Notes: generated by a model from the letters alone, not told the origin. Numbered from the stretch's first letter, positions 1-64,000 are shown. The stretch is DNA of 64,000 bases from a bacterium (GCA_029565675.1 JAKQNP010000052.1:1-64000); one strand, 5' to 3'. Made by a program: numbers and translations.

Positions 1-37
1 TTAAATTATGAAATTACCCATAGTATATAATATTTAC

Positions 38-126
38 TGTAACTTTGTAACCTGTTATTATTATTTATTAATTATATTATACTTATCACTGTAACTTTTG
101 CTGTAACTTGCTGTAACCATTGTAAC
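38..126. repeat. Iteron-like TGTAAC direct repeats
   Basis: Six copies of TGTAAC occur in 89 bases, starting at 38, 46, 90, 102, 112 and 121, most within a longer CTGTAACTT/C unit. The last four are spaced 9-12 bases apart, about one helical turn. The surrounding DNA is very AT-rich. The array sits directly at the 3' end of the primase-helicase gene. Seen: the repeats. Inferred: they may be iterons of a replication origin used by that protein. Confidence 0.55.
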
Positions 127-2739
127 CTATTTTATAAATCCGTCAAATGTTATTCCCTTCTTCTTCGCTTTTTTGACGTCAACGATGACACAACGCTTAC
201 CCACATCGTTAAACTTTGTCACTCTGCTCTCGGTAATAACATAGTCACATTCCCTGAACATCGCCTTATAAGACTGCTTGTCTAATATTTCGCCCTCATA
301 CTTTGTCCGGTCCGCGTATAATCTGAACCTCGGATATAAATAGTTGAAGGCGATGGCGATTCGTTTATTATTATCGATGATCCGATAATCTTTCCCTTCA
401 ATGAGCTCTTCGTTCATCGCCATGACTTCCAGTTCCTCTATTAACTGATCAACGGCTGATTTAACATAGCCGGTATCATTGCCCGTGATATTATTAATCT
501 GGGCTGTAATGAGTGAATCATAGTCAATCTTTCCGGCATCTCCAAATCCCTCGAATAATAACAACCCAATGACCATCGTTGCGATGTTATTATGGATTCG
601 CGGTGCAACCTTGTGTAATGATATGATGTCATTGGCTCTTTTTATTAATGAATCGATGTCCTGTTTCAGGCAAAATTCAATGAAAGGCGGCATGAATCCT
701 TCCAATGGCAGGCTTTTTAACTCATCATAGGCGGACTGCATCGATTGGGATTTCTTTATTATGTCACTAAACCGAACTAATATAAACCTCTCCCGCAATG
801 CGGGCATCGTGATACTCCACTCCCCCATCAATGCCATCGGCGCTGACAAGCGATACTCATCAACGGTCTGATCCGCCCTTCCCTTTTGTTCAACTTCACC
901 TTTATAAGAGCTGCGCATGTAGCGAAACAGATTATCAACATTGTCGTTTCTCATGTCACCCATCTTGAATTCATCTAATATCACGGGAATCCCGTTATTA
1001 GACGATAATAACTTTAGCAATGGAAAAGGCCGCATCGTGCAAGAGTTTGGCGAGGCATCAGAATATCCAGCGATTCTCATGAAGATTGAGCCCGTTGTGC
1101 TCTTGCCGCTGCCCTGGCCGCCATGGATGAATAATAACGGAAATCCATCGAGCTTTTTCTGTAATTTCGTCTTGAGCACCGATGCAAAGAACCAGGCGAT
1201 GGTTGGGTAAATGACATTGGGCTCATTGATATTAACGATGTAACGATAAAAATCCTTGCGGAAGGCATCATACTCAGCCGGTGGTATAATATTATATTTT
1301 ATCTTGTGATAATACGCATCGGCGCCTTTTTCATAGGGCACGATTTTCATCGGCTCAACGATGCCGTTCTTCGTGATATTAATATCCTTTGTAACCCAGG
1401 TATCATTGATTAGTCCTATTACATCGGTCCCTGTTTTTCTGACTGGAGTCATTGCATTGACGTAGCTGCATAGCTCCTGTAAATCATTTTCGGATCCGGT
1501 GAATGTGCAGTCCTGATGCCCGATGGCCTTTAAGAATTTTTGCCGGTTATGCCAGTCGGTGTTTTCCAGTTTTACATCTTTGTAATGATACCCTGCATTG
1601 GAGTAGACATCGGCAATCAGGCAATCCGATTCCGGTAATACCAATAGCTCCAGCGGCTTAACGATGAAGGTTGATATTTGTTTTTTGTTTTTGTAATAGC
1701 ATTGATCCTCCTCATGAAAGGCAACCGGCTTGCGAACATCATCATAGGCAAATTTAATCGGGGATGTTCCGCCGGCGGATCTCATCTCATTACAAATATT
1801 ACCCTTGCAGATCCTATTACAGGTATGAGGTGGTTTATCGATGCTCTCCCACTGTTTCCTGGTTACATCGGGATCATAGTCTGAGCAATGGGATATTATC
1901 TCTATCAGCCTGTTATACCCGTTTTCTCCAAAAGGATGTAATATGCTCGCCAATGCCAGACGATCATCGTGTCCGATGCTTCCTGATAGTTTATCTTTAC
2001 TGGCTTTTTCAATAGTCTCCCTCATCCATCGGCATTTATTAATGATGACATCGATTTTATCAGCGCTCAATTTGCAGGTGCAATGCTTTGCTGTAACATC
2101 GCTTGTTTCCGGAAGATCAATTTTATTGATTGAGGTCAGATCCAGGTCAATTTCTTTAAAATCATCGTCAACAAAGTAGCTGAATTTTCCCGATTTCTTG
2201 TGAATCTGCATCGGGGATTTCACATAGTTGCCATACTTGCCGGGCTCGACTTTATCCTGCTTGGGAAAGATTTCCCATTCAATGGCATCATTGGCCTTTG
2301 GCATATTATCAAATAAACTGTGCATCCAGCGTCTTACAGCACCGGCGGGCATCGGTCTGTTAAAAAAGACCCATAGATGATAACCCTTATAACCGCTGAA
2401 CTCAACATAGGCTGATGCATTGGCCTTGATAAGTATTTCCCTGGCTGTTATTACCTGTTTCTGAAGAACCGGCAGCCAATCATTCAATGTAAAATCATTG
2501 CGGCCGTGGATATCCTTTACAAGATCGATGTCCAGGACCGCGTAGATGACCTGGTTTTCTGTATTCAGTTGGTAGGTTCCGATGTTTTCATTCGCATCGA
2601 ATAATACATCGGTCGTTAGAGGCGAACTGACTTTGCGGGGCTCCCCCATTGAGTCTTGCTTTAAATAAACATCGCTTCGATTAACGAATAAATTCCAATA
2701 AGCCTCCTTTCCGGCATTGGTTAATTTCTGTTTTTCCAT
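127..2739 (-). CDS. AEP (TOTE-type) primase-polymerase fused to P-loop helicase-like domain
   Basis: Predicted replication protein of a mobile element. Residues about 60-200 match an archaeo-eukaryotic primase: an acidic D70-x-D72 pair, an SGYKGYH motif at 115-121, and the 'EIFPKQDKV...GNYVKSP' segment near 156-176 that is typical of primases from TOTE conflict systems and related elements. Cys/His clusters around 220-236 and 305-316 may bind zinc. A P-loop ATPase follows, with Walker A GGQGSGKST at 540-548 and Walker B VILDE at 586-590, as in primase-helicases of plasmids and phages. The start has GAGGT about 10 bases upstream and overlaps the HTH gene by 19 bases, so the two are probably co-translated. 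The gene is AT-rich compared with DNA beyond the tRNA. I see no integrase domain. Confidence 0.82.
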   Translation of the reverse strand: MEKQKLTNAGKEAYWNLFVNRSDVYLKQDSMGEPRKVSSPLTTDVLFDANENIGTYQLNTENQVIYAVLDIDLVKDIHGRNDFTLNDWLPVLQKQVITAREILIKANASAYVEFSGYKGYHLWVFFNRPMPAGAVRRWMHSLFDNMPKANDAIEWEIFPKQDKVEPGKYGNYVKSPMQIHKKSGKFSYFVDDDFKEIDLDLTSINKIDLPETSDVTAKHCTCKLSADKIDVIINKCRWMRETIEKASKDKLSGSIGHDDRLALASILHPFGENGYNRLIEIISHCSDYDPDVTRKQWESIDKPPHTCNRICKGNICNEMRSAGGTSPIKFAYDDVRKPVAFHEEDQCYYKNKKQISTFIVKPLELLVLPESDCLIADVYSNAGYHYKDVKLENTDWHNRQKFLKAIGHQDCTFTGSENDLQELCSYVNAMTPVRKTGTDVIGLINDTWVTKDINITKNGIVEPMKIVPYEKGADAYYHKIKYNIIPPAEYDAFRKDFYRYIVNINEPNVIYPTIAWFFASVLKTKLQKKLDGFPLLFIHGGQGSGKSTTGSIFMRIAGYSDASPNSCTMRPFPLLKLLSSNNGIPVILDEFKMGDMRNDNVDNLFRYMRSSYKGEVEQKGRADQTVDEYRLSAPMALMGEWSITMPALRERFILVRFSDIIKKSQSMQSAYDELKSLPLEGFMPPFIEFCLKQDIDSLIKRANDIISLHKVAPRIHNNIATMVIGLLLFEGFGDAGKIDYDSLITAQINNITGNDTGYVKSAVDQLIEELEVMAMNEELIEGKDYRIIDNNKRIAIAFNYLYPRFRLYADRTKYEGEILDKQSYKAMFRECDYVITESRVTKFNDVGKRCVIVDVKKAKKKGITFDGFIK

Positions 2740-2921
2740 TCATTTGATACCTCGTTTTTTGATTTGTGATAATTATGTAACCGTATTACGGCATAAATTG
2801 ATATGCCCAGTTTTCGGGCGATGGCCCGAATCGACTGGGGCTTTTCCATTTCCCTGGCAATTCTGTCAAGCAAGGCTTCATCGTCAAGATAATTTGCCAG
2901 GCGTGAGTTAAAATTATTCAT
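2721..2921 (-). CDS. Small helix-turn-helix protein
   Basis: A 66-residue protein. Residues about 28-52 (QSIRAIARKLGISIYAVIRL) look like a helix-turn-helix of the resolvase/homeodomain-like kind. A DNA-binding role, such as regulating or loading the downstream primase-helicase, is an inference. Its stop lies inside the first codons of the primase gene, suggesting translational coupling. No convincing Shine-Dalgarno precedes its ATG. A near-consensus promoter lies about 110 bases upstream. Confidence 0.6.
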   Translation of the reverse strand: MNNFNSRLANYLDDEALLDRIAREMEKPQSIRAIARKLGISIYAVIRLHNYHKSKNEVSNEWKNRN

Positions 2922-2962
2922 AAGTATTTTTGAGTTTGATTCCGGTTTCAGACACGCACGTC

Positions 2963-2994
2963 AAAAAGAAAAAGGCTATGCATCGCCCTTTTCC
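2963..2994 (-). terminator. GC hairpin followed by T-tract, terminator or leader attenuator
   Basis: Read on the minus strand, AAAAGGGC and AGCCTTTT can pair around a GATGCAT-rich loop and are followed by TTTTTCTTTTT. It could end transcription of the TIR-FGE gene. It also lies downstream of the promoter at 3032-3060, so it could act as an attenuator in the leader of the HTH/primase transcript. The stem is short. Confidence 0.35.
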
Positions 2995-3031
2995 TGAAAA
3001 CGAGATGTCAATGAATTATGTTTATACTTAT

Positions 3032-3060
3032 ATAATAAACTATTTCGGAAGGGATGTCAA
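3032..3060 (-). promoter_or_regulatory. Sigma70-like promoter for HTH/primase operon
   Basis: On the minus strand a perfect -35 TTGACA (3055-3060) is separated by 17 bases from a -10 TATTAT (3032-3037). The implied transcript would start near 3025 and carry a leader of about 100 bases before the HTH gene. Confidence 0.55.
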
Positions 3061-3127
3061 GTATTTTTTTGTGTAGATGTGTTTTTTTGTTAAAATTTTT
3101 TCTCCAGAGCATCAGAGAACAGAGAAA

Positions 3128-4609
3128 TCAGAGGACAGAGCTCGAAACGGGAGACAACACCACTCGAAAACCGTAGTCCCAGCCCCTGAAGTCAGGATGG
3201 TACCCGTTCCGGCTCGCACAGCGGAGAAAGCTCGATGAACTGTAGAACGAGCCGCCCCGCAACGAGCGACTATCATCTGATGAATCCTGTTTTTCCCGGC
3301 CATCATCGGCGCGATAAGGATATTCCTTATTCTTGCTTCGCGTCCATTCCCAGACATTGCCGCTCATGTCGAGCAAGCCATACGGATTCTCACCGGCCGG
3401 AAAAGAACCGGCCGCTGTCGGGGTGCTAATTTCTGTATCGCTGTAATTGGCCCTTGATGGATCGATTTCATCACTGCCCCAGGGATAGAGGTAGTGGTGT
3501 CCTCCCCTCGCAGCCCGTTCCCATTCGGCTTCGCTGGGCAGCAATAGTTTTAATCTGTTATCGAGAGCCCTCTCCACCATTTGTCCATCTTGCCAGATCT
3601 TTATCCTTTTTAAATTTTTATACTGTTCATCCAGCCACAAGCAAAATGCCAATGCTTCATACCAAGTGATGCCAACAGCGGGGTGATTGTCCAAATCATA
3701 AGGATCGCTATTACGTGCAGACTCTGTTCGCCAATCATCATCCCAGCGACCTTTAAATTTGCCATCTTCCCAATAGTTTGCTGATTCGGCATGTTTCCAA
3801 TAACTTTTTTCGCCATAACCGCCTGCCTCAACGAACAATTTGTATTGTTTCTGAGTAATGGGGTAGCGGCTGATCAGATAGGGATCGAGTAAGACAGGAG
3901 GCGCATCATTTCCCTCTCCCATCTGAAAAGTCCCACCGGGAATCGGACACCAGAGAATTTCGGGCAGGCCGGTTATCGCATCGATTCCGACGCCAGGACG
4001 GGGATCACCGATGCGAGCTAATATTTGGCCCAGTTCTGCACGCGGCCACGGAGCAAGGTTCTGTTTAAAAACAGAATCTATGAATTTGACCTTCTTGTCA
4101 TCACCATCAAGGGCAGATAGTGTGCTTTTGAAGTATTCTGGCGTTATTTCATTTGAAACAGCCGGCAGGGTATGTAACTGCTTGGTGCCAGGCTTTGCTT
4201 TAGGCTTTTTGATCTTGATTTTTTCTTTGCTATTTTTTTTCAATTCGAGAGCGCGAACAAGTCCTTCATAGCCAATGTCATAATTATCAAATTCCAAATA
4301 CAAATAACTCAGCAAAATTACCGGTCTTTTATAACTATCAATGATACAGGGAATAATGCGTTTCTGCAAATCCAGTGCACTTTGCCATTCCAGTTTCACC
4401 CAATGAGATTTAGCAGCAGATTCAGACCATAGTAAAAGTAAAGTATCACACCATTCAAGAGCATCACTGATACGATCAGGTAAGCTATCTCCAGCCGAAA
4501 GCCGGGCATAGTCGATCCAGATCTCAGCTCCATCCTGTTTTAAATCAGCAGCAATCTTTCTAGCAAAATCGTTATCATTCCATGAGTGGCTGATGAAGAC
4601 TTTTGGCAT
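3128..4609 (-). CDS. TIR domain fused to FGE-sulfatase/C-type-lectin-fold domain
   Basis: A 493-residue fusion with no signal peptide. Residues 1-115 form a TIR domain (FISHSWNDND at the start; SHWVKLEW places the usual catalytic glutamate at E74), a family that often acts as an NADase in immunity. A lysine-rich linker leads to an FGE/SUMF1-fold domain at about 215-485 (IPGGTFQMGEG, LPSEAEWERAARGG, GLLDMSGNVWEW, RGGSF, YGFRVV). The paired cysteines of true formylglycine-generating enzymes are absent, so it is unlikely to be an oxidase. The C-terminal segment 451-485 has the layout of a DGR variable region: RGGS..., LR.A.R, PD.R, GFR, with diverse residues where templates usually have Asn. I chose the start at MPKVF, since the upstream extension lacks TIR homology. 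A defence or sensing role is inferred. Confidence 0.85.
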   Translation of the reverse strand: MPKVFISHSWNDNDFARKIAADLKQDGAEIWIDYARLSAGDSLPDRISDALEWCDTLLLLWSESAAKSHWVKLEWQSALDLQKRIIPCIIDSYKRPVILLSYLYLEFDNYDIGYEGLVRALELKKNSKEKIKIKKPKAKPGTKQLHTLPAVSNEITPEYFKSTLSALDGDDKKVKFIDSVFKQNLAPWPRAELGQILARIGDPRPGVGIDAITGLPEILWCPIPGGTFQMGEGNDAPPVLLDPYLISRYPITQKQYKLFVEAGGYGEKSYWKHAESANYWEDGKFKGRWDDDWRTESARNSDPYDLDNHPAVGITWYEALAFCLWLDEQYKNLKRIKIWQDGQMVERALDNRLKLLLPSEAEWERAARGGHHYLYPWGSDEIDPSRANYSDTEISTPTAAGSFPAGENPYGLLDMSGNVWEWTRSKNKEYPYRADDGREKQDSSDDSRSLRGGSFYSSSSFLRCASRNGYHPDFRGWDYGFRVVLSPVSSSVL

Positions 4610-4744
4610 GGAAGAATCCCCGGCATTGGAGTACCATTCGATGTGATTGGAAAGTCTATGTAAAAAAATCAAAAAAGGGAAAAGATGCAAGAGATTTAAT
4701 ACAGGAGTTCGGTAATAACATATCCCCTGGGCTAAAAAAAGTAT

Positions 4745-4761
4745 CGTGACGTATACGTGAC
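4745..4761. promoter_or_regulatory. Palindrome within CGTGAC repeats upstream of TIR-FGE
   Basis: CGTGAC occurs twice, 11 bases apart, around a perfect 10-base palindrome ACGTATACGT. It lies 136 bases upstream of the chosen TIR-FGE start. It could be an operator; no regulator is known for it. The rest of 4610-4862 shows no gene I can support. Confidence 0.25.
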
Positions 4762-4862
4762 AAAATTCAGTGATAAACAGTCAAATTGAGTCAACATCGG
4801 ATAAAATTGAAAACCAGCTCTATCTCAAGCCATCTTCCCAACTCTAACAAAACCAATAAAAA

Positions 4863-4891
4863 AGCCCCCAATTTCATTGAAATCAGGGGCT
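4863..4891. terminator. Rho-independent terminator after tRNA
   Basis: AGCCCC at one end pairs with GGGGCT at the other, with additional ATTTCA/TGAAAT pairing inside. On the minus strand the stem is followed by TTTTTTA, fitting termination of the tRNA transcript. The T-tract on the plus strand makes it possibly bidirectional. Confidence 0.8.
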
Positions 4892-4898
4892 CTTTTCG

Positions 4899-4970
4899 TG
4901 GGCCCGGTAGGATTCGAACCTACAACCTGCGGATTATGAGTCCGTTGCTCTGCCGTTGAGCTACAGGCCC
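4899..4970 (-). tRNA. tRNA with CAU anticodon (Met elongator or Ile2)
   Basis: A complete 72-base cloverleaf can be folded by hand. The acceptor stem is GGGCCTG/CGGGCCC with discriminator A, the D-arm is GCTC...GAGC, the anticodon loop is CTCATAA with anticodon CAT, and the T-arm is GTAGG-TTCGAAT-CCTAC. CCA is not encoded. The G1-C72 pair argues against initiator tRNA. Elongator Met and lysidine-modified Ile2 cannot be told apart here. Its 3' end faces the AT-rich island, the usual geometry for integration into a tRNA gene. Confidence 0.95.
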
Positions 4971-4994
4971 GTTGTGATCAATGGCACAACGTTA

Positions 4995-5023
4995 ATTTTA
5001 CAAAAATTACTCGTCATTGACAA
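4995..5023 (-). promoter_or_regulatory. Promoter of the tRNA gene
   Basis: On the minus strand TTGTCA (5018-5023) and TAAAAT (4995-5000) are 17 bases apart. The -10 box ends 24 bases before the first base of the tRNA. Confidence 0.5.
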
Positions 5024-5115
5024 GGTTTTTTTGGCCGCCAAAAGCGACCCGCCGACCCGTGCTATTCCTGCCTAATCCGACTGAAATTTCCCAACTCTAT
5101 GGATCCGCCTCTCCC

Positions 5116-6192
5116 CTAGCCAAAGACAAAAACGGTTGTCAAAAATCCCACAACCAGGGTATGCACCACCACCGCCACCCAGAGTTTGCCGCTCTTCTGA
5201 AACGCCCAGCCATAGATCACACTCGCCGAAAATGCCAGCACGCCGTTGCGCCACGAGATGGGTCCCGCCCCATCGACCAGACCCGGCGACAGCGCCAACG
5301 CCTCGCCGAGCGAGAGCACACCGACCCAGGCAGAAACCGCTGCAATAGCCACACGCGGATCGAGCCGCATCGCCGCCAACCGCTTCTGCAACAGGTTTTG
5401 CAGGATGCCGCGGAAAAGGATCTCCTGCGGCAAGGCGATCCAGACCGCGAGCAACACCCAACTGGTCACCATTTGCCCGATCGAATCGAACCGCTGGGTG
5501 CCGTGCACCGACTTGAAAAGAAATCCCAGAATCAGCAAGACAAGAATACCGACCAGCGAAATGTTCAGCGCCAGTCGCCAGTCGCTGCCGCGCAGGCGCC
5601 AATGCATTCCCATGTCCTCGAGCGGCCGCAGAAAGCGATAGAGAAAGACGACCCAGACCACCAGTGCCATATAGACAGGAGAAAGCAAACCTTGTGCCGG
5701 CGGCAACTCCACCGCAGGGACCCACAGCCACACCGTCAACGCCCAGGCGGCGCTGATGGTGATGGCGTCCCAGGGATGGAAACCTGTCCCGCGGCTGCGC
5801 AAACCCCAGACCGCCAGAGTCGGCAAGCCGAGAACTGCGGTCAATTTCCAGAGCAGCGACGGCGTCAGCTGATCCGTTATCGCCGCATACATCATCACCA
5901 GCACGACCAACGCCGCCAGCCCCGCGATCACCAGGGGCAAAGGTTCGGATGTCCTGTTCTGATAAGAATTGGTAAGTGCTGTCCTGTCATGCTGCAGCAG
6001 CAAAAACAGAGTCATGAGCAGAAAAAACATAACGCTCGCCACAACCTCTGACCCCGAGATCGGCACCGCCACCACGCGTTGCGCGAAAGCAAAAACCGCA
6101 ACCACTGCCAGGATCACCGCAATCCTCGTCGATGCAGCGGCACGCTCGGTCCGCGTGTTTTTTTTGGCTAAACCCACTCGTTTCCTTTCCAT
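5116..6192 (-). CDS. CPBP-type intramembrane protease-like protein
   Basis: An integral membrane protein with about eight to ten hydrophobic segments. The C-terminal third resembles the CPBP (CAAX protease/Abi) family: PQEILFRGILQNLLQKRL corresponds to the EExxxR motif, with Q in place of the first glutamate, and AVVVHTLVVG supplies the last histidine. The usual FxxxH of motif 2 is not evident, so catalysis may be impaired. I start at ATG because the longer frame relies on a TTG without a Shine-Dalgarno. It stands alone between the tRNA and the glycan locus. Family roles include prenyl-protein processing, but no substrate can be inferred here. Confidence 0.7.
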   Translation of the reverse strand: MERKRVGLAKKNTRTERAAASTRIAVILAVVAVFAFAQRVVAVPISGSEVVASVMFFLLMTLFLLLQHDRTALTNSYQNRTSEPLPLVIAGLAALVVLVMMYAAITDQLTPSLLWKLTAVLGLPTLAVWGLRSRGTGFHPWDAITISAAWALTVWLWVPAVELPPAQGLLSPVYMALVVWVVFLYRFLRPLEDMGMHWRLRGSDWRLALNISLVGILVLLILGFLFKSVHGTQRFDSIGQMVTSWVLLAVWIALPQEILFRGILQNLLQKRLAAMRLDPRVAIAAVSAWVGVLSLGEALALSPGLVDGAGPISWRNGVLAFSASVIYGWAFQKSGKLWVAVVVHTLVVGFLTTVFVFG

Positions 6193-6268
6193 TTGATCAA
6201 AACCCAAAAGATGCCTGCGCCTTGTCTACACCTTCAAACAGGTTTTAAGCTCTGCCAGAAAACAACAC

Positions 6269-6302
6269 GCATCAAAAGGGCTAAATTCCACCCTTTTGAT
6301 GC
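6269..6302 (-). terminator. Strong hairpin ending the glycan operon
   Basis: GCATCAAAAGGG and its exact complement CCCTTTTGATGC form a perfect 12-bp stem with a 10-base loop, 60 bases beyond the galM stop. A T-containing stretch (GTGTTGTTTTC) follows on the minus strand. It is the first clear terminator seen in the long minus-strand run and marks its probable end. Confidence 0.7.
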
Positions 6303-6361
6303 GCAATTTTCAGAGTTTGCAGGCCGAGCAAACGGCCACAAGCAAACTGTTAACCTGCTCT

Positions 6362-7513
6362 CTATTGCACAGAAAATTTGAATACTGTTTTCGATTCCCG
6401 AACCTCTCCGGGATTGAGAAGCGTCGACGGAAAATGGGGTTGATTCGGAGAATCCGGGAAATGCTGGGTTTCCAGGCAAAATCCGTGACGGTACTGATAG
6501 ACTGCCCCATCTTTTCCGACCAGTGAGCCGTCAAGGAAATTTCCGGAATAAAACTGCACACCCGGCTCGGTGGTGTAAACCGACAGAACCCTGCCGCTGA
6601 CCGGCTCGCTGACCTGCACTGCCAATCGCATCGTTCCCTGTTCGCCGTTCAGGACAAAATTATGATCATATCCGAGGCCGTTGGCCAGTTGCACGTCATC
6701 CGCATCGATGCGCGAACCGATGGTTTGCGGTGTTAAAAAATCGAACGGCGTACCGGCGACCGCTGCCAGCTCACCGGTGGGAATAAAAGTCTTATCGATC
6801 GGTGTATAGCGATCGGCAAGAATCTGCAGCGAATGGTCGAGAATCGGACTTTTGCCGGCATCTTTGAGGTTGAAATAGCTGTGGTTGGTCAAATTGCATA
6901 CGGTCGGTTGATCGCTTTCAGCTGCATAGTCGATGATAATTTCGTTTTCCCGGGTAAGGGTATAGACAACGGTCGCGGTGAGGTTGCCGGGATAGCCCTC
7001 TTCCCCATCCGGCGACAGATAGACCAGTTTGAGCCCCACCGAATCGGAGGTTTGGATCGGTTCGGCCTTCCAGACTCGCTTGTCGAATCCCCTGACGCCG
7101 CCATGCAGATGGTTAGGACCGTCGTTGGTGGCCAGGGTATAGCTCTCTTTCCCGATCGAGAAACGCCCTTTGGCAATGCGGTTGCCGTAGCGGCCGATCA
7201 GACAGCCGAAATAGGGCGAATCGGCGATATAGGCCGCCAGGGAATCGTACCCCAACACGACATCGCCGAAATCGCCGTTTTTGTCGGGTACGATGATTTC
7301 GGTGATGGTGCCGCCGTAATTGGTGATCGATACACGCATGCCTTTTGCATTGCTCAACGTGTAGAGTTTGACCGACTCGCCTTCCGGCGTTGTGCCAAAT
7401 TCTTTTTCATGGATAGTCATTTCGCCTTTTCTCTCTTTTTGACAACTATTCAACACTGTTGTGATTAAAACCGCAAAAAAAACAAACAACCAAAAGCGTT
7501 TCCCGGGTTTCAT
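6362..7513 (-). CDS. galM: Aldose 1-epimerase lipoprotein (mutarotase)
   Basis: Interconverts alpha and beta anomers of free sugars. The family motifs are present: NYGGTI, GRYGNRIAKGRF, NDGPNHLHGG and NHSYFNL with the catalytic/binding histidines, and CLETQHFPDSPN with the catalytic glutamate. An N-terminal signal ending in LNSC (Cys24) predicts a lipoprotein, so it probably acts in the periplasm on sugars released by neighbouring glycosidases. AGGAGG lies just before the ATG. It is the last gene of the minus-strand glycan cluster. Confidence 0.93.
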   Translation of the reverse strand: MKPGKRFWLFVFFAVLITTVLNSCQKERKGEMTIHEKEFGTTPEGESVKLYTLSNAKGMRVSITNYGGTITEIIVPDKNGDFGDVVLGYDSLAAYIADSPYFGCLIGRYGNRIAKGRFSIGKESYTLATNDGPNHLHGGVRGFDKRVWKAEPIQTSDSVGLKLVYLSPDGEEGYPGNLTATVVYTLTRENEIIIDYAAESDQPTVCNLTNHSYFNLKDAGKSPILDHSLQILADRYTPIDKTFIPTGELAAVAGTPFDFLTPQTIGSRIDADDVQLANGLGYDHNFVLNGEQGTMRLAVQVSEPVSGRVLSVYTTEPGVQFYSGNFLDGSLVGKDGAVYQYRHGFCLETQHFPDSPNQPHFPSTLLNPGEVRESKTVFKFSVQ

Positions 7514-7572
7514 CTCTCAGCCTCCTGACCTGATAAATTCAACACTGATGACAGACAATTTGAATCTAGAAA

Positions 7573-9969
7573 TTATTTTTCAAAAATACAATCGACACAG
7601 CACGGCTTACCGGATTTTTCGCACCGCACGGTTTTGATCTCCCACGGCCGAAACTTGAGATCGATCGAGCGGCCATCCACTGTCAAACGCGTCTTCGCTG
7701 TCAGGCCACCGCTCTCCTGCAGCCGCAGGATCAGCCCCTTTTTGTCCATAGAGCGCCTGACAGCCAGGACACGGACATTTTCATCCGCCACTGAAATGGT
7801 CAAGGGCCGGTGTTTTTTCTCCTTTTTCCTCTTTGTCACGGTCAAATGCGCCAGCGCAAACGGCGGCGCGTTCAGCCAATCCGCATAGTGAGGGGCCAGG
7901 CGAAGCAGTTCCTCATAGCGGCCGGGCAGAAGCAGCAAGCGAATCTCATGGGTTCCCTGATCCATATGCGGTTTGAGGGGCAAACGGTCGAACGGATAGA
8001 GGCGCTCATGGCAGTAGAGCGGCGTGCGCAAGACAGACAACCCCAAAGTCCCCTCCTGCAGGTCATAGCCGTGTTGACCGTTGCTGATGATCGCCAACGC
8101 CGGACCGCTCTTTTCTTCCTGCGAGAGAATCATCCAGCGGCCATAGGGATATTCCTGCTCTTGTTCGACCCGTTTGATGGCACCGCCGGGAATTTCGCAG
8201 AGCAAATGGCGAAACGGCGTCGGGATTTCGAGTTTGAGAAGGCGATGTTTTTCATGCACTGTAACTCGTGCCCGGACTTCCAACATTGGGAGTTGTTTGT
8301 AGGTTATCCACTCCACAACCATGCTGCTGGTTTTGGAGGTCATCCGCGTTTGCTGAATGCGCCGAACCGGGCCGTCGGTGATCATTTTGGCTGTTCCGCG
8401 CGCTCTGAACTCTTCAGCGACGGTGCGGTATTGGTCGCAGCTGTCTCCCCAGCTGTCGTTTTTGTCCTCCATCCAGCGCGCCCGGAGCGGCCCGGTCAGG
8501 CACGGTTTGCCATCGGCAGACAACTGTACGATCGAGCCTGCAGCCGGATCAAAGACGGCCTCTAGTTTGGTCGGTGTGGGATCCTTGACTTTTGGTGCGC
8601 CGGACCTGACACGGATGCGATAGTCAGTGGCACCGATCGCTTTCGGTTCTGTCACAAAAGCCAATTTCCGACGCCAGCCGTTGTAGGTGATGCTCGCCGT
8701 GGGCGGTTCTTCCTGGCTGGGAACGACATGACCGTCCTGATCCATCAACTCGAGATGCCATTTGCCGCTGAAACGGGGCCGATAGTCGAGCATACACTCG
8801 ACTTCCACCGGCATGGCTTGCGTAAATGGCTGGTGGTTCAGAACGCAAAGCGCGATGTCTTCATGCGGTGTATTGCGGGTCATGCCCACGGCACAGTCGA
8901 AGCGCAAACGTCGGGCGATACGGGACGATTCGCCATAGCCGTCCAATGCATCTCGCTCGACCAGGTGGGTGCCGGATCCTGGCAGGACATCGTGGAAATC
9001 GTTGAATAAGTGGTAATGCCAGGCCTTTTCCAGTTTTTGGGCCGGCCATTTTCCACCCCGCCACCAAAGCGCGGCACAAAGGGCTTCGGTTTGCAAAAGC
9101 AGTCCGAGATTCTCAGCCCGGCGGCGTTTGAGTCTGGCCATCGATGTATAACAGCCGGTGAAACAGCGCTGCAGCTCGCGATCATAGACAGGCGCCTGGT
9201 CGTAAAGTTCTTTGAGATCGGTATACAGTTGTTCCGGCGAGCTGTAGACCAGTTTGACCCGTTTTTCCTTGCGGATGAACGATTCTAGCATTCGCAAATC
9301 CTTGCGTGTCGCTCCGCCTCCGTGATCGCCCATTCCCCAGAAAACCGGCACCGCCCGGCCGACCTGCAAAGCCAACTCGATGGCCTGGGTCAGATTGTCT
9401 TCCAGATGGTCGGTTTCATGGTGGTAAAAACCGAAAAGAGGACGATATGCGGCGATTTCGCTCCCATCGATACCGCGCCAGCGGTAGAAATCGGCCGGCA
9501 GTTCAAGCTGATGCGGCTGCGGCCGCATGTGGATATACATCTCATAGCCGGAAAGTCGCAGGATTTGCGGCAGCCCACTGCTGTGACCGAAAACATCGAA
9601 ATTGTACGCCACTTTGGGCAGTGCACGAAATCGATCGTAAAAATAGCGCCGACCAGCAATGATATGCCGCAAAATGGTTTCGCTGTCGGTCATGTTGAGA
9701 TCGGGTTGCAGAAACCAACCGCCACTGATGCACCATCGCTTTTGGCGAACCAGCTTTTGGATGGCGCGAAACAGGACCGGATCAGCCTTTTCGACCCACT
9801 GATAGAGCACCGATTCATTGTGGGTAAAGACAAAGTCCGGGAATTCGCGCAGCAGCTCGACGGCGATGCGAAAGGTGGTAAGAGTTTCGGCACACCCTTC
9901 TTCCCATCGCCACTGCCAGACCGGATCGAGATGGGCGGTGCAGATAAGATGAACCCTGGGTTTTTTCAT
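7573..9969 (-). CDS. GH38 alpha-mannosidase, cytoplasmic
   Basis: Predicted hydrolase of alpha-mannosides. Family 38 signatures are clear: AHLDPVWQWRW with zinc ligands H13 and D15, YNFDVFGHSSGLPQ with the likely nucleophile D125, and FNDFHDVLPGSG with a later zinc-binding histidine. No signal peptide is present, so it should act on oligosaccharides after import. The gene overlaps the upstream symporter gene by four bases (ATGA), fitting coupled translation of transporter and enzyme. The 798-residue length is normal for bacterial GH38. Confidence 0.93.
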   Translation of the reverse strand: MKKPRVHLICTAHLDPVWQWRWEEGCAETLTTFRIAVELLREFPDFVFTHNESVLYQWVEKADPVLFRAIQKLVRQKRWCISGGWFLQPDLNMTDSETILRHIIAGRRYFYDRFRALPKVAYNFDVFGHSSGLPQILRLSGYEMYIHMRPQPHQLELPADFYRWRGIDGSEIAAYRPLFGFYHHETDHLEDNLTQAIELALQVGRAVPVFWGMGDHGGGATRKDLRMLESFIRKEKRVKLVYSSPEQLYTDLKELYDQAPVYDRELQRCFTGCYTSMARLKRRRAENLGLLLQTEALCAALWWRGGKWPAQKLEKAWHYHLFNDFHDVLPGSGTHLVERDALDGYGESSRIARRLRFDCAVGMTRNTPHEDIALCVLNHQPFTQAMPVEVECMLDYRPRFSGKWHLELMDQDGHVVPSQEEPPTASITYNGWRRKLAFVTEPKAIGATDYRIRVRSGAPKVKDPTPTKLEAVFDPAAGSIVQLSADGKPCLTGPLRARWMEDKNDSWGDSCDQYRTVAEEFRARGTAKMITDGPVRRIQQTRMTSKTSSMVVEWITYKQLPMLEVRARVTVHEKHRLLKLEIPTPFRHLLCEIPGGAIKRVEQEQEYPYGRWMILSQEEKSGPALAIISNGQHGYDLQEGTLGLSVLRTPLYCHERLYPFDRLPLKPHMDQGTHEIRLLLLPGRYEELLRLAPHYADWLNAPPFALAHLTVTKRKKEKKHRPLTISVADENVRVLAVRRSMDKKGLILRLQESGGLTAKTRLTVDGRSIDLKFRPWEIKTVRCEKSGKPCCVDCIFEK

Positions 9970-11753
9970 AATTTTGTCCCTCGCTGAAAAAGCGCTTCTT
10001 CATTCCGCGGCGGCAATTGGCGGTACCAAGTGAAATACAACACAGCCGAAACGACGACAAAGATCACACTCCACAGCACCACTTTGGGCCATTGGCGCAG
10101 AAAAGCATAAAAAGGGATCAACGCCAGAGAGAGCTGAAAAACCATGGTGATCAAGCCGTTGATCCAGTCATAGGTCGACTCGTGGTTATCCGGATCGATA
10201 CGACCCTGTTGAATGGCGAGTTTGCGGATGGGTTGCCAAACTCCGAAGGGTCGAACCCGTGAATAGAAATCGATCAGAACCCCGGTATCAGTCGGCGGCA
10301 CGCGAAATCCGATGATCACCGTAGCGATCAGGCTGAGGCCGATATCAACGGCAAGCGTCACCGTGATGGGCCACTCCGCGAAAAACACTTTCTGCGCAAG
10401 AATAATCGCGGTGGAGGCGATCATGCTGTAGACAAAGGCTTTGGCGCTGAACCGCCACCAATGCCAGCGCATGGTTGCAGGTACCAGAATCATGGTGACG
10501 ACCACAAAGATCATCGCTTCCCAGGCGGAGATGATCTGATCAAAGAGCAGGCTGAGGCTGAAACCAAGGGCCAGGGCGACGATGGAAGCGATCTGTCCCA
10601 GGCGCACCAGCTTTTGTTGGCTTAAATTTTTGGTGAAATATCGTTTAAGGAAATCATTGACGACCACCGAACTGGTGACGTTGATCATGGCATCCAGAGT
10701 GGACATAAGCGCCGCCAAAAGCACGGCCAAAAACATACCGCGCAACCCAACAGGCAATTTGTTCAATACCAGAGGCATGATCTTTTCGGCATCAAAGCCG
10801 GCTTGCGAGCCGAGATAGGTCAATCCCAGTATAAGAAAGGCGCACCCCATGATCCAGCGGATGGTATAGCCCACTGTCCACATGCCGCCGGCAAGGGCCG
10901 CGTCGCGCGAGCTGCGCGCGGTGAGAAAGAATTGAAAATCCCATACATTCGGACCTGCGAGAAGGCGAAAAATCATCCAGGAAAAACCGGCGAGCAACAG
11001 TGGCCCGAAAAGGTAAAAATGGTGATAACTTTCCGGTGTAGCGGCTAAATAGCCGTCCCACAATTTCCAAACCGGAGTCAATGATTGCCAGCTTTCCGGC
11101 ATCCTTTGCAGCAGTGGAGAGAAATCGCCATTGTTGAAGACCATAAAGCTTAACAGCACGGCCCCGATCGCCAGCAGCAGCGTTTGCAGCAAATCGGTCA
11201 GCACGACCCCGAAGAATCCGGCGAGAGTGACATAGATGCCCACGATGGAAAAAATAAGCAAAGTCGACAGCCAACGCGACAGCGGCAAAAACTCCTCGGC
11301 AAACTTGCCAATGCCCACGGCCATAAAGGTGAGATTGCTGATCATCAACACCAGCAAAAAAACGGCGGCGGCGATTCTGGCATATTCTGCATCGCGGGTT
11401 TTGCCGAAGCGGGTTTCGTTCCATTCGGCAAAAGTCATGACTCCCGAGCGGCGGATCCACTTGGCCTGAAAAGCCATGTAAAAACAGATCATGAACCAGC
11501 CCCAAAAGATATGGGTCATCCAGACCGATTTCAAACCGAGGTAATAGAGAGCGCCCACCATGGCCATGGTGCCGCCGATATCGATATAGCTGGAACATCC
11601 GGCAAAGCCCAATATCCACCATGGCAGATTGCGTCCTGCCAGAAAATAATTGTCGAGTGTGGAAGTGGCGCGCTTTTTAACCCAAAATCCGATGAGCACA
11701 ACCAGAATGAGATAAATCGCAATGATGGAGACATCCTGCCACGGGAGATTCAT
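9966..11753 (-). CDS. Sodium:solute symporter (SSS family)
   Basis: A multi-spanning membrane protein with about 13-15 helices and SSS features: DNYFLAGRNLPWWILGFAG near the N-terminus, GFFGVVLTDLLQ, and LMSTLDAMINVTSSVVVNDF. It probably imports a sugar or sugar acid with Na+ across the inner membrane; the substrate is unknown. The start is the ATG of MNLPWQD with AGGAG upstream; the longer frame adds an unlikely charged leader. Position between secreted glycosidases and the cytoplasmic GH38 suggests it carries mannose-containing products. Confidence 0.92.
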   Translation of the reverse strand: MNLPWQDVSIIAIYLILVVLIGFWVKKRATSTLDNYFLAGRNLPWWILGFAGCSSYIDIGGTMAMVGALYYLGLKSVWMTHIFWGWFMICFYMAFQAKWIRRSGVMTFAEWNETRFGKTRDAEYARIAAAVFLLVLMISNLTFMAVGIGKFAEEFLPLSRWLSTLLIFSIVGIYVTLAGFFGVVLTDLLQTLLLAIGAVLLSFMVFNNGDFSPLLQRMPESWQSLTPVWKLWDGYLAATPESYHHFYLFGPLLLAGFSWMIFRLLAGPNVWDFQFFLTARSSRDAALAGGMWTVGYTIRWIMGCAFLILGLTYLGSQAGFDAEKIMPLVLNKLPVGLRGMFLAVLLAALMSTLDAMINVTSSVVVNDFLKRYFTKNLSQQKLVRLGQIASIVALALGFSLSLLFDQIISAWEAMIFVVVTMILVPATMRWHWWRFSAKAFVYSMIASTAIILAQKVFFAEWPITVTLAVDIGLSLIATVIIGFRVPPTDTGVLIDFYSRVRPFGVWQPIRKLAIQQGRIDPDNHESTYDWINGLITMVFQLSLALIPFYAFLRQWPKVVLWSVIFVVVSAVLYFTWYRQLPPRNEEALFQRGTKL

Positions 11754-11788
11754 CGATCCGCTCCTGCTTGATGAGATGGGGTAGTGAT

Positions 11789-14563
11789 CTAGTCGATATC
11801 CTTGACGCAACGAAAGCCGACGGTTGCGCTGCGGTCAAAGCCAGGTGACACCAGCAACAGCATTTTTTGCTGGTTGACCGGCCAGGGTCCGCCGGTGATG
11901 TACCACATGCTGCCATCCGGAAAATAATAACTGCCGCCCCGCAGCATTGCAAAGGTGTAGGTGCCGTTGTCGTAGACATCATCCATCATCTGCCAGACAT
12001 TTCCGACCAGATCGCAAACGCCGAAAGGACTGGCGCCGGACGGAAAAGCATCGACAGGCGTGGTGGATCCGGACTTGAAGTTGCAGCGGGTGCTGTCCAT
12101 TTCATTGCCCCAGGGGTAACTGCGGCCATCGGCTCCCTGGGCGGCGTATTGCCACTCGATATCGGTGGGCAGGCGCTTGCCGGCCCAATGCGCATAGGCT
12201 CGGGCATCTTCCAGGCTGACATTCACCACCGGATGATCGAGCAGGTGTTCAGGAGGCCGCCGGTCGCGCCAAAGGGCGAGAAAGTTGACCGTGTCCTTTG
12301 GCACATAATCTGAAGCATCGATGAACTCTTTGTAGTGCCGATTGGTCACCGGATAGATATCCATATAAAACGATTTGATTTTCAGTTCACATGGCGTTTT
12401 AAAATCGGGATAGGGCAGAACGATATTTGGCTCCTGAGTTTCAGCGAGCTTGAAAACCATGGGTCCGCCGAGTATTTTGACCATCCCCTTCGGAGCCCGA
12501 CTCGACGGGGCCGTTGGTTGAACGGTCGAGATCAAGCGCGGTGTGGCCAGCATCACCTCCAGGACCAGTTCATCGAGCAACTCCTCTTGCTCGAACAATT
12601 GCACAACGAATTTTCCTTCGTATCGACCAAATGCATCGCGCAGCGAGAGGGTTTGACCCGGTAGCTGGATCTCGATTTTTTTGCTTTCATAGCCGGGATC
12701 GCCGACCCACAGTAGCAGGCGATCGCCCTTCTTTGCCTGTACTGACAAAGAGTCGTGGTTTACCTGACCATCGATGAGGCGTGGGAAACAGGCGATACAA
12801 TCGACCTGGCTTTCCATCCGTGTGCCCAACCACGCGCGATCGAAAGCCAGAGTTGTGACGGGAATTTGCCAGCGTTCACCGACCTGGACCGGCTCGACTT
12901 TCTGGTGATGCCAGAGGCTGACATAGTGGGCGGACTCTTCCGGCTGCACGTCGATCAGAGGCGCTGAAAAACCCTGCGGCACCAGGCTATAGACGGTATG
13001 GATCGTCTTTGTTTCGTTTTGCCATCGGTTGACCCAAATGCTCTCAGCCTGCACGGGAACCAGTGGTTGATAATCTGGCAGCGAAAAGAGACGTGAATTG
13101 TCGCGCAGAATTTTGATGATCCTGCCCATGTAGCGAAACTCTTCCTCCATCCACGAGGGTCTGCCTGCGCGCATGATGTTGAGTTCCATGCCATAACCAT
13201 TAAACAGACAAACATTGGCTTCGCGATGCAGCCGACCTTCGGTTAGCTGCAAAACGCGAAAGATCTGATTTTGCGGAAAAACATATTTATTGAGGTTGAG
13301 CGGCGGCGGCAGATAGATCGCATCGTGCACGCGACCCGTAACGATGGTGGGCATATGCTTGGGTATCGCCATGCCTTCGCTGTACATGATCACACCCGGC
13401 TTGACTCGATCAGCGGTTTCCTGCAGTTCTTTGCTGGACTCGCCGCGTGTATCCAGCACAACGCCATCCGCATCGGTCATTCGCAGCAGGCGCTCCATCC
13501 CCTGCAGATGGTCTTCGTCGCGGGTATCGGTGTCCCAGGGATTATAGGAGATGAAATAGCGGGTGCCGCGCTTGCGGGCATAGTCGACCTGACGGCGCAA
13601 CTCGGGCAGGCCGCCGGGCAGATCGCCATAGAGATCCCATTGGTTGCGTTGATCGAGTCCCAGGCGCGGCCAGGTCGGCCACAGAATATAAACATCGATT
13701 TTCCCCCACAACGAGTCATAGCGCGAAAGAAAATCGTACCAGGTATAGCGATCGTCAAAGCGGGCATAATAATCTTTGTCCCAGGCCATCTGAATCATCA
13801 TAAAATAGGCATCGCGGATCCACTGCAAATCGCCTCGCCTATACAAACTGGTATCGAATTCCGGCAAATCATATAGCCAGCGATCGTGATAGACCAGACG
13901 CAAACCCGTGCGCCAATCCGAACCCGAGTGGGCATCGATATAAAACGTGTATTCGACAAAGCCTGTCGGTTCCAGCGTCGTCCAGTATCGCCGCCGTTCG
14001 CAGCGTTCCGAAGCTGTGCGGCGCGCCACTGCCGTCAAAGAATGGTCTGCATCGATGGGCAGAGTACAAAAGCCCGATTCCCAGGCATTGTCCGGCACCA
14101 CCACCCCGACAGGCGACAAATCCGGTGTAAAGAGGACAGTGCGGCTGAGGTAATTGGTACGGTCGAATGAACCGGCGCCGGTGATGTAGGCGCGATCTGC
14201 GCCTTGTCCAAAGGGTACCACATTGGCGACCTTGATCGGCTTTTCCGTGCTGTTCCTCAAACACAACTTTAACAAGTATCCCGGTTCAAACGACGGATCG
14301 AGATGAACAACGAGCGATAATCCGCCCATTCGGCCGACGATGCTGTCGTTGATTGCGGCGGTACCCTGGTTGCTGAACTGCAGGGAATCATCGATTTCCA
14401 GCGAAAAGAGCGGCAGCAGCTGCTGCAGTTCTATTCTTTGGCCGTCGATGATGCAGGAAGCGATTTCCACGCCGTTTTTGGACGAAAAAGAAAGCGACTC
14501 CAATTCAGGGGCCGATTGCACGGCCGCAAAGGCGATCAGCAACAAAAAGACGCTTTTTTTCAT
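11789..14563 (-). CDS. Secreted TIM-barrel glycosidase-like protein with C-terminal FGE-fold domain
   Basis: It has an N-terminal signal peptide and a beta-rich region (about 20-230). A likely (beta/alpha)8 barrel follows at about 250-490, with TDADGVVLDTRG (D371) and VIMYSEGM (E396) as candidate acid residues. The C-terminal FGE/SUMF1-like domain spans about 690-924 (KRLPTDIEWQYAAQG, YPWGNE, GVCDLVGNVWQMM, LRGGSYY, VGFRCV). The catalytic cysteine pair of true FGEs is missing, so the domain probably binds a ligand rather than oxidising cysteine. I cannot assign a GH family. The gene lies nine bases after the debranching-like gene in one operon, which supports a glycan role. Confidence 0.65.
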   Translation of the reverse strand: MKKSVFLLLIAFAAVQSAPELESLSFSSKNGVEIASCIIDGQRIELQQLLPLFSLEIDDSLQFSNQGTAAINDSIVGRMGGLSLVVHLDPSFEPGYLLKLCLRNSTEKPIKVANVVPFGQGADRAYITGAGSFDRTNYLSRTVLFTPDLSPVGVVVPDNAWESGFCTLPIDADHSLTAVARRTASERCERRRYWTTLEPTGFVEYTFYIDAHSGSDWRTGLRLVYHDRWLYDLPEFDTSLYRRGDLQWIRDAYFMMIQMAWDKDYYARFDDRYTWYDFLSRYDSLWGKIDVYILWPTWPRLGLDQRNQWDLYGDLPGGLPELRRQVDYARKRGTRYFISYNPWDTDTRDEDHLQGMERLLRMTDADGVVLDTRGESSKELQETADRVKPGVIMYSEGMAIPKHMPTIVTGRVHDAIYLPPPLNLNKYVFPQNQIFRVLQLTEGRLHREANVCLFNGYGMELNIMRAGRPSWMEEEFRYMGRIIKILRDNSRLFSLPDYQPLVPVQAESIWVNRWQNETKTIHTVYSLVPQGFSAPLIDVQPEESAHYVSLWHHQKVEPVQVGERWQIPVTTLAFDRAWLGTRMESQVDCIACFPRLIDGQVNHDSLSVQAKKGDRLLLWVGDPGYESKKIEIQLPGQTLSLRDAFGRYEGKFVVQLFEQEELLDELVLEVMLATPRLISTVQPTAPSSRAPKGMVKILGGPMVFKLAETQEPNIVLPYPDFKTPCELKIKSFYMDIYPVTNRHYKEFIDASDYVPKDTVNFLALWRDRRPPEHLLDHPVVNVSLEDARAYAHWAGKRLPTDIEWQYAAQGADGRSYPWGNEMDSTRCNFKSGSTTPVDAFPSGASPFGVCDLVGNVWQMMDDVYDNGTYTFAMLRGGSYYFPDGSMWYITGGPWPVNQQKMLLLVSPGFDRSATVGFRCVKDID

Positions 14564-14571
14564 GGCAGTCC

Positions 14572-17500
14572 CTATTTTTCGGCAGCCTGGCCATAGACAG
14601 CAGGCACCAGAGTGAACGTTTTTTCCGGCATCGACCGATAGGTAATCTCGATTTTCATTTCAGAGCGCAGAGTGCCGGATACAATAGAACCGCTGACGTC
14701 GCCGGAACCAGACAGAATCCAAATCTGTTCGAGCGGCCAATCGCTGTCGTCACGGACCTGAAAAACCACATCCAGCGGTTTGCCCTGAGTCAATTTCAAC
14801 GTCCAGATCACCTTTTCGCCCTTGTCCATCTCCAGATCAAAACGGGAATCGCCGACGCGCAGGTTGCTGACCTTGAAGAAAGGCCAGTGCGCCGGCGGTT
14901 GCGGCAACAGCCGCACTCGACGCTGCAAGGCATCAGGCGAAAATCCCAGCATGCCGGTGATCAACGGATAGACGGCATTGGTTTCGGACCAGCATTGATG
15001 GGAACAGACACCGGTGGGTTTGTAGATCAACCCATTCAAAACTTCTTCGGTATAGCCCAAACCGAAATCATCAAATGCATAGATGGTGCTCATGACATGT
15101 CGAAAAGCCTGTTCCGCCCAACCGTAGCGGTATTCGGCCGCCGCAGCCCATCCGGTAAACAATGGCCAAATGGCGCCGTAATGATAGCCGTGAGGACTGA
15201 ATAAAGGCGATTCACTGGTGACGATGCGCACGCCCCAATCGGTGGAAAAACTGGCGGTTCCCCATTCCTGCAACATGGTTTCGGTCTTGCTCGAATCGAG
15301 CAATCCCAAAAGCATGGGCACGGACGGGACCACGGTCTTTTCGCGGTGGTAGACGCCGCCGGGATAGAGTCCCAGGCTGTAGAACTGCAGAGAATCGAGA
15401 TAAAAATCGGTGTTCATCATTTCGTGTATTTGAACCGCCTGTGCCAAAAATTGGTCGATGCGATCGGTTTCTCCCAAAGCGCGACCGATATAAGCAGCGT
15501 CCCTCAACGCCTGGCACCACAATCCGGCCATATAAAAAGTCGTGTGAGCACCGTAGAGTTTGCCTCCCTCTATCCAGCCGTGACCGACGCGGGTGTTCTC
15601 GATCAAACCATCGCCGTCGGTATCGGTGCTGTACAAATACTCCATCGCTGCCATCAATGACGGCCACAGCTCGCGGATGGTCTGCAGATCGCCGGATGAG
15701 CGGAGATAATGGGCTGAAAGGAGCACATAGAGCGGAGTTGCATCCGCAGCATCGAAATGCAAACCGCCGCTGGTCGACAGTTCATGGAATATTTTGCCGT
15801 TTAGATCCTGGAATTTGGCAAAGAAATGGAGTTGTCGTTTCACCGACTCAAAATCGCCGTAATTGTCGACCGCAAAGCACGACCAGACTGCGTCACGGCC
15901 GAAATACCAGGCATAGCCGGGACGGCCGCTGATGCGGTGGTTTCCTCCCCAGCCGCGCTCTGTGGTTCCCATGCCGGCAAACATGGCGGTCCCATAAGGG
16001 GGTGTCTCGACAAAAAATCGATCGATCGCCACCAATTTCCACAGATAGCTTGCGTTGAACAGAGAATCCGGGGAATGAAAAACAGTTGTTTCTTTAAACA
16101 GGCGAGTGTAATAATCGACAGAAGCGTCGTAATGCTCTGGCCCGTGTTCTGCCAAAGCTTTAAAAGCAGACACCGCTTCATCCCGGCCCTGATTGCTAGC
16201 GCTAAAGAGAACACGCAGAGTCTGTTGCGCCGGCACCTCGTAAACAGCGCGAAAGCGCACTCCATTTTCATTCGCAATCGAGAGCAGTGCCGGAGCCGAG
16301 GCATGTGGCGAATCAGCTATGCCGCTCAAGGGCTGGCGATCTGTACCCAACAGGCAGTAAAATGAACCGCTGACGTCCCTGATGTGCACGGTCTGAAGCA
16401 GCGAATCAGCTCCGAAGTAAACCGGCCCGAGCACGCTCTGTTCGTAGGGCCACATGAGCCGCTGATCGAAGACACTCTCGACCCTCAACTGCATCGCCAG
16501 CTCGGTTTTGTTCTCGAGCAGGATCACTCCGGCCGGCAACTCGCGATCGGCGAAGACAGTCTCGACAATTTGTCCCTGGGGCAAGGAATAGGTCCGCTCA
16601 AAGGATTCGGGACGATTGACAAAGGCACAGGGGAGTTCCCGCAAATCCAAAACCTCATCGCCCTGGACCAGTCCGATGTGCAGATCCTGGACTGCCCGAA
16701 AGGGGTGGACCCAGATTTCGTCGATGGCGCCATGCTCCTTGCCCATCACCAGGATGCGTTTGCCTGAAGTTTCGCAATAGGCTTTTTGCCCCGGATTCCG
16801 ACCGATAACAAGATCCGAGCGTTTGAGAGCATCGGTCGGCATCGGTTTCCAGCGGCAAATGAAAGACGCCGGAGAAAAGGGTTTTGGCCGACTGTCGTGC
16901 GCAAACCAAAAGGTCGGCTGGATGCCGAACGTCTCGCCTTCGAGGTAACCCAGTGCGTTTTGCACCAGCCGTTGGGCTTGCTTGTGCTGCAGATTTTCGC
17001 GGTCAAAATGCAAGAATCCGCCGATGCAGACGATTCGGCCGCCGCTGTCATCGGCATATTCCCAAAGCGCCTTGGTCTGATGCTGATAGAAAAAATGGTG
17101 CTTCTCGATGGCGATCACTTTGCCCTGTTGAGGCCAAAGCGAGTCGAAATAGGCAGTGCGCCATTCAGTAAAACTCGAATCGGTATGTAAAGTGTGCACT
17201 CCCCCCCACAATCCGGCAAACACCGGGTGATCGCGAAAGCCCTGAAAGCCGTATTTGGTTCCCATGTCGCTGATATCGATCTCGATCGAACGAGCCTCAG
17301 GGGCGACAGTTTCCAGACCGATCATCGAGGGGATCTGGCAGGCAAAACCGGACAGCAGCATTTTACCGCCGTTTCGAAACCAATCGGCCAATGGTGCAAA
17401 GTCGATCGTTTGGCAGTGTGCCTCCCAATCGGATTTTTCGGGGATATGAATCCAGATGCTGGCGCGGTTGCCGAGCCCAACAGAAAGAGACGAGTCGGTC

Positions 17501-17652
17501 AATGCCATGGCGACGAGGATTCCGGGCTCAAAGGCCGAGATTGCCTTTTCAGATTCCGGGCTTTGCGGATCGACAACCAGCAGCGTTGTTTTCCTTTGCG
17601 TCGAACAGGCACAGGCAAAGCAAAGAACCAGAACAATCCACAGTTTTTTCAT
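14572..17652 (-). CDS. Secreted debranching-enzyme-like glycosidase with N-terminal GATase-like domain
   Basis: The N-terminus is a signal peptide with cysteines at 14 and 16, possibly a lipoprotein. Residues about 22-240 resemble a flavodoxin/GATase-like sensor or sugar-binding fold (GGKMLLSGFACQ, GGRIVCIGGFLHF). Residues about 530-930 form a six-hairpin (alpha/alpha)6 region with YAWYFGRDAVWS and DTDGDGLIENTRVGHGW, like glycogen-debranching enzymes (GH133) and related GH families. The reaction is probably hydrolysis of an alpha-linked sugar; the substrate is not readable. AAAGAGGATG precedes the start. It sits between the GH127 gene and the TIM-barrel/FGE gene. Confidence 0.72.
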   Translation of the reverse strand: MKKLWIVLVLCFACACSTQRKTTLLVVDPQSPESEKAISAFEPGILVAMALTDSSLSVGLGNRASIWIHIPEKSDWEAHCQTIDFAPLADWFRNGGKMLLSGFACQIPSMIGLETVAPEARSIEIDISDMGTKYGFQGFRDHPVFAGLWGGVHTLHTDSSFTEWRTAYFDSLWPQQGKVIAIEKHHFFYQHQTKALWEYADDSGGRIVCIGGFLHFDRENLQHKQAQRLVQNALGYLEGETFGIQPTFWFAHDSRPKPFSPASFICRWKPMPTDALKRSDLVIGRNPGQKAYCETSGKRILVMGKEHGAIDEIWVHPFRAVQDLHIGLVQGDEVLDLRELPCAFVNRPESFERTYSLPQGQIVETVFADRELPAGVILLENKTELAMQLRVESVFDQRLMWPYEQSVLGPVYFGADSLLQTVHIRDVSGSFYCLLGTDRQPLSGIADSPHASAPALLSIANENGVRFRAVYEVPAQQTLRVLFSASNQGRDEAVSAFKALAEHGPEHYDASVDYYTRLFKETTVFHSPDSLFNASYLWKLVAIDRFFVETPPYGTAMFAGMGTTERGWGGNHRISGRPGYAWYFGRDAVWSCFAVDNYGDFESVKRQLHFFAKFQDLNGKIFHELSTSGGLHFDAADATPLYVLLSAHYLRSSGDLQTIRELWPSLMAAMEYLYSTDTDGDGLIENTRVGHGWIEGGKLYGAHTTFYMAGLWCQALRDAAYIGRALGETDRIDQFLAQAVQIHEMMNTDFYLDSLQFYSLGLYPGGVYHREKTVVPSVPMLLGLLDSSKTETMLQEWGTASFSTDWGVRIVTSESPLFSPHGYHYGAIWPLFTGWAAAAEYRYGWAEQAFRHVMSTIYAFDDFGLGYTEEVLNGLIYKPTGVCSHQCWSETNAVYPLITGMLGFSPDALQRRVRLLPQPPAHWPFFKVSNLRVGDSRFDLEMDKGEKVIWTLKLTQGKPLDVVFQVRDDSDWPLEQIWILSGSGDVSGSIVSGTLRSEMKIEITYRSMPEKTFTLVPAVYGQAAEK

Positions 17653-17707
17653 TTCATCCTCTTTTCAGTGGTTTCCCAGCGGGGAACACCACGTTCTTCT
17701 TTTCTCA

Positions 17708-20161
17708 TCAGAGTCGATCGATTCGCCATTCGAGAATACCGGCGGTATAGCGCGGCTGCAGTTCGATAATCAAGCGAAGGGCGGTTGTGGTGACAGGTTG
17801 AAATTCGATTTCATTGAATCGATTTTTCTCAACCGTATAGGTCTTGCTGGTTTCAACCGGACGCCACTGCTCCCCGTCCAGATATTCGACGTGCCAGGCC
17901 TGGGGAACACGGGTCAGGCCGCTGCCCTCATCGTCGTACCAGAACACCTTGCAGCCCCTGATCTTTTGTGGTTTTCTGAAGGTATAGGCAACCCATTCCG
18001 TGGTCCCCCGGTGATTCCAAAAAGTCAGGCGTGGCACCCGTGCGTCATTGGACTTTTCAGGCACGATGTCATCATAGAGTGCGGTTATCGAATCCTCTTC
18101 GTAGCGATGCGAAACCGACGCTTCGGGTGTCTCCCACTGACCCCACGCCAGCGCATCCGGACCATCACCGATTTCCGGGAATTGGGTGATACGCAGACGG
18201 GCGCATCCAGCCGGCACCAATTCCACAATCTCGACCGGCTGATCGGATCGCACCGGACCTCTCTGCAAACCACCGACCATACCGTTTTCTTCCTGATTCC
18301 AACCGGAAATTTTCTTCGCCTTCACCGTTACCGCCAACGGCGCATTTTCCAGCGCAAATGGCTGCCTGGCGAGCTTTTCAGCCTGCCGAGCAAGTGTCAG
18401 AGAGCGGCCGAGATCCGATCGATCGATGAGCAAGCCGTAATTCCAGGCGCTGACCGGAAAGACTTCATGGCCTGGCCACTTGGGTGAGTCGCTATAGGGT
18501 CGCCAATCTTCCTCGATCTTGAGAGAAAAGAGCAGCGGCCCGCGATGGATTGAGATGCTGTTTTTGTTTTTCGCCCAGGTTTTTACCGCGAATTCAGCCG
18601 GCAGGTGCAAAATCACCCGGTCGCCGTCCCGCCACAGCCGTTCAAGTTTGAGCCATCCCTCGCCTTGTGTTGCGATTTGCTCCTCGCTGCCGTTGATCGT
18701 CAAACTCGGTTCCCAGCACCATCCCGGAACGCGCAAAACCAGAGGGAAAAAGGCCGATCTGGGACTCGAAATGGCAAACTCGATCGAATCGTCGAACGGA
18801 TAGTTGGTTTTCTCTTCGATGGTAACTTTTATACCTTCTGCCACTCTCGCTTGTACGGTAGAGGGCGCGAACAGCACAGCGGCCAGGCCGCTATCGGCAG
18901 TCGCCATCCACATATGCTCGGTGAAATAAGGCCAGGCAAAAGCGACATTGTGTTGGCAACAGCGATAGCGCCAGGGCGTATAGCTGAACATGTCACCTGA
19001 ATTTTGGATCATCGGCGCCTTGTTTCCCCGATCCAGTTGAATTTGGTTCGGAGCGGTCAGGTAGTGTAAACCGCGCAAATCAGGGGTCATGGATGCGGGA
19101 AGATTGTTAAAGGCGACCTCTTCACAACGGTCGGCCCAAAGCGCACGGCCGGTAATCGCGGTCAACAGCTCGCAGCTGAACATCATTTCCGCCATCGAAC
19201 AGGTCTCGGCAGCCTGTCGCGGTCCGTAATAGCCAATGCGGCAGTTCTCATCGGCCCCGAACATGCCCCCAGGAACCTGACCGAACAAGTCCATAAAGGT
19301 TCGATAATTCCTCTCGGCAGCCTGCAGGTAACGGATATCTGCCGCCTGTTGGAAATATTGTGCCGGTTCTCTGAACCCCTGACAGAGGTTGACGCCGTGC
19401 CAGGTGGGAATGGTGCCGGACCAGTCAGCTGTGCGCTCGTGGTTGATGCGGGCCAAATCGAGAAGCCAGGATTCAGCGGTGAGGTTGTACAACCAATAGA
19501 TCGAAGCGAGGTTGTCCCCGCCGCGCCATTTCTGCCAGCTCGACGGCAAAAAGTTTTCGAACGGTATGCTCATCTGCCATTTGAAATAACGGGTCATAAA
19601 TTCGATGACTGCAGAATCGTTGGTGGCCTCAAAATAGGAGCGCAGAACAAACAGCATGACCATGTTGGGCCAGAGATCGGTATTTTCCCGATTGGCCGCA
19701 GACCCGAAATAGCCGTCTGGCTGTTGCGACTCGAGGACAGCCTGAACCCAACGTTTTGATTCATCGATGATGCGCTGATCCTGCAAAAGGTAACCGAGAT
19801 TTTGAAATCCCTTAAGCCAGTAGGGCACCTCTTCCCATCCATGCTCACCCCCGCCATCCGCACGCGTCCAGGCGTTGTTTTCAAACTCACAAAAATCGCT
19901 CAATTCCGCCAAATGGCCTGTAAAGCCATCAGCCATCAGCGCGAGCTGGGTGTGCAACCACCCCTGCGCGCGCACCGAACCGAGAGGCAGCTTGACCAGC
20001 GGCGAATTCATCAGCGGCGGGCGGTTCGAGTTATAGTGAGCGTTGGCGCCTGCAGCAGGCAGGGTCGAGTGAAAGGAAAGAACGGACTGGGCTTTCATAT
20101 CCGGACAACTCGAAAAGTCGACGGCATAAAGGATAGCCATTATTGCGATAAAACGCCTCAT
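17708..20161 (-). CDS. GH127-family beta-L-arabinofuranosidase
   Basis: Resembles GH127 (DUF1680), enzymes that release L-arabinofuranose using a zinc-bound catalytic cysteine. The expected ligand set is visible: E319-x-C321 in AETCSMAEMM and C401-C402 in YRCCQHN. An (alpha/alpha)6 domain covers about 60-440; beta domains and a C-terminal discoidin-like region follow. The start at MRRFIAIM has GAGGGG upstream and gives a signal peptide, so the enzyme is exported. It is embedded in the glycan operon next to GH172, which suggests arabinofuranose-containing substrate. Confidence 0.88.
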   Translation of the reverse strand: MRRFIAIMAILYAVDFSSCPDMKAQSVLSFHSTLPAAGANAHYNSNRPPLMNSPLVKLPLGSVRAQGWLHTQLALMADGFTGHLAELSDFCEFENNAWTRADGGGEHGWEEVPYWLKGFQNLGYLLQDQRIIDESKRWVQAVLESQQPDGYFGSAANRENTDLWPNMVMLFVLRSYFEATNDSAVIEFMTRYFKWQMSIPFENFLPSSWQKWRGGDNLASIYWLYNLTAESWLLDLARINHERTADWSGTIPTWHGVNLCQGFREPAQYFQQAADIRYLQAAERNYRTFMDLFGQVPGGMFGADENCRIGYYGPRQAAETCSMAEMMFSCELLTAITGRALWADRCEEVAFNNLPASMTPDLRGLHYLTAPNQIQLDRGNKAPMIQNSGDMFSYTPWRYRCCQHNVAFAWPYFTEHMWMATADSGLAAVLFAPSTVQARVAEGIKVTIEEKTNYPFDDSIEFAISSPRSAFFPLVLRVPGWCWEPSLTINGSEEQIATQGEGWLKLERLWRDGDRVILHLPAEFAVKTWAKNKNSISIHRGPLLFSLKIEEDWRPYSDSPKWPGHEVFPVSAWNYGLLIDRSDLGRSLTLARQAEKLARQPFALENAPLAVTVKAKKISGWNQEENGMVGGLQRGPVRSDQPVEIVELVPAGCARLRITQFPEIGDGPDALAWGQWETPEASVSHRYEEDSITALYDDIVPEKSNDARVPRLTFWNHRGTTEWVAYTFRKPQKIRGCKVFWYDDEGSGLTRVPQAWHVEYLDGEQWRPVETSKTYTVEKNRFNEIEFQPVTTTALRLIIELQPRYTAGILEWRIDRL

Positions 20162-20196
20162 ATTGTTCCCCTCGCAGTTCAATTGACCAAGATTCT

Positions 20197-22197
20197 TCAC
20201 TTGATCAACAAAAGTTTGCGCGTCGTCACCTCTTGGTCCGTCTCCAAACGGTAGAAATAGATGCCGGAGGTCCAGTCGGTGGCATCGAGCAGGATTTTAT
20301 GCCGGCCAGCGGCATGCGGACCATCGGCCAGGCGAACCAATTCCCTGCCCCGAATATCAAATACGGTCAACCGCACCGATTGGCCAACCGGCAGAGTAAA
20401 TTCAATAGCGGTTTGGTTGTTGAAAGGATTGGGATAGTTCTGTGCCAGGTTGTAGTCCCGCACCGGTGCGCCGGGCGTTTGTTCGATCGCCGTCCAATTC
20501 GCCGCTTTTTCGACCGCACCCTCATAGTCATAGAAATAGTTCCACCAATTGTTCAGCACACCATCGGTGACACCCTGGTAGCGCGGAATATGGCTATACC
20601 ACCACCGCAGATAGCCGAGCTGGGTGCATCCCCATTCTTCGCAGTTCAGAACGCGAGGGATATTGAAGAGATAGGGGTATCGCAGCCAGTTGTCCGCATA
20701 GCATTTGACCGTGGTGCGATTGCTGTAATCGTAATCGCTGACCCCGTTGGGCGGAAAATGAATGTTTCCGACATTGGCCATTCCCGGTTTGTCCTTGTCG
20801 ATATAGGTAAACAGTTCCCAGGCATTGGGATTTACGGCGTTGCCGTCCCAGCGGCCATAGATATGGCGGATGGCGCTCTCCATTCGATGACCAAAGCTGT
20901 GCACACCCTCGGGAAGACCGCGTTCGTAATTCAGGCCCATGATCGAGAGCAGTTTATGGCATTCATTGCCGTGCAGCGGCGGCGAATTCCACCAAAAGGC
21001 GTTGTCGCCGGTGAGCTGGCTCTCATACATGCCGCCATAGGCCCAGGCGTAGACCCAGACCTCATCGATCAGGCCGGCTTCGCGTTTGGCGCACAGGTCA
21101 TAATAGTCGAGCATGGCATTGTAATCAAAATAGAGTGTACCTGCATTGTGCGCATCCTTGAGAGATTGCCAATTGGGCTCGTCGAGATAGGCAGCCACCT
21201 CTTCTGGGGAAAGAAACTTGCCGTTCATGATGGTGAAGAGAGTGTCGTCCTCCAGTGTCTCGACCACCTTGAAATTGACTACCCCTTCGCTGGCTTCGGC
21301 AAAGACATCGATGATTTGCGACACCAGCACGCGCGGATCAAACCATTTTTCCTTTTGGTGCAGCCGAATACCGCCAGCCGATGAGATGATCGGGTTTTGA
21401 TAGACAACGGCCACCTTGATGGTGGCGGGTTCTGCCAATTCAGGGCGAAAATCCTGCAACACCTCAACCGGCGCAGTGCAGCTCAATGCACCCCAGGTTA
21501 CAGTGACCATCGCTTCACCCACGCTCTGCCCCTGCAGGAGGCCGTCCAGGTTCACGACCACCACATCTGGATTGGAACTGGTCCAGATCATGTCTGTCGT
21601 CGACAGATCCGTCGGATAGACATTGCCGCTCTCATCGATCCTCTCGACCTCCATCTGCAGAGACGTTTGTGGCAAAAGCCGAAGCGGGTCAGGAAGAATC
21701 TGCAAAGCGGTGATCGTGTGCTGCTCGGTGATCTGCCACTCGCCGACGATCACCTGACTGCCGGAGGCGACGACTTGCAGGCGAAAAGCGCCGACTCGAG
21801 TGTTGGCAAAGGCCAGACTGTCCCATTGAAAAAAGTTGCATGCGTGGTCAACAAAGAGCTTTTGCCAGCTGCCGGATTGCTCCTCGAGTTCCTGCATGGT
21901 TTCAGCGACTTCCAGGTCGAACTGGCCGTAACTCCACCAGAAAAAGCGAATCTTGTTGATGGGAACGGATTCGGCCAGTTGCAGCGTGATCGTCACCTGA
22001 GTCGTGTTGAGCCAAATGGCTTCAGTATAGGGATTGCCGTCAAAGGCCCGCAACAGTTTGGTCAGTTCCAGGGCCGGATCGGCAGTCAGCACCATTGACC
22101 CTTCTTCAACGCCGGAAGCGACATCCATGATTTTGCTTTGGTCATATTGAGCCGAAGCGATCGAGACCAAAAATAACAGGCACAACAGTTTTTTCAT
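20197..22197 (-). CDS. Secreted T9SS cargo with Ig-like domain and HSFGHRxE motif
   Basis: A 666-residue exported protein. After the signal peptide comes a discoidin-like beta-sandwich (about 20-160) and a BIG_2-type Ig-like domain (about 165-245). An unassigned domain at about 258-560 contains HSFGHRMES at 433-441. The C-terminal sorting domain runs from about 585 (NLAQNYPNPFNNQ... to KLLLIK). The HSFGHRxE segment could be a metal-binding or catalytic motif, but I cannot name a family. GAGGG precedes the ATG. Its place between GH127 and a GH63-like gene suggests it binds or processes the same substrate at the cell surface. Confidence 0.7.
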   Translation of the reverse strand: MKKLLCLLFLVSIASAQYDQSKIMDVASGVEEGSMVLTADPALELTKLLRAFDGNPYTEAIWLNTTQVTITLQLAESVPINKIRFFWWSYGQFDLEVAETMQELEEQSGSWQKLFVDHACNFFQWDSLAFANTRVGAFRLQVVASGSQVIVGEWQITEQHTITALQILPDPLRLLPQTSLQMEVERIDESGNVYPTDLSTTDMIWTSSNPDVVVVNLDGLLQGQSVGEAMVTVTWGALSCTAPVEVLQDFRPELAEPATIKVAVVYQNPIISSAGGIRLHQKEKWFDPRVLVSQIIDVFAEASEGVVNFKVVETLEDDTLFTIMNGKFLSPEEVAAYLDEPNWQSLKDAHNAGTLYFDYNAMLDYYDLCAKREAGLIDEVWVYAWAYGGMYESQLTGDNAFWWNSPPLHGNECHKLLSIMGLNYERGLPEGVHSFGHRMESAIRHIYGRWDGNAVNPNAWELFTYIDKDKPGMANVGNIHFPPNGVSDYDYSNRTTVKCYADNWLRYPYLFNIPRVLNCEEWGCTQLGYLRWWYSHIPRYQGVTDGVLNNWWNYFYDYEGAVEKAANWTAIEQTPGAPVRDYNLAQNYPNPFNNQTAIEFTLPVGQSVRLTVFDIRGRELVRLADGPHAAGRHKILLDATDWTSGIYFYRLETDQEVTTRKLLLIK

Positions 22198-22274
22198 AGC
22201 GCCCTCACTTCTTTTCCATCCACCATGCTGGCGGAGCACCTTTCGACGACTGTCCGCCCGCTCTTCTTGCTTTT

Positions 22275-24416
22275 CTATTCGCCATACACATCGATCAGCA
22301 CTTTGGCGATGATCGAATCCCAGATATAATTGGATGGGCATTCGAGCACGGGATAGTCCGGACTAAAGGATTCCCAAAAACGGTGATTCGTTGACAATTG
22401 CGATTTGACCGCCAGCATCATCTTGTCAGCCAGCTGCCGTTTTTCGGTTTCATAGCCATAGAAATCGAGCCCCTGCAGGACCATGTAATCCCAGAGCAGC
22501 CAAATCGGACCGTTCCAGCGGCAACAGCCGTCGACAAAAGGTGTGTAGTGCGGATCGTCCGCCGCCAGAGTGGGCACACCGTATGTCCGCCAGAACGAGT
22601 TCGGGTTCAACAGATGGCGGAGCAATTTTTCCGCGCGATCGGGCGGCGCTACCCTTGCCCACAAAGGCAAAAAACCGATTATCTCTTTGCGTTTCAGACT
22701 TTCTCCTTCAAAAAGGAAAGTGTTGTCGCTTTGAGCGGTGTGATAATAGAATTCATCCTCCGGGTCCCACAGAGTCTGGTTGATCAGCTCGGCGAGTTTT
22801 TGGTGTTCGCGCCGCCAGTGGTCCGCACCCTGTTTGTCGCCCAACTCGGTTGCCATTTTTTCCAGATAAAACATCTCATTGGCGACTTGCACGGAAAGAT
22901 CGAGCGCCTCCAGTTCAGCGGAAATGTCCCGGCCTTCATCTTCGCCGTCGGAAAAGAGCTGAAAGACCACATTCCAGCCATCGCGCACATTTTCGATGAT
23001 GCCATATGGTCCCCATTCAAACAGACCGTCGCGATCGTCGTCTCTTTCGCGTTGCAAATAACCGACAAACGCGGCGCCCGAGCGATAGGCCTCGTTTAAA
23101 AATTCTTTATCGCCGGCGACGCGATAGATCTCCCAATTGGTCCAGGTGAAAAAAGGTGCCGAGGTCGTGGCTTTGCCTTCGTGGGGATAGACCTGCGGGC
23201 CGCGCGGACCGTGCCGATAGCCGATCAGCCCATCGGCATACTGCTGTTCCATATAGATGCGCTGCGAATCCATGGCGGATTGAGGATCGAGATAGACATA
23301 GGGCAGCATGGAAAGCGATTCGTGCATGACCTGATGGCCGTGCCCCCACCCCCATTGCGGCTCACGCGAAAAAACGTAAAAATTATAGCGGGTCTTACCG
23401 GATGGCGGCAGCATACACTGGCGCACCAGATTAAAAGCTCCGAGGTAAACCATTTTATCCTGTCGGGAAAGGTTCAACCGCGGAACAGAGCGAAACAAAT
23501 CGGCATTTGCATCGAGGTGTTTCTGCAGAGGAGTCAGCAGGGCTGCATCGACGTCCTGAACGAGTTCCGATGGGGGTTTCTGCTCGTCCTGTACACCGCG
23601 GACGAAACGGATCCTGACCGTCATTCCGGGTTGGAGGTCGATATTCTTATGCAGCGCAATGAAATTCACTTTTCCCTTTTCGATTTCATTCAGATGGAGC
23701 ACATTTTCGTGCACCTTGCTCAGGCGTTTGGCGGCAAAATAGAACTGCTGCAAATCGCAGCCGACAAAACCGCCGAAAGAGTCAGGCCGTTCGCTGCATG
23801 CCAGCATGTCGCGAAAATCGGTCGGGTAGCCTCGGGTCGCGTACAGATTGCTGTGCAGGCGCTCGAGGGGTTCATGGTGTTCGGCGACAGTGCGGCCGGT
23901 TGCGGAGTCAAAATCAGCGAGGACAAAAGCCTCCTCGTTTTTGAACAAAAGCGGATAAAGAACAACCGCAAAGGCGCGGTTCGCCGCATTGGTGATTTCG
24001 AGATCGATCACCGCGGCCGCTGAACTGTAAACCAGAAAGGTTTCGTTGACGCGTACATCCTGAAACGGTTCATAGTTCAGGACCGCCATATCCGGAAACG
24101 AAGCAGTCACCACGGGAGCCTTGTAAAAATCTCGAATCCGGCTGAATACGACATTGTTGATCTTCCAGATGACCGTGAATTCGCCGGCAAACTGACTGGA
24201 ATAGGTAATGGGCTTTTCGGGGGAAAAATAATCCATAAAATAGGCCTTGTCGGCAAAAAAACGCGACCTTTCCATTGCAGCGGCATATGTGGTGAAAAGC
24301 GGGTCATTGGCAGTCGCATCGATTTGAAGATAGGAATCGCGGATTTGTGCAATCGGCTCAGCGTATAGCGATAAAAATCCCAAAACCAGCAGATCAATCA
24401 AAAACCATCGTTTCAT
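22275..24416 (-). CDS. Secreted GH63-like glycosidase
   Basis: Has a signal peptide, an N-terminal beta-sandwich (about 20-290) and a six-hairpin (alpha/alpha)6 catalytic domain (about 300-713). Segments PQWGWGHGHQVMHESL, DRDGLFEWGPYG, KRKEIIGFLPLW and RWNGPIWLLWDY fit GH63 and related clan GH-G alpha-glucosidase/mannosylglycerate hydrolase-type enzymes. It is paralogous to the larger enzyme two genes upstream, which carries an extra module. It starts within the stop codon of the GH172 gene (ATGA overlap), so the two are translationally coupled. The exact linkage cleaved is unknown. Confidence 0.8.
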   Translation of the reverse strand: MKRWFLIDLLVLGFLSLYAEPIAQIRDSYLQIDATANDPLFTTYAAAMERSRFFADKAYFMDYFSPEKPITYSSQFAGEFTVIWKINNVVFSRIRDFYKAPVVTASFPDMAVLNYEPFQDVRVNETFLVYSSAAAVIDLEITNAANRAFAVVLYPLLFKNEEAFVLADFDSATGRTVAEHHEPLERLHSNLYATRGYPTDFRDMLACSERPDSFGGFVGCDLQQFYFAAKRLSKVHENVLHLNEIEKGKVNFIALHKNIDLQPGMTVRIRFVRGVQDEQKPPSELVQDVDAALLTPLQKHLDANADLFRSVPRLNLSRQDKMVYLGAFNLVRQCMLPPSGKTRYNFYVFSREPQWGWGHGHQVMHESLSMLPYVYLDPQSAMDSQRIYMEQQYADGLIGYRHGPRGPQVYPHEGKATTSAPFFTWTNWEIYRVAGDKEFLNEAYRSGAAFVGYLQRERDDDRDGLFEWGPYGIIENVRDGWNVVFQLFSDGEDEGRDISAELEALDLSVQVANEMFYLEKMATELGDKQGADHWRREHQKLAELINQTLWDPEDEFYYHTAQSDNTFLFEGESLKRKEIIGFLPLWARVAPPDRAEKLLRHLLNPNSFWRTYGVPTLAADDPHYTPFVDGCCRWNGPIWLLWDYMVLQGLDFYGYETEKRQLADKMMLAVKSQLSTNHRFWESFSPDYPVLECPSNYIWDSIIAKVLIDVYGE

Positions 24417-26359
24417 TGTTTGCTCTCGCTTTGTTTGGTGGCGGACACGGTGAGAGAATGGTCCAGATCGAGAACTCTGGCGTAAAAAGAGTAACCGCCG
24501 AAATTGTTTTCAATTTTCAGCAGCAGCTTGTTCCACCCTTTTTTGAGTTTGAGGGGAATCCGCTCATCGTCGGGAGCGGCGATGCGAACCTGCAAGAACC
24601 GATAAAGTTGCTCATCGTTTAAAAAGACCTTGCTGCCGTCATCAGAGCTGAACAAGAGCGGAACGGTTTGTTTTTTTGGCGAATAGATCCAGGTCAAGGC
24701 ATAGGCGGTCACCAATTCGTAAGGTTTGAAGAGGTTGTGCAGGCTGAAATAGCCCGACATTGGAGTTTGGATTTTTTGCCACCGCACCGGCTGCCCGTCG
24801 ACGCCGCTATAGACGGCATCGAGATCGATTTCTCGTTCCGGCGGATAGATTTGATCGATGCCGAGCCGTTCGGTTTCCGATTTCCGCGGATTGGGAAACG
24901 GCCCGATGACCTGCCACTCGGGGATGAAAACCCGTATGGGTGTCAGGTGCAGGGCATCGAGACCGACGCGCACCTCCGAATCGGTGTTAGAGTGTCCTGC
25001 GATCGCAAATTCGATTTCGATATAGCCATTTTTCGCCAAAAGAGGTTCCAACTGGCAATCACCTGCCAACGCGATTTCCTGGGCTTCTCCCTCAAATGCG
25101 GCGATTTGCCTGCCCAAATGGTTGATGGTCACTTTACCATATTCCGGTCCTTTCGTATAGAACAGTCTCGCCTGATAGCGATCCTCCAGCGCTGGAATGC
25201 GCAACACAAAGCGATCGCCCGTCTTTCCAGCGAGCAAAAGCTGTTTGCCGCCGCTCCATTCGGCGCCGAAATCGGACATGTCGACCACTTGGGCATCGAT
25301 CGCCGGTTTGGGCGCCAGCAGTGTTTCCGCCTCAAGGCAACCGGGCGGCACAACGGTTCTCAGAGGAATCCGCAAACTCGCTTTAAGCATGGCCGAAAAA
25401 GGTTTATGCGGCTCTTGCTGGTACCAGTAGGCGGTGCTGGAAAAGTCGGCGATCTCTTCATTGCCATGACCGTGCTCGATGGTAAACAGGAGAGATGAAC
25501 GGAAAGGAATCGGATCTTTGATATGCAGGCGATAGGCGGCGATACGCGCCAAAGAATCGTCCTTGACGATCAGCCCGTGATAGGGGGCAAAAAACTCACC
25601 GCGATTAAAGTACCAACCGCTGGTGAAATAGTCTTCAGTACCGGTGCCGTAAATGGACGGCTGCGATTCGCCGTCGACAGTTACCATTTCATCGCCTTCC
25701 AGATACCAAAAATTCCCCCGCAAACCCTGCATGGACATATTGAGACCGACAAAATGACCGCTGCCTTTTGCTTCCAGGACGGTATAATTTTGAGGGTAAT
25801 CGGTGCGGGAGTCGCGTCGCCAAAAGGCGTGGAAATATGCGGTATCATCGGGAAGCGGGTCATCGAGGCGTTGCCAGCCGATATGGTAATAAAAGGCATA
25901 GACCTCTCGACCGGTCTGGTTTTCCACTTCCAGACGCGCTGATTTCCGGAACGGCATGGGGAAATAGCAGTAATAACCGCCGCTGGTCATTCCGACATAT
26001 TCGGAGACGGTTTGATGATAACCGAATCCGGTGCCGAAAAAATCCCCGACCGGCACCTCGACGGACGGCTGCGCTTCGCCGTCCCAGAACATCCGCAACA
26101 CGATTCGCCGCAGAAAATGGGGATCGCGGGAATCGATGGTGATCCAGATCCGCACGATACGGCCCGGGCCCTGCAAATCGGCGATCACAGCGGTTTCACC
26201 TGCCTGCAGATTGATGCGGTCGTTGTTACCGCCGCTGGTGTCGGTGCTGGAAACCTGCACCAGCTTGTAGGGTTTCAACTTTTCGAGGGCGATTTGGTCA
26301 TCCGGTTGGGCCCACAGAGGGCAAACGGCGATGACGGCGATCAGCAAAGCCTTTTTCAT
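24413..26359 (-). CDS. GH172 (DUF2961) family enzyme
   Basis: The region about 15-370 matches DUF2961/GH172 (SGGNNDRINLQAGE, GRIVRIWIT, VPVGDFFGTGFG, YGTGTEDYFTSGWYF), a family with alpha-D-arabinofuranosidase, difructose-anhydride and galactofuranosidase activities. About 370-650 add beta-sandwich domains, the last resembling a PA14/CBM-like fold (IPEWQVIGPFPNP, PLLFSSDDGSKVFLND). The signal peptide begins at MKKALLI, chosen over an upstream start because GAGGTGG precedes it. It is exported and coupled to the downstream GH63-like gene. Confidence 0.88.
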   Translation of the reverse strand: MKKALLIAVIAVCPLWAQPDDQIALEKLKPYKLVQVSSTDTSGGNNDRINLQAGETAVIADLQGPGRIVRIWITIDSRDPHFLRRIVLRMFWDGEAQPSVEVPVGDFFGTGFGYHQTVSEYVGMTSGGYYCYFPMPFRKSARLEVENQTGREVYAFYYHIGWQRLDDPLPDDTAYFHAFWRRDSRTDYPQNYTVLEAKGSGHFVGLNMSMQGLRGNFWYLEGDEMVTVDGESQPSIYGTGTEDYFTSGWYFNRGEFFAPYHGLIVKDDSLARIAAYRLHIKDPIPFRSSLLFTIEHGHGNEEIADFSSTAYWYQQEPHKPFSAMLKASLRIPLRTVVPPGCLEAETLLAPKPAIDAQVVDMSDFGAEWSGGKQLLLAGKTGDRFVLRIPALEDRYQARLFYTKGPEYGKVTINHLGRQIAAFEGEAQEIALAGDCQLEPLLAKNGYIEIEFAIAGHSNTDSEVRVGLDALHLTPIRVFIPEWQVIGPFPNPRKSETERLGIDQIYPPEREIDLDAVYSGVDGQPVRWQKIQTPMSGYFSLHNLFKPYELVTAYALTWIYSPKKQTVPLLFSSDDGSKVFLNDEQLYRFLQVRIAAPDDERIPLKLKKGWNKLLLKIENNFGGYSFYARVLDLDHSLTVSATKQSESKQ

Positions 26360-26366
26360 TTCCACC

Positions 26367-29120
26367 TCACGGATTGCTCGGGCCTGTGCCGTTGTAGACA
26401 TCCAACAGCATGCGGTTGATGATCCCTGCCCAGATATAGGTTTTGTGATAACCAGCCCATTGATCGTCGGGGCTGTAAAATTCCCAAAAATTGTGATCTT
26501 TTTTCAGCTGCGCGATCATGTTGGCTGCGACGCGTTCGGTAAGCTGACGCGCCAGATCGGCATGCCCGTATTGCAGCAAACCGTGGTGGATGAGATAATT
26601 CCATTCCACCCAGACTGGTCCGTTCCAATATCCTTTGGCGTTATAGTAGGAATCGTCGGCTGCCAACGAGGGGACGCCGAAGGGACGCCAGAAACGGGTG
26701 GTATCGGTCAGGGTTTGCAGCAAAAGCTCGGCGCGCTCCTGGTCAACAATGCCGGCCCACAAGGGCAGAAAGCCGATGATTTCGCGCCGTTTCAGATCAT
26801 TGGGAGTTTTCCAGGTAAAATCGTGGTCGTTTTTATCGACATGATAAAAGAAAGCGGTTTCGCTGTCCCAGAAAATCTCGTTGATTTTTGCCGACAGTTC
26901 ATCGGCAAATCGGCGATAGCGCTCGGCTTCCCCGGCATATCCCAATTCATCGGCCATGGCTGCCAGAGCTTTGGCTTCCATTACCAGCATGGTGTTGACG
27001 TCGACACCTTCGAAATGGCTCGGCCAATCCACCTCATCCCATACCGCTACCAGCGCATCGCGCACGCATTCCAGCACAGCGTGGGCACCCCACTCAAACA
27101 GTCCGTCGCCGTCGCTGTCCCGTTGTGAAGTGTAATATTCGAAAAACGCCTTGCTGGAGGCATACATCTCGCGCAGAAAGGCGGCATCGCGGGTAATTTG
27201 ATAGACCATCCAATTCTGCCAGGCATACCAGGGCGCCGAAGAGGTCAGCTGGTTGTTGTGCTCGATGATCTCGTCCAGGTAAGCACCGGTGCGATAGTTG
27301 ATGTAGCCGTTTTCGTACTGTCTTTCTCGATAGATGCGCTGCGAATCCATGGCGCTTTGCGGATCCATATGGGCATAGGCCAACATGGTCAGGCTCTCGT
27401 GAAAAACCTGGCCGCCGTGGCCCCATCCCCAGGTCGGTTCGCGCGAAAAGACATACCAATTGTAGCCGCATCGGTTTTCCGGCGGCAGCATGACCTGGCG
27501 CATCAGCGAATAGGCGCTGTGATAGAGCATCTGAACGTCGGGATCGCTGCAGTTGAGCGCGGGAATCTCGGCGAAGAGTTTTTCATTTTCGTCGACAAAG
27601 GCTGCCAATTCGGTCTCTTTCAGCGCGAGCGCCTTATCGATGGTTTGCCGCCTTTCCTGCTCATCGCGGGCAAAACAGCGCATTTCACGCAGGCGATAGC
27701 GCTCACCCGGTGCCAAACGAAGCGTTTTTTGCGCAGCAATAACGCGGGCAAAATCGGAGACAAAAGTCGTGATCTGATCCGGATATTTGACATCGGTGAG
27801 AAATTCGCTGAGCGCAATATTGGTCACCTCTTCGGTAGGCATGGACATTTGACCATCCGCATAGACAGCGGTGACCACATAGCCGTAAATCTTGTCTTTA
27901 CTGAGATTTTTGTCGGTGAAAAATGTACGCTCGATCCTTTCAGCCAGGCATTCATAGACCCCACCGCTTCGGTAATCGCGGCGATAGACATTGTAGACCG
28001 CTCCGGGTTGTCGCTTCCAGAAAAGCCGAATTTCGGTGCCGTCGCCCCAGACGTCTTTTCTGAATCCCTCGGGATGTGGAGCCGTTGTGACGCGCTGCAA
28101 TTGCATGTCGCGACGAATCTGATCGACGGAATCGATCCCGGTGATCCGGCCCGCAAGCGAGCCGATTTCTCCAGAAGTGCCGCAGGCGAAAATAAGGGTA
28201 TAACGATCGTTGTCTCGCAGATCGCCAAAGTTACCCAATTCGATGCCATAATAACCATTGCCACGGATATTCAAATCCGTCCCCCCCCATCGAGGCGCTG
28301 TTTCAGTCAACAGTCGGGAACGGTCGCCGTTGCGCACCACCATGAAGCGCGCGTCCGGCGATTTTTTTGTGCAGCGTTCGCCCTTGCTGTCCGTCACACG
28401 TCCCCAAAGATAGCAGCGCCGCGGCTTTTGCACATCGACAACCTGAGGCAACTGGATGTTGCCCCACTCGTAACTGCGAAAGCTGGTCACCCGGTCCATG
28501 CTGTCTGAAAAAAGCCAGCCGTCAAGAACATTGGCAACATAAGGCACATCGTGGCTGAGCACCCAACTGTCCGGCAGTTCTTCGTGCTCGAAAAGAACCA
28601 GATCGTTGGATTTTTCCGCCTGGATCTTCTCAAAGGTGCGGTAGGAATTTCGCAAAAAAGTGTAAAAGGTCAGTTCCTTTTTCTGCCGACCGGTATTGGT
28701 GATTTCGATTTCGCGCAGAGCGAGATCGGAACTGTGGGCGAGGAAAAAAACCTGGACTTGCACATCCGGCAAAGGCTCGCAGTCATAGCGGACCAGGTCG
28801 GGATAGGAAGTGGTGATCACCGGCGGGTTGACCATGTCGCTGACGGCATAGACATAATCAGCACCCATCTTAAACGCCATGCACCAGTCACCTGCGGTGT
28901 CGGTGGTAAAGTCGGCCCCCCGGCTGGAGTCATAAAAAACCCATTCAAATCCCTGATCCAAAGTGAACTCGGATCGCTGCAGAGCCGGTGCAAAGGTCGC
29001 AAATATCGGATCGTCTTTGGTCGCGTTCAAATGGGACAAAAACGGTTCCGCGGCATCGCCAACCGAAACAAGGATCAGCAAAATTGACCAGGCAGACAAA
29101 ACAGTCCGAATAAACCTCAT
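26367..29120 (-). CDS. Secreted GH63-like glycosidase with inserted ELGNF-FN3 module
   Basis: A paralogue of the smaller GH63-like protein in the same operon. The N-terminal beta domain (about 25-235) is interrupted by an insertion at about 237-435. This contains an unnamed domain (MVVRNGDRSRLLTETAPRW...YYGIELGNFG) and an FN3-like domain. The beta domain then resumes and the (alpha/alpha)6 catalytic domain fills about 515-910 (REPTWGWGHGGQVFHESL, DGDGLFEWGAHA, YWNGPVWVEWNY). The same inserted pair begins two neighbouring zincin-like proteins. The start is ATG preceded by AGAGGTGG; upstream GTGs are less likely. It should act outside the cytoplasm. Confidence 0.78.
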   Translation of the reverse strand: MRFIRTVLSAWSILLILVSVGDAAEPFLSHLNATKDDPIFATFAPALQRSEFTLDQGFEWVFYDSSRGADFTTDTAGDWCMAFKMGADYVYAVSDMVNPPVITTSYPDLVRYDCEPLPDVQVQVFFLAHSSDLALREIEITNTGRQKKELTFYTFLRNSYRTFEKIQAEKSNDLVLFEHEELPDSWVLSHDVPYVANVLDGWLFSDSMDRVTSFRSYEWGNIQLPQVVDVQKPRRCYLWGRVTDSKGERCTKKSPDARFMVVRNGDRSRLLTETAPRWGGTDLNIRGNGYYGIELGNFGDLRDNDRYTLIFACGTSGEIGSLAGRITGIDSVDQIRRDMQLQRVTTAPHPEGFRKDVWGDGTEIRLFWKRQPGAVYNVYRRDYRSGGVYECLAERIERTFFTDKNLSKDKIYGYVVTAVYADGQMSMPTEEVTNIALSEFLTDVKYPDQITTFVSDFARVIAAQKTLRLAPGERYRLREMRCFARDEQERRQTIDKALALKETELAAFVDENEKLFAEIPALNCSDPDVQMLYHSAYSLMRQVMLPPENRCGYNWYVFSREPTWGWGHGGQVFHESLTMLAYAHMDPQSAMDSQRIYRERQYENGYINYRTGAYLDEIIEHNNQLTSSAPWYAWQNWMVYQITRDAAFLREMYASSKAFFEYYTSQRDSDGDGLFEWGAHAVLECVRDALVAVWDEVDWPSHFEGVDVNTMLVMEAKALAAMADELGYAGEAERYRRFADELSAKINEIFWDSETAFFYHVDKNDHDFTWKTPNDLKRREIIGFLPLWAGIVDQERAELLLQTLTDTTRFWRPFGVPSLAADDSYYNAKGYWNGPVWVEWNYLIHHGLLQYGHADLARQLTERVAANMIAQLKKDHNFWEFYSPDDQWAGYHKTYIWAGIINRMLLDVYNGTGPSNP

Positions 29121-29132
29121 GATCACCACCTC

Positions 29133-31880
29133 TTATTTCACCAGACTCATTTTTTTAACCGCTGTTTCGCCCTTTGTATCGACAAGCCGATAAAAATAGA
29201 TGCCATTGGCTGCCGGTTTGCCGAATGCATCCGTGCCATCCCACTCGATCTGATGCAAGCCAGAGCTCAAACGCGAATGAATGAGCGTTTTAACATGGCG
29301 GCCCGCCAAGTCAAAAACCGACAAATCGACGAATTCCGATTGCGGCAGGTGGAATTCGATTCGAGTGCACGGATTAAAGGGGTTTGGATAGTTTTGTTGC
29401 AAATGCAGCTGTTCCGGCACTGCAGCCGGATCCTGCAGAGCGACCGCTGCAGAGCTTTGCAGGCTGAACTCCACAAATTCATACAGGTCAAAGGTGGTCG
29501 CCCAGTTGCTTGAATTGCCGTTTACATTGTGGTAGATAATATTCAAGGCGATCTTGTCGCCGGCATTCAGATCGAGACCGGCATAGGTCGATCGGGGGAT
29601 CGCCATCTCGATCTGCGACACCGGCGAGCTGCAGGTGGTCTGCAGGAGCACCTGCGACGGATCGATGACCCGGCGTTTGAATTTGGCGGCATAGGCGGCA
29701 TCGGTATCCCACATGCCTCCCGCTCCACCTTGAGAAAGTGAATAATTCTTGACTTCTGTGCCGGCATCCCAGGATTGAAACGAGTGAAAACCGTTCGACG
29801 TCGGGTAGATCGAGATTACGGTGTTGCCCGATGACCACCACCAACCGTCGGCATCAAAATCGAAAAAGAGCTCGGGAGTGGCGATAACCGGCAACTTGAG
29901 AGCGATATAGAGCCGTTCCGCATCGTATGCCAAATAGAGTTCAGGAGCAAAATCGCTCTGCCGGTAGGCGGCAAAAGCAGTGGCACAGGTCCACCCTTCC
30001 TCGATAACCCCGTCGACAACAGGCGAAAAAAACGGCACCTCTGTTCGTACCGGATAACGCGGATAAGCATCCTGCCCGTCCGGCAAACCATCGCCATCGC
30101 TATCCGCGCACGCTGGATCGCTGCCCCGATAGATACCGTCGAGCGCCTCCTGCCGGTCATCGAGGCCGTCGGCATCGGTGTCGTGCTTGTGCGGATCGCT
30201 TAAGAAGCGCTTTTCATCCAAAGGCAAGCGCGGATCCTCGTCCGGAAACCGATCGCCGTCCGCATCAGCGGTTTCGTAAAGATCTCCCCATTCGGTCAGC
30301 AACTCTTCATAGGCTTGAAAATGGCGAAACATTTTGCCCTGAAAACTGAAATGCTCCCCACAGGCAACCGGAAAAGCCCATGGCACATCCCCGTGGTAGA
30401 ATTCGGGATAGCCATTGGTATCGTAAAGCGCATCCAGCGCATGTTGCACCTCGTGGACAAAGATCCAGGTGAGTCCCATGTTGGCGGAATCGTGACGTTC
30501 CGGGTACCGCACACCCGTAGACACCGGCCAATGGGTGTGGGAAAATCCGGTTGCGCGTTGCGGACCGGGCAGGTTCAAAACCGGCGTACCCACCGACCAG
30601 TAGCCGTTGATTGCAGGCATGATGCGAAACATCACATCGTATTGGGTGTTGATCACTCCCAGAGTTTGTAAATCCCCGGCCGCTTGCTGAAAGTAGAGGC
30701 CGTTGGGATCGCTGTAGCTCTTGTACTCGTCGATTTCATAGTAAAAGAGTTCCATATTGAGCTTGAAACCCGAATTGATCCAATAAAAAAGACGCGCCTT
30801 TTCGATCATATGGCGGATATCGGCAACCGCGGCGGCGTCGATTTTGCCGCGATTGGTGTTTTTGTAGATCAGAACTGCAGTTTTCAGGTTGGCATAGGTG
30901 TAAAGGCCGGCATTGGGACCCGTGGTCTTAACCAGAAGCTCCTGCGATTCGCCGTATTCCTCAACAGCAGAGATTCGACCTTTTACAATATACCGATATT
31001 CGGTGTCCGGAGAAAGCCGGGTATCGGTATAGACCGTATCGAGACCGGTAAAGGCAATCGGACCACCCGGATAATCGCCCGAGGTTGAGCGATAGATGTT
31101 ATAGCCTGTAATTTTTTCACCAGAAACCGCTGACCAACAAAGGGTGACATTGCGCGTGCCAGGTACGGACGACAAATTGAGGGATTGATGGAAGCGGAAC
31201 ACATCCGCCGAAGGCATGCTCAGCAGACCTTCGGCATTGACGGCAAACAGAATATATCCGTAACGGGCATCTCCGGCAACATCGCTGTCGATAAAATGGT
31301 CGGCATCGATGCCCTCGGCCAGCAGCTGGTACTCCATACGCGATCTGCCGTCCGCCAAGGTATCAGCCAGATCTCGGCGATAGAGAGCATACGTCATCTG
31401 GACATCGCGGCGCCACTCTATCCGGTTGGTACCGTTTGCCAGCGCTGACAAGCGGATATCTTGTGGCGACGGCGGGATGTTCTTTTTCTCCAGATAGAGC
31501 AAAAGCGGAAAGCGATGCCAGGGCAGCGCAAATACCCGTTCGCTGAGCATGCCCTGTTGGCCGGAGATAGCGGAAGTGAACAGAACACTGACCGTGTCTC
31601 CTGTTTGAACGGCGGTTGTAAAATTTCCCAATTCGACCCCGAATACTCCTTTCCCGTTGATGTTCGGGTCGGTGTTCGGCTTCCATCTCGGAGCATCATG
31701 GGTGAGAATTCGGCTTCGATCATGGTTCATAAAAACGATATAACCCGCATTCGGGGGCTGGTCTTTGCAAACCGAACCATCCTGTGAATAGACAAGATTT
31801 TCATAATAGATCAAATCATCTGTCTGGGCAAATCCCCAGGCGAAGCATAGACACAAAAACAAAATGATGTTGTTCTTCAT
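29133..31880 (-). CDS. Secreted T9SS zincin-like protein with ELGNF module, TSP3 repeats and CBM9-like domain
   Basis: A 915-residue protein. Signal peptide 1-19; ELGNF domain about 24-115; two FN3-like domains about 125-320; a putative metalloprotease domain about 325-535 with HEVQH at 476-480 (HExxH). Calcium-binding thrombospondin type 3-like repeats follow at about 538-610 (DTDADGLDD, DSDGDGLPDGQDAYP), then a CBM9-like carbohydrate-binding domain at about 612-805. The last 90 residues are a sorting domain (QQNYPNPFNPCTR...KMSLVK). GAGGT precedes the ATG. It may attack the peptide part of a glycoprotein while anchored to its sugar. Protease activity is inferred from the motif only. Confidence 0.75.
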   Translation of the reverse strand: MKNNIILFLCLCFAWGFAQTDDLIYYENLVYSQDGSVCKDQPPNAGYIVFMNHDRSRILTHDAPRWKPNTDPNINGKGVFGVELGNFTTAVQTGDTVSVLFTSAISGQQGMLSERVFALPWHRFPLLLYLEKKNIPPSPQDIRLSALANGTNRIEWRRDVQMTYALYRRDLADTLADGRSRMEYQLLAEGIDADHFIDSDVAGDARYGYILFAVNAEGLLSMPSADVFRFHQSLNLSSVPGTRNVTLCWSAVSGEKITGYNIYRSTSGDYPGGPIAFTGLDTVYTDTRLSPDTEYRYIVKGRISAVEEYGESQELLVKTTGPNAGLYTYANLKTAVLIYKNTNRGKIDAAAVADIRHMIEKARLFYWINSGFKLNMELFYYEIDEYKSYSDPNGLYFQQAAGDLQTLGVINTQYDVMFRIMPAINGYWSVGTPVLNLPGPQRATGFSHTHWPVSTGVRYPERHDSANMGLTWIFVHEVQHALDALYDTNGYPEFYHGDVPWAFPVACGEHFSFQGKMFRHFQAYEELLTEWGDLYETADADGDRFPDEDPRLPLDEKRFLSDPHKHDTDADGLDDRQEALDGIYRGSDPACADSDGDGLPDGQDAYPRYPVRTEVPFFSPVVDGVIEEGWTCATAFAAYRQSDFAPELYLAYDAERLYIALKLPVIATPELFFDFDADGWWWSSGNTVISIYPTSNGFHSFQSWDAGTEVKNYSLSQGGAGGMWDTDAAYAAKFKRRVIDPSQVLLQTTCSSPVSQIEMAIPRSTYAGLDLNAGDKIALNIIYHNVNGNSSNWATTFDLYEFVEFSLQSSAAVALQDPAAVPEQLHLQQNYPNPFNPCTRIEFHLPQSEFVDLSVFDLAGRHVKTLIHSRLSSGLHQIEWDGTDAFGKPAANGIYFYRLVDTKGETAVKKMSLVK

Positions 31881-31887
31881 ACAAACC

Positions 31888-32667
31888 TCAAAGATTCAAC
31901 CATGCGGAAATGGTCATCCAAACACCCAAACCAATGATGATGACCGATCCGATGATCGGAATGATGTGAATACGATTGTCAAGGAGTTGGTGTTGCAAGA
32001 GATGAGAAGCCTTGATCATGATCACCCCGATAGCGGTCAGGACAGCAGCCAGCCCGAGGCTGAAAACTACGATGATCGCCAGACCCAGGGCGATCTTGTG
32101 CAGGGAAATCGCCAGGAACAAAATAACCAGGGCTTTCGGACAGGGAACGATACCGCTTGACACGCCCAGCAATACGGTTTTCTTGAAACCCAATTTTCCG
32201 TCCGCGTTCGGAAAAGGATGAGAGTTTGAATGGGGATGGGTATGGACAGAGGTATGGGTATGCGGGTGATCAGAGCTGTGCACATGGGAATGGGCTGTTC
32301 CCTTTTTCCAGTTCGCCATCCGTGTCACGAGCAGCCACAAACCGATCAACAGAATCAGAAGGCCTGAAACGAGCGATATATATTTGTTGAGCGTTTCAGA
32401 CCAAAAAAAATCGGTCAATACCAGAGCGATCAAGCCAATTGCAAAAACACTGAGCACATGCGAAAGTGTGAAGCCGATCGTCAGAATCAAAACATCCTTC
32501 AAACGGCCTTTGGTGCCGATCAGATAGGCGGCCATCAAAGACTTGCCGTGCCCCGGGCCGAGAGCGTGGAAGGCTCCGATGACAAAAGCTGCCGCCAAAA
32601 CGATTAGCAGCGTCAACGGTTCCAGACCTTCGGAATAGAGAACTTTATTGATAGTGTCTTGACTCAT
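31888..32667 (-). CDS. NicO-family nickel/cobalt transporter
   Basis: An inner-membrane protein with about six to seven helices. FHALGPGHGKS near the N-terminus and GVSSGIVPCPKALVIL in the second half are NicO/RcnA family motifs for divalent metal transport. Between them lies a cytosolic or periplasmic loop with about ten histidines (about 123-152) that probably binds metal. It overlaps the upstream EF-hand protein gene by 23 bases and lies between two genes for putative zinc-dependent secreted proteins. Direction of transport and metal are not readable. Confidence 0.88.
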   Translation of the reverse strand: MSQDTINKVLYSEGLEPLTLLIVLAAAFVIGAFHALGPGHGKSLMAAYLIGTKGRLKDVLILTIGFTLSHVLSVFAIGLIALVLTDFFWSETLNKYISLVSGLLILLIGLWLLVTRMANWKKGTAHSHVHSSDHPHTHTSVHTHPHSNSHPFPNADGKLGFKKTVLLGVSSGIVPCPKALVILFLAISLHKIALGLAIIVVFSLGLAAVLTAIGVIMIKASHLLQHQLLDNRIHIIPIIGSVIIIGLGVWMTISAWLNL

Positions 32668-33424
32668 GACCCTCTTTCACTGAAAATGAGATACGCATCT
32701 TGGGATAGCTGGACTCGTGCATTTGCAGCAAAGTCTGATCATAAAAGACACCGGAAAGGGTTACCATTTCCGCTTTTCTTCGAATATATCCCGGGAATGC
32801 GGAGACAAATCGAAAAGGATCAGTGGTATGCATCTTGAATTGCAGCACACGGCCGATGGCTTTTTCCTGCTCCCGGCTAAACTCAACTTCTTCCTGAGCC
32901 AGGGAGATCAGCAATGATCCATTCACAAAAAACATTTTAGGCGGAATCGAGAGGTGGTGTTCGCCGCTGGTGCAGCTGTCGATTGCCGTCTGAAAACGCA
33001 TGCGAACTTGCAGCGAAGGTGCCAGCAGGCTGTCCTGCTGAATCGACGGAAATTCGACCTGCACACAGGTGAAATAAATCGAAGCGGTATCGAGCGCCAC
33101 CGCATGGCTCTCGAGTTCCATGTTCAGCCGGGTTTTGTAGCGGCTGGAGAATGAGTCGATCTCGGCATCGCTCAGCCGAGAATCCTTATCGGTGTCGATC
33201 ATCAATTTGATGTGCGGAACGATCTGGCCGAGATACTCACTGCGATAGTCGAGCACCAGCAGGCCGGGAATCAGTTGTGCAGCGATGGTGTCTTTGATCT
33301 CTTCCGGGCATTCCGACAGCGTATAGTAATGGGCCGAAACCGTGGCAACCGGTCCAAAGCACAAGATCAGCACCAGCAAAATCCATAGACCTCTATAAAT
33401 TTTTTGGTTGGGACGATTATACAT
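32645..33424 (-). CDS. Exported EF-hand-like companion of NicO transporter
   Basis: A 259-residue protein with an N-terminal signal or anchor segment (LWILLVLILCFGPVATVSA). An EF-hand-like loop, DTDKDSRLSDAE, lies at about 77-88. The rest looks like a periplasmic beta-rich domain. Proteins of this type are often encoded just before NicO or HupE-type metal transporters, and the 23-base overlap with the transporter gene supports joint function. A metal-handling role is inferred. Confidence 0.65.
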   Translation of the reverse strand: MYNRPNQKIYRGLWILLVLILCFGPVATVSAHYYTLSECPEEIKDTIAAQLIPGLLVLDYRSEYLGQIVPHIKLMIDTDKDSRLSDAEIDSFSSRYKTRLNMELESHAVALDTASIYFTCVQVEFPSIQQDSLLAPSLQVRMRFQTAIDSCTSGEHHLSIPPKMFFVNGSLLISLAQEEVEFSREQEKAIGRVLQFKMHTTDPFRFVSAFPGYIRRKAEMVTLSGVFYDQTLLQMHESSYPKMRISFSVKEGHESRHYQ

Positions 33425-33448
33425 CCGCTGGTATCCTTTGTAGAATTT

Positions 33449-36100
33449 TTATCGCAGCAACAAGATCTTGCGAAATTCTGTTATCTGTTCGCTTTGCAGC
33501 ACAGAGAAATAGAGACCGGACGGCAATTCGGTTGTCCACTGGATCCGATGAGAGCCGGCGGACAGGTGTCGGTCCACGAGTGTCGCCACCAACTGTCCCG
33601 CGAGATTGTAAACAGACAGTGTAGTTTTTCCGTTGCGCGGCAAGGTAAAGCGAAATTCAGTGGTACCATTGAAGGGATTGGGAGCGTTTTGTTGGAATGA
33701 AAAACGGCAGGCCGAATCCCCTACACTGTCGATGCCGACGCCGGTTTGCGGAATCGAGTACCAACGGCAAATCGCTAGTGTATAGCGAGCCGAGTCCACT
33801 TCACCGCGCCAATAGGCGACGTTAAAGTCACAAATGTCCATAAATTCATAGGCCACTCTTTCCGGCAGAGCGATGCGCAACAACAGCGAGGCGTTGGTTC
33901 CGACGACGTGAGGTGCGTCGGAATAGAGCGTTGAAAAAGGATTTTCCGCATTCAAGTCCGTATGATACTCGGGTGAGACACGATGTGGAAAGCGAAAGAT
34001 CCCCTCCGCATCGGTTTTGGCCTTGAATTTTGCCTTGTTCGGCACGACGTTGTCCTGTTTCTGGTAAATCCACACATCGGCATCGGCAACAGGAATACCT
34101 GAGGGGTCCACAACCAGCAGCAAATTTTCTGTGGGAATATCGGCGAGATACTCGCCGTAAAAACCGCGCCGTTTGGCCAGATTGCGCGCCAGGGCACCGG
34201 CGGAATGGTCCGAAAATCCGGCACGGAAGTCCGAATGCATCAGTGCTTTCTGCCGGCTGGAGTAGTACAGGACCTCAAAGACGATCGGCGTCAGCGGTAT
34301 TCTTGCGCCCGTGCGCGGTTCGATTACCTGCACCTGATGGAGATGGACATCCTGGTTGTAGAGATCGATCAAGCCGAGCTGATGGCCGAGTTCATGCAAC
34401 AACGCCCAATCGATGCCGCCTTCGTTTTGCAGTACTGTTGTTTTAAAATAGTCATAGCTGTCGTTATCGCCCATGAATCCCCATTGACCATCCCAAAGCA
34501 TGGCGTCAGGCGCATGCGTGCCGCCTGAAGGCAATTCCCCGCGTTGATAGTAACTGACGGTGTCAAGAAAAACCGATTCAAATACCGCTTGTTCTCCCTG
34601 AGGATAATCCGCTTCGCGAATGAACCGGTTCAGATAGTCCAGATGGTAACGCGACCAATCTTCAAAAGAGTACGAGCCGACGGGATTGAGATGGGTATCG
34701 AACAGCTTCTTTATCGGTTCCTCGACATGAAAATGAAACGACAATGCGTTGCTGCGAATGGTCAGCATGTCATTTTGTTCTGTCATCTGATCGTCCGTGC
34801 CGACGAGCCGGCAGGTGATCGATTTCGGCGTCTGGGGCCAGGGCAACTGAATCGTTGAACGTCCTTTCTGCCCGGCCAACAATCCGGATTGGTTTTCGGT
34901 TTTGACCACAAGTGAATCGACAGACCATTCGATTGCAAATGCAGAAACCGCAGCGCCGCCCTTGTTCTGAAAAGTCGCTGTAAAAGTGACGAGCTCTCCG
35001 GCTATCGGAGCGTGTTTGAGGTTAAGAGTCGACGGATCAATTCGTGGATTGTAACCGGATGGCTCATAAATGACAGAGAAACGAGGGTATTTGGGCGATC
35101 GCGAGAGAAACAAGAGATCCAGATCGCTCAGATTCGCGACTGGCGGCTCGGCCACAACCTGAATCGTTGCCGGGTCGCTGGCATTGCCGGCGGTATTGAC
35201 AGCCACGATTTGGAAACGATATGAAGCGAACAGCTCGACGGATTGCTGATAACTCGGGTTTCCGTTTTCGCTCAGCAGCGAAACTTCTGCAACTGAATCG
35301 CGATAAACGCGAAATATCACATTTTCCTGATCCGGATGAAACCACGACAGAGCAAGAGTTGTGTCTGATCCGATTTCCACTGCAGTCTGGATGTCGCTGA
35401 CAGGCTCAGGAAAATCGATCTGCGGGCCAGAATGACGGCCCAGAATTCCGTCTTCTCGCGCCAGAAGGATATAGCGGTGCCGGCCGGTCTGACAGGTTGA
35501 ATCGATAAAACTCGATTGCACCAGGCGGGCGGCGATCCGTTCGTAAATATGGGGATCGATGCCGTTCGGCAAAAGAGGTTTGACCGTGCTGCGGAAAAGA
35601 TCGTATTGAACACCCACTTGCACGCGCCACTGCAGGTGCCGGTGACCGGCAGCATCGATAGTCAGGGAGAAATCTTCCACGGCCGCTGGCAGATCCTGGT
35701 GATGCAAAATCAGGTGCATTGGCCAGCGCTGCCAGGGAATCGAAGCGACGACATCCAAGGCGACGACCTGCTCTTCGGTGGCAAAACAGGAAAAAACCGT
35801 GTGCACCGTATCGCCGGGCTGCAGCGAGGGTTGGACAAAATTGCCCAATTCGACACCGAAATAGCCCTTGCCGCTGATGTTCTCGTCTCGGCTTTCGCTC
35901 CAACGGGGAGCATTTTCAAAGAGCACATGTGAAGTATCTCGGTTGATAAAGACCAAAAATTGTGCTTCCGGCTGGCGGTATTCGCACAATTGCTTGTTTT
36001 GATGAGCGATGAAATTGAGAAAATAGAGAAAATCAGAACCTAGCACAAAAACAGGAACAGCACTGATTAGAAAGCAACAGAAAAAAAACAACCTCTTCAA
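33449..36100 (-). CDS. Secreted T9SS metzincin-like protein with ELGNF module and CARDB domain
   Basis: About 883 residues. After the signal peptide come an ELGNF domain (about 25-115), two FN3-like domains (about 120-320) and a CARDB-like adhesion domain (about 360-450). A putative metalloprotease domain (about 455-650) carries HELGHQLGLID, the HExxH plus downstream Gly/Asp pattern of metzincin-type enzymes. An Ig-like/carboxypeptidase-regulatory-like domain (about 660-750) and a sorting domain (APNPFNGT...KILLLR) follow. I favour the TTG start because AGGTGG stands at the right distance; a GTG nine bases upstream directly follows the porV-like stop. The substrate is unknown. Confidence 0.75.
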   Translation of the reverse strand: MKRLFFFCCFLISAVPVFVLGSDFLYFLNFIAHQNKQLCEYRQPEAQFLVFINRDTSHVLFENAPRWSESRDENISGKGYFGVELGNFVQPSLQPGDTVHTVFSCFATEEQVVALDVVASIPWQRWPMHLILHHQDLPAAVEDFSLTIDAAGHRHLQWRVQVGVQYDLFRSTVKPLLPNGIDPHIYERIAARLVQSSFIDSTCQTGRHRYILLAREDGILGRHSGPQIDFPEPVSDIQTAVEIGSDTTLALSWFHPDQENVIFRVYRDSVAEVSLLSENGNPSYQQSVELFASYRFQIVAVNTAGNASDPATIQVVAEPPVANLSDLDLLFLSRSPKYPRFSVIYEPSGYNPRIDPSTLNLKHAPIAGELVTFTATFQNKGGAAVSAFAIEWSVDSLVVKTENQSGLLAGQKGRSTIQLPWPQTPKSITCRLVGTDDQMTEQNDMLTIRSNALSFHFHVEEPIKKLFDTHLNPVGSYSFEDWSRYHLDYLNRFIREADYPQGEQAVFESVFLDTVSYYQRGELPSGGTHAPDAMLWDGQWGFMGDNDSYDYFKTTVLQNEGGIDWALLHELGHQLGLIDLYNQDVHLHQVQVIEPRTGARIPLTPIVFEVLYYSSRQKALMHSDFRAGFSDHSAGALARNLAKRRGFYGEYLADIPTENLLLVVDPSGIPVADADVWIYQKQDNVVPNKAKFKAKTDAEGIFRFPHRVSPEYHTDLNAENPFSTLYSDAPHVVGTNASLLLRIALPERVAYEFMDICDFNVAYWRGEVDSARYTLAICRWYSIPQTGVGIDSVGDSACRFSFQQNAPNPFNGTTEFRFTLPRNGKTTLSVYNLAGQLVATLVDRHLSAGSHRIQWTTELPSGLYFSVLQSEQITEFRKILLLR

Positions 36101-36109
36101 AATATCCAC

Positions 36110-37036
36110 CTAAAAAGAGAGTCCAATACCAACCCGATGTGCGCCGCCCAAGAGCGAATAGTCGCTGTAGGAATAGTCGAATCGTGCCTGACTTCCCACG
36201 ACGGGCACCTGAATGCCGCCGCCGAAGGTAAATTTGGCAATTTCGTGGTTCAAATTGTAACCGCCCCGCAGAAACAACAACTCTTTCAGCGCCCATTCCA
36301 TGCCCAACAAGCCAATCGGCACACCATCATTGGGTTTGATGGCATTGACGCTGACCAAAAGTTGTTGATTCGGAAGCTGCAAGGCGTTCATGCTCATGCC
36401 AAATGTAAAGTTGGTCGGCGGCGGATAGGATTCATTGACAAATTTGATTTCCGAGCCAAAATTTGCGATTTTCATGCCGAAGCGAAAACCGCGATAGTCG
36501 GTGCGATAGAGAACCGCAATGTCGGCGGTCACTGCACTGGCGGTAAAGTCAGAGTAAAGGGAGAGATGAATGGTGTTGATCGAGCCGCCGATCGAAACCC
36601 GGTCGGTGAGAAAGCGCGAATAGGCCAAACCGATGCGATAATTGCCGGCATAGAAGGATTCCCCCGTGCCGTCCGGCTGCAAGGGCGTGGTCACAAACAT
36701 CTCGTCGGTATAGAGAGCGGTAATCGAGACGGCAAACGTGCCCACAAGGTCATTTACAGTATAGGCGCCTGCAACATAGTCATGGCGGATGTCGGCAAAC
36801 CATTCGGTGTGGGTAAAGGCCAGGTCCATTCTGGGGATCCAGGCAAGGGCAGCGGGATTGTAATAGGCGGCTTCAGCCCCTTCGACCACACTGATATAAG
36901 CCCCTCCCATGGCGGCCGCACGCGGACTGGTTTCGATCTTTAAAAATTGCGCGTCGGTGCTGCCGGGGCGCTCATACTGTCCGTATGCCGTGACCAGCAT
37001 GGATAAAAGCAGAATGAGGACGATTCTTTGCAACAT
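36110..37036 (-). CDS. PorV/PorQ-like outer-membrane beta-barrel protein
   Basis: A 308-residue exported protein. FLKIETSPRAAAMGGAYISV and AAYYNPAALA are typical of the PorV/UPF0164 group of FadL-like barrels, whose Bacteroidetes members shuttle T9SS cargo to the attachment complex. Alternating hydrophobic beta strands continue to a C-terminal GIGLSF. The start is the ATG of MLQRIV with GGGAG upstream. It sits directly between four T9SS cargo genes (two on each side), suggesting a dedicated cargo shuttle for this locus. Confidence 0.78.
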   Translation of the reverse strand: MLQRIVLILLLSMLVTAYGQYERPGSTDAQFLKIETSPRAAAMGGAYISVVEGAEAAYYNPAALAWIPRMDLAFTHTEWFADIRHDYVAGAYTVNDLVGTFAVSITALYTDEMFVTTPLQPDGTGESFYAGNYRIGLAYSRFLTDRVSIGGSINTIHLSLYSDFTASAVTADIAVLYRTDYRGFRFGMKIANFGSEIKFVNESYPPPTNFTFGMSMNALQLPNQQLLVSVNAIKPNDGVPIGLLGMEWALKELLFLRGGYNLNHEIAKFTFGGGIQVPVVGSQARFDYSYSDYSLLGGAHRVGIGLSF

Positions 37037-37213
37037 GGCGTCAACTCCCGTTAACCATAAACAATGACTCAAAGGCGTTCTGAACAGATACGCCTCTTGT
37101 TCAACCCTTTTTGTCTAAGAAACCAGACCAATCGCAACAAAGCCTGGTAATTTGATGATCGGATGCCGATTAACGTCGTTCATTTCGACTGGCCCGGCAG
37201 CCGTTCAGCCGAT

Positions 37214-38980
37214 CTATTTGATGATGATGAACTTGCCCGTTTGAACATTGGAGTTGTTCAAATCTTGTACCGTAAAAAGATAAATGCCGCTGGACAAAGC
37301 CTGGCCGATGCTGGAGGTCAAATTCCAGTCTTCAAAGCCTTTGTCGGGATTGTCGTGTCGGATCTGGTCAATCAGATCGCCTGCCAGCGTGTAAATTTTG
37401 ATTTCGCATTTTGCCGGCAGATTGATGAACTGAATGCGTCGATCCTGTTCCATCCATCTGTCACGGCTTCCGCCCGGTTTTTCCCAGGGTGGATTGTAGC
37501 TGTTGTAGCCCAAATCACCGCGATAGGGATTGGGAACCACGGCAACCTTGCCCACGGTCTCCGGTGAGGCAGTACCCGGTATGATCGTGATGGCATTTGC
37601 TTTCAGGCTGGTTTCCTGACTGGGAAACTGGCTTGCCGGGTCGGGTTTGGAGAAAGCGGTCAGGGCGTAATAATACTCGACATTGTTGAGCAAGCCAGTG
37701 TCGACATATTCATATTCCAAGCCGGTGTTATAGCCAATCTCATTGTTCGGAAGATCGTACTCGGCCAAAAGAGTCCAGGGGCCGTCGGTGCTGACCGTAC
37801 TTTTGTACAATCGATAGCCTTCGAAAGGCTGGGCTTCTCCATCGCCGCGATAGGGATCTTGGTACATCTCAGGATTGTTGTCCGGAGTGGGAGGCCAACT
37901 CAGACGGACCATCTTGTTATCGATGCTGTAGCTAAAAGTCGGCACCGGTGGCGGTGAAGGCACGCGAAAATTCTTGCTGGCCAGGAAATCGATGTATTCG
38001 GCATTGGCCAGCAAGCCGTCCATGCCGAATCCCAGCACTTCAGCCATGATAAGATGCAGCGTATCGCCGACTGCGAGACGTGGAATATAGCCGAACGCCA
38101 ACATGATGTGTCCGCGCGCAGGATCGACGCGGTCTTGCATAATCAGGTTTTGCGACATTTCGGCATAGAGGTCGACATCGCGATTGACCAAATTTTCGTG
38201 CTCATAGTATTTCCATGTCCAGATCATGTCTTCATCTTTGGGCTCGATGATTTTATAACCGATCGGGGAAATCGCAGCGCCGTCATTGCCGGCCGCTTCA
38301 TCCTCGGCAACCGTCATCTGCTGGTTGGGAAAAAAATAGACGTATTCATCGATAAAGTTATCTGAGGCGTTGATAGTGCCGATCTCACTGTGCATCCAAA
38401 AAGCGATATAGACATCGACAAGATCGTGCCGGGTAGGTGTAATATAATAGTTGAACAAAATAAACTCATCCAACGGTGCGGAGGACCAGGCATAACTGGT
38501 CTGAATGACGTCGAGGTAGAGTGGCTTGTGGTCATCGATGTTGAGCAGGTTGTAATCGCTGTATTTGCAGACAAAGTCCTGGTCCGAGACGCCGACATAA
38601 CCGGGCCAATAGGGTATGTTGGCCGTATCGCTCTTGCCGACGACCCAGATGGTATCGTCTTCGGCGGCGGTAGGATAGAATTCGTGCGGCGTGTAGTGGG
38701 TTTTGGTCACCGAAACCAGCGTATCACCATCGGGATTGATCGCCCCAATCCACAATCCGCCCTGATAGAGGTGTTCCTCCTTGCTGCCGGGAGGAAATTC
38801 ACAATAGACCAAACCCGGGAAATCGGTCAATGCCGGATCCAGGGTGCCCATATTGGTGAGCACCTGACGCACTTTGCCGACGTTGTGAACTTTATAATCG
38901 AGATTGGTGAATTGCGCAAAAAGGCTGGAGGTCAACAGCAAAATAGATATGACTATTTTTACACCGACTTTCATATTCAT
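37214..38980 (-). CDS. Secreted T9SS protein, copy 2 of tandem paralogues beside SusC
   Basis: A 588-residue protein with a signal peptide, a unique N-terminal region (about 25-345: LDYKVHNVGKVRQVLTNMG, GGLWIGA, YVGVSDQDFVCKY, QTSYAWSSAPLDEFILFNY), an FN3-like domain (about 350-470) and a C-terminal sorting domain (VVPNPYRGD...KFIIIK). The function is not recognised. The same motifs, in the same order, occur in the adjacent gene upstream. Because it follows a SusC-like receptor where SusD would be expected, a surface glycan-capture role is possible. Confidence 0.68.
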   Translation of the reverse strand: MNMKVGVKIVISILLLTSSLFAQFTNLDYKVHNVGKVRQVLTNMGTLDPALTDFPGLVYCEFPPGSKEEHLYQGGLWIGAINPDGDTLVSVTKTHYTPHEFYPTAAEDDTIWVVGKSDTANIPYWPGYVGVSDQDFVCKYSDYNLLNIDDHKPLYLDVIQTSYAWSSAPLDEFILFNYYITPTRHDLVDVYIAFWMHSEIGTINASDNFIDEYVYFFPNQQMTVAEDEAAGNDGAAISPIGYKIIEPKDEDMIWTWKYYEHENLVNRDVDLYAEMSQNLIMQDRVDPARGHIMLAFGYIPRLAVGDTLHLIMAEVLGFGMDGLLANAEYIDFLASKNFRVPSPPPVPTFSYSIDNKMVRLSWPPTPDNNPEMYQDPYRGDGEAQPFEGYRLYKSTVSTDGPWTLLAEYDLPNNEIGYNTGLEYEYVDTGLLNNVEYYYALTAFSKPDPASQFPSQETSLKANAITIIPGTASPETVGKVAVVPNPYRGDLGYNSYNPPWEKPGGSRDRWMEQDRRIQFINLPAKCEIKIYTLAGDLIDQIRHDNPDKGFEDWNLTSSIGQALSSGIYLFTVQDLNNSNVQTGKFIIIK

Positions 38981-38990
38981 CGCCCTTTGC

Positions 38991-40769
38991 TTATTTGATC
39001 ACGATAAATTTGCCCACCTGAACATCGCCGTTGTGCAGATTTCTGACAGAAAACAGATAGATACCGCTGGCGATGGCTTGACCCACAGCTGAGGTCAGGT
39101 TCCAGTTCTCATAGCCGATATCCGGATGGTCATGATTGATCACCTGCACAAGATCGCCGGAGAGCGTATAAATCTTGATCTCAGACCTGGCGGGCAAGTT
39201 GATAAACTGAATCTTGCGATCTTGCTCCATCCAGCGATCGCGGGTGCCTCCCGGTTTTTCCCATGAGGGATTGTAGGAATCGTAGGCGATATCGCCGCGA
39301 TAGGGATTCGGCACCACAGACACAGAGCCAACATTTGCAGGCGGCCGCGTTCCCGGTGTGACAGTACGGGCGTTTTTGGTTTTGCTCGATTCCTGCGAAG
39401 GAAAATTGATGGTCGTATCTGGTTTCGAAAATGCGGTGACCGTATAATAGTATTCGAGATTGTTCAACAGCCCCACATCGCTATAGGAATAGCCGAGGCC
39501 GGTGTTGTTAAACCACCGATTGCCCGGCAGATCGAATTCGGCGAGCAGAGTCCAGGGACCATTTTCGCTCTCAGTGCTCTTGTAGACCCGATAACCCTCG
39601 AAAGGGACCAATTCCTGATCAGCCCTGGCTTCATCCTCATAGGTCTCGGGATCCACCTCCCCACTCTCGGCTTTCCAATTCAGCAGGACGCTCTGGGCAT
39701 CAGCCGTCACCTTTAGCGGAGGCATCGGAGGAGGCGCCGGCACCTGATAATTGCGTTCTTTGAGCCACGAAACGATGGTTTCGGAATGCAGGACTCCTTC
39801 GAGCCCTTCACCCAACAGTTCAGCAACCGAGAACCGCAGGGTATCGCCGACTTGCAAATCGAAAGGCCCGAAGGAGATGATGAATTGCGATCCAACCGAT
39901 TCGAGCTGGTTCTGCATGACGATGCCGGCAGCCATTTCGAGATAGCGCTCGCCGTCACGGCTGGGCGGTGCGCCCATTCCCTGGCCGGAATACCAGTTGA
40001 AGGTCCACCGCAGGCTGTCGGCTGGGTGGTCGTCAGGGGGAAATATTTTAACTCCGATAGGGCTATAGGCATCGCCGTCATCGCGGCCATGGTCATCGGC
40101 CGCCACTCCCAGATGCAGATCCTCGTAGTAGAGCGAATAGTCATCCAGTGCGAATGCCCATGATCCGCCTCGATAGCCGACGTTGCCATCCAACCAGAAC
40201 GCGATATAGGCTTTTTCGAGATGATAGCGGGTCGGAATGATCGTATAGTTGAAGATAATCATGCCGTCGAGAGGCGGTGAACTCCAGGCATAACTCGTTT
40301 GGCGGACATCGACGAAAAGAGGCGTATGGCCGGCAATGTTGGTCAAAGCGTAATCCTGATAGCGGCAGACGAAATCCTGATCAGAGACTGCTGTATAGCC
40401 CATCCAATAGGGGATATCCGCGCGTTCCCCTTTGTTGACGACCCAGACTGTATCCCAGGGTTCACTGGTGGGATAGAACTCGAAAGAAGAGTTCCAGCTG
40501 GTCGTACAGGACACGAGCGTATCGGAGCCGACAAGGGCACCGATCCAGATTCCGCCCTCGCCCACGTGCTCTTCATTGCTGCGCGGCGGATATTCGGAAT
40601 AGATCAGACCCGGATAGTTGGTATAAGCCCGCCACCAGGTTCCCATATTGGTCACCAGCTGACGGACGGATCCGACATTGTGGACTTTATAATCCAGGGT
40701 AGCGCGCTGAGCCACAGCAAATGTGGAAATCAGCGTCAACAACAGAACAATGTAGAGTAAACGTTTCAT
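38991..40769 (-). CDS. Secreted T9SS protein, copy 1 of tandem paralogues beside SusC
   Basis: A 592-residue protein collinear with its neighbour: signal peptide, LDYKVHNVGSVRQLVTNMG, GGIWIGAL, YTAVSDQDFVCRY, QTSYAWSSPPLDGMIIFNY, an FN3-like region, then VVPNPYRGDIAYDSYNPSWEK and a terminal KFIVIK. It lies 9 bases downstream of the TonB receptor gene, so it is the closest partner of that receptor. No enzyme motif is visible. I infer a surface-exposed binding or gating partner. Confidence 0.68.
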   Translation of the reverse strand: MKRLLYIVLLLTLISTFAVAQRATLDYKVHNVGSVRQLVTNMGTWWRAYTNYPGLIYSEYPPRSNEEHVGEGGIWIGALVGSDTLVSCTTSWNSSFEFYPTSEPWDTVWVVNKGERADIPYWMGYTAVSDQDFVCRYQDYALTNIAGHTPLFVDVRQTSYAWSSPPLDGMIIFNYTIIPTRYHLEKAYIAFWLDGNVGYRGGSWAFALDDYSLYYEDLHLGVAADDHGRDDGDAYSPIGVKIFPPDDHPADSLRWTFNWYSGQGMGAPPSRDGERYLEMAAGIVMQNQLESVGSQFIISFGPFDLQVGDTLRFSVAELLGEGLEGVLHSETIVSWLKERNYQVPAPPPMPPLKVTADAQSVLLNWKAESGEVDPETYEDEARADQELVPFEGYRVYKSTESENGPWTLLAEFDLPGNRWFNNTGLGYSYSDVGLLNNLEYYYTVTAFSKPDTTINFPSQESSKTKNARTVTPGTRPPANVGSVSVVPNPYRGDIAYDSYNPSWEKPGGTRDRWMEQDRKIQFINLPARSEIKIYTLSGDLVQVINHDHPDIGYENWNLTSAVGQAIASGIYLFSVRNLHNGDVQVGKFIVIK

Positions 40770-40778
40770 ATCCAGAGC

Positions 40779-43592
40779 CTACCAATCGATTCGAATGCCT
40801 GCTTTTGCGATTCTTCCGGTGGAGAACCTGCGTGGATCAAGATAGCGAAAAATCGTGAAATAATCGTAATACTGTTCGGTCGGCATGATCAGATCACCAT
40901 ACTTGAAAGGTTTGCCGGTCCAATTGTTAAAACCATAGTAGATCGAAACGTTGCGCTGATTGAACACATTGAAAACATCGAGAAAAAAGGAGACCGAAAC
41001 CGGTTTCACGTCGAAGGTTTTGCTGAGTTTGATGTCGGTATTGGCTGTCGAGGGAGCAATGGCTGAATTCTCCTTTTTTTGCGCTTCGACAGGATCCGTG
41101 GTGCCCGGCGTATAGGGAGAACCGGTGCTGAAATTGGAGAGCACCGTCAGGCTCCAATAATCCGGAATTTTCAGGCCAAAAAGCTCGAGCTTTTTCCCTT
41201 TTGGCACCTCAACACTGCCCTGAAAAATGATCTGATGGCGCACGTCCCATTGCAGCGGCCGTTCGCGAATGGGCAGCGGGAAATCGTTGATGCTGCGCAC
41301 ATAATCGTCGAATGCCGAGGATGAATAGCCATTGGCCCACTGAACCGTGTAAGTCAACTTGCCGGAAGTGAGGTTGGCATATCTTTTTTTCAATTCCAAC
41401 TCGAGTCCGCGAGCTCTGCCGTATCCCTTGTTGTCGTGCAATTGCACCGGCAAGCCCAGAGCAGCGCGAAGTTGGGTGGTGCTGACTTGTTGCGAAATGT
41501 CCTTGGTATAACTCTTGATGTCAAATGCCCAATTTTTGCCGAGCCGCCGGGTCAGACCGAATTCATAGAGAATAGTCTGTTCATAGTCTAGGTGCGGATT
41601 GCCGGTAAAAGATCCGGTATAAGGATCGCGGTAATAATAGTGCAGCTCAGGCAGCTGATTGAAGTGGCCATAGGAGAAAAAGACCACGGTATTGACGGAT
41701 ATTGGAAAAGAGATTCCGAAACGGGGGCTGATTTTGTATTTGAACATGCTCCAGTCTGCGCGCAATCCGGTGGCGTTTTCCCAGGCGGTTTTCCAGCTCT
41801 CGTGGTTGACCGTTTCTCCAGGCACAAACCAATCGAACCGCATTCCCGCATTGATGATCAAGCTCTCTTTTTCAAACTTATCCTGCATGTACCAGCCGCC
41901 GATAACCGGAAAGGCTCGGAACACCCATCGGTTTTGCCCGAATTCCGGAAAAGGGCCCGGCGGAGCGATAAATTCGACATCGCGATTGAAGCGATAAGCA
42001 CCATAATTGGAAAGCTTGGTTCCACCGTCCTGGATATCGATATAACTGAGATCATTGTATTTGATTTCGAAACCGGTCTTCACCATATGTTCGCGATGGA
42101 CCTGTGAGGTCAGATCGGCCTTTATGGTAAAGGTCTTGGTGTCATCGTCGCGCCAGACACTCTCATAGCCGCGACCGTCATAAAAGCCGGTCAGCGGTTC
42201 CAGTTGCGGGGCAGATATGCGGGTTCGAATCGAGTCTGGAGCAAAATTAAACTGGGAAATAAAGTCCGCATAGGAATAGGGTACGCCTTCGTGATAGAGC
42301 GTCCAGAAATCTGCAGGCGAATTGCCGTCAAGCGAGCCGCGATAATCGACCAAAAGATAGCCAAAGTTGACGTTATAAAAAGTAGATCTGCTCAGCACGT
42401 GGTTGAGACGAAAATTGAAATTGAGGTTGTTGCGCGAATACTTGATCATATGGTCAGGATAATTGCGCCAAAGCCAATCGAAACGGCTCCATTTTTTCCA
42501 GCTACCATGAAAACTGAATGCGGTCTCGATGTTTTCGCTGATTCCCCAATTTATTTTGCCGTTGAGATTGAGAGCATTGTCCTGTTTTTCGCTCAGCTTC
42601 AGACCAAGAATATCGAGATCGGCCCGCGTTTGCCGATTGTTGTAAGGCGTATTGGTCAGATTGCCATTGCCGGAGATGAAATAATTCATCTTGCCGGGAA
42701 TTTTTATTCCGAGTTTGGGCAATATCGACCGGCTCAAAGGTTCAGGGCCGCCGAGATAAAAAGAAGTATAATGCGTTGATTCATAGTTGCCGAACAAATT
42801 CATCTCATCGCTTTTATACTCGATGCCGCCCATGAACACATCGCTTCCGGATCGGGTGGTGATGTTGACCACACCCGACTGTGCTTGACCGTATTCGGCA
42901 CTGAAAGCGCCGGTGATCAACTCCATTTCCTGCACATCGACGACATTCAGATCGAGGACATCGCGGCCGCCGTAGATCGGATGGGTAATCGGCACGCCAT
43001 CGACCATATAGAGAATTTCACCGCCGCGACCGCCGCGCACATGGATATCCTTCAGACTTTCGTCCCGCACTTGCAGCTGGGTGCCGTCCTCAAGGCTGAT
43101 CATCTGGGGTGCGCCGGACATAATGGTGCCGCCTTGCAGACGAAAAATATCCATGGTATTTTCCATGCCTGGAGTGGATTGAATCTCCTGATTGGAAACC
43201 GAGCGCCTGGTTGCAGTTAGATCCGATTGCAGCAATTCCTGTTCGGCGCGGACGATCAATTCAGGCATTTGCAGTGCGGCCGGCACCAGTTCAAAATTGA
43301 TTCGAATGGTGCGATCGACCTGAATCCGAATATCGGTTATGGTCTGGGGATGGTAGCCCATATAACTCGCTTTCAGAGAGACCACCCCGGGTGGAACCCG
43401 CAGAATAAAATATTCCCCGTCGACATCGGACATGGCGCCCAAATTGGTGCCGACGATAACAATATTGGTACCGATAAGCGGCTCACCGGTGCTCTTGTCG
43501 ATGACGGTCCCCGCTATTTTTCCGGTATTGCCGGCGTAGATGGGAATTGCCGTCATGATCAGCAAGGCGATAAAAATTCGTGCGCACTTCAA
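40779..43592 (-). CDS. TonB-dependent receptor, SusC-like
   Basis: An outer-membrane importer of about 937 residues. An N-terminal CarboxypepD_reg-like domain (GTVIDKSTGEPLIGTNIVIVGT) precedes the plug (about 120-250: DIHVRGGRGGEILYMVDGVPI, EYGQAQSGVVNITTRSG), then a long 22-strand barrel ending in RIDW. It probably imports oligosaccharides. I choose the TTG start because GAGGAG lies seven bases before it; the longer frame uses another TTG. Two lipoprotein genes precede it and two paralogous cargo genes follow. No SusD-type gene is seen. Confidence 0.9.
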   Translation of the reverse strand: MKCARIFIALLIMTAIPIYAGNTGKIAGTVIDKSTGEPLIGTNIVIVGTNLGAMSDVDGEYFILRVPPGVVSLKASYMGYHPQTITDIRIQVDRTIRINFELVPAALQMPELIVRAEQELLQSDLTATRRSVSNQEIQSTPGMENTMDIFRLQGGTIMSGAPQMISLEDGTQLQVRDESLKDIHVRGGRGGEILYMVDGVPITHPIYGGRDVLDLNVVDVQEMELITGAFSAEYGQAQSGVVNITTRSGSDVFMGGIEYKSDEMNLFGNYESTHYTSFYLGGPEPLSRSILPKLGIKIPGKMNYFISGNGNLTNTPYNNRQTRADLDILGLKLSEKQDNALNLNGKINWGISENIETAFSFHGSWKKWSRFDWLWRNYPDHMIKYSRNNLNFNFRLNHVLSRSTFYNVNFGYLLVDYRGSLDGNSPADFWTLYHEGVPYSYADFISQFNFAPDSIRTRISAPQLEPLTGFYDGRGYESVWRDDDTKTFTIKADLTSQVHREHMVKTGFEIKYNDLSYIDIQDGGTKLSNYGAYRFNRDVEFIAPPGPFPEFGQNRWVFRAFPVIGGWYMQDKFEKESLIINAGMRFDWFVPGETVNHESWKTAWENATGLRADWSMFKYKISPRFGISFPISVNTVVFFSYGHFNQLPELHYYYRDPYTGSFTGNPHLDYEQTILYEFGLTRRLGKNWAFDIKSYTKDISQQVSTTQLRAALGLPVQLHDNKGYGRARGLELELKKRYANLTSGKLTYTVQWANGYSSSAFDDYVRSINDFPLPIRERPLQWDVRHQIIFQGSVEVPKGKKLELFGLKIPDYWSLTVLSNFSTGSPYTPGTTDPVEAQKKENSAIAPSTANTDIKLSKTFDVKPVSVSFFLDVFNVFNQRNVSIYYGFNNWTGKPFKYGDLIMPTEQYYDYFTIFRYLDPRRFSTGRIAKAGIRIDW

Positions 43593-43613
43593 AATGTGAC
43601 TCCTCAATAACGG

Positions 43614-45068
43614 TTAATATCCCAAACTGCTCAACACTTCCTGCCCAAGCACCAATGCATCCTGTTTTTCGATAAAAAATATGGGAAATCCGAAAACCAC
43701 TGCATCAAAACTGGTACCGAAATAGCGCAGGCCGCATGGTCGACCGCGGTATTGCCACAAATTGCTGTTGTTTTCATTTTTATAGGTATAGATCGCCTCG
43801 GTAAAACCTGCCCGTGATGGAATGATATTGATCTGATCGAGCTTGCCAAAATAGGGAAAAGCTGTCGCCAGCTTGTTTGCATCGACTTGAATATCGCTAT
43901 AGTCGCCGACGCCGTTGGCACCGATAAAATCGGGCAACGCCACCGTTTCATCCACAATATTGATATGCAAATAGTCGTGAATGAACGTCCCTTCCAGAAA
44001 AGTCAGAGGGAACGGGGTCTTGGGTTCAAAAGATTTCAAAATTCGCCAGCCGCTCATGATCAGATCGCCGCCGGTGTTCAGATAATCCATGATCACCTCG
44101 ATATGGTGCGACAATTTATGGGCATCCGTCGGGTTGCTAAAGGTGTTGTCGGCATGCCAGATGATCATTTGGTAGCGAGCCAAAGTATCTTTGGGCGGAA
44201 TTCCTTTTTGTGAAAAATCCCATGTAAAATTCGAGCCAAACACATCGGAATAGAATTGGTCTACGTCCGCATCGGAATAGGTCACGCCGAACGGGAAACT
44301 GGACTCGATGGTTTCATCGATGATCAGAATCTCGCGGTCGCGAATCGGTCGGATGGTTTTAATGACAGCCGAATCGCCAACGGGATCGACGAGATTGGTG
44401 TTGTCTCGCGAGGTGACGCGAATGGTATGGTTCCCTTCAAGCGGGCTGAAATGTTCAGGCCCTATAAAAACAGTCGTGTCCTGTGTCCACTGCCATGGTC
44501 CATCATCTACAGCCCAGGCATATTCGACCACAGCACCGTTGAAATCGAGATCCTTTGCGGTAAAGGTTATGGGAAGGCCCTGCCACCAATCGGTCACACC
44601 ATCGATGATAAAAAATTGCTGGTCCGGCACGGGCGAAAGCAAGGTGGTAATGGGAAATGTCGTTTGGTAGGTAAAAAACCGTTTTTCAGCCGGTGTCGGA
44701 TCAACTGCCCCTTTATCGTCGATCGCGCGAATTTGAAAGCGTTGATGATTGAGCTCATCGCTCGATTCAAAGGCAATCGTTTGACTTGTCTTGTCGATCC
44801 GTTGCCAGGGTTGGACCAACGAATCCCCAAAATAAATATGCCTGGTGATGTAGCGATACTCAAAGGCAGCAACAAAACCGTCATAATCTTCGCCGTCCCA
44901 GTGCAAAGTAGCCAGGGCAAAGATGGTATCGTTCTCCACCGGAATGTTAGCCAGCGTGGTGTTCGGCTCCAGATTGGCGATTTCCGGTGCGGTCGGCCGT
45001 TCACAAGCCGTGAAGCGAAGGATCATCAACGGCAAAACAATCAAGAGGGAAACTTTGAACGATTTCAT
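43614..45068 (-). CDS. Surface lipoprotein with Ig-like and GATase-like regions
   Basis: The signal ends in FTAC (Cys22), predicting a lipoprotein. Residues about 30-240 look like Ig/FN3-type beta domains typical of surface lipoproteins (LHWDGEDYDGFVAAFEYRY, IRAIDDKGAVDPTPA). About 245-484 resemble a flavodoxin/GATase-like fold (ILIIDETIESS, YQMIIWHADNT, LNTGGDLIMSGW). No catalytic set is clear. It lies six bases upstream of the TonB receptor gene and probably forms part of the same surface complex. Confidence 0.62.
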   Translation of the reverse strand: MKSFKVSLLIVLPLMILRFTACERPTAPEIANLEPNTTLANIPVENDTIFALATLHWDGEDYDGFVAAFEYRYITRHIYFGDSLVQPWQRIDKTSQTIAFESSDELNHQRFQIRAIDDKGAVDPTPAEKRFFTYQTTFPITTLLSPVPDQQFFIIDGVTDWWQGLPITFTAKDLDFNGAVVEYAWAVDDGPWQWTQDTTVFIGPEHFSPLEGNHTIRVTSRDNTNLVDPVGDSAVIKTIRPIRDREILIIDETIESSFPFGVTYSDADVDQFYSDVFGSNFTWDFSQKGIPPKDTLARYQMIIWHADNTFSNPTDAHKLSHHIEVIMDYLNTGGDLIMSGWRILKSFEPKTPFPLTFLEGTFIHDYLHINIVDETVALPDFIGANGVGDYSDIQVDANKLATAFPYFGKLDQINIIPSRAGFTEAIYTYKNENNSNLWQYRGRPCGLRYFGTSFDAVVFGFPIFFIEKQDALVLGQEVLSSLGY

Positions 45069-45077
45069 GGCATACCT

Positions 45078-45683
45078 TCAGTTGGAGTAGGTTACGTCCG
45101 TTATTTCTAACACCGGTCGAAACAAATAACTGTCTTTATATCGGGCTACCGATTCAAATGGACTGATCTGCACCGTTATCTCGGTACGTTTGTTCTCTTC
45201 GACATTAAAATCGGCTTCGAGAGTCTGGGTTGGCGATTCGCCTTCCGGCATTTTCACCGGAATATCGAAATAGCTCAATTTCACCAGATCGCCTTTGATG
45301 CCGAACTGAATGCGATCATAAGAGCCGGGTGGAACGTAAGACTCGAAAATTTTATATTTTGTATATTCATGATCGATGCGTTCGATAATGTTGTAGGTCT
45401 TGTCTTCCTGGCGAGGATTGTCTTTTTCGTTGAACAGGAACGCATAGTTTTTATCAGAAAATACGCGTCCCTGAAAAATCACGGCACCGAAATAGTCCTC
45501 CGGCCCCACGATCAATGTATCGCGGATGATGACGATCAGGGTATCTTGAGGATTGGATTGCAGGGTGATCGTCAGAATACCAGGCATGGGAGACGGTTCG
45601 ACGGAAGTGGTGCAATTGGCAAAATAGCCGACAACAGACAGCAAGGCGATGAGCAAAAAAACGGCTTTCAAGTGTTTGAACAT
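45078..45683 (-). CDS. Small lipoprotein of the SusC-like cluster
   Basis: A 201-residue protein whose signal ends in FANC followed by Thr/Ser-rich residues, predicting a lipoprotein. The rest is beta-rich without recognised motifs. It precedes the larger lipoprotein gene by nine bases and shares its operon, suggesting a structural or sugar-binding role at the membrane. No family can be named. Confidence 0.55.
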   Translation of the reverse strand: MFKHLKAVFLLIALLSVVGYFANCTTSVEPSPMPGILTITLQSNPQDTLIVIIRDTLIVGPEDYFGAVIFQGRVFSDKNYAFLFNEKDNPRQEDKTYNIIERIDHEYTKYKIFESYVPPGSYDRIQFGIKGDLVKLSYFDIPVKMPEGESPTQTLEADFNVEENKRTEITVQISPFESVARYKDSYLFRPVLEITDVTYSN

Positions 45684-45730
45684 GAGCCTTTATCCTTTCA
45701 TGAGCATGCAAAGACCCAGGATAACAATTT

Positions 45731-45756
45731 GGGGCCGGGTCGATTGACCCGACCCC
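45731..45756. other. Intercistronic hairpin after LamG gene
   Basis: An inner CGGGTC/GACCCG stem around GATT is extended by GGGG/CCCC across one mismatch. It lies 12 bases beyond the LamG-protein stop and about 50 bases before the small lipoprotein gene. There is no T-tract, so it may protect the upstream mRNA or cause partial termination rather than end the operon. Confidence 0.5.
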
Positions 45757-45767
45757 ATTTCATGCCC

Positions 45768-47834
45768 TTATTTGATGAACAGCATTCTGCGGATACGAGT
45801 CTGATCTGCGGCTTGCAAGCGGTAGAAATATAGACCGCTGGTAACCGGTCTTCCATTTTGATCCATGCCGTTCCAGATAACGGTATGTTTGCCTGCTGCC
45901 ATCTTGCGATCCACCAAAGTCGTCACATGTCTTCCCAACAGATCGAACACATCCAATTTAACCGACTGATCTGTGGGCAGGCTGTAAACGATTTGTGTAG
46001 ATGGATTGAACGGATTGGGATAGTTCTGCTCGAGAGCAAAAACAAGAGGCACAGACGGATCCAGATTCTCGATCCCGGTTGTCAGGCCGGCTGCGGGATA
46101 GTTGTAGAAATTGAACTCATCCATCACGCCGCGGAAACTGCGGTCGCCCCAGTCCGGGCTGCCCGTCACATTCGCCGCATTGCCGATCCGCAACGGCGCC
46201 GTCGTGTTGATCGGCTTGGCCGTCACCGCTGCCGTCTTCGTCTCGATCACCTCGTCGTTACTCCCGCGCAACTGAAATACCGCACTGTCCGTTGATACCT
46301 CGTACAGCAAATGATACCAGTTGCCGTAGACCAACGGCGTGTCCAAAATAATCGCATTGTCACCGCCGCCTACCTGCGTGAATCTCGCTGATATCAGATT
46401 GTCCGCCTCATAACGGATCGCCCACGCACTGTTGCCCCAGGCTGTGTAATCTTCAGGACGGAATATGACCCGGCTGTACGCCACCATCGTGTCCGGCTGG
46501 ATCCATACATCAAGCGTAAACTCCTCGCTCGACAAAAACGGCGTGTCCACTTCGACGCGACTCGTGTCGCCAGGAAAATACAATCCCTTGCCCACCTTGC
46601 CTGCATCGATCGGCGCTACCGTCCCTACCACTTGCACATCATGACCGTACTCCGATGCGTCCGTCGGAGGAAGAGCACCATCATCGAAACTCAACGACAA
46701 TATGTGCGAGTTCGGCTTGTAGACGTAAAACGTATAATAGTCCGCATCTTCGACTGCCTCGGCAGTCGACGGATCCGTCGTGTGATAACCGTCGCTGTCA
46801 TCCGCAGATACATAATAATCAACCTGCGAACCATACGTCTGGCCAGGAATCACCGCCGTATATACACCCTCGGCTCCTCCCAACATCGACTGCGTCTGCC
46901 AACCTCCTTCATTCACACGATAATGAAGCTCCGCACCGAGTACCGTGCCCGATGCCCCGATCTTCTTCACCGTCGCCGATACCGAATACTCGTTTACCTC
47001 TGATGATTGATTCGGCAACTGCGTCACTCCCGTCACCGTCACCGGTATCTTGAAGCTGCGCACCACATCGCTGATCCGAATCTCGTCGACAAATCCGTCC
47101 AACCACGAATCTCCGCTCGGACTTGCAATCCCCTTCGCTCCGGCCCAACCAATGTGAACCGGCTGATTCGTCGTGACCGGAACCGCTTCCTTGATCGGAT
47201 CATAGGCCACTGAACCGTACCACACCAATTCCCGGTTCGCATCGTGCACCATCTGAATCAACAAATGGTTCTCACTGTCACGGATAAACGTCAGGTGTGT
47301 CCACTTACCCGGCTCAAATACATTCGCCGGTGAATTCACCGCCGGCCAACGATCCTGATCCGCATTGTGGAATCCCGTCTGGAACAATCGGGCGTCGCCC
47401 CACATCTCTACCCAGTAATTCGGCTGCCAGAATATCTCGTCACCAGGCTTCATCACCAAACGCGGTACCCAACGAAAATCATCCGACGCATCTCCAAAGG
47501 TGAATATATTTACCCACCCCTCGATCGTCCAGTCTTCGGTCAAGTCCAGCGTCGATGTGTCTGCCACCGTGATATAAGCCGAATCCTGCGGCGTCGAATT
47601 GCTCAACCTGACGCATTGTCCCAAACCCAACGCCTCATTGGAAATGAAAAAATGCGTCCCGTGAATCTCGGCATCACGCGAGTTGTTCGTTGCATTCGTG
47701 AAATCCCCGTCAAAATGCAACAACATCATCGTGTGATCATCAGACACATAAGGTCCGCCAAGAACCTCTTGTGAATACAAGGCGGCTGTTGAAAAAGCAA
47801 ACAAGAGGAGACACAACAGCGTAAAAGTTCTCAT
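45768..47834 (-). CDS. Secreted T9SS protein with two LamG-like domains
   Basis: A 688-residue protein: signal peptide; a LamG/concanavalin-like domain at about 30-260 (LDLTEDWTIEGWVN, DGFVDEIRISDVVRS); a linker beta domain at about 265-375; a second LamG-like domain at about 378-590 (EEFTLDVWIQPD, GVMDEFNFYN); then a sorting domain (ALEQNYPNPFNPSTQ...RMLFIK). Such domains bind carbohydrates. It is the first gene after the LacI regulator, with AAGGAGG before its ATG, so it may be the most strongly expressed surface protein of the locus. Its middle section uses many codons ending in G (ACG, GCG, GAG, GTG), unlike its ends. Confidence 0.78.
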   Translation of the reverse strand: MRTFTLLCLLLFAFSTAALYSQEVLGGPYVSDDHTMMLLHFDGDFTNATNNSRDAEIHGTHFFISNEALGLGQCVRLSNSTPQDSAYITVADTSTLDLTEDWTIEGWVNIFTFGDASDDFRWVPRLVMKPGDEIFWQPNYWVEMWGDARLFQTGFHNADQDRWPAVNSPANVFEPGKWTHLTFIRDSENHLLIQMVHDANRELVWYGSVAYDPIKEAVPVTTNQPVHIGWAGAKGIASPSGDSWLDGFVDEIRISDVVRSFKIPVTVTGVTQLPNQSSEVNEYSVSATVKKIGASGTVLGAELHYRVNEGGWQTQSMLGGAEGVYTAVIPGQTYGSQVDYYVSADDSDGYHTTDPSTAEAVEDADYYTFYVYKPNSHILSLSFDDGALPPTDASEYGHDVQVVGTVAPIDAGKVGKGLYFPGDTSRVEVDTPFLSSEEFTLDVWIQPDTMVAYSRVIFRPEDYTAWGNSAWAIRYEADNLISARFTQVGGGDNAIILDTPLVYGNWYHLLYEVSTDSAVFQLRGSNDEVIETKTAAVTAKPINTTAPLRIGNAANVTGSPDWGDRSFRGVMDEFNFYNYPAAGLTTGIENLDPSVPLVFALEQNYPNPFNPSTQIVYSLPTDQSVKLDVFDLLGRHVTTLVDRKMAAGKHTVIWNGMDQNGRPVTSGLYFYRLQAADQTRIRRMLFIK

Positions 47835-47939
47835 ACCAACCCTCCTTTGGGTTTAGTCGTTGGCCGACTGGAACAAGTTGTTGCATTCAGCCTGCTGCAA
47901 AATTATGTGGACAAATTGTGGGGACCACCTCCTTTAAAG

Positions 47940-48977
47940 TTAGATGAATTGTTTATTGGAATAAAGAATCGAGACGGAATCTCGAATAATCAGTTCAGGT
48001 TGAAGAACAGTTTTCAAATTGGCCTGGTCGACTTGATATCCCATCTGTTCCAGCAACAAGTTGGCAGCCTGACGGCCGATTTCCGCCATGGGTTGTCGAA
48101 CGGTTGTGATGGGTGGATCCAAAGAGCGCATGAAAGGGATGTCATCATAGCCGACGAGCGCAATATCTTCAGGAATCGAAAGACCGAGGCTTTTAATTTT
48201 TTTATAGGCACCAAAAGCCACAGTGTCGTTGACTGCAAAAATTGCCTCCGGCGGATCGGGCAGGTGCAGCAAAGCTTCGGTATGGTCATAGCCATCCGAT
48301 TCGAAAAATCTGCCAAAAGTGACATAATCGCTGCGATAAGCAACACCCTTTTCTTGCAGCGCGTCACAATAGGCTCTGTATCTTTTTTTTGCAGTGGAAA
48401 CATGTTGCAGGCCGGCCAGGTGGGCAATTTTGCTATAGCCGCAATCGAAGAGATAGCGCATGGCTTCAGTGGCCCCGGCATAATTGTCGACCTTGACCAG
48501 CGGTGCGTCGACGCCTTCGCAGTCCCGGTCGAACAAAACCAGAGGAATATTCTTTTTCTTGAGTTGTTTGAAATGGTCGAATTTTTTCGTGGTTTGTGAA
48601 ACCGCTGCCAGCAGTCCAGCGACACGATTGGATGTCAAGGCCTGAATGTTTGAAAGCTCGCGTTCATAGGACTCGTTGGATTGACAGACGATGATGGTGA
48701 ATCCCGCGCTGAACAGGACATCCTCGATGGTGCTGACGATTTCGGGGAAAAAATAGTTTTGAATGGCAGGAACGATAACTCCGATGACGCGGGATTTGCT
48801 GGATTTCAATGATTGGGCGATGGAGTTGGGTTGATAGTTCAACTCGTGGGCGAGTTTGATCACTCGGGCTTTGGTTTTTTTGCTGATATCGCAGTGATCG
48901 CTCAGAGCGCGCGACACAGTGGAAGGGGAAATATTGAGTCGGCGAGCGATATCTTTAATTGTTGCATGACCATTCAT
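47940..48977 (-). CDS. LacI-family transcriptional regulator
   Basis: An N-terminal helix-turn-helix (TIKDIARRLNISPSTVSRALS) and hinge are followed by a periplasmic-binding-protein-like ligand domain (VIGVIVPAIQNYFF, GLLAAVSQTTKKF, PLVLFDRDCEG, AIFAVNDTVAFGAYK, VGYDDIPFMRSLDPPITTVRQP). It probably senses a sugar released from the substrate and controls the downstream glycan cluster, which begins about 105 bases after its stop. I place the start at MNGHATI; longer starts would run into the operator-like palindrome upstream, and none has a clear Shine-Dalgarno. Autoregulation is likely. Confidence 0.92.
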   Translation of the reverse strand: MNGHATIKDIARRLNISPSTVSRALSDHCDISKKTKARVIKLAHELNYQPNSIAQSLKSSKSRVIGVIVPAIQNYFFPEIVSTIEDVLFSAGFTIIVCQSNESYERELSNIQALTSNRVAGLLAAVSQTTKKFDHFKQLKKKNIPLVLFDRDCEGVDAPLVKVDNYAGATEAMRYLFDCGYSKIAHLAGLQHVSTAKKRYRAYCDALQEKGVAYRSDYVTFGRFFESDGYDHTEALLHLPDPPEAIFAVNDTVAFGAYKKIKSLGLSIPEDIALVGYDDIPFMRSLDPPITTVRQPMAEIGRQAANLLLEQMGYQVDQANLKTVLQPELIIRDSVSILYSNKQFI

Positions 48978-49030
48978 GAAAAAATCCATTATCAAAGAGG
49001 TCAGCCACCGACGAAACCGCAAACGAAACC

Positions 49031-49042
49031 GCAAACGTTTGC
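49031..49042. promoter_or_regulatory. LacI-type operator palindrome
   Basis: GCAAACGTTTGC is a perfect 12-base palindrome with the central CG common to LacI/PurR/CcpA-type operators. The left half CCGCAAACG is also repeated directly upstream (49013-49023 region). It lies about 54 bases before the chosen lacI-type start, fitting autorepression. I did not find another copy of the full palindrome when reading the intergenic regions. Confidence 0.6.
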
Positions 49043-49218
49043 ACTATGTTAAAATTTAGGCAACCAGATGTTTCATGTCAAGGAAAATTACACTCCAGCA
49101 TAAAAAATATTTGCTCCACTCCAAATTTCAACCATTTTCCCGCTACCAATCGCACATCGAGCCTTTGGCTCTTTATTCTCCCTTTGCTTTTGTCACTGTC
49201 GATAAACGCCCCTCTTCC

Positions 49219-49310
49219 GATTCGGTGCTGCGGATCGAATCCCATTGCAAATCAATCTGATGGTGATACACAAAGGGTGCCCCGGATTCCGGTGCTGCGC
49301 ACCGAATCCG
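49219..49310 (+). repeat. Dispersed hairpin repeat, copy 1
   Basis: Two hairpins (GATTCG...CGAATC and CGGATTC..GGTGC-TGC-GCACC-GAATCCG) flank a 30-base core at 49249-49279. The core matches 27 of 30 bases of the complement of 63751-63780. It occupies the gap between the amidase stop and the LacI operator. The rest of the 353-base gap 48978-49330 shows no gene. The second hairpin may also terminate the amidase transcript. Confidence 0.6.
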
Positions 49311-49330
49311 GGTCCCTCATTTTTAGCCCA

Positions 49331-51847
49331 CTATTTCAATAGAATCAATTGCCGGACTGCCGAATAAGGCCCACTCTTCAGCCGCAGCAGATAGACACCG
49401 CTGGAGACTGCCCGACCGCTATCATCGCTGCCATCCCAGCGCACTTCGTGGCTGCCGGCTTGCAGCACACCATCGTGCAACAGATAGACACGCTCGCCCT
49501 TGAGGTTATAGATCTCGATCCGCGTCAACAATTGGTCTTGCGGCAAATGAAATCGAATGACGGTCTCGGCGTTGAAGGGATTGGGATAATTCTGCAGCAA
49601 GGCAAACTCTTGCGGAGTCGCCGTCGCCTCTGCAGCCACCTCGGTATAATCGATGTGCGCCAGCCGCAGGTCGTCGATCACGATCGAGCCGCTGGTCGCA
49701 GCGCCAGGCAGATGGCTGAGATGAATGCTGTCGAACGCCAGGGTGCCGTCGAGATTGCCGTCGCCAAGCCATTCACCGGTCCCGTCTGTCGCCATATCCC
49801 AGCTCACCACTCTCCAACCGAGCCAGTCGATGACAAACCAGGGGCTGACTTCGTGGTTCGACGCAGCTGCGGCGGGCACCCGGTCGTCGACGGCGAAGCG
49901 CAGAAGATTGCCGCTGCCGTCGCCGAAAACCACCGCCTGCATGCGCCGGTCGCCGATAAAATGAACTGACTTGGCATCGCCGCCGCTCAGGTATTCGCGG
50001 ATCAGCCACTCCCCTGCCGCTTCGTCCCAGCCGTAATCGAGGCGCATGGCTTTGCTGCTGTTGCTGCTGCGATTGACCCGCTCGGTCTCTTCCGCGCGGC
50101 CGGTCAGGTCGGTGATCATACCGGTCGTCGAACCGCTCGCCTGCGGTGTCCACCAGGCGCCGAGTCCGGCTTCAAAATTGTCGATAGAGCGGAAAGCGAG
50201 CACTTCCAGCCCTGTGCGAAAACGGTAGCTGACCGCGGATTGCGCTTCATTGCCGCGCAGGTCGCGCAACCCCTTTTCGATGCGTACGAGATAATTTTCA
50301 TCCGCCAGCAGAATTTGCCGGCTGAAAAACGTCAAGATGCTGCGGCCGTTGACCACGGCATGCGACATCGCGCCCTCGACCGGGCTCCTGTCTGTAAACC
50401 GTTCCAACGCGATCTGATTGTTCTGAATCGATGCGGGATCGATTTCTTCATCAAAGATGAGATTGACGATCGGCATCCGGTCGTTGTCGCGCGAATTGGC
50501 GATCGGATAGACACTCTCGAGTACAGGCGGGTGCATGTCCGCCGGTCCGGTCTGGAAGGTCAGGATGAACGAATCACCGCCTGTACCGTCACCATTGCCG
50601 TCTAAAGCGTGGCCGTATGCATCGACGGCGGTCGAGTCGATGGTGATCTGATAAAAGGTTTCAAAGGCCAGAGTATCGGGCGTGAAGGTCAAACGCGTAC
50701 GGTCCTGGGACCAGGCAAAGCGGCCGGTCATCGGCGGTTGGCTGGAAAAAGCCGCTTCAGTGCTGGCGGGATCCATCGGTCGGCTGAAATCGATGACGAT
50801 CGAGTTCCAGGCAGGATAATTGACAGCCCCGATGGCCGGTTGAGAGTCGACCACCAGCGGCGGTTTGCGTGAGACCAGTCCGATGTCGAAGAAAGTGAAA
50901 AAATCGCTCTTTGGTTTGATCGTTGTGGAATCACTGTAAAAATCCTCAGCCTCAACGACCAGCGTATAGACGCTGTCGCCAAGATCCGCAAAGTAATAAA
51001 AGCCGTTCGCCAGTTGCGTCGGGTCATTCGAATAGCGGCGGAAGAGCGATTCATAGGTATCGGTGACATAAAGACGGTCGCCCAGCTGCAAGCGGGCGCC
51101 GTTGACCGGTTCGCCGGATTCCTTGTTGTTAACGATACCGGCGCAAACCCCGAAAAACGGCCGTTCGACTCCATGAAAGTCGAGAATGGACCAATAGAAC
51201 GCCCGCGCTTCCAGCTTTTTCCATTCGGCGTTCATGTTGCGCTGGTTCTGGGTGGGATTGGTGTGGAAACCGGCCTCGCTCAACTCCGAAGGCATGGTCG
51301 AGGCGCGGTTGACATGCAGATAAGGGCCGGAAGACGTGCACCCGTAGAAGGAACAATCGCCGATCGAGCCATGGACCGTATAGGTGCGCATGGCGCGGGT
51401 GATATCGCCGATCATGATATCGCTCATGCCCTTGCCGCCGTTCGGCACTTTTTCCCGTCCGTCGCGATATTGTCCCCACAGCAACAGCGTGCTGTTGTTG
51501 GTCGGGCTGCCGGCATCGCTGTGGATGGAATGAAACCAGGCAGCACCGAGGGAATTTGCCCGTGTGGTGCGCTGATCGAGGCTGACCACCTGGGTATCGT
51601 TCGTGCGCGACAAATAGACTGTATCGATATCGGTGTTGGTGAGCAACAGATCGCGCAAGTGCAGAGCAACGCGCAGGTTTTTTTCTGCTTCCGAATAGTT
51701 AAAGATGCCCATGTTTTCTTTTTGACTGTGCCCCGGATCGAGAAAAATATTCCATCCGGATAAACCGGTGATCGGTGCATCGCCGGCCACTGCCGCAAAA
51801 CCGCTGATGATGAACAAAATGGCAAAACAAACACAAAATATTTTCAT
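49331..51847 (-). CDS. Secreted N-acetylmuramoyl-L-alanine amidase with T9SS sorting domain
   Basis: The amidase_3 domain (about 30-225) has the zinc set: DPGHS (H40), YSEAEKN (E53) and HSIHSDAG, plus SELSEAGFHTNP with the catalytic glutamate. It should cleave the amide between muramic acid and the stem peptide. A carboxypeptidase-regulatory-like domain (about 232-325), two BIG_5-like Ig domains (about 330-545), a jelly-roll-like region (about 550-735) and a sorting domain (LQNYPNPFNAET...QLILLK) follow. Carrying a cell-surface sorting domain suggests it may act on foreign peptidoglycan rather than its own. GGAAAA precedes the ATG. Confidence 0.85.
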   Translation of the reverse strand: MKIFCVCFAILFIISGFAAVAGDAPITGLSGWNIFLDPGHSQKENMGIFNYSEAEKNLRVALHLRDLLLTNTDIDTVYLSRTNDTQVVSLDQRTTRANSLGAAWFHSIHSDAGSPTNNSTLLLWGQYRDGREKVPNGGKGMSDIMIGDITRAMRTYTVHGSIGDCSFYGCTSSGPYLHVNRASTMPSELSEAGFHTNPTQNQRNMNAEWKKLEARAFYWSILDFHGVERPFFGVCAGIVNNKESGEPVNGARLQLGDRLYVTDTYESLFRRYSNDPTQLANGFYYFADLGDSVYTLVVEAEDFYSDSTTIKPKSDFFTFFDIGLVSRKPPLVVDSQPAIGAVNYPAWNSIVIDFSRPMDPASTEAAFSSQPPMTGRFAWSQDRTRLTFTPDTLAFETFYQITIDSTAVDAYGHALDGNGDGTGGDSFILTFQTGPADMHPPVLESVYPIANSRDNDRMPIVNLIFDEEIDPASIQNNQIALERFTDRSPVEGAMSHAVVNGRSILTFFSRQILLADENYLVRIEKGLRDLRGNEAQSAVSYRFRTGLEVLAFRSIDNFEAGLGAWWTPQASGSTTGMITDLTGRAEETERVNRSSNSSKAMRLDYGWDEAAGEWLIREYLSGGDAKSVHFIGDRRMQAVVFGDGSGNLLRFAVDDRVPAAAASNHEVSPWFVIDWLGWRVVSWDMATDGTGEWLGDGNLDGTLAFDSIHLSHLPGAATSGSIVIDDLRLAHIDYTEVAAEATATPQEFALLQNYPNPFNAETVIRFHLPQDQLLTRIEIYNLKGERVYLLHDGVLQAGSHEVRWDGSDDSGRAVSSGVYLLRLKSGPYSAVRQLILLK

Positions 51848-51930
51848 GATCGTTTTCCTTGTCAGTCTAAGGTGTCACCTTCCGAGACAAAATGTGGCTC
51901 GCCGGCTTAAAAAAACTTCCGTGCAGCCGT

Positions 51931-52890
51931 TCAATCAGTTACCTTTACCGGGATCAGCATCAGTTCTCCCCGATCGATGTCATCACAGACGATCGTCGAG
52001 CCGTCCGGCGACCAGGCGGCGTTCATCTCCAGGCGATCGGGGGTATCGGTGATCTGCAGGCGCTCTTTGCCGTCGATGCTGACGATATAGAGATCGGCCG
52101 AGGTATATTCATGGCCGTCGTCCAGCGCCAGGGTATAGACCAGATAGCGGCTGTCGGGCGACCACGCCGGCTGATAGCCGACGCCGAGATCGATACAAGT
52201 CTCTTCCTGCAAATCATAAACGCAGAGATTGCCGCCATACACTTCATAGGCGAGCAACCTGCCGTTTGGCGACAGAGCTGGATTGAGAAACTGATCGCCC
52301 ACGGGCAGCGCCAGCGGTTCAAGCCGATCGTCTTCCGGGTGCCAGAGAACCAGGCGGTCAAAGTGCAACAGCGGGACCGGATAGATTGGCAGCGGTTTCT
52401 GCAAATCAGCTGCTTTTCGCTGGCTGTGGGCGATCTGCAGGTCATTCTTGTCAAAATACACGACTTTCGTTCCACGGCTTTCGAAACGCGGCAGACTCAG
52501 GAAACGGGTCGTATAATCGCAAATCTGCTCTTCTGTGCCGGCTTCCAGATCGAATATTTTGATGGCATTCAAGCGGCGCCGATCTTCGAATTTGGCCACC
52601 CTGGCGAGGATGGCGCGCGAGTCTGATGACCAGACAAAACCAAAACCGGCGCCGTCTTCGTCGCTGATCTGCTGAATTGCGGAGGAATTCACGTCGATCA
52701 CCCAGATGCCGCGATAATGTGCAGAGGTGTAGGCGATCAGGCGGCCGTCCGGCGACCATTGCGGCGCCATGCGTATTTGTTCTTCTCCGCCCGCCAGGAG
52801 CGATGGTATGCCTGCCAAACGCACATCAGCGTGCAGCAACACAGGGAAAAGGACCATGATCAACAACCAGATCACTCGATTATAATACAT
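51931..52890 (-). CDS. Exported WD40-like (PD40/TolB-type) beta-propeller protein
   Basis: A 319-residue protein with an N-terminal signal peptide and about six repeats of the PD40 type (QWSPDGRLIAYTS, FVWSSDSRAILAR, ALSPNGRLLAYEV, AWSPDSRYLVYT, AWSPDGSTIVCDD). It lacks the TolB N-terminal domain and is shorter than TolB, so it is a TolB-like propeller rather than TolB. AAGGAG precedes the ATG. It precedes the amidase gene by 83 bases and may be co-transcribed with it. A protein-interaction role is inferred. Confidence 0.8.
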   Translation of the reverse strand: MYYNRVIWLLIMVLFPVLLHADVRLAGIPSLLAGGEEQIRMAPQWSPDGRLIAYTSAHYRGIWVIDVNSSAIQQISDEDGAGFGFVWSSDSRAILARVAKFEDRRRLNAIKIFDLEAGTEEQICDYTTRFLSLPRFESRGTKVVYFDKNDLQIAHSQRKAADLQKPLPIYPVPLLHFDRLVLWHPEDDRLEPLALPVGDQFLNPALSPNGRLLAYEVYGGNLCVYDLQEETCIDLGVGYQPAWSPDSRYLVYTLALDDGHEYTSADLYIVSIDGKERLQITDTPDRLEMNAAWSPDGSTIVCDDIDRGELMLIPVKVTD

Positions 52891-53118
52891 GTCATCTCCT
52901 TAAACGAATCCATATTTAATTTGCTTTCTCGCATCATGCTATTAAACGCATCTCATCACCGGGTTAAAGAGAGGTAAAAAGCGTTGGTGGTTTTTTTCGC
53001 AGCAACCCGGTAAAATATACGGACTAAATCGCAATGAGTCAAGCTTCGCAGCCACGGGGCCGTGATTTTTTCAGCCCACTTTATCGTGCGACAGTGGTTT
53101 CGTCACAACAAAAAGAGT

Positions 53119-53147
53119 TTGAAAATGGCCGCACTTCTGTTTAAATT
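53119..53147 (+). promoter_or_regulatory. Putative promoter of heptose genes
   Basis: TTGAAA (53119-53124) and TAAATT (53142-53147) are 17 bases apart, 39 bases before the heptose kinase ATG. The 296-base divergent gap 52891-53186 holds nothing else I can support beyond an AAGGAG ribosome site for the propeller gene. Confidence 0.35.
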
Positions 53148-53186
53148 AGGCTTTATGAATAGAGGAAACTCAAAACGAGCAATGCG

Positions 53187-54182
53187 ATGTCGGACTCTTT
53201 GACCCCAACAACCGTTCTGCAATTGATCGAGCGCATGCGCAACCAGAAAATTCTGGTCATCGGCGATGTCATGCTCGATCAATTTATTTACGGAAAAGTC
53301 TCGCGCATTTCGCCCGAAGCGCCGGTGCCGGTGGTGCACGTTACCCATGAGACCGCCTATCCGGGCGGCGCGGCGAACGTGGCGCGCAATCTGGCGGAAT
53401 TCAGCGTTGCCGCCGTGGTGGCCGGATTGATCGGCGACGGATATGCAGGGCAGAAATTGGTCGATTTGATGCAAGCCGGGGGCATTTCAACCGAAGGGCT
53501 TTTCACGATTCCAGGATATTCGACCATAGTCAAAACCCGCATCATCGCCCGCCAGCAACAGGTCGTGCGCGTCGACCGGGAACTGCCGCTGCAGCCGCCC
53601 GAATTTTTCTTGCGCGACGCGCTCCCCCGGCTGCAAAAAATTATCGGTCAAGTCGATGCGGTGATCATCGAGGATTACGGCAAAGGATTCATCACCCAGC
53701 CGCTGGTCGACGCGGTTATCCAGCTGGCCCGGAAACGAAACCTCATCGTCGCTGTGGATCCAAACCCCAACAATCCGCTGAATTGGAGCGGCGCCACCGT
53801 GGTCAAGCCCAACCGGCAGGAAGCCTTTCTCAGCGCCGGTTTGCCCTACAGCGAGGACGAATCCGCATTGCAGCGAGCCGGCGAGATGTTGCTGCAGCGC
53901 TGGAAGATTCCCTGTCTGTTGATCACCCTGGGTGAAGAAGGCATGGTCTTGTTTCAGCCACCGCAGCCGCCGCACTATACTCCGACCCATGCGCGGGAAG
54001 TCTATGATGTATCAGGTGCCGGCGACACGGTGATCGCGCTTTTCACCGCTGCCATGGCTGCCGGACTCGATGGCATCCAGGCCGCCCAGGTTGCCAATCA
54101 CGCCGCCGGTGTGGTGGTGGGCAAGCTGGGAACCGCTACCCTGACGCCGCAGGAACTGCTCGAGAGCTTTGGCCATGAATAA
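53187..54182 (+). CDS. hldA: D-glycero-beta-D-manno-heptose-7-phosphate kinase (RfaE1/HldE N-domain type)
   Basis: A PfkB-fold kinase that phosphorylates heptose 7-phosphate at C1 in ADP-heptose synthesis for LPS core. Signatures include VIGDVMLDQFIYGKVSRISPEAPVPVV, YPGGAANVARNLA, EDYGKGF, VDPNP, VVKPNRQEA and DVSGAGDT with the catalytic aspartate. At 331 residues it is the kinase alone, without the C-terminal nucleotidyltransferase of fused HldE. The next gene, a phosphatase of the same pathway, overlaps its end by eight bases. The adenylyltransferase and epimerase are not in the window. Confidence 0.92.
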   Translation: MSDSLTPTTVLQLIERMRNQKILVIGDVMLDQFIYGKVSRISPEAPVPVVHVTHETAYPGGAANVARNLAEFSVAAVVAGLIGDGYAGQKLVDLMQAGGISTEGLFTIPGYSTIVKTRIIARQQQVVRVDRELPLQPPEFFLRDALPRLQKIIGQVDAVIIEDYGKGFITQPLVDAVIQLARKRNLIVAVDPNPNNPLNWSGATVVKPNRQEAFLSAGLPYSEDESALQRAGEMLLQRWKIPCLLITLGEEGMVLFQPPQPPHYTPTHAREVYDVSGAGDTVIALFTAAMAAGLDGIQAAQVANHAAGVVVGKLGTATLTPQELLESFGHE

Positions 54183-54717
54183 AGCAGTATTTTTCGATCG
54201 CGACGACACCTTGATCCGCAACATTCCCTATCTGGGCGATCCCAAACAGGTCAGATTGTTGCCCGGAGTGCGGCGGGCATTGCAACGGCTGTCTGCACAG
54301 GGATTTCTCCTGTTCATCGTTTCCAATCAGTCAGGCGTGGGACGCGGCCTGATCACTCCTGCACAGGTGGCGGCCGTTAACGAGGCAATCGTCCGCCGGC
54401 TGGGTCAAGATTGTTTTGCCGACATCCTGGTCTGCTTCGACAGCCCGGATGGTCCGCAAAGCGGTTGTCGCAAACCGGAACCCGGCATGCTTCTCAGGGC
54501 GCAAAAAAAGTTCGACCTCAGCCTCAGCCGTTCGTTCATGGTCGGCGACAATGCGGCCGATATCGAGGCGGGCAGGCGCGCCGGCTGCCGCACCGCCCTG
54601 GTGATCCATCCACATACAAAGGAAGAAGCGATCGAGCAGGCGGATTTCTCTTCCGCATCGATGGCCGAAATCATTGATTGGATTCTGCAATTGGACACCG
54701 CAAGACCGATGTCCTGA
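54175..54717 (+). CDS. gmhB: D,D-heptose 1,7-bisphosphate phosphatase
   Basis: A HAD-superfamily histidinol-phosphatase-like enzyme that removes the C7 phosphate from heptose 1,7-bisphosphate. FFDRDDTLI carries the D-x-D nucleophile pair (D8, D10), VSNQSGVGRG is the second motif, CRKPEPGM holds the lysine, and MVGDNAADIEAG the last acidic motif. The zinc loop is altered: CFDSPDGPQSGC has Asp where the usual motif has His. The ATG of MNKAV is used; it overlaps the kinase stop, so the pair is coupled. Confidence 0.9.
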   Translation: MNKAVFFDRDDTLIRNIPYLGDPKQVRLLPGVRRALQRLSAQGFLLFIVSNQSGVGRGLITPAQVAAVNEAIVRRLGQDCFADILVCFDSPDGPQSGCRKPEPGMLLRAQKKFDLSLSRSFMVGDNAADIEAGRRAGCRTALVIHPHTKEEAIEQADFSSASMAEIIDWILQLDTARPMS

Positions 54718-54935
54718 CGGTCGGGATTCAACGTTTCGCACCTGATTTCACAAAAAAATCAATTCGATAACCATGCACCAAGGTTGACTCGCATTCGATG
54801 CAAAGTGCCGAATAGGGGCAGAAAGCCGGATGAAGGAAGGCTATTTTCCGAGTCACGCAAAGGCAATCAATTGCCATCATCTGCACTCCGAATTCGGCTG
54901 AACAGAGAGCAACAACCTCAACACGACAGAACTGT

Positions 54936-54964
54936 TTGCATTTATGACGAGAATTTGATATCTT
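54936..54964 (+). promoter_or_regulatory. Putative promoter of superoxide reductase gene
   Basis: TTGCAT (54936-54941) and TATCTT (54959-54964) are separated by 17 bases. The ribosome site CGGAGGGAG follows before the dfx start. The 277-base gap upstream carries no gene I can support. Confidence 0.4.
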
Positions 54965-54994
54965 GAAAAAAACACATCGGAGGGAGAACCACGA

Positions 54995-55369
54995 ATGGAA
55001 AGAACAACCATTTTTCGCTGTGAGAATTGCGGCAATATCATCGAATTGGTCCATGTCGGCGGCGGCAAACTGGTCTGTTGCGGCCAACCGATGACCCGGG
55101 TGGATGAGAACAGCGTCGATGCCGCCAAGGAAAAACACGTGCCAATGGTCGAACACAAGGATGGTATCCTGCGTGTGACAGTCGGCAGCGTGGCGCATCC
55201 CATGGAAGAAAAACACTATATCCAGTGGGTCGAGGTGGTGACCGCCGACCGGATCTGTCGCAAGTGGCTCAAACCGGGAGATCCACCGGTTGCGGAATTC
55301 GCCGCCAAGGAAAAACCGATCAAAGTGCGGGAATATTGCAATTTGCACGGATTGTGGATCGCCAGTTGA
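54995..55369 (+). CDS. dfx: Desulfoferrodoxin, two-iron superoxide reductase
   Basis: Reduces superoxide to hydrogen peroxide in the cytoplasm of anaerobes. Both iron centres are visible. The desulforedoxin centre has C9, C12, C28 and C29. The active-site centre has H48 in EKHVP, H68 and H74 in VAHPMEEKHYIQW, then C115 and H118 in EYCNLHG. The length of 124 residues is standard for the 2Fe type. The gene begins a plus-strand run with two cytochrome-type genes, 49 bases before the next start. Confidence 0.96.
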   Translation: MERTTIFRCENCGNIIELVHVGGGKLVCCGQPMTRVDENSVDAAKEKHVPMVEHKDGILRVTVGSVAHPMEEKHYIQWVEVVTADRICRKWLKPGDPPVAEFAAKEKPIKVREYCNLHGLWIAS

Positions 55370-55418
55370 CCAAAAAGGTTTATCGAGAACACGGCAAACC
55401 AATCCAGAGGAGTTATCG

Positions 55419-56765
55419 ATGAAACCGATCATCGTTCTTTTCCTCGCCATGTTGGTTGTGGCTGATGTAATTTTTGCCCAGGAACTTCCTGCCGGTGCAG
55501 CCAAGCTGGGCACACACCGCTACGACGAGTTTGAAAAACCCGAGGCATGTAAAAGCTGTCATATTGACATCTATTTTCAATGGCAACAGGCCATGATGTC
55601 GGAGGCCTATACCCATCATTGGGACGAGATCGAATATTTCGATCTGGCGGTGGAACACGCCAAAAAGGATCCTTCTTTCAAAGAGCCGGTCGACGGCTGC
55701 AACGGCTGTCATACGCCGATGGCTTATATGGCCGGCGATGTAACGCCGCCGCGGCCGAGTGAAAACTCGCGCGCCAACGAAAGCGTCAGCTGTGAAGTCT
55801 GCCATACCATCGTGGGCTGGACGGGCGAGGTGCCTTACAATTTCAGTTTTCAGACCTCGCCGGGCCGGGTCAAATACGGCGCCAAACCCGGACTGGTTTC
55901 GCCGCATCACGAGACCAAATCTCTGTCTCTCTACAATCAGGCCGAATATTGCGGCAATTGCCACAACGAACAGAGCCCATTCGGCATCTGGGTCAAGTCG
56001 ACGCAAATCGAGTGGAAAGAAGGGCCTTACAGCAAGGAAAACGTCCCCTGTCAAACCTGTCACATGCCCAAAGCGCGCGGCCGCAATGCCATCATGGCCG
56101 AGGAAGATCTGGTGGCACAGCACCTGTTTCACGGCGCCCACGACCCCGGCAAACTGGCCAGCGCCGTGGAACTGCGCATGCACCCTGACGAACGCGAACT
56201 GCCCTATGATGCAACGGTGGTGATCAGCGTACAGCTCTTCAACGCCAAGGCCGGGCACAAATTCCCCACCGGTTCGGTCGAGGATCGCATTGCCTGGTTG
56301 CATGTGACGGCCACGGATGCCGAAGGCCGCATCCATCATCTGCCGGTCGATCGCAAAGGGTTTACGGGTGAAGAATACACCATTGGCGCCGATGTGCTCG
56401 CCTATCAGGATATGGGCATTCCCAAAGGCATCGCCGATTTCCCTGGAGTGCAGCGCGACGGCGTACCGCTGGGGGATCGCATTTTCCGCATGCCCTATTT
56501 CGATCCCCAGGGCCGCATGACCATCATGCAGTGGAACACAAAATCGCTCGGCGTCGACTATCGCATCGGCCCGCGCGAGACCAAAATCGAAACCTTTACC
56601 TGGAAATTGCCCGACGACATCCCGGTGGGCAAAGTCACCTTTAAAGCGGAATTGTTCTATCAAAAACTGGTCAAGCCGGTAGCGGATTTTCTCGGCGTCC
56701 CCGAAGATGAGAGTGAAATCATGCCGATCAATTCCGCTGTCACCTGGATCGAAGTGTATGAATAG
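55419..56765 (+). CDS. Exported pentahaem c-type cytochrome
   Basis: A 448-residue protein with a signal peptide (MKPIIVLFLAMLVVADVIFA). Five CxxCH haem sites start at residues 44, 94, 125, 178 and 211, all in the N-terminal half, with several extra histidines as distal ligands. The layout resembles the cytochrome c554/NrfA-related multihaem families. The C-terminal half (about 250-448) is a beta-rich domain (AKAGHKFPTGSVEDR). AGAGGAG precedes the ATG; the longer frame starts inside dfx and is not real. It probably carries electrons in the periplasm together with the haem-porin encoded next. Partners and redox role are inferred. Confidence 0.88.
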   Translation: MKPIIVLFLAMLVVADVIFAQELPAGAAKLGTHRYDEFEKPEACKSCHIDIYFQWQQAMMSEAYTHHWDEIEYFDLAVEHAKKDPSFKEPVDGCNGCHTPMAYMAGDVTPPRPSENSRANESVSCEVCHTIVGWTGEVPYNFSFQTSPGRVKYGAKPGLVSPHHETKSLSLYNQAEYCGNCHNEQSPFGIWVKSTQIEWKEGPYSKENVPCQTCHMPKARGRNAIMAEEDLVAQHLFHGAHDPGKLASAVELRMHPDERELPYDATVVISVQLFNAKAGHKFPTGSVEDRIAWLHVTATDAEGRIHHLPVDRKGFTGEEYTIGADVLAYQDMGIPKGIADFPGVQRDGVPLGDRIFRMPYFDPQGRMTIMQWNTKSLGVDYRIGPRETKIETFTWKLPDDIPVGKVTFKAELFYQKLVKPVADFLGVPEDESEIMPINSAVTWIEVYE

Positions 56766-56799
56766 CTCTGCAGAATTCGGTACATGAATGGAGGGTTGC

Positions 56800-57969
56800 A
56801 TGGACAACAAATCCCGCTTCATATTCATCTGCATCGCCGTGCTCTTTTTTTCGTTTCTGACGTCAGACACGCTGGCCATTCCGGCTCTGGCAAGGCGCTA
56901 TAAAATCTCGTGCAGCACCTGCCATGCGCCCTTTCCCAAGCTGAAAGAATATGGCGAAGAGGTGGCGGGCAACGGTTTTGTGATTCTCGAGGAAGAAAAA
57001 GAACGCGATTACGTGGTGGCCGGCGATGACCTGCTGTGGCTGAACAAAGAGTTTCCGCTCTCGGCGCGTTTCGACGCCTATGGCCTCTATGACGACACCA
57101 AAGGCGGCGAAGGCACCGACCTGCAGACACCCTGGGGTGTCAAACTGCTCTCCGGCGGCGCCCTGTACAAAAACATCGGCTATTATTTCTATTTTTACAT
57201 GTCTGAACGCGGCGAGGTGGCAGGCGTGGAAGACGCCTATATCCACTTCAACGATGTCTTCAACACTCCGCTGGACATTATGGTCGGCCAGTTTCAGACC
57301 TCGGATCCGCTGATGAAACGCGAACTGCGCCTGACTTTTGAGGATTATCAAATCTACAAAACCCGTCCCGGGCAGTCGAGCACCAATCTCACCTATGATC
57401 GAGGGGTGATGCTGGTCTATGGATTGGAAAAGACCGGCACCGATCTGGTCGCGCTGCTGGTCAACGGCAATGGTATGCCGGAAGGCAGCTTTGACCAGGA
57501 CAAATACAAAAATGTTGGGCTGCGCCTCAGTCAGGCGGTCGCGGAAGTGTTGAGCGTCGGCGGGTTTGTCTACCGGGGCAAAGAAGATCTCGGACCACAG
57601 ACGAACGAGATCACCTATTGGGGTCCGGATTTCAATCTGGCTTTCGGCAAGTTGGAAGTCACCGGACAGTACCTCATGCGCACGGATGAAGCCAAGGTAG
57701 GTTCAGGAGCAAACCAGTGGACCAGCAAAGGGGAAACCAAAGGCATGGTAGTGGAGGCGATTTTTGCACCGCAGTTAGACCGATCGCGCTGGTATCTGAC
57801 CGGACTCTACAACCGGGTCGAATCGGATTGGCAACCGAGCAATTATGAAACCGCCACGCTGAGTTACACCTATCTGATGGCGCGCAACCTGCGGTTGATC
57901 GCTGAGTTCACCCGCGATATCCACCACGAAAACAACCGGCTGGTCTTCGGTTTTGTCAGCGGATTTTGA
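56800..57969 (+). CDS. Porin-like outer-membrane protein with N-terminal c-type haem site
   Basis: A signal peptide is followed by a single CSTCH haem motif at 38-42 (RRYKISCSTCHAPFPKLKEYG). The rest of the 389-residue protein is a predicted beta-barrel with alternating aromatic strands, ending in FGFVSGF with a C-terminal Phe typical of outer-membrane proteins. GGAGGG precedes the chosen ATG. It lies 34 bases after the pentahaem cytochrome gene, suggesting one electron-transfer unit that might pass electrons across the outer membrane. That role is an inference. Confidence 0.8.
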   Translation: MDNKSRFIFICIAVLFFSFLTSDTLAIPALARRYKISCSTCHAPFPKLKEYGEEVAGNGFVILEEEKERDYVVAGDDLLWLNKEFPLSARFDAYGLYDDTKGGEGTDLQTPWGVKLLSGGALYKNIGYYFYFYMSERGEVAGVEDAYIHFNDVFNTPLDIMVGQFQTSDPLMKRELRLTFEDYQIYKTRPGQSSTNLTYDRGVMLVYGLEKTGTDLVALLVNGNGMPEGSFDQDKYKNVGLRLSQAVAEVLSVGGFVYRGKEDLGPQTNEITYWGPDFNLAFGKLEVTGQYLMRTDEAKVGSGANQWTSKGETKGMVVEAIFAPQLDRSRWYLTGLYNRVESDWQPSNYETATLSYTYLMARNLRLIAEFTRDIHHENNRLVFGFVSGF

Positions 57970-58000
57970 CGGCAAATCTGTCAAGTACTTAAAGCCTAAT

Positions 58001-58035
58001 AAAAATGCCCGGCAAAAAATCGCCGGGCATTTTTT
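58001..58035. terminator. Bidirectional rho-independent terminator
   Basis: ATGCCCGGC and GCCGGGCAT form a perfect 9-bp stem around an eight-base loop, flanked by AAAA on the left and TTTTTT on the right. It lies between convergent genes and can serve both the haem-porin and the methyltransferase transcripts. Confidence 0.92.
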
Positions 58036-58060
58036 GATAGTTTTAACATCATCCGTCGAG

Positions 58061-58846
58061 CTACTCGCCTGCCACTCCCCTTGCTTCGATTTGCTGCTTC
58101 GCATCGTCGATCCGCATCAGTCTCTGGCGCATGGCTTCGGCCATGACAATGCTGGCCGAATGGGTAAGCGAAAGAGAGCCGATATCGGTCGACATGGGGA
58201 TATGGATAAACTGGTCGCAATGCGAGCGCACCGCCGCCGAGAGTCCCCGTTTTTCGCCGCCCAGACAAAGCAGAACACCGCGAGTGAGATCCACATCATA
58301 GATCCGCCGTTTCACATTGGCGATGCAGCCATAAATCGCTACATCGTAATTGTGCATTTTGGGCAATATTTTTTCCGGTTTATCGAAAAGCAAAAGCGGC
58401 ATGCGTTCGAAGGCGCCTGAAGAAGAACGCGAAACCGCCGCTTCATCGAAATCCCACAAATGCTTTTTCAACAGGATCGCCTGAACACCGAGCGCTTCGG
58501 CGCTGCGGATGACAAAGCCAAAGTTTTGCGCATCGTCCACACCTTCGAGCAGCACCAGCATCGGCGGGCGCGATGAAGTTTTGATGAATTCAAAAAATCG
58601 GCCGCTGTCCCAGGGTTGGCGCGGCGAACACAGCGCCACAATCCCGCCGTGGGTTTTGCCTCTGGCCATGGTGTCGATCTCTTCGTTGCTGACCGTTTTG
58701 ACCGGGATCTTCTGTTCCTCGGCCGATGCAAAAAGCTCAGGCGAGTTCTCCCTGTGCAAACCGTTGCGCATGAGAATCAGTTCGATTTTGCGCTCGCGAG
58801 CCTGCAGAGCAGCCTGAACACAGATTCTGCCTTCCAGAATGACCAT
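58061..58846 (-). CDS. TrmH/SpoU-family RNA 2'-O-methyltransferase
   Basis: An AdoMet-dependent enzyme of the knotted SPOUT class that methylates ribose in rRNA or tRNA. An N-terminal substrate-binding domain (about 1-85) is followed by the three family motifs: LLEGVDDAQNFGFVIRSAEALG, LCLGGEKRGLS and IPMSTDIGSLSLTHSASIVMAEA. Similarity to RlmB is plausible, but the exact target nucleotide cannot be read. It lies apart from its upstream neighbour by 138 bases. Confidence 0.9.
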   Translation of the reverse strand: MVILEGRICVQAALQARERKIELILMRNGLHRENSPELFASAEEQKIPVKTVSNEEIDTMARGKTHGGIVALCSPRQPWDSGRFFEFIKTSSRPPMLVLLEGVDDAQNFGFVIRSAEALGVQAILLKKHLWDFDEAAVSRSSSGAFERMPLLLFDKPEKILPKMHNYDVAIYGCIANVKRRIYDVDLTRGVLLCLGGEKRGLSAAVRSHCDQFIHIPMSTDIGSLSLTHSASIVMAEAMRQRLMRIDDAKQQIEARGVAGE

Positions 58847-58984
58847 CGGCGAGTATGCCTTTGTTGTTGTTTTTAAGGATCAGTCGACTACGCCAGGCCC
58901 GAAAGGTTGCAGCATTGCTCTGGGCAACCGGGAGAAATCATCGATCCGCAGGACGGCGAAATCATCGCCGTTGGTTTGTTTCGA

Positions 58985-59707
58985 TCAGCGTATGCCGGGG
59001 TAGGGCTTTTTTTTCTGTGGCCGTGCCGACATCAGCAAGGGCTTGAAACGGCTGGTCAGCGCCTGACAATCTTCCCGGACTCGGACATAGTTCTCCTCAT
59101 CGGTGCGGCACCAGAGGATAAAAATCAGTTCGCCGCGCGGCAGAACCGTGACCACCCAGACAGGCGAACCCGGTTCCGGCAGGATCAGGGCAAAATACCA
59201 GCCCTGCAGAATACGGTGGGCCGGACCGGACAGCGGCTGCAGCAAGCTCACCCTGCCGTTGGAATCTTCTGCGCCATCGATCATTCCGTCGAGGATGGAG
59301 ATCGCCAGATCTTTGGCCGTCAAGCTGTCACCGAGCGCCAGCACTCCGAGGCGGGCATCTGCCAGATCGGGCCGTTCCAGATCGGCCAGCCATTTGACCT
59401 GCGGCAGCAAAGCGGTTCCCTCGTCGCAGGGGTGCACGACTGTATCGTCAGAGACTTGCACAAATTGCCAACCCGGTGCAGGCAGCGGCAAGGCGAAATG
59501 AAACGGATAATGGTAATAGACCGAATCCATGATCCCGGTCATCCGATCGCCAGGCAGAGATGGATGATCGGCGGACAGATCCGGCAGCATGCGCTTCATC
59601 TCGCACAACAACCCCAGAACGATAACGAGCGCAAAGGCGCCAAATATCAGCGCCAGCCATTCAGTGCCTTTTTTGCGATAAACTTTATTTATATCTGGCT
59701 TAAGCAT
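58985..59707 (-). CDS. Hypothetical protein with one N-terminal membrane anchor
   Basis: A 240-residue protein with a basic N-terminus and one transmembrane segment (WLALIFGAFALVIVLGLL), the rest probably periplasmic. No known motif is visible. Its ATG overlaps the PfkB-kinase stop by eight bases, so the two are translationally coupled, but this does not define its job. Confidence 0.6.
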   Translation of the reverse strand: MLKPDINKVYRKKGTEWLALIFGAFALVIVLGLLCEMKRMLPDLSADHPSLPGDRMTGIMDSVYYHYPFHFALPLPAPGWQFVQVSDDTVVHPCDEGTALLPQVKWLADLERPDLADARLGVLALGDSLTAKDLAISILDGMIDGAEDSNGRVSLLQPLSGPAHRILQGWYFALILPEPGSPVWVVTVLPRGELIFILWCRTDEENYVRVREDCQALTSRFKPLLMSARPQKKKPYPGIR

Positions 59708-60593
59708 GTAAAGACATCACCTCTTCCATGGTCCATTCCGGCACCGCGCCTTTGCGGGTGGCAATGAATGCGCCGAGCCGGTTGCCGAATTCAGCGATCT
59801 CTTCCAGGTCGGCGCCCTGCAAATACTTGATGATCAAGCCCGCGGCAAAAGCGTCGCCGGAGCCTGTGGTATCGATCGCTTTGACCTGAAAGCCGGGGTG
59901 GCGCACCTCGCGATCGCTGGTGACCAGACAACATCCATCCGCTCCGTAGGTTATCGCCGCCATTTGAATGGCATAGACATCCAGCAATTGACGGCAAAAA
60001 CTGACATCGGATTCGGTGCTGCGATAGGATTCCTTGAGCAAAGCGAGCTCGTCGCCATTGAGTTTGATCAAATCGGCCAGGGTCAGGGAGGCCTTGACGA
60101 TATTTTCCGTTTCTTCTGACCAGCCGCGCAGATTGATATCGTACAGTTTGAGCGCATGATCGGACGATTTGAGAAAGGCCTGGATGGCGCGTCGTGAAAC
60201 AGCGTGGCGCTGCGCCAGAGTGCCGAACAAAACCGCATCCACCTGCTCGGCGAGTTTTCGCCAACTGATGTTCATTTCCATATAATCGAAAGCAACATCG
60301 ACACTGCAGACAAACGAAGGCTGACCCCTGGCATCAAGAGTCACCTTGACGGTTCCGGTCGGTTTTTGCGTATCGATCTGTATGCCCGAAACATCGAGGC
60401 TGCGCGAGATCAATTCGTGCATCAAAAGATCGCCGAGCCGGTCGTTGCCGATCCGGCTGAGAATCAATCCATATTCGCCGGCCTGGTTGACATGGGCGGC
60501 AAAGTTGGTCGGCGCGCCGCCCAAAAACTTTTTATCGTCATAGATATCCCACAGAATTTCACCCAATCCGGCTATCTTGAACATTTTCTTCAT
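59700..60593 (-). CDS. PfkB-family sugar kinase (fructokinase-like)
   Basis: A cytoplasmic ribokinase-fold kinase. Signatures: GLGEILWDIYDDKKFLGGAPTNFAAHV at the N-terminus, as in fructokinases; KLNGDELALL; and DTTGSGDAFAAGL with the catalytic aspartate and anion hole. The 297-residue length is typical. AAGGA lies seven bases before the ATG. The sugar is not certain; fructose is the best guess from the N-terminal motif. Confidence 0.88.
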   Translation of the reverse strand: MKKMFKIAGLGEILWDIYDDKKFLGGAPTNFAAHVNQAGEYGLILSRIGNDRLGDLLMHELISRSLDVSGIQIDTQKPTGTVKVTLDARGQPSFVCSVDVAFDYMEMNISWRKLAEQVDAVLFGTLAQRHAVSRRAIQAFLKSSDHALKLYDINLRGWSEETENIVKASLTLADLIKLNGDELALLKESYRSTESDVSFCRQLLDVYAIQMAAITYGADGCCLVTSDREVRHPGFQVKAIDTTGSGDAFAAGLIIKYLQGADLEEIAEFGNRLGAFIATRKGAVPEWTMEEVMSLHA

Positions 60594-60617
60594 GCAACCG
60601 TCCTTATCTTAGCGGGT

Positions 60618-62582
60618 TCATTTAGATCCGGCGCGAACAGCGACCGTAATCACAGGGCCGCCCGGCAGAGGTCCGGTACCGGTGCGCGGGTCGATTTCAA
60701 TGAACTCGATGCCTGGCGGAATTGGGAAATCCGCAAAAGGTTCACGGGCCAGTGCGCGTTTCATAAACAACGTCCAGATCGGCACTGCGCCGCTGGCGCC
60801 GGTCAGTTCGCGGCCGGTCGGAGTAACCATTCGGCGGTTGTCATCGAAACCGACCCAGACAGCGGTGACCAGTTCAGGGGTAAAACCGACAAACCAACAA
60901 TCGCGATTGTCATTCGACGTGCCTGTTTTGCCGGCACACGGCCGACTCAGGCCCAGAGAACGAATGGACTTTCCGGTTCCTTCCTCCACCACGCCGCGCA
61001 GCATGTCTAGCAACAGATAGGCAGTCTGGGGATCGATCGCCCTGCTGCTCTTGTTTTCATGCCGCTGCAGTTCGACATTCTGATCGGTGCTGATCCGGGC
61101 GATCAGATAGGGTTCGCGGCGAATGCCCAGATTGGCGATTGTACAAAACGCCGCTGCCATTTCATAGGGAGAGACTCCGGCAGCGCCCAAGGCGAGCGAC
61201 AGGTTTGCCGGCAGATCGCTGGTGATGCCCATCCGATGCGCATAGTCAACGGTTTTTTGCGGTCCGATGCGGTCGATCAGCTTGACTGCGATCACGTTGC
61301 GCGATTCCATCAGCGCCCATTTTAGCGTCATTGGACCCAAATAGCGCTTGTCAAAATTGCGCGGTTCATAATATCCCTGGTTGTTTTCGAATTTGACCGC
61401 GTCATCCACCAACACTGCAGTGGGAGCAAACAGGCCCAGATCCAGAGCGGCGATATAGGTAAAGGGTTTGAAGGACGAGCCGGGATGGCGGTTGTTGGTG
61501 AAGGTGCGGTTGTAGGGGCTGCGGCGATAATCGCGGCCGCCGACCACCGCCTTGACCTGGCCTGTGTGCGGATCGATTGCGATCAGCGCGGCTTGCGGAT
61601 AATCGCCCCACGTTTCGCGCTTGGCGTTCGCATAGGGCGGCAGTTTGAAAAGGCGATCGAGTTCCTGCAATCCTTCCTGCACGGCCCGTGAAGCCTCGTA
61701 CTGCAGCCGTGTGTTGAGGGTGCTGGCGATATGCAGGCCGCCGTAATCGACCGCCGCGTCGCCGAAGGTCTCCCGCGCTTCTGAACGCACCCGTTGGATA
61801 AAATAGTCGGCGTGTCCCAAAAAGGGATTGATGTCGCTCAACACCAGTTCTTCCTCAGCTGCGCTTTGCTGTTGCTCGGCAGTGATAAACCCCTCTTCTC
61901 GCATGCGTTTGAGGACAAAGGCCTGGCGTTCTTTGGCGATATCAAAATTGATATAGGGACTGTAGCGCGCCGGCCAACGCGGGATACCGGCGAGCATGGC
62001 CGACTCGGACAATTTCAGCTCATCGGCGTGTTTGGCGAAATAGGTCTGTGCCGCCAGCTCCACTCCATAAATGCCGGAACTGAAATCGATTTGGTTGACA
62101 TACGCTTCGAGGATTTCCTCTTTGCTGAATTGGCGTTCGATCTGAAAAGAAATAAAGATTTCCTTGAATTTGCGCGACCACACGCGATCAAAGGTAAAAA
62201 AGAGGTTTTTTGCCAGCTGCTGGGAAATGGTGCTCCCTCCTTCGCTCACCTTGCCGCTAAAGAGATTGCTGACCATGGCGCGGAGAAAAGCCCGTTTGCT
62301 GAATCCATGATGGCTAAAAAAATGGTTGTCCTCAAGGGCAATGATCGCATCGAGCAGGTGGGGTGAAATATCCTCGATCTGTACCACCTGCCGGTTGGCC
62401 ATCACTTTGACAATCTGTTGGTCATCGGCATAGATGGTTGTCGGTGTGCGCAGGGCAATGGCATTGAGATCGCTTGGCAACTGCGGCAGCGAAAGCATAA
62501 ACACCAACAAAACGATTGCAGCGATTGCGACAGCGATTATAATAAAGTTGCGCAGACGAAACATGCTTTTTGTCGCGGCCAT
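60618..62582 (-). CDS. Class A penicillin-binding protein (transglycosylase-transpeptidase)
   Basis: Builds and crosslinks peptidoglycan. A membrane anchor (about 10-32) is followed by a GT51 transglycosylase domain with catalytic E84 in ALEDNHFFSHHGF, and GGSTISQQLAKNLFF. The transpeptidase domain has PGSSFKPFTY (SxxK), SRN and KTGTSNDN. Its 654 residues are close to shorter PBP1A/1B-type enzymes. The ATG with AAAGGG upstream lies one base after the stop of the preceding gene, so the two are coupled. Confidence 0.93.
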   Translation of the reverse strand: MAATKSMFRLRNFIIIAVAIAAIVLLVFMLSLPQLPSDLNAIALRTPTTIYADDQQIVKVMANRQVVQIEDISPHLLDAIIALEDNHFFSHHGFSKRAFLRAMVSNLFSGKVSEGGSTISQQLAKNLFFTFDRVWSRKFKEIFISFQIERQFSKEEILEAYVNQIDFSSGIYGVELAAQTYFAKHADELKLSESAMLAGIPRWPARYSPYINFDIAKERQAFVLKRMREEGFITAEQQQSAAEEELVLSDINPFLGHADYFIQRVRSEARETFGDAAVDYGGLHIASTLNTRLQYEASRAVQEGLQELDRLFKLPPYANAKRETWGDYPQAALIAIDPHTGQVKAVVGGRDYRRSPYNRTFTNNRHPGSSFKPFTYIAALDLGLFAPTAVLVDDAVKFENNQGYYEPRNFDKRYLGPMTLKWALMESRNVIAVKLIDRIGPQKTVDYAHRMGITSDLPANLSLALGAAGVSPYEMAAAFCTIANLGIRREPYLIARISTDQNVELQRHENKSSRAIDPQTAYLLLDMLRGVVEEGTGKSIRSLGLSRPCAGKTGTSNDNRDCWFVGFTPELVTAVWVGFDDNRRMVTPTGRELTGASGAVPIWTLFMKRALAREPFADFPIPPGIEFIEIDPRTGTGPLPGGPVITVAVRAGSK

Positions 62583-62583
62583 A

Positions 62584-63456
62584 TCACTGCCCTTTCTCAA
62601 TCGGCATCATCAGAGGAGCGGTCTCGCCCAAGGCGTTGAGTTTGGTGATCAGCGAAGAGACCGCTGCAGCATTGGCATCGATGATCACCGTTTTGAGCAC
62701 ATCGGTGCGTTTGACTTCAAAGGCCAGTTCCACCCGGCCAAAATCGGCAACGCGGGAGATCGCCACCGCCTTCAGGTCATTGCCCCACTCGATCAATTGA
62801 TAGAGATCGGGCAATAGAGCCTGTCGCTGTTTTGCAGACAACCGGTCAAAAGCGCGATAAAAAACCTGTGCAGGTACGATTCGGCCGGCGAAACGGTCAT
62901 CGCTGACCAGGGTGGAAAAACCATACGATGACTCCGACACGCTGTAGAGTGAATCCACCGGGACATAGGTTTCATGCAGCAGCCGCTCGAATCCATCGAC
63001 AAACAACACGGCCAACTGATCGCCGTGCAAGGTGAAATTCACCCGTTGCCATTCGGGATTCCGAAAGAGTGAATAGAGCTTTTCAGCCCCCACCAGAGTT
63101 TGCGCCTCCTTCTGACCGAGGCGGCGATAAAACTGCAAAAATTCATCGCGTTGGATGGTTTGGCGCTGCCGCAACGACAGCACGCCGAGCAGATCCCCGA
63201 GATCGCGCAAAATCGTCCCTGTCGCACTGCTGTCGGCAGGCAGATCTTCCAGCAATTGGGATACCCGCTCTTCACCGCTCAGATCTTTGGCTTCTTCTTC
63301 CCATAACCTGCCGATTTGCGGTCGAAACCGGTTGGTCAAGCGCATGACTTCACCCATCCCGATTTCGATCCAGTCGAAAAAGCCCTCTAGAACGACCAGA
63401 AGCAGGAAAACAGCCAACAAACCAAGTATCTTTGCGGACAGATGTGGTTTTTTCAT
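62584..63456 (-). CDS. Membrane-anchored protein coupled to penicillin-binding protein
   Basis: A 290-residue protein with one N-terminal transmembrane segment (ILGLLAVFLLLVVLEGFF) and a long predicted extracytoplasmic part, helical at first and mixed after about 130. I do not recognise a family. The downstream PBP gene starts one base after its stop, which suggests a partner or regulator of the PBP. The start at MKKPHLS with AGGG upstream is preferred over the longer frame. Confidence 0.65.
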   Translation of the reverse strand: MKKPHLSAKILGLLAVFLLLVVLEGFFDWIEIGMGEVMRLTNRFRPQIGRLWEEEAKDLSGEERVSQLLEDLPADSSATGTILRDLGDLLGVLSLRQRQTIQRDEFLQFYRRLGQKEAQTLVGAEKLYSLFRNPEWQRVNFTLHGDQLAVLFVDGFERLLHETYVPVDSLYSVSESSYGFSTLVSDDRFAGRIVPAQVFYRAFDRLSAKQRQALLPDLYQLIEWGNDLKAVAISRVADFGRVELAFEVKRTDVLKTVIIDANAAAVSSLITKLNALGETAPLMMPIEKGQ

Positions 63457-63565
63457 AATCGCAACCCTGCATTCAGAAGACACCACACAGTCAAATAGAA
63501 TCCCAACCACAAATGAGTCCGGCTGGTGGGCACCAGGTCAATTGACCTGTTATTCAAGATCAGCA

Positions 63566-63809
63566 GTGTTCCGTCGTCAGACGGAACACCTATCACCCAT
63601 TTCAATACTATCTAAAACCTGAACCGACCTTTGACTTGCATTGCAGTCAGATCGATACACAAGTCATTGATACAACCCAGATTCGGTGTTAACCGAATCA
63701 AAAATCATTCAATCACTTATTCCTGATGTTGTTGCACAATTGGCAGTTTTCACCCTCTGTGTATCGCTATCAGATTGATTTTCTGTGAGAATCGGTGCTT
63801 CGCACCGAA
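63566..63809. repeat. Dispersed hairpin repeat region, further copies
   Basis: Three hairpins are visible: GTGTTCCGTC-GTCA-GACGGAACAC (63566-63589), GATTCGGT-GTTA-ACCGAATC (63680-63699) and TCGGTGC-TTC-GCACCGA (63792-63808). The core at 63751-63780 is the inverted counterpart of the copy at 49249-49279 (27 of 30 bases). A partial core (CATTGCAGTCAGATCGATAC, then ACAAG) lies near 63639-63663 in the opposite direction. The palindrome AGGTCAATTGACCT stands just before (63535-63548). Within 63457-64000 I see no credible gene. Confidence 0.55.
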
Positions 63810-64000
63810 TACGGGTACACGATGATTTGACTTTTTGTTGCGATCCAACGCGCAATTGATGAGCCAAACACTGACATCCCGATATAATAAAAGATTTTTC
63901 TGCATTAATACAAGCACAAAGCGCGGCGGCAGGCCCTGAACAAAAAGAATCTGGATGGCGATCAAGCGATGTGGTCCGCCCGATAATCTCGAATCTGTGC

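Follow-up and report, generated by a model that had tools for sequence, protein, structure and literature searches.

An unnamed ELGNF module common to secreted proteases and a GH63-like glycosidase of one conserved locus type may target these enzymes to a shared ligand

Why should two putative proteases and a glycosidase that are encoded next to each other carry one and the same additional segment? The question is raised by proteins A, B and C, encoded in a 64,000-nucleotide stretch of bacterial DNA (the window; Table 1). The first-pass annotation described a segment of about 90 residues shared by these three neighbours; the three segments are indeed present, but their length is about 115 residues. 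When A's copy alone was used to search the whole 4.43-Mb genome (64 contigs), exactly three copies of the module were found, namely those of A, B (E = 1.7e-25) and C (E = 1.7e-13), and no further copy appeared up to E = 10. Given these values and the lack of other matches in the genome, the sharing of the module is far beyond chance.

Each segment had also been described as being followed by an FN3-like domain. A profile of 28 copies of this domain matched solved FN3 domains in the PDB (3mpc, E = 4e-11; 5g56, E = 2.5e-9), and the FN3 domain always follows the module, with which it forms a portable unit of about 210 residues. In A and B the unit is N-terminal, before what had been annotated as a putative zinc protease, and this description fits both proteins: A has the motif HELGHQLGLID and B was modelled as a metzincin. 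The proposed insertion into a GH63-like glycosidase was likewise recovered, as C matched MGH1-like_GH (E = 4e-48; PF22422, E = 4.3e-48) and PF03200 (E = 1.4e-17) and the module lies within its N-terminal domain. A C-terminal T9SS sorting domain is present in A and B and absent from C, which corrects an earlier note. The possibility that the module is itself such a sorting domain was rejected, as the module is N-terminal or internal and A and B have their sorting domain elsewhere in the chain. The genes of A, B and C are co-directional on the minus strand with small gaps or overlaps, an arrangement that is consistent with one operon.

Table 1. Positions of the module, its hosts and neighbouring genes. 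Positions refer to the window unless a locus is named.
Feature	Position	Strand	Basis or remark
Protein A: signal peptide, module, FN3, further Ig-like/CARDB region, putative metalloprotease domain (HELGHQLGLID), T9SS sorting domain	33449-36109	-	
ELGNF module in A (aa 26-141)	35687-36034	-	Profile alignment; AF2 model
FN3 after A's module	35393-35686	-	FN3 profile match
Catalytic region of A, HExxHxxGxxD motif	34079-34771	-	Pfam: no match
T9SS type A sorting domain in A	33461-33682	-	TIGR04183, E = 1.2e-7
Protein B: signal peptide, module, FN3 domains, metzincin-like protease (HEVQHALD), Asp-rich repeats, T9SS sorting domain	29133-31880	-	
ELGNF module in B	31473-31817	-	Sequence search with A's copy
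FN3 after B's module	31179-31472	-	FN3 profile match
Catalytic region of B	30228-30920	-	Predicted metzincin fold: AF2 and structure comparison
T9SS type A sorting domain in B	29148-29390	-	TIGR04183, E = 7e-7
Protein C: GH63-like glycosidase, module-FN3 pair inside N-terminal domain	26367-29129	-	T9SS sorting domain absent
ELGNF module in C (about aa 237-350)	about 28083-28418	-	Sequence search with A's copy
Complete insert in C (linker, module and FN3; about aa 208-437)	27819-28508	-	Not present in D (paralogue) or in the module-less C homologue of L141
(alpha/alpha)6 catalytic domain of C	26430-27386	-	PF22422, E = 4.3e-48
D: GH63-like paralogue of C without module (natural empty site)	22275-24416	-	Pfam, alignment to C
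DUF2961 (GH172-type) neighbour, module absent	24413-26401	-	Pfam
E: secreted, T9SS sorting domain, Big_2 domain, module absent; recurrent neighbour	20197-22341	-	Pfam/NCBIfam
GH127 neighbour, module absent	17708-20200	-	Domain scan
NicO-family transporter, between A and B	31888-32667	-	Domain scan
NicO partner, family not recognised, between A and B	32645-33424	-	Gene call
PorV/UPF0164-type outer-membrane protein, upstream of A	36110-37072	-	Domain scan
Paired secreted proteins J and K, encoded upstream; they recur in the locus and lack the module	37214-40769	-	
TonB-dependent receptor, N-terminal CarboxypepD_reg_2 domain	40779-43607	-	Domain scan
C25-like module hosts	L030:13845-16271, L130:3790-6105, L132:973-3345, L035:3526-5901		
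Proteins of ~800 aa near A's usual place	L017:6417-8897, L025:6271-8814, L026:188-2596, L136:8899-11313		Weakly similar to GH63-like proteins

That the segment corresponds to no named domain held in Pfam, in NCBIfam and among PDB sequences. Neither Pfam nor NCBIfam gave a match in 40 diverse members of the family, stray Pfam matches being found at E = 0.03 or worse only, and the segment was also blank in the scans of A, B and C. No PHROG matched, and a module profile yielded only chance matches among PDB sequences (best E = 0.61). Within the 40 members, no described CBM family was significantly matched in Pfam, and CarboxypepD_reg (PF13620/PF13715) matched 0 of 40 at E up to 1. Profile-profile comparisons of the module with the FN3 segments, and with the N-terminal domain of the TonB receptor of the locus (only two sequences), gave no signal. 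A link to HC7 (DUF3472) was discarded as too weak, its chains being low in the Foldseek list of the module and in the FN3 profile list. In the 40-member alignment Cys17, Glu62, Leu63 and Phe66 are invariant, and residues 40-66 (NAPRWxxxxDPNIxGxGxFGVELGNF) are the most conserved, with a mean entropy of 1.21 bits versus 2.08 elsewhere. The conserved Gly, Pro, Asn and Trp of this stretch could be structural rather than binding residues.

The AF2 model of A's module (pLDDT 91.4, pTM 0.85) was compared to known structures. The best Foldseek match was the Bacteroides fragilis protein 3hn5, at an E-value of only 0.023, and carboxypeptidase D was also found. The VIA structural aligner gave a best match of Z 8.2 over 82 residues (2.4 Å), and the neighbours comprised the teneurin TTR-like domain (Z 8.2), carboxypeptidase N (7.8), the TTL domain of human carboxypeptidase D (7.6), CnaB2 (8bdw; 7.2), a transthyretin-related protein (7.0) and the SusC N-terminal extension (6.8), where a Z of 7-8 is about the level of a common arrangement. 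Among the matches listed (Z 6.4 to 8.2), most were TTR, TTL, CnaB or HIU-hydrolase chains. Judged from the model, the module is probably a transthyretin-like (carboxypeptidase-regulatory) beta-sandwich, which probably makes it an unnamed family with an already known fold. Like the TTL/carboxypeptidase-regulatory domains (PF13620, PF13715) found in carboxypeptidases D and N, it occurs in secreted or surface proteins and is fused to peptidases, and its predicted beta-sandwich would be of their topology class. However, it differs from these domains in the absence of a sequence match in the 40 members, in the long 40-66 stretch with ELGNF and in having a glycosidase among its hosts. The CnaB/pilin-type isopeptide domains are similar in fold by the structure comparison, but the module, whose invariant residues are those given above, has no conserved Lys of the kind that forms the intramolecular bond together with Asn/Asp and Glu/Asp: none is found among the invariant or near-invariant columns of the 40-member alignment. 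The C-terminal Tyr-Arg-Gly-Ser motif of 5-hydroxyisourate hydrolase/transthyretin was present in 0 of 40 aligned members.

A census of 61 full-length or near-full-length host proteins yielded five sequence classes only, i.e. A (6 proteins), A' (9), B (13), C25-like (4) and GH63-like (29). The classes A (HELGHQxGLID) and A' (HELGHARYLID) are homologous to each other; in the HExxHxxGxxD/H motif His, Glu, Leu, His and Asp are invariant across both and the second Gly occurs in A only. On the basis of the motif HELGHQLGLID, host A would be of the metzincin type. In class B (HEVQHA(L/I)D) the HExxH residues are invariant, and the AF2 model of its catalytic domain (pLDDT 82.8) is predicted to have a metzincin fold: all 50 of the 50 matches listed were metzincins of the adamalysin, ADAMTS or TACE type (Z about 10-11), with a top comparison of Z 11.0 over 171 aligned residues at 4.0 Å. 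The catalytic domains of A (15 members) and B (13 members) had no convincing family match in Pfam, and their profiles matched PDB sequences at chance level only; they look like unnamed secreted metalloprotease families. In the fourth host the match to Peptidase_C25 (PF01364) was below the cut-off (E = 0.0057; 16.4 bits versus 23), and the patterns LLxGxFPVPW, MDLDG and PEI..RI recur. The sequence suggests that this host is a divergent C25 (gingipain-type) cysteine protease. One A-type gene (L030:8926-11432) lies in two reading frames, a 181-aa module part and a 680-aa remainder, and is a pseudogene or an assembly error. The proteins of ~800 aa encoded at or near A's place were rejected as hosts with a divergent module, as both HExxH and a module match were absent, even when unfiltered.

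The N-terminal beta-sandwich domain of the glycosidase is cleanly interrupted by the module-FN3 pair, an insert of about 230 residues. No such insert is found in the window's own paralogue D, and in the Ignavibacteria locus L141 a module-less C (L141:5106-7226) directly adjoins a module-bearing C and thus represents a natural control. Two forms of the GH63-like hosts were observed. The first has a T9SS tail (1016-1051 aa) and in most cases an extra Cys pair at positions 3 and about 60, and the second, which includes C of the window, is tail-less (914-963 aa) and probably periplasmic. The modules of the tail-less hosts form one clade (99/96 support). Since the module is kept in the tail-less form, it is independent of T9SS export.

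The module did not simply follow its host enzymes. In the module tree the copies of A, A' and B are interleaved, and a tree in which the B modules were forced into one clade was rejected (log-likelihood 79 lower, AU p = 5.4e-5), so that vertical descent with the host class is rejected for B. The clearest case is genome G517, in which the B module is nested within the A modules (100/94), while the modules of the C25-like hosts form one clade (98/88). In pairwise comparisons, A-type and B proteins were similar in their N-terminal parts (signal peptide, module, FN3) and in the tail, and no similarity was detected between their catalytic regions. The A and B modules of the same genome are 57.4% identical versus 50.9% when permuted (0/5000 permutations as high, permutations that ignore phylogeny), an excess that the window's own pair (39%) does not show. 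As the B modules are not one clade and no similarity of the catalytic regions was detected, at least one transfer of the module between non-homologous enzymes has taken place.

The surroundings of the module are also conserved. Across phyla we found a repeated gene order of TonB receptor, K/J, PorV-type protein, A or A', and B, with C, E, GH172, GH127, D or F nearby. Nearly all module loci have a TonB-dependent receptor, K/J, PorV-type protein, GH172, GH127, D or E as neighbours, the exceptions being a few C copies that are away from receptor genes on the stretch seen. The suggestion that the module is dedicated to this locus therefore agrees with its occurrence in nearly always the same type of receptor/PorV/GH locus. 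The module is missing from all further recurrent proteins of the locus that were compared, namely J, K, TonB receptor, E, GH127, GH172, F, G and D. Protein E, with its T9SS tail and Big_2 domain and without a recognised catalytic domain, recurs across phyla (L021, L024, L027 and L040). Between the two metalloprotease genes of the window, the NicO gene overlaps the gene for a secreted-type partner (pair at 31888-33424). The pair accompanies the locus in L016, L128, L130, L133 and L135, and may function in metal supply to, or clearance from, the metalloproteases. The window also encodes a 924-aa protein (11789-14563) whose C-terminal domain is FGE-sulfatase-like and of which about 690 residues match nothing in Pfam; its relatives adjoin C or B in L029, L136, L139 and L141.

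When 84,980 species genomes were scanned with one strict peptide pattern, 27 confirmed loci were obtained. These were labelled KSB1, Calditrichota/Caldithrix, Ignavibacteria/Melioribacteraceae, Bacteroidetes, Neomarinimicrobiota, WOR-3 and, in one case, Deltaproteobacteria; two had no phylum label. The genome of the carrier labelled Deltaproteobacteria was placed in the same phylum as a Calditrichaceae bin. Whole-genome profile searches, in which the phylum names are the labels of the centre records, detected the module in 8 of the 82 genomes from the phylum to which the window belongs, in 13 of 40 Calditrichota, in 5 of a 395-genome sample from the phylum of the Ignavibacteria centre, and in 7/245 and 2/147 genomes from the phyla of the Neomarinimicrobiota and WOR-3 centres, respectively. 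Hits outside the three window proteins, about which the first-pass annotation had asked, thus exist well beyond them, in five phyla. All confirmed matches belong to FCB-group phyla wherever placement was possible. The T9SS translocon gene SprA/Sov was present in 16/16 carrier or related genomes tested versus 0/14 controls, which, together with the nearly uniform locus type, is in line with the proposed confinement to T9SS-bearing lineages and glycan loci. Besides B and C, one Calditrichota locus (L127, genome G494) has genes for a PorV-type protein, K and a TonB receptor. Its carrier is probably Caldithrix abyssi, and a cultured carrier may therefore exist.

We favour, with a probability of roughly 0.45, the reading that the ELGNF module is a non-catalytic targeting module for a ligand common to different enzymes of one locus. 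Targeting is the best explanation for a module that two protease types share with a glycosidase, that this glycosidase can do without, that does not depend on export and that keeps to one locus type. A targeting or binding module dedicated to this locus, as proposed in the first-pass annotation, is the best reading, in which we infer both the binding of a ligand and its identity. The module-FN3 unit would serve one T9SS-exported system with a TonB-dependent receptor, a PorV-type protein, glycosidases and proteases, being placed N-terminally on two metalloprotease families and the C25-like protease and inserted into the GH63-like glycosidase. Its conserved face (residues 40-66) would bind a ligand common to all host enzymes. 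Most likely, this ligand would be the substrate that the enzymes have in common, a glycan or glycoprotein imported by the locus, so that one molecule would undergo both proteolysis and deglycosylation. Since the tail-less, probably periplasmic GH63-like proteins keep the module, the ligand is more likely a soluble common substrate than a dock on the cell surface. The suggestion of a glycoprotein or protein-bound glycan comes solely from the GH127, GH172-type, GH38 and GH63-like genes that share the locus with the proteases. That one recombining, locus-specific module steers non-homologous proteases and a glycosidase to one ligand, and so couples peptide and glycan cleavage, is a more tentative proposal that we consider possible, if doubtful. 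Like the CBMs and lectin-like accessory domains of secreted glycosidases, the module is a small predicted beta-sandwich that is non-catalytic and portable between catalysts. Unlike CBMs, it has no Pfam CBM match and occurs on proteases of two catalytic classes, and carbohydrate binding is putative.

The main rival explanation, which we regard as rather unlikely, is a structural module that aids folding or extracellular stability of its host without a specific ligand and was spread by recombination between neighbouring genes. Carboxypeptidases D and N supply some of the nearest folds with their TTL domains, and TTL domains of carboxypeptidases are usually viewed as folding or stability elements. 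Moreover, neighbouring genes with similar ends readily exchange sequence, and like the modules, the T9SS tails of these proteins are more alike within a genome (54.6% versus 43.0%, with permutations that likewise ignore phylogeny). However, a folding aid specific to a catalytic domain is not expected to be shared by a GH63-like glycosidase, metalloproteases and a C25-like protease. The glycosidase does without the module in D and in the module-less C of L141, and E, GH127, GH172, J and K, the other secreted proteins that recur in the locus, lack it.

An unlikely alternative is that the module docks to a locus protein, such as the receptor, J/K or a surface scaffold, and assembles an enzyme complex at the surface in a cohesin-dockerin-like manner. 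The usual presence of receptor, PorV-type and J/K proteins in the locus would provide such partners, and the greater likeness of protease modules within than between genomes would fit a partner specific to each genome. In the window, however, the A and B modules are only 39% identical, no more alike than an average pair and thus without a same-genome excess. In addition, the module is also carried by tail-less, probably periplasmic GH63-like proteins, and a partner domain of matching distribution was not identified.

Removal of the module at protease activation, as a pro-domain or inhibitor like the N-terminal profragments of other secreted proteases, appears very improbable: the module does directly follow the signal peptide in the proteases and has the invariant Cys17, but this residue usually co-occurs with Cys83, which makes a disulphide likely rather than a cysteine switch, and a class-specific inhibitor is unlikely in the middle of a glycosidase and before a C25-like protease. 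Least probable of all is a secretion or sorting signal for the locus, which would fit the T9SS translocon in all 16 tested carriers and close relatives but not the ordinary T9SS tails of A, B and E, of which E has no module, nor the tail-less GH63-like proteins that have one.

In the literature on the module, on DUF3472 glycopeptidases and on KSB1 T9SS peptidases we found no description of the module. More than 150 genes for peptidases and more than 60 for glycosidases are reported in the Calditrichota genome paper (PMC5317091), and the module is not mentioned in the passages of that paper that were covered. The nearest analogue is the set of KLIKK proteases of Tannerella forsythia, which have a C-terminal domain and a short region in common and unique N-terminal profragments (PMC4404884). 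Both cases comprise clustered secreted proteases of different catalytic classes with a common non-catalytic domain. In contrast to the KLIKK proteases, the common part here is an N-terminal or inserted module-FN3 unit that is found on a glycosidase as well. The fold and the idea of an accessory module are therefore already known, whereas an unnamed family dedicated to one locus and common to unrelated catalysts appears to be new.

Our results define an unnamed domain family on at least four enzyme scaffolds in a conserved locus. The secreted enzymes of its carrier phyla KSB1, Calditrichota, Ignavibacteria, Neomarinimicrobiota and WOR-3 are mostly uncharacterised. The naturally module-less enzymes and the probable cultured carrier make the function of the module directly testable. 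If binding of a shared ligand is true, the ligand would name the substrate of the whole locus and would give a handle on glycoprotein degradation by these bacteria.
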